Shown piece by piece: positions 1 to 24,894 of a stretch of DNA of 24,894 bases. The stretch covers positions 1 to 24,894 of IMG/VR virus record IMGVR_UViG_3300044613_000024. One strand, given 5' to 3'. Source of the DNA: a virus. The stretch's first letter is position 1. Every line of letters begins with the position of its first letter. The notes under the pieces are model-generated. The model did not search any database. It was given only the letters and a program-made list of their open reading frames with translations, and had not been told where the DNA came from. A program made the position numbers and the translations under genes.

Positions 1-1
1 T

Positions 2-217
2 ACGGTTGGGTTGTTTTCAGAGCGCATCGACGTCACAGTAACCCACCGCACCGTGCAAGATATTGAGGCCGAACTGGCTAAAACCTTGGAAATCTATATG
101 GGTGAGGTGGAGACCGTCGAGGAAAAGACCCCCACCCAAAGTCTTGCAGAGTTAGATATTGACAAAGAACTGGGCTTGGACGATGGATCAGAACCTACTG
201 ATAAAAGCCCAGAATAA
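2..217 (+). CDS. C-terminal part of probable terminase small subunit (5' end outside window)
   Basis: This reading frame is open from the first complete codon of the window, so it is most likely the tail of a gene that starts upstream; a TTG at 11 is the only internal start and has no clear ribosome binding site. The visible ~71 residues begin with a short beta-like stretch (RIDVTVTHRT) and run into an acidic helix and a charged C-terminus ending TDKSPE. Position directly before the large terminase, with a 35-bp overlap, is where phages normally carry the small terminase, the DNA-recognition subunit of the packaging motor. The DNA-binding N-terminal domain is not visible, so the call rests on position and on general resemblance of the C-terminal tail. 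It could instead be another small packaging-region protein. Confidence 0.5.
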   Translation, partial: TVGLFSERIDVTVTHRTVQDIEAELAKTLEIYMGEVETVEEKTPTQSLAELDIDKELGLDDGSEPTDKSPE

Positions 218-1700
218 CCTGCACAAGTTCCCCCCGGCAGTCCAACAGAAGGTTGGACAACTTATTGCCGAGTTACGGAAAACCGCCGTGCACGACGTGG
301 CGAAGCAGGACTTCATGTCATTTGTAAAGTATGTGTGGCCTAACTTCATACACGGGGCGCACCACGAGAAGATGGCCCGGGCCTTTGAGGGAGTGGCTGA
401 AGGCAGGATAAAGCGCCTAATTATTAACATGCCACCCCGGCATACCAAGAGCGAGTTCGCCTCATACCTGCTTCCAGCGTGGTTTCTCGGTAAGTTTCCC
501 GGCAAAAAGGTGATCCAGACCTCCCACACAGCCGAGTTGGCTGTGGGTTTTGGTCGAAAAGTGCGAAATCTGGTAGACGCAGACCGCTACAAGGACCTGT
601 TTCCGGAGGTTTCGCTCCAGTCTGACTCCAAAGCGGCAGGTCGGTGGGCTACAAACTTCGCCGGTGAGTACTTTGCTATCGGTGTCGGGGGCGCGGTGAC
701 TGGTAAAGGTGCCGATCTGCTCATTATTGACGACCCTCACTCGGAGCAAGAAGCAGCCCTAGCCGAAATTAACCCCGAAATCTACGACAAAACCTACGAG
801 TGGTACACCTCTGGGCCAAGGCAGCGTCTCCAGCCGGGGGGAGCCATCGTGGTTGTGATGACCAGATGGAGTAAAAAGGACCTTACCGGGCAAGTTTTGA
901 AAGCAGCCGCCCAGCGAGACGGCGATGAGTGGGAAGTGATCGAGTTACCGGCTCTTTTACCGTCTGGAAGCCCGCTCTGGCCTCAGTTTTGGTCGGAAAA
1001 AGAACTTTTGGCCCTCAGAAACGAGTTGCCCCACGGCAAATGGATGGCCCAGTACCAGCAAGACCCCACCTCAGAGACCTCGGCTATTGTAAAGCGGGAC
1101 TGGTGGAGGATCTGGGAGGACGACGAGGCGCCAAACTGCGAATTTGTCCTTCAAGCGTGGGATACGGCCTTTGAAAAATCTAATCGGGCAGACTATTCGG
1201 CCTGTACGACGTGGGGCGTGTTCTACCACGAGGACCCAAAAACCGGAATGATGGAGTCAAACATCATCCTACTCAATGCCTTTCGGGATCGCTTGGAGTT
1301 TCCAGCCCTCAAACGGGAGGCCGTGGAGCAATACCAGAACTGGGAACCAGACTCCATCATTATTGAGAAGAAGGCTTCCGGGGCGCCCTTGATTTATGAG
1401 ATGCGGGCGATGGGTATCCCGGTCCAAGAGTTCACCCCCTCTCGGGGTAACGACAAGATCAGCCGACTAAACGCTGTGTCTGACTTATTTGCTTCAGGTC
1501 GGGTCTGGGCGCCCAACACCCACTGGGCGGAAGAGGTAATCGAGGAGGTTGCATCCTTTCCGGCAGGAGAGCATGATGACTACGTTGACTCTGTTTCCTT
1601 AGCGTTGATGCGCTTTAGGAAAGGGGGGTATATTCGCACGGCACTGGACGAACCCGAAGAGGTTCCGCAGTTTAGACGGCACTTTCAAGGATACTACTAA
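183..1700 (+). CDS. terL: Terminase large subunit (DNA packaging ATPase/nuclease)
   Basis: Motor protein that docks on the portal, hydrolyses ATP to pump DNA into the prohead and cuts the concatemer. The ~505-residue product has both expected domains. The ATPase has a Walker A-like loop PPRHTKSE at about residues 84-91 and a Walker B strand DLLIIDDPH at about 178-186. The RNase H-like nuclease has an acidic residue in AWDTAFEKSNRADYSA (about 325-340), a second strand SIIIEKKASG (about 391-400), and an HDDYVDS motif (about 464-470). Length is typical of the family. I chose the ATG at 183 (MDQNLL) over a TTG at 159; neither has a strong ribosome binding site, and translation may be coupled to the upstream gene, which it overlaps. 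Its TAA stop overlaps the portal ATG by one base. Confidence 0.96.
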   Translation: MDQNLLIKAQNNLHKFPPAVQQKVGQLIAELRKTAVHDVAKQDFMSFVKYVWPNFIHGAHHEKMARAFEGVAEGRIKRLIINMPPRHTKSEFASYLLPAWFLGKFPGKKVIQTSHTAELAVGFGRKVRNLVDADRYKDLFPEVSLQSDSKAAGRWATNFAGEYFAIGVGGAVTGKGADLLIIDDPHSEQEAALAEINPEIYDKTYEWYTSGPRQRLQPGGAIVVVMTRWSKKDLTGQVLKAAAQRDGDEWEVIELPALLPSGSPLWPQFWSEKELLALRNELPHGKWMAQYQQDPTSETSAIVKRDWWRIWEDDEAPNCEFVLQAWDTAFEKSNRADYSACTTWGVFYHEDPKTGMMESNIILLNAFRDRLEFPALKREAVEQYQNWEPDSIIIEKKASGAPLIYEMRAMGIPVQEFTPSRGNDKISRLNAVSDLFASGRVWAPNTHWAEEVIEEVASFPAGEHDDYVDSVSLALMRFRKGGYIRTALDEPEEVPQFRRHFQGYY

Positions 1701-4177
1701 TGGCAATTGACAAAGCACTTAATCAAGCCCCTATGGGTTTAGATCTCGAAGAGATGATGGATGAGCCTGCTCTTGAGATAGAGATTGAAGATCCGGAGGC
1801 TGTGCGCATCGGTATTGATGGCAAGCCCATACTAGAGATTGAAGAAGTCGAAGTTGAGGATGACTTTAATGCCAACCTCGCTGAAGAGATGGACGAAGGT
1901 GAGTTGACCGAACTATGCGGAGACTTGCTTGGCGAATTTGAAGAAGATGTATCTAGCCGCAAAGACTGGATGCAGACTTATGTTGATGGCTTAGAACTTC
2001 TTGGTCTAAAGATTGAGGACCGCACAGAGCCTTGGCCCGGAGCCTGCGGTGTGTACCACCCGCTGTTGAGTGAGGCGCTGGTTAAGTTTCAGGCAGAGAC
2101 AATCATGGAGACCTTCCCTGCTGCGGGGCCGGTCAAGACACAAATTATAGGCAAAGAAACCCCTGCGAAACGCGAGGCCGCCGTACGTGTCAAGGATGAC
2201 ATGAATTATCAATTAACGGAAGTCATGGTCGAGTATCGGCCTGAGCACGAGCGGATGCTGTGGGGCTTGGGGCTTTCGGGTAATGCGTTCAAGAAGGTGT
2301 ACTACGACCCAAGCATTGAGCGGCAAGTCTCTATCTTTGTACCTGCAGAAGATGTCGTGGTGCCTTACGGGGCGTCCAACCTCCAGACTTCGGAGCGTGT
2401 CACCCATGTGATGCGTAAGACAGAAAACGAACTGCGCAAGTTACAGGTAGCAGGCTTTTATCGTGACGTAGAACTTGGTGATCCGGTTGACTCATTCGAC
2501 GAGGTTGAGAAGAAAATTGCTGAGAAGATGGGCTTTCGTGCCTCATCTGACGACAGGTACAAGATCCTTGAGATGCACGTGGACATGGACCTGCCCGGCT
2601 ACGAAGACAAAGACGAGGATGGCGAGCCGACGGGTATTGCGCTGCCTTACGTTGTTACTATTGAAAAAGGAACTCAAACAGTCCTAGCGATCCGTCGCAA
2701 CTGGCACCCTGAAGATGATACTAAACAGAAGAGAAATCACTTCGTACATTACTCGTATATTCCGGGTTTTGGTTTTTACGCTTTTGGTCTTATCCACCTT
2801 ATTGGTGCTTTTGCTAAGTCTGGCACTTCTCTTATTCGTCAACTTGTTGATGCGGGAACCCTGTCAAACCTGCCCGGTGGATTCAAAACCAAAGGTCTTA
2901 GAGTTAAGGGTGATGACACCCCCATCTCCCCGGCAGAGTTTAGAGACGTAGACGTAGCCTCCGGCACAATCAAAGATAACATCATGACGCTCCCATACAA
3001 GGAGCCAAGTCAGGTGTTGTATACCCTCTTGGGTACGATTGTTGAAGAGGGTCGCCGGTTTGCAAGCGCAGCGGATATGAAGGTATCCGACATGAGTGCC
3101 CAGTCACCCGTAGGTACGACGCTGGCAATTCTAGAGCGCACATTGAAGGTGATGTCAGCCGTTCAGGCCCGCATCCACTACTCGATGAAGCAGGAGTTCA
3201 AACTCCTGAAGAACATCATCCGTGACTACACTCCGGACGATTATTCGTACGAGCCGGTTGAAGGACCCCCACGGGCCAAGCAGTCGGATTACGACGATGT
3301 GGACGTGATTCCGGTCTCAGACCCTAACGCTGCGACGATGAGTCAGAAGGTGGTGCAGTACCAAGCGGCTCTACAATTAGCCCAGACTGCGCCCCAGTTA
3401 TACGATCTGCCATACCTACATCGGCAGATGTTAGAAGTTCTCGGTATCAAGAATGTACAGAAACTTGTGCCGATGAAAGACGATATGAACCCACGTGATC
3501 CCATATCCGAGAACATGGATGTGATTAAAGGCAAGCCACTCAAGGCTTTCTCCTATCAGGATCACCAAGCCCATATCACAACCCACATGACCTTTATGCA
3601 AGATCCTATGACTGCTCAGATGATCGGACAAAACCCGATGGCGCAGCAGATGATGGGGGCACTGCAAGCACATATTGCAGAGCATTATGGGTACATGTAC
3701 CGCAACCAAATCGAACAACAGGTGGGTGCACCCATCCCGACGTTTGACGATGAGGATGAAAAAATCCCCGAGGATATGGAGGCTGCTCTCTCCCGTCTGG
3801 TGGCTCAGGCATCACAACAACTCCTGCTCCAGAACCAGACCGCCGCTGCACAACAGCAGGCACAGCAGCAAGCCCAAGATCCGATTCTTCAGTTACAGGC
3901 AAAAGAGGCTTCTATCAAAGAAGCAGACCTCCAACGCAAAGTGCTCAAGGACAAGACCGACGCACAACTCAAGGCTAACCAGCAAAACATTGAGCGCCAG
4001 CGGATTCAATCACAAGAGAAGATCGCTGAGGCTAATGCAATGGTGAAAGCCACCGCTGAAGATGAAGCATTAAAGGTTAAACAAGCCGATGCCATGATCA
4101 GAGCCACGGCAGAGGACGAAAGAATGAAACTGGAGAGGGACAAAGAACTTCTTCGGCTTCGTAGCAAGAGGGCTTAA
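1700..4177 (+). CDS. Portal protein
   Basis: The dodecameric ring at the capsid vertex through which DNA enters and leaves; the docking site of the terminase and adaptors. The 825-aa product starts with a very acidic N-terminus (residues ~15-65), then a conserved-looking core with DWMQTYVDGLELLG, RTEPWPGACGVYHPLLSEAL and a long run around RPEHERMLWGLGLSGNAFKKVYYD, all reminiscent of large podovirus-type portals. The last ~140 residues are Gln/Ala-rich and then a highly charged predicted coiled coil, comparable in place to the long C-terminal barrel/helix of P22-like portals. Within it, ANAMVKATAEDE and ADAMIRATAEDE form an 18-residue tandem duplication. Start overlaps the terL stop (TAATG). 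The family assignment is by recognition of sequence style and position; I could not run a profile search. Confidence 0.9.
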   Translation: MAIDKALNQAPMGLDLEEMMDEPALEIEIEDPEAVRIGIDGKPILEIEEVEVEDDFNANLAEEMDEGELTELCGDLLGEFEEDVSSRKDWMQTYVDGLELLGLKIEDRTEPWPGACGVYHPLLSEALVKFQAETIMETFPAAGPVKTQIIGKETPAKREAAVRVKDDMNYQLTEVMVEYRPEHERMLWGLGLSGNAFKKVYYDPSIERQVSIFVPAEDVVVPYGASNLQTSERVTHVMRKTENELRKLQVAGFYRDVELGDPVDSFDEVEKKIAEKMGFRASSDDRYKILEMHVDMDLPGYEDKDEDGEPTGIALPYVVTIEKGTQTVLAIRRNWHPEDDTKQKRNHFVHYSYIPGFGFYAFGLIHLIGAFAKSGTSLIRQLVDAGTLSNLPGGFKTKGLRVKGDDTPISPAEFRDVDVASGTIKDNIMTLPYKEPSQVLYTLLGTIVEEGRRFASAADMKVSDMSAQSPVGTTLAILERTLKVMSAVQARIHYSMKQEFKLLKNIIRDYTPDDYSYEPVEGPPRAKQSDYDDVDVIPVSDPNAATMSQKVVQYQAALQLAQTAPQLYDLPYLHRQMLEVLGIKNVQKLVPMKDDMNPRDPISENMDVIKGKPLKAFSYQDHQAHITTHMTFMQDPMTAQMIGQNPMAQQMMGALQAHIAEHYGYMYRNQIEQQVGAPIPTFDDEDEKIPEDMEAALSRLVAQASQQLLLQNQTAAAQQQAQQQAQDPILQLQAKEASIKEADLQRKVLKDKTDAQLKANQQNIERQRIQSQEKIAEANAMVKATAEDEALKVKQADAMIRATAEDERMKLERDKELLRLRSKRA

Positions 4178-4198
4178 CTTCCACAAAAAGGAGAATAA

Positions 4199-4393
4199 AT
4201 GAGTAACGACATTCTCAAATACCTTTCAGACAAGGTACGCGAGGAAATGAAGGTAATAGAAAACGACACAGTATTAGGACACGCAAAAGATTTTGGAGAC
4301 TACAAATACGCTTGTGGGATCTACCGTGGCTTACTGATCGCAAACAATATTCTTATGGAAACAGCAGAAAGGATGGAAAAAGACGATGACTGA
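4199..4393 (+). CDS. Small conserved-type phage protein, function unknown
   Basis: A 64-aa, mostly helical, acidic protein with the pattern ILKYLSDKVREEM, then KDFGDYKYACGIYRGLLIANNIL, ending in a charged tail EKDDD. Small proteins of this shape (a Y-x-x-x-x-G-x-x-x-G-L centre and an acidic tail) occur near portal or head genes in many environmental phages, but I know no function. It has a perfect AAAAAGGAG ribosome binding site seven bases before the ATG. Its stop overlaps the start of the GroES-like gene by 8 bp (ATGACTGA), so the two are probably translationally coupled. Confidence 0.8.
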   Translation: MSNDILKYLSDKVREEMKVIENDTVLGHAKDFGDYKYACGIYRGLLIANNILMETAERMEKDDD

Positions 4394-4787
4394 ACTCGCC
4401 ATCGCTACAGAAGAAGGTGAAGTAAGTACTCTGCCAGACACAGACGAACGCAAAGCCAAGCAGTTACCGGACCCATCTGGGTACCGCATTTTGTGTGCAA
4501 TTCCTGAAATTGAGGGGACCTACGACTCTGGAATCCTTAAATCAGACATTACCCTCCAACACGAAGAACTCCTCACAACGGTTTTGTTCGTGGTCAAGAT
4601 GGGTGCGGATTGCTATAAAGACGCGGCACGCTTTCCAAGTGGACCGTGGTGTAAGGAGGGGGACTTTATTCTCGTGCGCCCACACGCAGGTACGCGGCTC
4701 AAGATTCATGGTCGTGAGTTCCGCATCATCAACGACGATTCCGTGGAGGGTGTAGTCGAAGACCCCCGTGGCATCTCTCGCAAATAG
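4386..4787 (+). CDS. GroES-like (Cpn10) co-chaperonin
   Basis: A 133-aa protein with a ~27-residue non-homologous N-terminal extension followed by a Cpn10-like layout. The first beta strand is GYRILCAIPE (about 32-41), followed by a mobile-loop-like segment with SGIL at about 48-51, in the place of the GroES IVL tripeptide that contacts GroEL. Next are a strand TTVLFVVKMGADCY (about 64-77), then WCKEGDFILVRPHAGT (about 88-103), matching the GroES G-D-I-V turn, and a closing strand EFRIINDDSVEGVV (about 111-124). By analogy with T4 gp31, it would cap the host GroEL cage and help fold the major capsid protein or another head protein. It sits between the portal and scaffold genes, which supports a head-assembly role. 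The scaffold gene follows 9 bp downstream. Substrate and partner are inferred. Confidence 0.82.
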   Translation: MTELAIATEEGEVSTLPDTDERKAKQLPDPSGYRILCAIPEIEGTYDSGILKSDITLQHEELLTTVLFVVKMGADCYKDAARFPSGPWCKEGDFILVRPHAGTRLKIHGREFRIINDDSVEGVVEDPRGISRK

Positions 4788-4796
4788 GAGTAAAAC

Positions 4797-5798
4797 ATGC
4801 CGTTACCCAAAGAAGCAGAAGGAAAGCCCGAATTTGAATTTGAAGTAGAGGGTGAAGATCAGGGTAAACCCGTAGAAAAAGAAGTAGAGGCTAGGGGTAA
4901 ACCCGAAGATGACAATATTGAAGTAATGGACGACACCCCGGAATATGACCGTGGGCGGGAGCCACTACCGAAAGAACTTGTAGACGAATTAGAGGCTGAC
5001 GAACTGGAGGAGTATTCCGACAGGGTTAAGACTCGTCTCAAGCAAATGCGCAAAGTCTGGCACGACGAGCGTAGGGCTAAAGAGGCCGCGCTGCGGGAGC
5101 AGCAAGAGGCTATTACCTTGGCCCAGAGAGTTTTTGAAGAAAACAAGAAACTCAAGTCCAAACTGACCGAAGACCAAAAGTCGTTCATTAATACCGCTAA
5201 AACGGCGGCTGAGTTGGAAATGGAGATGGCTAAACGTGCCTATAAAGAGGCATATGAGGCCGGAGATTCGGACCGGGTTGTAGATGCTCAGGAGAAACTT
5301 GCCGAGGTAAATTACAAACTTCAGCAAATAAAAAGTTATCGACCCCCTTTACAAGAACCCGAAACTGATGTAAATAGTGCTCCAGAACAACCAGTATCTC
5401 GTACTCCACGTCCTGACAATAAGGCAATGGGGTGGCAAGAACGGAACCAATGGTTTGGTCGGGATCGGTTGATGACCAGTTTGGCGTTGGGTCTTCACGA
5501 AGAACTGGTAGCAGAAAACGGTCAGGCGTATGCAACGACTGACGAGTATTACCAGCGTATTGACAAAACAATGCGCGAAAGATTTCCTGAGAGATTTCAG
5601 GAAGAAGTACAAACGACTAACGGGGGCGGCAAGCCCGTTACGCGCACCGAAAAACCCGCCACTGTGGTTGCTCCGGCATCCAGAAGCACGTCCTCCAAAA
5701 AGATTGTGCTGAAACAATCGCAAATAAATATTGCGAAGAAACTGGGTTTAACCCCCGAGCAGTATGCCCGGGAATATGCAAAAACTTTGGAGAACTAA
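4797..5798 (+). CDS. Probable capsid scaffolding protein
   Basis: A 333-aa protein with an extremely acidic, low-complexity N-terminus (residues 1-70), and a long charged coiled-coil region (about 70-180, e.g. RVKTRLKQMRKVWHDERRAKEAALREQQE). A Pro/Thr-rich linker follows, then a short basic/helical C-terminus with KIVLKQSQINIAKKLGL and LTPEQYAREYAKTLEN. Acidic coiled coil plus a short C-terminal helix-turn-helix that binds the coat protein is the known design of phage scaffolds, and a LTPEQYA-like ending is common in them. It lies just upstream of the coat genes, as expected. Scaffold chaperones coat assembly and leaves before or during packaging; no protease gene is seen nearby. Good AGGAG ribosome binding site at 4787-4791. 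Confidence 0.8.
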   Translation: MPLPKEAEGKPEFEFEVEGEDQGKPVEKEVEARGKPEDDNIEVMDDTPEYDRGREPLPKELVDELEADELEEYSDRVKTRLKQMRKVWHDERRAKEAALREQQEAITLAQRVFEENKKLKSKLTEDQKSFINTAKTAAELEMEMAKRAYKEAYEAGDSDRVVDAQEKLAEVNYKLQQIKSYRPPLQEPETDVNSAPEQPVSRTPRPDNKAMGWQERNQWFGRDRLMTSLALGLHEELVAENGQAYATTDEYYQRIDKTMRERFPERFQEEVQTTNGGGKPVTRTEKPATVVAPASRSTSSKKIVLKQSQINIAKKLGLTPEQYAREYAKTLEN

Positions 5799-5799
5799 C

Positions 5800-6249
5800 A
5801 TGGCTGAAAATAGACTTGCACGCGAACTTGAAAATCGATCCGCCGTAGAGCGTCCACAGGCTTGGGCACCCGCTTCCGCATTGCCGGAGCCGGATAAACA
5901 GCCGGGATACTCGTATCGCTGGATTCGTGTTGCCTCGATGGGACAGGCTGACCCCAAAAACACATCTTCCAAGATGCGCGAAGGGTGGGAACCCGTCCGG
6001 ATTGAAGAGCAACCTAAGTTCCAGATGTTAACTGACCCCAATAGTCGTTTTAAGGACAATATTGAGGTCGCCGGACTGTTACTTTGCAAAATCCCTGTTG
6101 AGTTTATGGAACAGCGTAAGCAGTACTACGCCAAAGCCACCAGAGACAACATGGAAGCCGTAGATAACACGTTCATGAGAGAGAACGACCCGAGGATGCC
6201 GCTCTTTAAGGAGCGTTCTTCTAAGACGTCGTTTGGAAAAGGTAAATAA
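5800..6249 (+). CDS. Head-region protein of unknown function
   Basis: A 149-aa protein starting MAENRLARELENRS; the ATG at 5800 lies one base after the scaffold stop with GGAG seven bases upstream, so I prefer it to an in-frame ATG at 5764 inside the scaffold gene. It is hydrophilic with a Pro-rich stretch (about 20-35), a compact region with YSYRWIRVASMG and REGWEPVRIEEQPKF, a single hydrophobic strand VAGLLLCKIPVEFM, and a basic tail (SSKTSFGKGK). No membrane segment or enzyme motif. Genes like it often lie between scaffold and coat genes in podovirus-like environmental phages, so a minor head or assembly role is likely but unproven. Confidence 0.75.
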   Translation: MAENRLARELENRSAVERPQAWAPASALPEPDKQPGYSYRWIRVASMGQADPKNTSSKMREGWEPVRIEEQPKFQMLTDPNSRFKDNIEVAGLLLCKIPVEFMEQRKQYYAKATRDNMEAVDNTFMRENDPRMPLFKERSSKTSFGKGK

Positions 6250-6251
6250 AC

Positions 6252-6270
6252 TTTTTAACGAGGTTAAAAA
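6252..6270 (+). promoter_or_regulatory. AT-rich hairpin presenting the ribosome binding site in its loop
   Basis: TTTTTAAC (6252-6259) and GTTAAAAA (6263-6270) are perfect 8-bp inverted repeats with the loop GAG (6260-6262). The hairpin directly abuts the ATG at 6271, and the only Shine-Dalgarno-like bases, CGAGG, are in and around the loop. This may set the translation rate of the next head gene. It is too AT-rich to act as a normal intrinsic terminator. Confidence 0.4.
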
Positions 6271-6873
6271 ATGGCATATCCCACCGTATCAGGCCCTTAC
6301 GGCCTAATTCCGATCAATTTGATCGGCGGTCAGGTGTTTGCTGGTGCTACTCGTCAAATCCCCATCGGCTCGGGCGAAACAACCGCTATTTTCTTTGGCG
6401 ACGTTGTTAACCTTAACAGCGACGGGAATGTGACAAAGTTGACCACCACGGACTCTGGCTCTGTTGTTGGTGTTTTCCTCGGTTGCACGTACGTCGATCC
6501 GACCTACGGCCCAACCTATCGTCAGTCTTACCCCGGTGGTCTAACAAACTCCACGATTGAAGCCTATGTTCAGGACGATCCGGATGCTTTGTTTAAGGCT
6601 GCAGTGTGTGACACTGGCACAACCACCATCAGTTTCTTAAACCGTACTGATGTTAATCGTAACGCTGCTTTGGTTCAGAACCCCGGTTCTGCGACTACAG
6701 GTAACTCTGGTGTAGCCATCAATGATGCGACCAACACCACGACCACCCTGCCGGTTCGTATTATCGACGTTGTTCCTGAGACAGCATTTGCTGGTTTCCC
6801 CGGTTCTTACACGGAAGTGATCGTGAAGTGGAACTTTGGTGTGCACCGGTATTACAACGCCACTGGCGTATAA
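6271..6873 (+). CDS. Putative head decoration or minor capsid protein
   Basis: A 200-aa protein rich in Gly, Thr, Val and Asn, with alternating strand-like stretches (e.g. TTAIFFGDVVNLNSDGNVTKL, GSVVGVFLGCTYVDPTYGP, TLPVRIIDVVPETAF) and an aromatic C-terminus WNFGVHRYYNATGV. No signal peptide, membrane helix or catalytic motif. The all-beta look and the place directly before the major coat gene, with only 12 bp between them, suggest a capsid-surface or stabilising protein co-expressed with the coat. The exact role is inferred from position. The AGGxxA-type ribosome binding site is held in a small hairpin. Confidence 0.7.
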   Translation: MAYPTVSGPYGLIPINLIGGQVFAGATRQIPIGSGETTAIFFGDVVNLNSDGNVTKLTTTDSGSVVGVFLGCTYVDPTYGPTYRQSYPGGLTNSTIEAYVQDDPDALFKAAVCDTGTTTISFLNRTDVNRNAALVQNPGSATTGNSGVAINDATNTTTTLPVRIIDVVPETAFAGFPGSYTEVIVKWNFGVHRYYNATGV

Positions 6874-6885
6874 GGAGCATATTAA

Positions 6886-7794
6886 ATGGCTATTTCCCGC
6901 GCACAACTACTGAAGGAACTTCTCCCCGGACTGAACGCATTGTTTGGTATGGAGTATGCTCGCTACGGCGAAGAGCATAAAGAGATTTTCGAAACTGAAA
7001 CCTCTGAGCGTTCCTTCGAAGAAGAAACAAAACTGTCTGGCTTCTCAGCCGCTCCTGTCAAAAACGAAGGTTCTGCCATCGCTTATGACAACGGGCAAGA
7101 AGCATGGACGGCTCGCTATAACCACGAAACCATTGCTCTTGGCTTCTCGCTGACGGAAGAGGCAATTGAGGACAACCTCTATGACTCCCTGTCCAGCCGG
7201 TACACCAAGGCTCTGGCCCGTGCTATGGCTTACACCAAGCAGACTAAGGCTGCTGCAATCCTGAACAACGGCTTTGACTCCAACTATACTGGTGGCGATG
7301 GCGTAGAACTGTTCTCGACTGCACACCCCTTGGTTTCTGGTGGCGTCAACAGCAACGAACCCGCAACCCCTGCCGACCTGTCTGAGACCTCCCTTGAGGC
7401 CGCTGTTATTCAGATCGCTGGTTGGACGGACGAGCGTGGCCTGCTGATTGCTGCAAAGCCGCGTAAGTTGGTCGTTGCTCCTTCCAATATGTTCGTTGCG
7501 ACTCGTATTCTTGAGACGGAACTGCGTGTTGGTACGGCTGATAACGACATCAACGCTCTGAAGAGCAATGGTTCGATCCCAGAGGGTTACACTGTTAACC
7601 ACTTCTTGACCGACCCAGATGCTTGGTTCCTCTGCACAGACGTTCCTAACGGTCTGAAGCACTTCGTTCGTACCCCGATGGCAACATCGATGGACGGCGA
7701 CTTCGACACCGGTAACGTCCGTTACAAGGCCCGTGAGCGTTATTCGTTTGGTTGGTCCGATCCGCTTGGCGTTTTCGGTTCACCCGGCGCGTAA
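6886..7794 (+). CDS. Major capsid protein (probable HK97 fold)
   Basis: A 302-aa protein, the right size for a compact HK97-fold coat without a delta domain. Visible features are an N-terminal helix (AISRAQLLKELLPGLNALFGMEY), and an acidic extended segment with EIFETETSERSFEEETKLSGF. A spine-helix region follows (SLTEEAIEDNLYDSLSSRYTKALARAMAYTKQTKAAAILNNGF), then a loop ELFSTAHPLVSGG, and AKPRKLVVAPSNMFVATRILETELRVG, typical of coat proteins of several phage groups. It ends in RYKARERYSFGWSDPLGVFGSPGA. Codons are well balanced and the gene has an AAGGAG site followed immediately downstream by a strong terminator, as expected for the most highly expressed virion gene. Identity as coat is clear from order and sequence; sub-family not assigned. 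Confidence 0.93.
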   Translation: MAISRAQLLKELLPGLNALFGMEYARYGEEHKEIFETETSERSFEEETKLSGFSAAPVKNEGSAIAYDNGQEAWTARYNHETIALGFSLTEEAIEDNLYDSLSSRYTKALARAMAYTKQTKAAAILNNGFDSNYTGGDGVELFSTAHPLVSGGVNSNEPATPADLSETSLEAAVIQIAGWTDERGLLIAAKPRKLVVAPSNMFVATRILETELRVGTADNDINALKSNGSIPEGYTVNHFLTDPDAWFLCTDVPNGLKHFVRTPMATSMDGDFDTGNVRYKARERYSFGWSDPLGVFGSPGA

Positions 7795-7803
7795 TGTTGT
7801 AAG

Positions 7804-7830
7804 AAAGGGGGGTTGCAAAGCCCCCCTTTT
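7804..7830 (+). terminator. Intrinsic terminator after the coat gene
   Basis: AAAGGGGGG (7804-7812) pairs perfectly with CCCCCCTTT (7821-7829) around an 8-base loop, followed by the T run. It begins 10 bases after the coat stop. Readthrough is likely partial because the downstream virion genes are on the same strand. Confidence 0.92.
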
Positions 7831-7858
7831 GCTGTATTCTTTAGGGACTAGGATTTTG

Positions 7859-7913
7859 CTCGTATCTACTGACCTAGCAGACTTAGTAGAGAAGATACGA
7901 GAATGTGCTACTA
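7859..7913 (+). promoter_or_regulatory. Structured leader upstream of the post-coat genes
   Basis: CTCGTATCT (7859-7867) and AGATACGAG (7893-7901) are perfect 9-bp inverted repeats 25 bases apart. Inside, TAGTAG (7884-7889) can pair either with the CTACT at 7866-7870 or with CTACTA at 7908-7913, just before the ribosome binding site CGAGGA; CTAGG (7848-7852) can also pair with CCTAG (7873-7877). It lies in the only sizeable gene-free gap (7795-7925), after a strong terminator, so a new promoter is expected here. I see no convincing -35/-10 pair. It may be a transcript-stability hairpin, an operator, or a translation control element. Confidence 0.5.
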
Positions 7914-7925
7914 CACGAGGACAAT

Positions 7926-8381
7926 ATGGCAACTACTACCTTTTCCGGCCCAGTTAAGGCTGGCACCATTAGAGATACAACCGGCACTACGGTTGGCACC
8001 AATGTAGCAAACGTAGGCTACGTGCTAATGGCTCAATCTGCTTTGATTGACATCATTGGCGCAACTTCAAACAATCAAGTTGTAGCAACGATTCCTGCAA
8101 ACTCGCAGATCGTTGACGTTATTCTGAACGTCGCAATCGTTAACAACGACTCCGGCACAGCCGCCGTCGAAGTTGGAACCTCTGCTGACTCTAATGCGTT
8201 TATTCCAAGCACTAGCGTTAAGACAGCGGCAACCACCCGTGGAACTCTGGATACCGAAGCAACTAACGTCGGTACTACAGACCTGCAGGTTTTGGTGGAT
8301 TTTGCTGCTCAAAACGGAGATGGTACAACTGGTTCGGCAACGGTGACTGTTCTTTATATTCAGAACAACAACCTCTCTTAA
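7926..8381 (+). CDS. Small beta-rich virion protein (candidate decoration protein)
   Basis: A 151-aa protein starting MATTTFSGPVKAGTIRDTTG and ending with TATVTVLYIQNNNLS-type strands. The middle has IPANSQIVDVILNVAIVNND, followed by a repeated T/V-rich beta pattern. Proteins with this N-terminus (TFSGPxKAGTIRxTTGTTxGTN) and C-terminus (VxYIQNN) are a recurring small family next to coat genes in environmental phages and are probably virion surface proteins; that is memory of the family type, not a search. I chose the ATG at 7926, eight bases after CGAGGA, over an in-frame GTG at 7905 that lies inside the leader stem. It is the first gene after the coat terminator. Confidence 0.72.
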   Translation: MATTTFSGPVKAGTIRDTTGTTVGTNVANVGYVLMAQSALIDIIGATSNNQVVATIPANSQIVDVILNVAIVNNDSGTAAVEVGTSADSNAFIPSTSVKTAATTRGTLDTEATNVGTTDLQVLVDFAAQNGDGTTGSATVTVLYIQNNNLS

Positions 8382-8394
8382 TTAGGAGGCTGAC

Positions 8395-8709
8395 ATGGCT
8401 TCCATGCAATATGATGTATTTGGCACAAAACCGTTAACGTCTACTGGTAATTTTAAAGACCAGAACAATAACGACATTAACCGAACTCGTATCAAAACCA
8501 TATATGCGGTAAATGGTACGAACGCGGGTTCTGTCGTTATTCGTGAAGGTGGCGCTAGTGGAGATATTGTGCTTACCTTAAATACCGCCGCAAGCGGTAC
8601 GGCTGGATACACCATTATTCCGTTACCGGGTGAAGGTATTCTAGTCAAGACCGGTACGCTGCATGGCACAGTTACCGACACTACCTCAATAGTACTTTTC
8701 TACGGATAA
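8395..8709 (+). CDS. Small beta-rich virion-associated protein
   Basis: A 104-aa protein beginning MASMQYDVFGTKPLTSTG. It has alternating strands SVVIREGGASGDIVLTLNT, then AGYTIIPLPGEGILVKTGTLHGTVTD and SIVLFYG. The pattern of R-E-G-G-x-x-G-x-x-x-L and PGEGI-V is seen in a family of ~100-aa phage proteins that lie next to decoration proteins; the role is probably structural. Excellent TTAGGAGG ribosome binding site eight bases upstream, 13 bp after the previous stop. No enzyme motif is visible. Confidence 0.68.
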   Translation: MASMQYDVFGTKPLTSTGNFKDQNNNDINRTRIKTIYAVNGTNAGSVVIREGGASGDIVLTLNTAASGTAGYTIIPLPGEGILVKTGTLHGTVTDTTSIVLFYG

Positions 8710-8717
8710 CCAAACAA

Positions 8718-9455
8718 ATGCAAAATCAAAAAGGTTACACGTTAGCAGGCCATAAGATCTTTTTTGGTATTCCTGCTTACGACCACAAGGTTTCACTCAA
8801 ACAAGCCATTTCTTTGATGCGGTTTGCCCAACAGGCGCCACAGCACGGGATTGACATTACGATTGGAAGTAGTTGTGGGTGCTCGGTGGTATCACGGGCA
8901 CGTAACCTCTTGGTTCAGGATTTTTTGGAGTCTGACGCCACGGAGTTGATGTTCATAGATTCAGACATTAACTTCCAGCCAGAAGACATTATTCGGTTGA
9001 TGGCTTGGGTAACGGAGCCAAATATCGACATTGCTGCCGGTATCCCGTGTGCCCGTAAGGTTGAGAAGACCTACATCGTCAAGTTGGATGAGGACGGTAA
9101 TGGGGTCACGATGAACGGTATGGGGCTGGTCCGTGCACAGCGGGTGGCTACTGCGTTCATGATGATTAAGCGCTCTGTGATTGAGAACTTGGTCAAGGAC
9201 AACCCTCAGTGGCAATACTGGGACGAGAGAACCGGACGCTCGCTGTCAGCGATATTTGACTTTGCCGTTAAGGACAACTCCTACGTTGGTGAGGACTATC
9301 TGTTCTGTGACCGTGCCCGCGATGCTGGCTATCAGGTCTGGGTAGACCCCACCATCAAGTTAGGCCACATGGGAACCATTGAGTACGAGGGTGATTACGG
9401 CAATGAAGCCTTCTACCCCCGGCTCGTCAAGGATGAAAAGGTGTCAAATGGCTAA
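8718..9455 (+). CDS. GT-A fold glycosyltransferase-like protein
   Basis: A 245-aa cytosolic protein with the features of a GT-A sugar transferase. These are an N-terminal strand KIFFGIPAYD, a helix with SRARNLLVQDFLES (about 59-72), and the strand plus metal-binding motif MFIDSDINF (DSD at 81-83). IAAGIPCARK follows, and a C-terminal block GEDYLFCDRARDAGYQVWVDP (about 191-211) with a late His (H217) in KLGHMGT. GT-A enzymes bind the nucleotide-sugar through the DxD and a divalent metal. Within a virion gene cluster it might glycosylate a capsid or fibre protein, or the host surface; no target can be read from the sequence. The start has only a weak ribosome binding site. The gene overlaps the next start by 8 bp (ATGGCTAA). 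Confidence 0.8.
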   Translation: MQNQKGYTLAGHKIFFGIPAYDHKVSLKQAISLMRFAQQAPQHGIDITIGSSCGCSVVSRARNLLVQDFLESDATELMFIDSDINFQPEDIIRLMAWVTEPNIDIAAGIPCARKVEKTYIVKLDEDGNGVTMNGMGLVRAQRVATAFMMIKRSVIENLVKDNPQWQYWDERTGRSLSAIFDFAVKDNSYVGEDYLFCDRARDAGYQVWVDPTIKLGHMGTIEYEGDYGNEAFYPRLVKDEKVSNG

Positions 9456-9768
9456 GTCTCCGGCGTGGCAACGTAAGGAAGGCAAGAACCCTGAAGGCGG
9501 TTTGAACGCCAAGGGCCGTGCTTCCTACAACGCTGCTAACCCCGGAAAACCCGGCCTAAAGCGCCCTCAACCTGAAGGTGGCTCCCGTAGAGATTCATTT
9601 TGTGCCCGTATGAAGGGTATGAAAAAGAAGTTAACTAGCGCTAAAACCGCTAATGACCCCAACTCCCGCATCAACAAAAGCCTTCGTGCATGGAATTGCA
9701 AAGAGGGTGGGTCTGTGCGTGGGGATGGTTGTGAGATCCGTGGTAAGACAAGAGGAAAGATTGTCTGA
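9448..9768 (+). CDS. Small basic protein of KEGKNPEGGLNAKGR type (DUF6321-like), with ADGC/GKTRG-like tail
   Basis: A 106-aa protein. The start MAKSPAWQRKEG is preferred because the ATG at 9448 matches the usual N-terminus of this family; an in-frame upstream start lies deep inside the glycosyltransferase gene. The core reads WQRKEGKNPEGGLNAKGRASYN, then a Pro/Gly/Lys linker, then SFCARMKGMKKKLTSAKTA, NDPNSRINKSLRAWNC. I recall this as a recurrent family in marine phages and some giant viruses, probably DUF6321; the number is unverified and no function is known to me. The end, GDGCEIRGKTRGKIV, is a variant of the tail found on the next genes. It is strongly basic, suggesting nucleic-acid binding or packing inside the capsid. 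Its TGA overlaps the next ATG (TGATG). Confidence 0.78.
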   Translation: MAKSPAWQRKEGKNPEGGLNAKGRASYNAANPGKPGLKRPQPEGGSRRDSFCARMKGMKKKLTSAKTANDPNSRINKSLRAWNCKEGGSVRGDGCEIRGKTRGKIV

Positions 9769-10013
9769 TGGAGATGATGCTTTGGAACGTCGTATTGACG
9801 GGGATTGTTATGGTTCTAGGCGCACTGCTTAAAGGCAAGATGGATGAATTAGGCCGTCTTGGAATTTTATTAAACAAAACACGTGAGGAGGTGGCTCGTG
9901 AGCACATCACTCGTAAAGAAGTTGACGACAAGTTTGACAAATTTCTGGTCCACGTTGATACGAGGTTTAACCGCCTTGAAGCAAAAATTGATGAACTTGG
10001 TCAAAAGGGGTAA
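9768..10013 (+). CDS. Small protein with N-terminal membrane segment and C-terminal coiled coil
   Basis: An 81-aa protein with one hydrophobic stretch (about residues 4-21, MLWNVVLTGIVMVLGALL) followed by a charged helix (about 22-80) with heptad-like spacing: DELGRLGILLNKTREEV, then KFDKFLVHVDTRFNRLEAKIDELG. Such a protein would lie in the inner membrane with its coiled coil on one side. A lysis accessory (holin-like or spanin-like), a membrane-tethered assembly factor or an injection component are all possible; there is no lipobox and no second transmembrane segment. The only member of this cluster that is not Lys/Gly-rich. The start overlaps the preceding stop (TGATG), and a GAGGAA-like site lies upstream. 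Confidence 0.72.
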   Translation: MEMMLWNVVLTGIVMVLGALLKGKMDELGRLGILLNKTREEVAREHITRKEVDDKFDKFLVHVDTRFNRLEAKIDELGQKG

Positions 10014-10016
10014 GTA

Positions 10017-10283
10017 ATGGCTGAAGAATCTACACGCACGAAGATGATTCGTGAAACCAAAGTTGACGACGATATGCCGTTGGTCAAGAAGGCTGTCCGT
10101 GCCGTAACTCTTGGAGCCAGCAAATTGGCTGACAAGATGGGCTTTACTCAGGAAGAAGAGTACAAGGACAAGTCTAAAGAGGAACTAGCCGTTAAGAAAC
10201 GCGCTGGTGGTACGGTATCTTCAGCCTCTAAGCGTGCTGATGGCTGCGCTGCTAAAGGTAAAACTCGCGGGAGGATGGTGTGA
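10017..10283 (+). CDS. Small basic protein with ADGCAAKGKTRG tail
   Basis: An 88-aa protein. The N-terminal half (about 1-60) is a charged helical region containing MPLVKKAVRAVTLGASKLADKMG and a Lys/Glu-rich stretch. The C-terminal ~25 residues are the shared tail: RAGGTVSSASKRADGCAAKG, then KTRGRMV. The next gene carries almost the same ending. There is no enzyme motif. The TGA stop overlaps the following ATG, so synthesis of the next tailed peptide is probably coupled. Ribosome binding site AAGGGGTAA lies just before the ATG at 10017. Role unknown; a virion-internal or nucleic-acid-bound peptide is an inference from charge and context. Confidence 0.75.
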   Translation: MAEESTRTKMIRETKVDDDMPLVKKAVRAVTLGASKLADKMGFTQEEEYKDKSKEELAVKKRAGGTVSSASKRADGCAAKGKTRGRMV

Positions 10284-10456
10284 TGGACAACCTAAAACCT
10301 GTTGACGCAGAACAAAACCCGGGCCTTTCTAAACTACCCACCGAAGTACGCAACAAAATGGGGTATATGAAAAAAGGTGGGCAAGTAAAGTCTTCTGCTT
10401 CTAAGCGTGCCGATGGTTGCGCCCAAAAAGGTAAGACCCGTGGAAAGATGGTCTGA
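10283..10456 (+). CDS. 57-aa basic peptide with ADGCAQKGKTRG tail
   Basis: A very short gene (57 codons) that joins its neighbours stop-to-start on both sides: TGATG at 10281-10285 and TGATG at 10454-10458. The product is a ~30-residue N-terminal piece (DNLKPVDAEQNPGLSKLP and EVRNKMGYM), and then MKKGGQVKSSASKRADGC followed by AQKGKTRGKMV, nearly the same as the end of the preceding protein. The perfect coupling to both neighbours and the shared tail argue that it is a real gene despite its size. Function unknown. Confidence 0.75.
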   Translation: MDNLKPVDAEQNPGLSKLPTEVRNKMGYMKKGGQVKSSASKRADGCAQKGKTRGKMV

Positions 10457-10878
10457 TGCCAACCGTATCGAAAAAGCAAGAAAAGTTTATGCAAGCGGTG
10501 GCTAATAACCCAAAGTTTGCAAAGAAGGTGGGCGTACCAACGTCCGTAGGCAAAGAGTTCACTAAAAAGGAAGGTGGAGTCATGAAAGAGTCAAAAGCAA
10601 TGATGAAAAAGGAAGTGTCCTTCATGAAGAAAAAAGGCGCTCCCAAGTCCATGATTAAGCATGAGATGAAAGAAGCAGGTATGGAAGCCGGTGGCGTTAC
10701 TAAAAAGATGCCAACCGCAAAGCAAATGGGTTCGCTCGGTATGAGGGCTGGTGGTCTGGCTGCTGGGCATAAGTCTGCTGACGGAATTGCTTCTAAGGGT
10801 AAGACCAAGGGCAAGGAAGTGGCTATGAAAAAAGGTGGCGCAGTCAAGAAGATGCGTTACGGCGGAAAGACCTGCTAA
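10456..10878 (+). CDS. Lys/Met-rich basic protein with internal SADGIASKGKTKG motif
   Basis: A 140-aa protein with about 32 lysines and 14 methionines. It starts with a compact module SKKQEKFMQAVANNPKFAKK, then VGVPTSVGKEF (about 5-35), followed by Lys/Met-rich helices with repeated MKK and EGG/AGG steps. The segment MRAGGLAAGHKSADGIASKG, KTKGKEV (about 101-127) is a diverged copy of the neighbours' tail (Ile in place of Cys), now followed by a further end MKKGGAVKKMRYGGKTC. It therefore looks like a longer, more elaborate relative of the tailed peptides. The composition suggests DNA or RNA binding. Starts on the previous stop (TGATG); the next gene starts directly after its TAA. Confidence 0.75.
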   Translation: MPTVSKKQEKFMQAVANNPKFAKKVGVPTSVGKEFTKKEGGVMKESKAMMKKEVSFMKKKGAPKSMIKHEMKEAGMEAGGVTKKMPTAKQMGSLGMRAGGLAAGHKSADGIASKGKTKGKEVAMKKGGAVKKMRYGGKTC

Positions 10879-11160
10879 ATGCGCTTAAGTCGGGGGATGG
10901 GGATTATCAACCCATCCAAGATGCCTAAAGCCAAGACGATCACCCGCAAGGATGATCCGAATGAGGTCACTATGTACGCCGAAGGTGGTGTATCTAAAGT
11001 GAACGAGGCTGGCAACTACACCAAACCCGGTATGCGCAAGCGGCTCTTTGAGAGTATTAAGGCTGGCGGTAAAGGTGGTGCTCCGGGTCAATGGAGTGCT
11101 CGTAAAGCGCAGATGTTAGCGGCGCAGTACAAAAAGGCGGGCGGTGGGTACCGGGATTAG
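10879..11160 (+). CDS. Small basic protein of KPGMRKRL...PGQWSARKAQMLA type
   Basis: A 93-aa protein. The conserved-looking part is in the C-terminal half: NEAGNYTKPGMRKRLFESIK, AGGKGGAPGQWSARKAQMLA, then AQYKKAGGGYRD. I recall this block as a widespread family in environmental phages and large eukaryotic viruses (possibly DUF5872, not verified), without known function. The N-terminal half has DDPNEVTMYAEGG. Net positive, Gly-rich, no Cys pair, no membrane segment. The ATG follows the previous TAA with no gap, and a purine-rich stretch in the preceding gene can serve as ribosome binding site. Confidence 0.78.
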   Translation: MRLSRGMGIINPSKMPKAKTITRKDDPNEVTMYAEGGVSKVNEAGNYTKPGMRKRLFESIKAGGKGGAPGQWSARKAQMLAAQYKKAGGGYRD

Positions 11161-11320
11161 GTTTCCGGTATACGACGCCAATGTAGACGGCAACGTATTT
11201 GACTGGCTAATAAGTACCGCTGAGGATTTTAGAAAGATTAGGCAACGAGAAAGATATGTCGAACTTGAAAAAGCCGCAGCAAAGCCTGAAAGCGTGGACC
11301 GCTCAAAAGTGGAGAACTAA
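11144..11320 (+). CDS. Possible small gene (58 codons, GTG start) overlapping both neighbours
   Basis: Between 11161 and 11255 no other gene is present. One frame is open from 11120 to the TAA at 11318-11320, with a GTG at 11144 preceded by AAAAAGG. The product (about 58 aa) reads GTGIRFPVYDANVDGNVFDW, then LISTAEDFRKIRQRERYVELEKAA and a hydrophilic end. The mix of a beta-like front and amphipathic helix looks protein-like. It would overlap the preceding gene by 17 bp and the following gene by 65 bp, which is more than usual here, so the call is tentative. I know no family. Confidence 0.45.
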   Translation: MGTGIRFPVYDANVDGNVFDWLISTAEDFRKIRQRERYVELEKAAAKPESVDRSKVEN

Positions 11321-11519
11321 GAGTGGCAAACCATCTACGCAAGGACCGAAGGCTACAGGGGAAAGATACCTCCCAAGTAGCGCCATCAAAGCGCTCTCCC
11401 CGCAAGAGTACGCCGCGACCACCCGAGCCAAGCGAGCAGGAAAAGCCGCAGGAAAGCAATTCGTTGCCCAGCCAAAGAACGTGGCTGCAAAAACTGCTAG
11501 GCACAGGAAAGTGAAATGA
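11256..11519 (+). CDS. Small basic protein of KPQQSLKAWTxQKWRTKSGKPS type
   Basis: An 87-aa, strongly basic protein. It begins MSNLKKPQQSLKAWTAQKW, followed by RTKSGKPSTQGPKATGERYL, then PSSAIKALSPQEYAATTRAK and a Lys/Arg/Ala tail (RAGKAAGKQFVAQPKNVAAK). The pattern is a distinct, well-conserved family I recognise from environmental phages and giant viruses; no function is known to me. This family usually starts right at KPQQSL, so the ATG at 11256 is likely despite overlapping the candidate gene upstream. It shares the positive charge and Gly/Lys/Ala composition of the other small genes here. The stop overlaps the next start (ATGA). Confidence 0.8.
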   Translation: MSNLKKPQQSLKAWTAQKWRTKSGKPSTQGPKATGERYLPSSAIKALSPQEYAATTRAKRAGKAAGKQFVAQPKNVAAKTARHRKVK

Positions 11520-12430
11520 CGACAACCGGAACCACTAACTTTAATCTACAACTTAATGACATTGTAGAAGAAGCCTTTGAACGGGCTGGTGCCGAGTTGC
11601 GTACTGGATATGAGTTACGGACTGCACGCCGCAGTCTGAACCTGCTGACAATTGAGTGGGCTAACCGGGGTGTGAACCTCTGGACTATTGAGCAAGGCTC
11701 AATCCCGCTAAATCAGGCGCAGATCACTTACGCCCTGCCTATCGACACCATCGATCTAATGGACATGGTAGTGCGTACCGACTCTGGGCTTATTAGCCAG
11801 TCAGACATCAATATCAACCGGATATCTAGCAGCACCTACGCCACGATCCCTAATAAGAATGCCCAAGGACGCCCAATTCAGGTATGGATTGACCGCCAAA
11901 GCGGGGCTTCAAACACCACTAACATCACGCTGGCGAGCACTATTACTTCGTCTTCTACCACCGTTACACTAAGTTCTGTGGTTGGACTTAACTACGTGGG
12001 CTTTATCACGATTGGCTCTGAGACCATTGGGTACAACGAGATTTCTGGCAATACCCTACAAAACTGTGTCCGTGGTGTGAACAATACGACGGCTGCTGGG
12101 CATAACAGTGGGGCGGCGGTGTCTGTGGCTAACTTACCAAATATTAACGTCTGGCCTAGCCCGGACCAGTCTAACTTCTATACTTTTGTGTATTGGAGAT
12201 TGCGTCGCCTGCAGGATGCGGGTAATGGTGTGCAGACTGAGGACATCCCGTTTCGCATGTTGCCGTGCTTGGTGGCTGGGTTGGCGTACTACATCGCCAT
12301 GAAGATCCCAGAAGGTATGCCACGTTTGGATATGCTAAAAGCGGCTTATGAGGAACAATGGACGCTAGGATCAAGTGAAGACCGTGAAAAGGCTTCCTTG
12401 CGGCTGGCTCCACGGCAGTATTTTTATTAA
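11516..12430 (+). CDS. Head-tail adaptor / tail tubular A-like protein with inserted beta domain
   Basis: A 304-aa protein. The N-terminal region has NLQLNDIVEEAFERAGAE, RTARRSLNLLTIEWANRGVN and LWTIEQGSIPL. This helix-plus-aromatic layout resembles the gp4/gp11-type podovirus adaptors that bind the portal and start the tail. Residues ~132-206 look like a separate beta domain, TLASTITSSSTTVTLSSVVG then FITIGSETIGYNEISGNTLQ and CVRGVNNTTAAGHNSGAAV. This type of module occurs on its own in other phage structural proteins. The adaptor fold appears to resume at LPNINVWPSPDQSNFYTFVYWRLRRLQDAG. The C-terminal part (PFRMLPCLVAGLAYYIAMKIP) is a helical region. Overlaps the preceding stop by 4 bp. Confidence 0.8.
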   Translation: MTTTGTTNFNLQLNDIVEEAFERAGAELRTGYELRTARRSLNLLTIEWANRGVNLWTIEQGSIPLNQAQITYALPIDTIDLMDMVVRTDSGLISQSDININRISSSTYATIPNKNAQGRPIQVWIDRQSGASNTTNITLASTITSSSTTVTLSSVVGLNYVGFITIGSETIGYNEISGNTLQNCVRGVNNTTAAGHNSGAAVSVANLPNINVWPSPDQSNFYTFVYWRLRRLQDAGNGVQTEDIPFRMLPCLVAGLAYYIAMKIPEGMPRLDMLKAAYEEQWTLGSSEDREKASLRLAPRQYFY

Positions 12431-12440
12431 CGGGTGAACT

Positions 12441-12875
12441 ATGGCTGGTCCAAAGTTTGCTTCTGGTAAATGGGCAATAGCGGAGTGCGATAGATGCGGA
12501 TTTCGTTACAAACTGAAGGAATTGAAAAAATTGGTCATCAAGACCAAGAACATCAATTTGCTGGTTTGCCATACGTGCTGGGAGCCGGATCAACCGCAGT
12601 TGCAGTTGGGTATGTACCCCGTGTACGACCCGCAGGCTTTGCAGAATCCGAGAAACGACAAGTCGTATTTACAGGCAGGTTTAACAGGAACGCAAGTTGA
12701 GTACATTAACCCGCCAGATCCAGATGCTTCAGATGCATTTGGTGAGCCGTCTGGAGGTAGTAGGATAATCCAGTGGGGGTGGAACCCAGTGGGTGGAGCA
12801 AGAGATAATGGATTAACGCCCAATAATTTAGAGGCACAGGGCAATGTAGGGACCGTAACCGTAACAACTACTTAG
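12441..12875 (+). CDS. Zinc-ribbon structural-region protein
   Basis: A 144-aa protein with one zinc-ribbon-like set CX2C (C16, C19) and CX2C (C43, C46) in KWAIAECDRCGFRYKLKELKK and LLVCHTCWEPDQPQL. After it come a Pro/Asn-rich segment (VYDPQALQNPRNDKSY) and a Gly/Ser-rich tail. Proteins with an N-terminal zinc ribbon of this pattern and a QALRNPR-like segment are common beside adaptor genes in environmental phages. A structural role in the neck or head is likely, with zinc stabilising the fold; DNA binding is possible too. The start has a weak ribosome binding site (GGGTGA) 10 bp after the adaptor stop. Confidence 0.78.
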   Translation: MAGPKFASGKWAIAECDRCGFRYKLKELKKLVIKTKNINLLVCHTCWEPDQPQLQLGMYPVYDPQALQNPRNDKSYLQAGLTGTQVEYINPPDPDASDAFGEPSGGSRIIQWGWNPVGGARDNGLTPNNLEAQGNVGTVTVTTT

Positions 12876-12884
12876 GAGTAAAAC

Positions 12885-13073
12885 ATGGATATGAAAGCAG
12901 CACTCAAAGCACACATGGCTAAAAAGGGAGCGAAAGCCCATCCGGACGCCAACGTGAAGAAACTCCGCCGTGGCGGAAAGACCAATTTGGAGATGAAGCA
13001 ACTGGGTCGTGGGCTGGCAAAAGTCGCCAACCAGAAGTCGCCCATGAGCCGTGTCCGTAAAACGGGGATCTAA
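12885..13073 (+). CDS. Small basic GGK-type peptide
   Basis: A 62-aa peptide, very basic, with MDMKAALKAHMAKKGAKAHP, then KKLRRGGKTNLEMKQLGRGL and AKVANQKSPMSRVRKTGI. The RRGGKTN-x-x-MK-x-x-GR-x-x-AKVANQ pattern is a recurring phage peptide type and is related in style to the KKMRYGGKTC end of the protein at 10456-10878, about 2 kb away. No domain is known to me. Good TAGGAG site eight bases before the ATG. Confidence 0.75.
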   Translation: MDMKAALKAHMAKKGAKAHPDANVKKLRRGGKTNLEMKQLGRGLAKVANQKSPMSRVRKTGI

Positions 13074-13074
13074 T

Positions 13075-13275
13075 ATGAGCCAAGCCAACGATAAGTTTAA
13101 TTATTTCCCTGCTGAGACTGCCGACCCAGTTGGTAAGTACACGCAGCCTAAGCCCTATACCGACACAATGGGTGAGAACGGGTATCCAAATGCTATCCCT
13201 AACACCCAGACAATGCGGACTCGTGGTACTAAAAACACCACCCGGGGTAACAGCAATAGCAAAAAGATGGGTTAA
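13075..13275 (+). CDS. Small hydrophilic protein, unknown
   Basis: A 66-aa protein starting MSQANDKFNYFPAETADPVG and then KYTQPKPYTDTMGENGYPNA; the remainder is Asn/Thr/Arg-rich (TMRTRGTKNTTRGNSNSKKM). I chose the ATG at 13075, with GGGG nine bases upstream and one base after the previous stop, over an in-frame start at 13051 inside the previous gene. It is hydrophilic and probably disordered, with a basic tail. I do not recognise it. The next gene starts directly after its stop, so it is part of the same transcript. Confidence 0.62.
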   Translation: MSQANDKFNYFPAETADPVGKYTQPKPYTDTMGENGYPNAIPNTQTMRTRGTKNTTRGNSNSKKMG

Positions 13276-13971
13276 ATGAACTACTCTGAACTTGTTGACG
13301 CCATAAAAGGCTACGCCGAAAACGACTTCCCAGATACCGTGGGAAGCGGCAGTCTTACGTCTGCAGAACAGATAGCCACGTTTGTCCAAAATGCCGAGGA
13401 GCGGATTTACAACTCGGTGCAGATCCCGGCTATCCGCAAGAACGTGACTGGTACAGCAACTTCCGGCAATAAGTACTTGCAGGTCCCAAACGATTGGCTG
13501 GCAACTTTTTCGTTGGCAGTGGTTTGTAACGGCCCTACGACGCTCCCCGACGGGCGTATTTTTGCTTCCGGGGACTATGTGTACTTAATCAACAAGGACG
13601 TGAACTTCATCCGTGAGGCATATCCTAGCCAAACAGATACGGGTTTACCCACCTATTACGCGGTGTTTGACTACAACTCGTTCCTTCTTGGTCCGATGCC
13701 TAACTCCAACTACACGATGGAGTTGCACTACTTCTACTACCCGCAATCGATTGTGACGGCTGGTACGTCGTGGCTTGGGGATAACTTCGAGTCTGTACTC
13801 CTGTACGGCTCTTTGCTAGAAGCGGCTGCGTTTATGAAGTCCGATAAAGATGTTTTGGATAACTACACCACCCGCTATAACGAGGCTCTCTCCCTGCTTA
13901 AGATGTTGGGTGATGCCAAGGATCGTCAGGACGCTTATCGTTCTGGTCAGGTGAGGTACCCAGTCAAATGA
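13276..13971 (+). CDS. SU10-type adaptor / neck protein
   Basis: A 231-aa protein with MNYSELVDAIKGYAENDFPD, FVQNAEERIYNSVQIPAIRK, then a beta region (NKYLQVPNDWLATFSLAVV), VYLINKDVNFIREAYPSQTDTG, LPTYYAVFDYNSFLLGPMPN, and NYTMELHYFYYPQS. A C-terminal helical part (NFESVLLYGSLLEAAAFMKS and beyond) completes it. This layout resembles the adaptor of phage SU10-like podoviruses, a ring between portal and tail. Function inferred: it builds the neck after DNA packaging. Its ATG follows the previous TAA without a gap; its stop overlaps the next start (ATGA). Confidence 0.8.
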   Translation: MNYSELVDAIKGYAENDFPDTVGSGSLTSAEQIATFVQNAEERIYNSVQIPAIRKNVTGTATSGNKYLQVPNDWLATFSLAVVCNGPTTLPDGRIFASGDYVYLINKDVNFIREAYPSQTDTGLPTYYAVFDYNSFLLGPMPNSNYTMELHYFYYPQSIVTAGTSWLGDNFESVLLYGSLLEAAAFMKSDKDVLDNYTTRYNEALSLLKMLGDAKDRQDAYRSGQVRYPVK

Positions 13972-14663
13972 TCCCTGATCTGTCCGGCAAAAAGATCGCC
14001 ATCGTGGCTATGGGCAAATCCCACGGTCAATTTGTGCTGGCTAAAACCCATTCTCAGCCTATTGATGAGGTCTGGGCGATCAATGCTATGGCAGGTGTGG
14101 TGTACCACGACAGGGTGTTTATGATGGACCCGGCAAGCCGGTTTCTGGATTCTGAGGATGCTGGTACCCAGACAGGGATTATGCGCTCGGTACTGGCTAA
14201 ACACCCCGGTCCTATCTATACCTGCGAGTTAGATAGCCGTTGCCCCGGTTTGGTTGAGTTTCCGCTTGAAGAGGTTATGAACGCCTGTGGAACTGGGTAC
14301 TTTAATAATACGGTGGCTTACGCCATAGGTTTTGGCATTGCAGCAAAAGTAGAAGAAATGCACCTTTACGGGATTGACTTCTCATATAAGAAGGTTGTGC
14401 ATTTTGCTGAGGCTGGGCGTGCTTGCTGTGAGTTCTTATTGGCTAAGGCTATGGAGAGAGGAATCAAGATTGGCATCGCACACGAGTCTTCCTTACTGGA
14501 TTCTAATGAGCCAGTGCAGTCCAAACTATATGGCTACCATCGCCTTGCTGACCCCTTGGTTGTTGGGCTAGAAGATGGTAAGTTCGTCACTAAGAAGTTT
14601 TCAGAAATTAAAGAGCCAGAACCGGCGTATGAGTACCGTGCGCCAGAGGCGGTGAGGACCTGA
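13968..14663 (+). CDS. Rossmann-like protein, possible DUF115/glycan-related
   Basis: A 231-aa protein with a first strand and loop LSGKKIAIVAMGKSHGQFVL, an EVWAINAMAGVVYHDRVFMM-type middle, and a helix-rich block GYFNNTVAYAIGFGIAAKVE, EMHLYGIDFSY. The end is charged and Pro-rich. The pattern resembles a Rossmann-type nucleotide-binding protein of the DUF115/MptE-like kind that phages carry, some of which are linked to sugar or nonulosonate transfer; that link is uncertain. It has no signal peptide. With the glycosyltransferase at 8718, it could serve glycan modification of virion or host surface, but the substrate is unknown. Overlaps both neighbours (ATGA and TGATG). Confidence 0.6.
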   Translation: MIPDLSGKKIAIVAMGKSHGQFVLAKTHSQPIDEVWAINAMAGVVYHDRVFMMDPASRFLDSEDAGTQTGIMRSVLAKHPGPIYTCELDSRCPGLVEFPLEEVMNACGTGYFNNTVAYAIGFGIAAKVEEMHLYGIDFSYKKVVHFAEAGRACCEFLLAKAMERGIKIGIAHESSLLDSNEPVQSKLYGYHRLADPLVVGLEDGKFVTKKFSEIKEPEPAYEYRAPEAVRT

Positions 14664-14950
14664 TGTTTGAGATAAAGATGGGGCAGATACATAGCCCGAT
14701 GATCAAAACCAGTGACTTTGGTGGCCTGCCGCTAGAGGACTTGGCTGAGGTGTGTGCCGATAAAATCGTGGGTGTGTCCGATTCCGCACCTCCGGCTATC
14801 CGTGAGCAGGCTAAGTATTTTCGGCAGCAAATTGAAAAGACAATTTTGGAGTATTTAAAGCGAGCAGCACAGTCCGAAAGGGCTACCTGTATTCAAGTTT
14901 GTTTACAGGGCGGGGAAGAAAAAGCCGCCCATCTATTAAGGAGAAGTTAA
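14663..14950 (+). CDS. Small helical protein, unknown
   Basis: A 95-aa protein: MFEIKMGQIHSPMIKTSDFG, a helix GLPLEDLAEVCADKIVGVSD, then SAPPAIREQAKYFRQQIEKT and ILEYLKRAAQSERAT; it ends CIQVCLQGGEEKAAHLLRRS. The pattern of a short N-terminal beta strand, an LAEVCADKI helix and an AIREQA helix recurs in small phage proteins near fibre or neck genes. The function is unknown to me. Its start overlaps the previous TGA; the next gene starts directly after its stop. Confidence 0.72.
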   Translation: MFEIKMGQIHSPMIKTSDFGGLPLEDLAEVCADKIVGVSDSAPPAIREQAKYFRQQIEKTILEYLKRAAQSERATCIQVCLQGGEEKAAHLLRRS

Positions 14951-15388
14951 ATGGCCTTCACTGGTAACTACATGCCAACATCTTTTAAGGTACAAATCCT
15001 GCAAGGTGTTCACAATTTTTCGACTGGTTCTGCCCAGACTTTCAAACTGGCGCTCTATAACAACAGTGCTTCGTTTACTGCAGCGACCACGGCTTACACC
15101 ACAACCAACGAAGTAGCGGCTTCCGGCTCTTATGTGGCTGGTGGCGGTGCTCTAACCAAAGTAACCCCGACATCTTCGGGAACTACGGCGTTTACCGACT
15201 TTGCTGATATTTCGTTTACCACGGCAACTATTACCGCTTATGGCGCCATGATCTATAACGACACGGCTACGGGTAATCCCGCAGTAGCAATCCTTGATTT
15301 TGGTGGTGCTAAGACCTCAACTTCTGGCACATTCACCATCATCTTCCCTGCGGCAACAGCAACCGGGGCGATCATTAGAATCGCCTAA
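14951..15388 (+). CDS. Beta-rich virion structural protein (fibre-region)
   Basis: A 145-aa protein starting MAFTGNYMPTSFKVQILQGV. A series of beta strands follows, with TFKLALYNNSASFTAATTAY, TTTNEVAASGSYVAGGGALT, an FTDFADISFTTATITAYGAM block, then AVAILDFGGAKTSTSGTFTI, ending IIFPAATATGAIIRIA. This is a recurring ~145-aa virion protein of environmental phages (LALYN...TTNEV...YNDTA...LDFGG...IRIA), likely a structural component at the start of the fibre genes. Exact role unknown. AAGGAG is seven bases before the ATG. Confidence 0.78.
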   Translation: MAFTGNYMPTSFKVQILQGVHNFSTGSAQTFKLALYNNSASFTAATTAYTTTNEVAASGSYVAGGGALTKVTPTSSGTTAFTDFADISFTTATITAYGAMIYNDTATGNPAVAILDFGGAKTSTSGTFTIIFPAATATGAIIRIA

Positions 15389-15399
15389 TGGACTGAAAT

Positions 15400-16626
15400 G
15401 TGGCGACATTCAGTGGTTGGGGTGACGGTCCTTGGGGATACGTTCCTTGGGGATCAGACCGCACCGACGTCGAAGTTCCGCTTGATGGGTGGGGCTACGG
15501 TGGGTGGGGTGAGACCCCGTGGGGCCAAGGCTCTGCTGGCGTCCAAGGCTCTGGCGCTGTTGGATCAGTCACAGTTCAGACCCAGAAAAATGAATCCGTC
15601 AATGTTACCGGCGTCTCTGCAACCGGATCAATTGGTCAAGTACTTATCACTGGCGATGCAAACGTCGCAGTCACAGGTGTTCAAGCCGCAGGTCAGATTG
15701 GTCAAGTCTCTGTTGGAGAAGGTGTCGGAGTCCTCGTCACAGGGGTACAAGCAAACGGGTTCATCGGTCAAGCCGCAGTATCAGGTACAGCCAACGTCTT
15801 CCCAACAGGGGTTCAAGGCACCGGTTCCGCAGGTCAAGTTACCGTCGCTGCCAATGCCAATGTCTTCGCAGTTGGTGTTCAAGGACAGGGGTTCATCGGG
15901 CAAGCCCAAGCAACCGGCGGCGCTTCTGTCTCCGTTACAGGGGTCCAAGCCACAGGAGCCATCGGTACAGTCGCAGTCCGTGGTAGTGCAAATACCACCG
16001 TCACGGGGGTCTCAGGTAGCGGTGCTATTGGCTCCGTTACCGCCAGCGCGGGGGCTAGTGTCACCCTTACCGGGGTCAGTGCAACCGGCTTTATCGGGCA
16101 AGCACAAGCCACAGGCGGAGCAAACGCCTCAGTCACAGGGGTTAGCGGGTCTGGTCAAGTTGGAAGCGTTGCAACAACTGGCGATGCCTCAGTCACACTT
16201 ACAGGGGTCCAAGCCACTGGCTTTGTCGGACAAGTCGCTGTTACAGGTGACGGGGTTGTTAGTGTTACTGGCGTTCAAGCGGTTGGCTTTATTGGTCAAG
16301 TCGTCATTCAGAAAAATGAGTCAGTCACACTCACTGGCGTTTCTGCAACAGGATTTATTGGGCAAGCCACAGCAGTCCCGGGTGTCAGCGTATTTGTCAC
16401 GGGGGTTACAGCCCTCACAGCCATTGGTATCGTCTCTGCTGGGCAGGGTGTGGATGTCACCGTTACAGGCGTTCAAGCCACCGGTGCAGTTGGGCAAGTA
16501 TTCAATTGGGTTTCAGTTGACGACAATCAGACCGCTAACTGGCAAAATATCAATGATTCACAGACCGATGCGTGGGTGGCAGTTAATGATGCCCAAACCG
16601 CAAATTGGACTGAAATAGCAGCGTAA
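15400..16626 (+). CDS. Tail fibre protein with fifteen 22-residue repeats
   Basis: A 408-aa probable fibre protein. Residues 1-44 are Trp/Gly-rich (GWGDGPWGYVPWG...GWGYGGWGETPWG). Residues 45 to about 368 are about fifteen repeats of 22 residues with consensus V-x-V-T-G-V-Q/S-A-T-G-x-I-G-Q-V-x-V-x-G-x-A-x, and the last ~35 residues hold three 11-residue repeats with N-D-x-Q-T-x-x-W. The strict 22-residue period with alternating Val and regular Gly suggests a beta-solenoid or trimeric beta-fibre rod. I chose the GTG at 15400, since the ATG at 15398 belongs to another frame. There is no strong ribosome binding site, so expression may be low or coupled to the previous gene. A long open shadow frame exists in this region (see findings). 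Confidence 0.85.
   Translation: MATFSGWGDGPWGYVPWGSDRTDVEVPLDGWGYGGWGETPWGQGSAGVQGSGAVGSVTVQTQKNESVNVTGVSATGSIGQVLITGDANVAVTGVQAAGQIGQVSVGEGVGVLVTGVQANGFIGQAAVSGTANVFPTGVQGTGSAGQVTVAANANVFAVGVQGQGFIGQAQATGGASVSVTGVQATGAIGTVAVRGSANTTVTGVSGSGAIGSVTASAGASVTLTGVSATGFIGQAQATGGANASVTGVSGSGQVGSVATTGDASVTLTGVQATGFVGQVAVTGDGVVSVTGVQAVGFIGQVVIQKNESVTLTGVSATGFIGQATAVPGVSVFVTGVTALTAIGIVSAGQGVDVTVTGVQATGAVGQVFNWVSVDDNQTANWQNINDSQTDAWVAVNDAQTANWTEIAA
15532..16503 (+). repeat. 66-bp coding repeats (about fifteen units)
   Basis: The DNA encoding the 22-residue repeats has a 66-bp period, each unit built round an ACxGGxGTxCAAGCxAC-like core and a GGxCAAG block. Units are diverged, not identical; several pairs share long matches (for example the units around 16070-16110 and 16330-16365). 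Unit number could change by recombination. Confidence 0.85.
16513..16611 (+). repeat. Three 33-bp coding repeats at fibre C-terminus
   Basis: Three 11-residue units, SVDDNQTANWQ, NINDSQTDAWV and AVNDAQTANWT, occupy residues 372-404. They share N/D-D-x-Q-T-x-x-W with the Trp in the same place. This is distinct from the 22-residue array before it. Confidence 0.8.
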
Positions 16627-16636
16627 AGGAAAAAAT

Positions 16637-17365
16637 ATGGCTTCTACCTACTCAGCCCTAAAAGTCGAACTTATCGCCACTGGTGAACAGTCCGGTACTT
16701 GGGGTGCAACGACTAACACCAACCTTGGCACAGCCCTAGAGGAAGCCATCGTAGGTCGGGCAAACCCTGAATTTACGTCTGATGCAAATCTGACGCTTAC
16801 GCTGACTAATACTAACGCCAGTCAGATAGCCCGTAACTTTGTACTGAATGTAACTTCGACGACTTCCTTATCCACAACTCGTGACTTGATTGTGCCGGGA
16901 ATCGAGAAACCATACATCGTTCAGAACAACACCACGGGTGGTCAGTCCATTCGAGTCATTGTGGCGGGCGCCTCAGTCACCGTACCTAACGGTAAGACAG
17001 TGTTTATATACAACGACGGCACGGATATTAAGTCTGCATTTGATTACATCCCTGCAATTACGACCCCCTCTGCCACAATTACGGGCGGAACAATTGCTGG
17101 TATCACGCAGTTGGATGTTGCAGGTACGAGCGCTGCTGGTGCAAATCTTAAGTTGTACGAGGACACGGATAACGGTACTAACTATGTGTCGCTAAAATCC
17201 GCTGACTCAATGGCTGCAAACGTGACGTTTACTTTGCCTAACGCAGATGGTACAACTGGGCAAGTTCTTCAAACCAACGGCTCCGGTGTGTTGTCGTTTA
17301 CGACTCCCTCATCGGGTATTTCCACGGGTAAAAGTATCGCAATGGCGATGATTTTTGGGTTTTGA
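16637..17365 (+). CDS. Tail fibre / fibre-attachment protein
   Basis: A 242-aa protein starting MASTYSALKVELIATGEQSG and TWGATTNTNLGTALEEAIVG, a characteristic start of phage tail-fibre proteins. Beta-strand regions follow: LTLTLTNTNASQIARNFVLN, then RDLIVPGIEKPYIVQNNTTG and VPNGKTVFIYNDGTDIK. Then come a collagen-poor repeat area (TPSATITGGTIAGITQLDVA), an LKLYEDTDNGTNYVSLKSAD and FTLPNADGTTGQVLQTNGSG block typical of fibre shafts, and the end GKSIAMAMIFGF. That terminal motif is common for complete members, so the gene is likely whole even though an endonuclease gene starts at its stop. AAAGGAAAA ribosome binding site. Confidence 0.88.
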   Translation: MASTYSALKVELIATGEQSGTWGATTNTNLGTALEEAIVGRANPEFTSDANLTLTLTNTNASQIARNFVLNVTSTTSLSTTRDLIVPGIEKPYIVQNNTTGGQSIRVIVAGASVTVPNGKTVFIYNDGTDIKSAFDYIPAITTPSATITGGTIAGITQLDVAGTSAAGANLKLYEDTDNGTNYVSLKSADSMAANVTFTLPNADGTTGQVLQTNGSGVLSFTTPSSGISTGKSIAMAMIFGF

Positions 17366-17376
17366 CGCACTGCAAT

Positions 17377-17865
17377 ATGTGGACAACTGAACAGCGTAAA
17401 ATAGCAAGTGAACAAGCAAAGGCTCGTTGGCGTGATCCTGCTTACAGAGCGAAAACTTCTCTTGCAATTTGTAAACCGCCTAAGTGTCCTACTTGTGGTG
17501 AAACAGATATTGCTAAATTTTATGTTAATAAAAACGGACATCGCAGCGCTAAATTTTGTCGTGAGTGCTGCAAAAAACAGTGCCTTGTTCGTTGGCATGC
17601 AAAGCCTGAGTTGGATCGCCAAGCATCTAGAGCGTATAAGTATGGTATTACTGCGGATGATTTCAAGCAGATGTTTGAGACCCAACAAGGCAAATGCGCA
17701 ATTTGTAACGAAGAACCAAAGACGAAGCGTGGGCTACACGTTGACCACGACCACGAAACCGGTAAAGTACGAGGACTGCTATGCCACGGTTGCAATGTGG
17801 CGTTGGGTTCTTTTAAGGAAGACGTAACCCTGCTTAACAAAGCAATTGAATATCTCAGGAGTTAA
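17377..17865 (+). CDS. HNH endonuclease of the endonuclease VII (T4 gp49-like) family
   Basis: A free-standing nuclease of ~162 aa (ATG at 17377; a TTG at 17362 would add five residues and overlap the fibre stop). It has an N-terminal basic helix, a zinc-ribbon pair CPTC (about 37-40) and CREC (about 61-64), then YGITADDFKQMFETQQGKCA. The HNH/beta-beta-alpha-Me core has CAIC, HVDHDHETGKVRGLLCHGC (about 121-139) and a C-terminal ALGSFKEDVTLLNKAIEYL. Endonuclease VII-type enzymes resolve branched DNA, and many free-standing copies behave as homing nucleases. It sits between two fibre genes, with a poor ribosome binding site. A mobile nuclease or a packaging nuclease are both possible; the site in the fibre cluster favours a mobile one. 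Confidence 0.87.
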   Translation: MWTTEQRKIASEQAKARWRDPAYRAKTSLAICKPPKCPTCGETDIAKFYVNKNGHRSAKFCRECCKKQCLVRWHAKPELDRQASRAYKYGITADDFKQMFETQQGKCAICNEEPKTKRGLHVDHDHETGKVRGLLCHGCNVALGSFKEDVTLLNKAIEYLRS

Positions 17866-17867
17866 AT

Positions 17868-18245
17868 ATGGCAAACCCAAATATAGTCAACGTAGCGGCG
17901 ATTTACGGCAACTCGTCCAGCACCTCGCTGTCTACGACCTCTGCAACATCTCTTGTTAGCAACGCTGCCTCAAGCGGGAAGGTCTATAAGATCAACTCGA
18001 TTGTTGTGGCTAACGTAGACGGGACATCTGCTGCTGACATCACGATTAACGTATACTCGGCTGCGGCTCTTGGTGGTACGGCGTTTCCAATAGCGTCAAC
18101 CATCTCGGTGCCTGCTGATGCTACGCTGATCGTGACAGACAAGACGACATCGTTCTACCTGCTTGAGAATCAGTCCATCGGTGCTACGGCTGGTACGGCT
18201 AGTGATCTAGTGGTCACTGCGTCTTGGGAAGAACTGAACTCGTAA
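17868..18245 (+). CDS. Small beta-rich fibre-region virion protein
   Basis: A 125-aa protein starting MANPNIVNVAAIYGNSSSTS. Ser/Thr/Ala-rich strands follow: LVSNAASSGKVYKINSIVVA, then SAADITINVYSAAALGGTAF, ISVPADATLIVTDKTTSFYL, and LENQSIGATAGTASDLVVTA, ending SWEELNS. The strand order with KVYKINSIxVAN...ADITINxY...IP/VPADATLxVxDK...LxEN-x-SI is a recurring small phage virion family. It probably forms a beta-sandwich on fibre or head. Good AGGAG site before the ATG, two bases after the endonuclease stop. Confidence 0.75.
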   Translation: MANPNIVNVAAIYGNSSSTSLSTTSATSLVSNAASSGKVYKINSIVVANVDGTSAADITINVYSAAALGGTAFPIASTISVPADATLIVTDKTTSFYLLENQSIGATAGTASDLVVTASWEELNS

Positions 18246-18254
18246 AGGTTTAAT

Positions 18255-19661
18255 ATGCCAATCCACGGCTATCCCGGTAATGTAATCACCGCTAATCCAA
18301 CAGCGCCCACATCGAGCGTTGCTTCTGGCGTTTGGACTACTGAGCAACAACTGATTGCTAAGGCGGCGGGTAATTGGCCTATGGCGCTGACTCAGATTGG
18401 TAGTAGTCTGCGGTTTAACTCTGCAGATAGTGCGTACATGACCAGAACACCTAGCGTTGCGGGTAATCGTAGAACATGGACTTGGAGTGGGTGGTTTAAG
18501 CGATGCAATCCGGCAACAACAAACACTTTGTTTTCTGCATATGTTGACGCTAACAACTTTTTTGGAATTAGATTGCGTGAAGAAGGTGACAATGGTCGTT
18601 TAGAAATCCTAAATTATTCTTCCGCTTACGATATGCGGATTGAAACTACGCAAGTATTTCGTGACGTTAGTGCTTGGTATCACCTTGTTGTTGCTATTGA
18701 CACAACCCAAGCAACATCTACAGACAGGGTTAAACTGTATTTGAATGGTTCACAGATTACGGCTCTTTCAACAACTACATACCCTAGTCAAAACTTTGAT
18801 ACTGATGTAAACAATACAAACGCACACTATATTGGCAGTTTAAGTACAAGTCAATATAACAACGGCTACCAAACCGAAATCTACTTCATCGACGGTCAAG
18901 CCCTAACACCCTCTTCCTTTGGCTTTAACAGTTCAGACACGGGCGTTTGGTCTCCAAAACAGTACATCGGTTCGTATGGCACAAACGGCTTTTATCTGCC
19001 AATGAGCATATCCGAAACCAATCCGACGTGGAACTATGACCCGATGAATACGTTTGGGACATACAACGCAAGCGGCAGCATGGTTCAGAGTTCCACACAA
19101 ATTTACCTAAGTGGCGCTACTTATGATGGTGGGTACAAGGCGGCAGCAGTAAGTCCCGGATCTTTCACAGCACTACAAAACAACTGGAGTTTGGATTTCC
19201 AACTAAACAGAGACGGAGTTAATTCGTCCCCATTCCCAAACTACACTATTGCTATTGGTCGGCAATCCTCGGCAACTACTTATTTCAGTACTTCCGGGGC
19301 GCAGGATATTGTGCATTTAGTTGTAGGTAACAATTACAACTATAACTGGTATGTTTATAACGGAAATGGAACGCAACTTTATACGTTTGGAGGGTCTGGT
19401 TCAGGCACTACGTATGGTCAGTATGCTGTGGCTGGGTCGTCTGGACGGGTAACCTTTAACTTCAGCACATTTACATTTACGTTCTTTGCACGGGTAGACG
19501 GCTCTTTCAGTGGCATGACACAAATAGGCACTTACACTTTATCAGCCGGAGAAAAGGCTGCGATGCTCAGTGCTTACCAAAACACTAATTTTTATATAAC
19601 GTCAGTCTATCGATCCAATAATGATGGTTGGCGAAATATTGACTGGTACACGACGGTATAA
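18255..19661 (+). CDS. LamG-domain adhesin, N-terminal half of a split fibre pair
   Basis: A 468-aa receptor-binding candidate. Residues ~50-230 are a concanavalin A/LamG-like lectin domain (SLRFNSADSAYMTRTPS, RRTWTWSGWFKR, WYHLVVAIDTTQATSTDRVK, LYLNGSQITAL, GYQTEIYFIDGQALTPSSFG). The first 248 residues align block by block with the N-terminus of the gene at 21450, ending at the shared YGTNGFYL at residues 241-248 in both. The remaining ~220 residues (LPMSISETNPTWNYDPMN, ... NIDWYTTV) have no counterpart there and form a separate Gly/Ser/Tyr-rich beta region. The ORF then stops, and the rest of the shared architecture continues in the next gene. Both pieces are intact, so this is either a real two-gene arrangement or a recent split. 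Confidence 0.8.
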   Translation: MPIHGYPGNVITANPTAPTSSVASGVWTTEQQLIAKAAGNWPMALTQIGSSLRFNSADSAYMTRTPSVAGNRRTWTWSGWFKRCNPATTNTLFSAYVDANNFFGIRLREEGDNGRLEILNYSSAYDMRIETTQVFRDVSAWYHLVVAIDTTQATSTDRVKLYLNGSQITALSTTTYPSQNFDTDVNNTNAHYIGSLSTSQYNNGYQTEIYFIDGQALTPSSFGFNSSDTGVWSPKQYIGSYGTNGFYLPMSISETNPTWNYDPMNTFGTYNASGSMVQSSTQIYLSGATYDGGYKAAAVSPGSFTALQNNWSLDFQLNRDGVNSSPFPNYTIAIGRQSSATTYFSTSGAQDIVHLVVGNNYNYNWYVYNGNGTQLYTFGGSGSGTTYGQYAVAGSSGRVTFNFSTFTFTFFARVDGSFSGMTQIGTYTLSAGEKAAMLSAYQNTNFYITSVYRSNNDGWRNIDWYTTV

Positions 19662-19687
19662 CCAGAAAGATCTAGGAGACTTAGTAA

Positions 19688-21442
19688 ATGCCCATTAATC
19701 CCGGATTAGATGCTTCTGGCAACGGAAACAACTGGACGCCTATTAACCTTCAGTGGGTTGTAGCGGGGGTTAATTACGACATTATGGTGGATTCACCTAC
19801 GCCATACGGTACAGACACAGGTGTTGGTGGTACGGTGCGTGGTAATTACGCTACGTTGAATCCATTAGCATCTGTATCAAGTCCACCAACATTTGCAAAT
19901 GGAAACTTAGAAGCGACTGGCCCCGCTTCAGGTGTTGGAGTATGCCAAACGACGGCTGCGGCAACATCTGGAAAGTTCTACGCAGAGGTAACTGTTACTA
20001 GAACGTCCGACCGATTAGACCTTGGAATTATGGGTTCTGGGGTATCTATGACCACAACAAACTATCTTGGAACCGATACCAATACAATTGCTTATTTAAC
20101 TTCTACGGGTGTTATCAGAAAAGACAATACCAACAATCAAACTGGATTGGCTACTTGCACAACTGGTGATGTGGTTGGAATGACTGTTGATATGGACACC
20201 GGGTCAATTCAATTTTATAAAAATAATGCTACGGTTGGAACAGCGGTTTCGTTTACGCCAAGCAGTTACGTTGCGTTTCTATTTGCTCAAACAACTAGTA
20301 ACAACACAAGCAAAGGCACATGGAACTTTGGTCAACGTGCCTTTGCCTACACAGCCCCCTCTGGCTTTAAGGCATTGTGTACAACTAATCTGCCTACGCC
20401 GACCATCGGTGCTACTAGCACTACACAGGCGGGGAAGTATATGAATGTGGTTACTTATACAGGCAATGGAACTGGTCAAACCATTAGCACCGTAGGTTTT
20501 CAACCGGATTTGGTGTGGGTTAAAAACAGAAGTAATGCGGGTAATAACCACAATTTGCAGGATAGCGTTCGTGGGTTTTCGGTTGCGCTTTCTACCAGTT
20601 TAACAAACTCAGATTCAGCGGCATCAAACGCAGTTAGTGGTGTTACATCTACAGGATTCACTCTTGGAAATAATAGTAATGGATATTCTGTAAATGAAAA
20701 TACCTACACCTACGTTGCATGGAACTGGAACGCTGGCGGCTCTAACGCTACCAACACCTCTGGCACTATAACCAGTACAGTCAGGGCGAACACGACTAGC
20801 GGGTTCTCGATTGTGCAATGGACTGGTTCCGGTGCTAACGGTACTGTTGGGCATGGACTAGGAGTTGCCCCGCAGTTTATGTTTATGAAGAATAAAACCA
20901 ATGGCGGTACTGGCTGGCCTACATATCATGCCTTTATGGATGCGTCTGCGCCACAGAATTACTTTATTAGCATGGCATCAACAGATGCCAAAACATCAGA
21001 TTCTGCTGCTTGGAATAATACTGCACCTACTAGTTCTGTATTTAGTGTTGGTAATAGTTCGTACAGCAACGGTGGAACAATGATTGCGTATGTGTTTGCG
21101 CCAGTAGCGGGGTATAGCGCCTTTGGAAGTTACACGGGCAATGGTTCGAGTGACGGGCCGTTTGTGTACCTTGGCTTCCGTCCTGAGTTTGTAATGATTA
21201 AAAGCGCAACTACCGCCGGAACGTCTTGGGAGATGTTTGACAATGCAAGAGAAACGTCTAACTTAATGGATTTGGAACTGCTTGCAAACTCAAGCAATGC
21301 TGAAGGTACATATACGTTTGGTGATTTTGTATCTAACGGATTTAAGTTACGGTCAACCAACAATGGCGTAAATCAATCTTCGGCAACTCTGATATATATG
21401 GCATTTGCTGAAAACCCATTTAAGTACGCTTTAGCACGATAG
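19688..21442 (+). CDS. SPRY-like plus repeat-domain adhesin, C-terminal half of a split fibre pair
   Basis: A 584-aa protein that begins abruptly with MPINPGLDASGNGNNWTPIN, equivalent to GYDYSGNANNWTTNNF at residue ~259 of the 21450 gene. It continues through TVRGNYATLNPL, then an SPRY-like region (about 70-220; GDVVGMTVDMDTGSIQFYKN, TWNFGQRAFAYTAPSGFKAL). Three repeat domains follow (about 249-580). They start with YMNVVTYTGNGTGQTISTVG, FQPDLVWVKN; then IVQWTGSGANGTVGHGLGVA; then SYTGNGSSDGPFVYLGFRPE, ending FAENPFKYALAR. I recall such a domain as DUF7483, unverified. It has its own AGGAG site and ATG at 19688, so it can be translated alone. Likely acts with the preceding protein. Confidence 0.8.
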   Translation: MPINPGLDASGNGNNWTPINLQWVVAGVNYDIMVDSPTPYGTDTGVGGTVRGNYATLNPLASVSSPPTFANGNLEATGPASGVGVCQTTAAATSGKFYAEVTVTRTSDRLDLGIMGSGVSMTTTNYLGTDTNTIAYLTSTGVIRKDNTNNQTGLATCTTGDVVGMTVDMDTGSIQFYKNNATVGTAVSFTPSSYVAFLFAQTTSNNTSKGTWNFGQRAFAYTAPSGFKALCTTNLPTPTIGATSTTQAGKYMNVVTYTGNGTGQTISTVGFQPDLVWVKNRSNAGNNHNLQDSVRGFSVALSTSLTNSDSAASNAVSGVTSTGFTLGNNSNGYSVNENTYTYVAWNWNAGGSNATNTSGTITSTVRANTTSGFSIVQWTGSGANGTVGHGLGVAPQFMFMKNKTNGGTGWPTYHAFMDASAPQNYFISMASTDAKTSDSAAWNNTAPTSSVFSVGNSSYSNGGTMIAYVFAPVAGYSAFGSYTGNGSSDGPFVYLGFRPEFVMIKSATTAGTSWEMFDNARETSNLMDLELLANSSNAEGTYTFGDFVSNGFKLRSTNNGVNQSSATLIYMAFAENPFKYALAR

Positions 21443-21449
21443 GATCGAC

Positions 21450-23927
21450 ATGGACTACCCCGGTAAAGTCATAACCAAGAATCAGGTAACTCCTACCCAG
21501 ACCTCTGCTACGGGTGTATGGACGCTGGACGATGCTGCTGCTGCAACAAGGAACAACAACTGGCCCGTGGCTGGTGTACCTAACCCAATCTCTAAAAGCC
21601 TGAGATTCAATAGCGCTGACTCTGCTTATCTGAACCGCACCCCGGCTAGTACCAGCAACCGCCAAGTTTGGACATATTCGGCTTGGGTCAAAAGAAGTTC
21701 CGTAGCAGCAAGCAAGGTTTTGTTGGGCGCTACTGGTTCTTCAAGGGTTACTTATATTTGGTTTAACGCAAGCAACCAACTTGGAATTTATTCGGCTACG
21801 GCTTCTGGTGGCGGCGATGGTGGGGAGTATGTTTCGTCAGCGATTTATCGTGACCCGGGTGCTTGGTATCATATTGTTGTTGCTTACGATTCAACTCAGG
21901 CAACAAGCACAAACCGGATTAAAGCCTACGTAAACGGCAGTCAAATTACTGCATGGGCAACGTCAACAGCACCAACCCTAAATCACGAAACCCAGTACAA
22001 CTGGACTGGCGCATCCATGCAATTAGGGGCTTATAACACAGGCTCCTTTTTTGACGGCTACCTCACCGAAGTCAACCTCATTGACGGTCAGCAGTTAACC
22101 CCATCCTCATTTGGGATGACCGACCCTACTACTGGTGTATGGGAGCCATTGAAGTATTCAGGTACATACGGCACAAACGGGTTCTACTTGAACTTCAAGG
22201 ATGCCACCAGCACGACCACGCTAGGTTACGATTACTCTGGCAACGCTAATAACTGGACAACCAATAACTTCTCTGTAACAGCCGGTGTGGGTAACGACTC
22301 CATGACGGATGTGCCTACCCCGTGGGTTGCATATAATACTGGCGACTCAGGTGGGGTGATACGGGGAAACTACTGTACGCTGAACCCGCTACAGAATACT
22401 TCGGTCACTCTTTCTAATGGAAATCTCCAAGCAACTTATGCACCCGGATCTTGGGTATCGGCTCAAGCAACAATGCCCATACCTAAAACCGGCAAATGGA
22501 AGTACGAGGTCACTCCAACAACAATGACCTATGGGTTTATTGCTATTGTCAAACCATCTTCTGCCTTAACAGGGACTAGTTATCAAAACACAAACAATTA
22601 TGCTTGGTACTTAGACTCAGGAGAAATTCGGTATAGCGGAACTAATCTGATAACAGTTACAGCGGCAAGTGCGAACGACATTTGTGAAGTACGAGTGGAC
22701 AATGGAACTGTATCGTTCTATAGGAATGGAACACTTCAATACACCTTCACGCAATTACTGACGGACATTTCTGACGATTATTTCCCAGCGGTTTACGTCC
22801 AGTCTGGAGCGGTTCATCAATATAATTTTGGGCAAAGACCATTTACTTACACTGTGCCCGGGTTCCTGTCGCTATGCACGACTAACTTGCCAGCATCGAC
22901 GGTGTTGAAGGGCAGCGATTACTTTAATGCAGTGCTGTGGACAGGCAATTCAACTGCAAGTCAGGCCATCACAGGGGTAGGGTTCCAACCAGACTTAGTT
23001 TGGGCCAAGTCAAGACCTGCAAACTCTGGGCAAGATTGGGTAGACGCAGTTCGTGGCGCAACAAAAAACATTCAGAGCAATTCAACTGCCGCAGAGACAA
23101 CTTCCAACACGGTCATTTCGTTTCAATCTGACGGATTCACGGTTGGCGATGGTCTTGGGTACGACATCAACAAGTCTGGCGAATCGGTTGTTGGTTGGTG
23201 CTGGAACGCTGGCGGCTCAACTGTAACTAATACTAGCGGTACTATATCGGCACAGGTCAGAGCAAACACGACTGCTGGTTTTTCGATTGTGACGTATACA
23301 GGCAATGGGATAGACGGTGCTACGGTTGGGCATGGACTTGGGGTTGTTCCTTCCATGATCATCCAAAAACGTAGAGATGGAAGTATTGCAAATTGGCGTG
23401 TATGGCATAGCGCAATTTATGCAACTTCTGGAGTAACTGATACTTTATTTTTAAACAGTACTGCGGCATCTGGCGCCGATGTGGATAACATCAGCGGAGT
23501 AAGTTCTACAACTTTTACAACTAGAGGAACTGGAGCAACAAATCCGTCTGGTAATGGTTGCGTGGCGTATGTGTTTGCCGCAATCTCTGGCTTCTCTGCG
23601 TTTGGAAAATATACAGGTAACGGCAGCGCAGACGGCCCGTTTGTTTACCTTGGGTTTAGGCCGAGGTTTGTGTTGATTAAGAACGCAACGGATACAGGCG
23701 GAAATGCATGGCTGGTATTTGACACGGCACGAGACACATATAACGTAACCAAGGGCTATCTGGCTCCCAATAACAGCAACGCAGAAAATACAGCATCGTC
23801 AATACTTGATATGACTTCTAATGGTTTTAAGTTGAGAGATTCTTTTGTTGCATGGAATGGTTCTGGAAACACCATTGTCTACGCCTGTTTCGCCGAAAAC
23901 CCATTCAAAAATGCTTTAGCCCGATAA
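21450..23927 (+). CDS. Full-length LamG/SPRY/repeat adhesin (receptor-binding fibre)
   Basis: An 825-aa protein with four parts: a short N-terminal piece DYPGKVITKNQVTPTQTSAT; a LamG domain (about 50-230; SLRFNSADSAYLNRTPAS, WYHIVVAYDSTQATSTNRIK, AYVNGSQITAW, YLTEVNLIDGQQLTPSSFG); a junction YSGNANNW; and an SPRY-like region (about 320-465). Three repeat domains follow (about 489-825), each starting with YTGN/WTGN and having GVGFQPDLVWAK or YLGFRPRFVLIK, with the end ENPFKNALAR. It is the one-gene version of the upstream pair. LamG and SPRY folds bind carbohydrates and proteins, so receptor recognition is likely. No chaperone or intramolecular protease domain is seen. A weak GGATCGAC-type site precedes the ATG. 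Confidence 0.85.
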   Translation: MDYPGKVITKNQVTPTQTSATGVWTLDDAAAATRNNNWPVAGVPNPISKSLRFNSADSAYLNRTPASTSNRQVWTYSAWVKRSSVAASKVLLGATGSSRVTYIWFNASNQLGIYSATASGGGDGGEYVSSAIYRDPGAWYHIVVAYDSTQATSTNRIKAYVNGSQITAWATSTAPTLNHETQYNWTGASMQLGAYNTGSFFDGYLTEVNLIDGQQLTPSSFGMTDPTTGVWEPLKYSGTYGTNGFYLNFKDATSTTTLGYDYSGNANNWTTNNFSVTAGVGNDSMTDVPTPWVAYNTGDSGGVIRGNYCTLNPLQNTSVTLSNGNLQATYAPGSWVSAQATMPIPKTGKWKYEVTPTTMTYGFIAIVKPSSALTGTSYQNTNNYAWYLDSGEIRYSGTNLITVTAASANDICEVRVDNGTVSFYRNGTLQYTFTQLLTDISDDYFPAVYVQSGAVHQYNFGQRPFTYTVPGFLSLCTTNLPASTVLKGSDYFNAVLWTGNSTASQAITGVGFQPDLVWAKSRPANSGQDWVDAVRGATKNIQSNSTAAETTSNTVISFQSDGFTVGDGLGYDINKSGESVVGWCWNAGGSTVTNTSGTISAQVRANTTAGFSIVTYTGNGIDGATVGHGLGVVPSMIIQKRRDGSIANWRVWHSAIYATSGVTDTLFLNSTAASGADVDNISGVSSTTFTTRGTGATNPSGNGCVAYVFAAISGFSAFGKYTGNGSADGPFVYLGFRPRFVLIKNATDTGGNAWLVFDTARDTYNVTKGYLAPNNSNAENTASSILDMTSNGFKLRDSFVAWNGSGNTIVYACFAENPFKNALAR

Positions 23928-23947
23928 CTTTTTAAGGAGTAGTGATT

Positions 23948-24535
23948 ATGTTTGCAATAGTTCAAAACGGTAACATCGTTCAACTCATCCAGCCTGATGT
24001 TGGCTTTACCATCGGAGAGAAGCAATACTCCGCACGGTTTATCCGCAACGCTACAGAGGCAGAGCGCAAGGCCGTTGGTGTCTACGAGATCATCTACGGT
24101 CAACAACAAGATCAGCGGTTCTATTGGGTAGACGGCCCTAACTACCGTGTCAACGAGACCAACCAGACCGTTGAGGCTACCTTCAGTGCGACTCCCAAGG
24201 CCATCGAGGACAAAGAAGAGTCAGATGCTCAGGGCAATCCTCTCTACGTACAAGAGTACGACCCGACTGCAAACAACGGTCAGGGTGCAATGGTCAACAC
24301 CACCGAGCGCTTAGTAACCAAGGGCTTGAAGTCCCAGTGGATTGCACAAACCAAAGCCGCTGCTAACTCAGCACTAGCCGCAACCGACTGGATGGTGATC
24401 CGCAAGGCAGAGCGCAACGTGGAAATCCCGGGAGATGTAATGGCTGACCGCGCTGCTGTACTTGCCCTATGCGCCGAAAAAGAAGCGGCAATTGCTGCCT
24501 GCACAACGGTTGAGCAGTTAATGGCTGTAGTCTAA
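23948..24535 (+). CDS. Fibre-associated protein, possible fibre chaperone
   Basis: A 195-aa protein. The start is the ATG at 23948, eight bases after AAGGAG; a GTG at 23942 is too close to it. It begins MFAIVQNGNIVQLIQPDVGF, with the strand-rich block KQYSARFIRNATEAERKAVG, EIIYGQQQDQRFYWVDGPNY, then a TVEATFSATPKAIEDKEESD linker. The C-terminal helix SQWIAQTKAAANSALAATDW leads into MVIRKAERNVEIPGDVMADR, AAVLALCAEKEAAIAACTTV. The design of a beta front, linker and ATDWM-type helix tail resembles fibre-assembly proteins that follow fibre genes, which help fold or attach the fibre. Function by analogy and position. Confidence 0.7.
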   Translation: MFAIVQNGNIVQLIQPDVGFTIGEKQYSARFIRNATEAERKAVGVYEIIYGQQQDQRFYWVDGPNYRVNETNQTVEATFSATPKAIEDKEESDAQGNPLYVQEYDPTANNGQGAMVNTTERLVTKGLKSQWIAQTKAAANSALAATDWMVIRKAERNVEIPGDVMADRAAVLALCAEKEAAIAACTTVEQLMAVV

Positions 24536-24545
24536 GGAGCCGATA

Positions 24546-24755
24546 GTGAAACGCATAGTCGAAGCGCAGGAAGTTGACGGAACCATAGTGCCAAAGCACG
24601 AAGTAGAACTGCTTTGTAAGGCATGTGGGTATGACTTAGATGAGTCTGAGTTAGAGGCCGACACCTGCGCCGACTGTGGAGTTGACCTAGATCTTCGACA
24701 AAACGTGGCTATCCATGCGACGACACTTCCTCCTGCTGGTGGTGAAGTTTTTTGA
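24546..24755 (+). CDS. Small zinc-ribbon protein
   Basis: A 69-aa protein with a zinc-ribbon pattern CX2C (C24, C27), 13 residues, CX2C (C41, C44): VELLCKACGYDLDESELEAD then TCADCGVDLDLRQN. The start is GTG at 24546 after an AAGGAG site seven bases upstream. It is acidic, so a protein-protein or structural role is more likely than DNA binding. Unknown family to me. Confidence 0.72.
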   Translation: MKRIVEAQEVDGTIVPKHEVELLCKACGYDLDESELEADTCADCGVDLDLRQNVAIHATTLPPAGGEVF

Positions 24756-24774
24756 TTAGGAATAGGGATGAATC

Positions 24775-24894
24775 TTGAGCGATTTAGATCCGATTATCAG
24801 CACCGCAAAGGCGGCAACCCAGAGCATCAAATCTGCTATTCAATCGGGCAAGGAGATAAGTTCAGCCGTTGAGTCGATTCAGAACTTTGGTATG
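24775..24894 (+). CDS. Partial gene, 5' end only (unknown, helical)
   Basis: A frame beginning at TTG (24775) is open to the end of the window: SDLDPIISTAKAATQSIKSA then IQSGKEISSAVESIQNF. It is an amphipathic Ala/Ser/Ile-rich helix, and AGGG lies about nine bases upstream. A competing ATG frame at 24768 closes after 34 codons (stop at 24872) and looks less protein-like. I prefer the TTG frame. The helical style with repeated K-S-A/I-x-S suggests a virion-internal or tail-associated protein, but there is too little to assign. Confidence 0.5.
   Translation, partial: MSDLDPIISTAKAATQSIKSAIQSGKEISSAVESIQNFGM

What the first reader, a model, noticed from the sequence alone, without database searches (positions are those of the whole stretch)
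9448..11519. Cluster of small basic phage genes with a shared C-terminal peptide module and stop-start coupling
Directly seen: three consecutive tagged genes (ends at 9768, 10283 and 10456) finish with variants of ...GG-x-V-x(4-8)-ADGC-A-x-KGKTRG-[KR]-[IM]-V. The first is GDGCEIRGKTRGKIV, the second and third ADGCAAKG/ADGCAQKG then KTRGRMV/KTRGKMV. Each of them ends with GT(C/G)TGATG, so the peptide end and the overlapping start of the next gene recur together. A fourth gene (10456) carries an internal, Cys-less version (SADGIASKGKTKG) and then a further KKGG..KKMRYGGKTC end. Two other small basic families (WSARKAQMLA and KPQQSLKAWT) follow. Inference: the shared end is a portable tag (capsid targeting, DNA condensation, or processing/cross-linking through the Cys), copied onto different N-terminal bodies. 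I know no described function. This is the best candidate for an undescribed system in the window.
Basis: partly seen in the sequence, partly recalled or inferred. Interest (0 to 1): 0.8.

Follow-up and report, generated by a model that had tools for sequence, protein, structure and literature searches.

The report
Shared C-terminal tag on phage proteins
One lineage of uncultured, mostly freshwater phages ends hundreds of otherwise unrelated small proteins with the same roughly 20-residue peptide, always in one rapidly changing stretch beside the capsid gene, which suggests an undescribed tag that delivers swappable proteins to the virus particle.

Summary
The tail SASKRADG[CI]Ax[KR]GKT[KR]G[KR][MIF][VC] ends three window genes, and an extended form lies in a fourth. 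Pattern scans of IMG/VR gave 878 unique tail ORFs in 358 loci. All 950 tails with an anchor gene lie on the head-gene strand, and 602 of 639 lie in one interval of about 2.5 kb between a DUF6321 gene and gene 11516, just after the major capsid protein (MCP) gene. In 21 of 23 tail-bearing contigs or assemblies tested, an MCP 77-95% identical to the window's is present. The 660 strict tail proteins have about 235-288 unrelated, unannotated bodies, without saturation. Phages whose MCPs are 85-90% identical share about 1% of bodies. Synonymous codons are almost free, so selection acts on the peptide. DUF6321 occurs with and without the tail. Best explanation, untested: a C-terminal address that loads swappable proteins into the head, working like T4's capsid-targeting sequence with its diverse internal proteins, but not a member of that system. 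Indirect support: two other modules of the cluster occur in virion proteins of unrelated phages (CBB_322, detected by mass spectrometry; S-SCSM1 gp029, annotated virion protein). No paper found describes the tail.

The parts
9448..9768 (+). DUF6321 protein (106 aa) with the tail appended after ...LRAWNC
   Evidence: PF19846 9.3e-19 over residues 12-82; most homologues end at LRAWNC/LRAWKC
9706..9765 (+). Tail 1: GGSVRGDGCEIRGKTRGKIV
9768..10013 (+). Untagged 81-aa gene between the first and second tagged genes
   Evidence: weak phrog_7885 match 1.1e-5
10017..10283 (+). Tagged 88-aa protein, body in no Pfam family and with only a weak PHROG match
   Evidence: family of 6 members in the loci
10215..10280 (+). 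Tail 2: VSSASKRADGCAAKGKTRGRMV
10283..10456 (+). Tagged 57-aa protein; body NPGLSKLPTEVRNKMGYMKKGG is a module found without this tail in roseophages CRP-1 and CRP-13 and in locus L123
10388..10453 (+). Tail 3: KSSASKRADGCAQKGKTRGKMV
   Evidence: AlphaFold2 model of the whole protein with 76 aligned rows stays at pLDDT about 59
10456..10878 (+). 140-aa protein: N-terminal SKKQ module (10456-10572), linker modules, extended tail core DGIASKGKTKG (10780-10812), C-terminal Cys
   Evidence: phrog_16759 2.6e-17, phrog_22033 and phrog_25121 'virion structural protein' about 1e-6
10879..11160 (+). WSARKAQMLA protein, untagged neighbour
   Evidence: phrog_17747 9.4e-32; also in HMO-2011, pelagiphages and roseophages
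11256..11519 (+). KPQQSLKAWT protein, untagged neighbour
   Evidence: phrog_14910 5.7e-35
6886..7794 (+). Major capsid protein (Mu gpT-like) of the lineage that carries the tail
   Evidence: PF25209 1.9e-12 and PF10124 1.8e-8; phrog_371
11516..12430 (+). Gene g304, downstream border of the variable interval
   Evidence: homologue in 312 of 358 loci, downstream of the tails

Best explanation
The tail is a C-terminal address peptide for late proteins of one podovirus-like lineage. During head assembly it is bound by a head component of that lineage (inner face of the capsid protein, scaffold, portal or the conserved 161-aa head-operon protein), so that any small, mostly disordered protein ending in it is carried into or onto the particle. 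The bodies are exchangeable payloads that turn over faster than any flanking gene. Shown: portability, fixed location, protein-level selection, hypervariable bodies, link to one MCP clade. Inferred: virion loading, the binding partner, and any function of the payloads on entry.
For: Same strand as head genes in 950 of 950 tails and inside one interval in 602 of 639 (distances). A window-type MCP (77-95% identity) in 21 of 23 tail-bearing contigs or assemblies tested. Among 11 isolate genomes (9 with a homologous MCP) only Pag-Yong1, the one with a 75% identical MCP, has the tail, once, on a 308-aa protein encoded soon after its MCP and minor capsid genes. Bodies: 235-288 clusters, unsaturated, about 1% shared at MCP identity 85-90%. 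DUF6321 with and without tail. Synonymous codons near background entropy. Other modules of the same cluster occur in virion proteins of unrelated phages: the SKKQ module starts CBB_322, found in purified CBB virions with 30 peptides (PMC5259590 Table 4); DUF6321 ends S-SCSM1 gp029, annotated virion protein, from a phage whose virion proteome was measured (PMC9602691). [quoted passage not shown]
Against: No tail protein has been seen in a virion. Virion evidence concerns other modules of the cluster, not the tail. Payload bodies are mostly low-complexity and match no known inhibitor or enzyme, unlike folded T4 IPI. No prohead protease was recognised among the window proteins scanned. The MCP link could be plain common descent.
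Confidence: 0.45

Rival explanations
1. Nucleic-acid tail: the basic peptide and bodies bind or condense packaged DNA, and enter the head only by charge.
For: Net charge about +5 in the last 22 residues, bodies slightly basic; late head operon.
Against: An invariant Asp and an exact Gly/Thr pattern with hydrophobic last residues are conserved, not just charge; the A-end class lacks the last basic GK[MI]V yet keeps the core.
Confidence: 0.2
2. Assembly or neck glue: the tail docks small proteins on the portal-adaptor region rather than in the head, as the locus lies next to adaptor genes.
For: Interval lies between MCP and the SU10-type adaptor genes; portal Cys116 and head-operon Cys108 are conserved in tail-bearing phages.
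Against: Extreme turnover of bodies is unlike a neck part; the Cys conservation may be descent.
Confidence: 0.15
3. Tag for a host target in late infection (membrane, protease or ribosome) with no place in the particle.
For: Some bodies begin with a hydrophobic segment such as LAALAGLAYM; C-terminal hydrophobic residues can be recognised by host factors (general knowledge).
Against: Only 8 of 212 cluster representatives exceed the hydrophobicity threshold; the tail is confined to one MCP clade.
Confidence: 0.12
4. A DNA-level recombination site: genes are swapped through conserved tail DNA and the peptide is a by-product.
For: Cassette-like turnover with the tail at gene junctions.
Against: Synonymous sites in tail codons are near background entropy and tails in one genome share only 48% of codons at identical residues.
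Confidence: 0.04

Closest known systems
T4 capsid-targeting sequence (CTS) with internal proteins IPI-III and Alt
   Same: Short conserved terminal peptide on diverse small basic proteins, late head genes, payload diversity (PMC3012670; PMC7411985)
   Different: CTS is N-terminal and cut off by the prohead protease; here the peptide is C-terminal, no protease was recognised in the window, and no sequence relation was shown
SPN3US prohead protease C-terminal propeptide
   Same: A C-terminal peptide proposed to target a protein into the prohead (PMC7411985)
   Different: 64 residues on one protein, cleaved; not portable
P22 scaffolding protein C-terminal coat-binding domain (general knowledge)
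   Same: Basic C-terminal segment that loads fused cargo into procapsids
   Different: Folded helical domain of the scaffold itself; not tested here
DUF6321 (PF19846)
   Same: One of the bodies that carries the tail
   Different: DUF6321 is found in 500 phage records, mostly cyanophages; it is a host of the tail in a minority of this lineage, not its family

Membership tests
T4-type capsid-targeting sequence system | Short conserved terminal peptide on unrelated proteins | tested here: met
   235-288 body clusters share it
T4-type capsid-targeting sequence system | Peptide at the N-terminus | tested here: not met
   C-terminal in 374 of 490 unique ORFs with exactly 3 residues after KT[KR]G; an extended C-terminal form in most others
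T4-type capsid-targeting sequence system | Removed by a phage prohead protease | tested here: inconclusive
   No separate protease family among the window proteins scanned; the window is a fragment and cleavage cannot be seen
T4-type capsid-targeting sequence system | Tagged proteins packaged in the head | not testable with these tools
   Needs virion proteomics
DUF6321 (PF19846) | Match to the Pfam profile above its cut-off | tested here: met
   Gene 9448-9768 only, 68.3 bits against cut-off 28.5
Any known Pfam family for the tagged bodies | Significant domain match | tested here: not met
   86 bodies: two single marginal matches, E 0.007 and 0.0097

The most novel reading that the evidence does not exclude
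A C-terminal sorting code of tailed phages: several sub-tags (GK[MI]V end, RGKTRA end, extended GGKxC end) address an open-ended set of rapidly exchanged proteins to particular sites of one capsid type, possibly fixed by the single Cys that sits at either of two positions.
Probability: 0.2. Interest if true: 0.9.

Novelty: new variant of a known kind. Interest (0 to 1): 0.76.

Why it matters
If the tail loads proteins into heads, it defines a large class of unannotated phage cargo that can be recognised by sequence alone, and offers a short C-terminal tag for loading proteins into capsids. It would also explain why phages with nearly identical capsids differ almost completely in this interval. 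Even without a mechanism, a fixed peptide on hundreds of unrelated bodies tied to one capsid clade is directly testable in cultured Planktothrix/Synechococcus phages.

Tried and rejected
Recombination-site reading: rejected by free synonymous codons. Beta-hairpin pairing positions -12 and -1 to explain the single-Cys pattern: AlphaFold2 gave pLDDT about 59 with no hairpin, and the DUF6321 model puts the tail below 50. Conserved capsid Cys as a partner: none in MCP, cement protein or scaffold; only portal 116 and the 161-aa protein 108, confounded by descent. Tail in isolates by tblastn: almost nothing, but the low-complexity filter may hide it; a pattern search then found it in Pag-Yong1 only. 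A divergent sister tail (RGCGxVMxxRRKKTK) seen in isolates gave no hits in two IMG/VR scans with narrow patterns. Literature: no paper holds KGKTRG or DUF6321, nor Pag-Yong1. One alignment made with a dummy row was not used. First count of body clusters was replaced.

Full report
Observation. Three window genes end with the described tail at 9768, 10283 and 10456, each followed by the TGATG overlap; gene 10456-10878 has an extended form. They are not consecutive: gene 9768-10013 is untagged. Gene 9448-9768 is DUF6321, 10456-10878 starts with phrog_16759, 10879-11160 is phrog_17747 and 11256-11519 is phrog_14910; the two bodies at 10017 and 10283 have no Pfam match.

Extent. Because loci were fetched by pattern, core residues specified in the pattern are partly conserved by selection of the sample; flanking residues (S-20, A-19, S-18, R-16, A-15) and the fixed location were not specified. 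Shuffled ORFs gave no match.

Location and lineage. All 950 tails in loci with an anchor gene are on the strand of the head genes, and 602 of 639 lie between the DUF6321 gene and g304, with a mean of 2.8 tails per interval of about 2.5 kb. Median distances are 3.1 kb after the MCP and 3.0 kb before the adaptor. Of 23 tail-bearing contigs or assemblies tested, 21 hold an MCP 77-95% identical to that of the window; one exception is a contig whose tails lie near its first base and the other an odd 8.6-kb contig binned as Patulibacter. Isolates with MCPs 64.5% identical or less have no tail; Pag-Yong1, with the same MCP as MinM2 at 74.7%, has one.

Bodies. Of 660 strict tail proteins, bodies fall into 235 single-linkage or 288 greedy clusters, 193 of them singletons, and the count still rises with more loci. 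BLAST with low-complexity filtering will split some distant relatives, so these are upper estimates. Pairs of loci with MCP identity 85-90% share 1.3% of bodies; at 95% or more they share 21%. None of 86 bodies has a convincing Pfam match. The DUF6321 body ends at LRAWNC or LRAWKC in most genomes and continues into the tail in a minority (21 by a strict pattern, several more with Gln for Lys), which shows addition or loss of the tail on one protein. The 10283 body occurs without the tail in CRP-1, CRP-13 and L123, and the SKKQ module stands alone in phiKZ, Eowyn and BUCT555.

Level of selection. At invariant residues, codon entropy is close to the background of the same genes, and tails within a genome share 48% of codons at identical residues against 42% between genomes. 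The peptide, not the DNA, is conserved.

Cysteine pattern. One representative per body cluster: Cys at -12 only 89, at the last residue only 35, both 3, neither 66 (Fisher 1e-8). Bodies are nearly Cys-free (0.07% of residues). The meaning is open; the two positions belong to partly distinct subtypes (C-[TVI]-K and I-Q-R), so shared descent contributes.

Mechanism. The fixed place in the head operon, one capsid clade, protein-level selection and open-ended bodies fit a head-loading address. The SKKQ module begins CBB_322, found in purified virions of the unrelated jumbo phage CBB, and DUF6321 ends S-SCSM1 gp029, annotated virion protein; this supports a virion role for the cluster, not for the tail itself. 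T4 gives the precedent: diverse internal proteins that share only a capsid-targeting sequence. N-terminal position, a defining feature of that system, is not met here, so this is 'works like', not 'is'.

Confidence. Portability, location and hypervariability: high. Virion targeting: 0.45. No experiment on any tail protein was found.

Noticed in passing
window 12441-12875: The 144-aa gene keeps four Cys (16, 19, 43, 46) in 159-162 of 162 homologues, a likely zinc ribbon next to the adaptor genes.
   Followed up: partly
window 15398-16626: Two long ORFs (406 and 408 aa) overlap in different frames over a VTGVQATGxIGQ-type repeat.
   Followed up: no
window 18255-23927: Three large ORFs share GVW/GTNGFYL-type stretches and look like paralogous virion proteins.
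   Followed up: no
window 1700-4177 and 5764-6249: Portal Cys116 (22 of 23) and Cys108 of the 161-aa protein (52 of 53) are conserved in tail-bearing phages and Pag-Yong1 but mostly Ala or Ser in tail-less relatives.
   Followed up: partly
L259, L246, L260: Sister phages end small proteins with other basic tails: RGCGKVMSNRRKKTKIA, GQGRVIRSKKTRIC, MARMKPTKMY; possibly related tags.
   Followed up: partly
window 8718-9455: Gene between the head genes and the cluster resembles a glycosyltransferase (phrog_1574 4.8e-37, weak Pfam matches).
   Followed up: no
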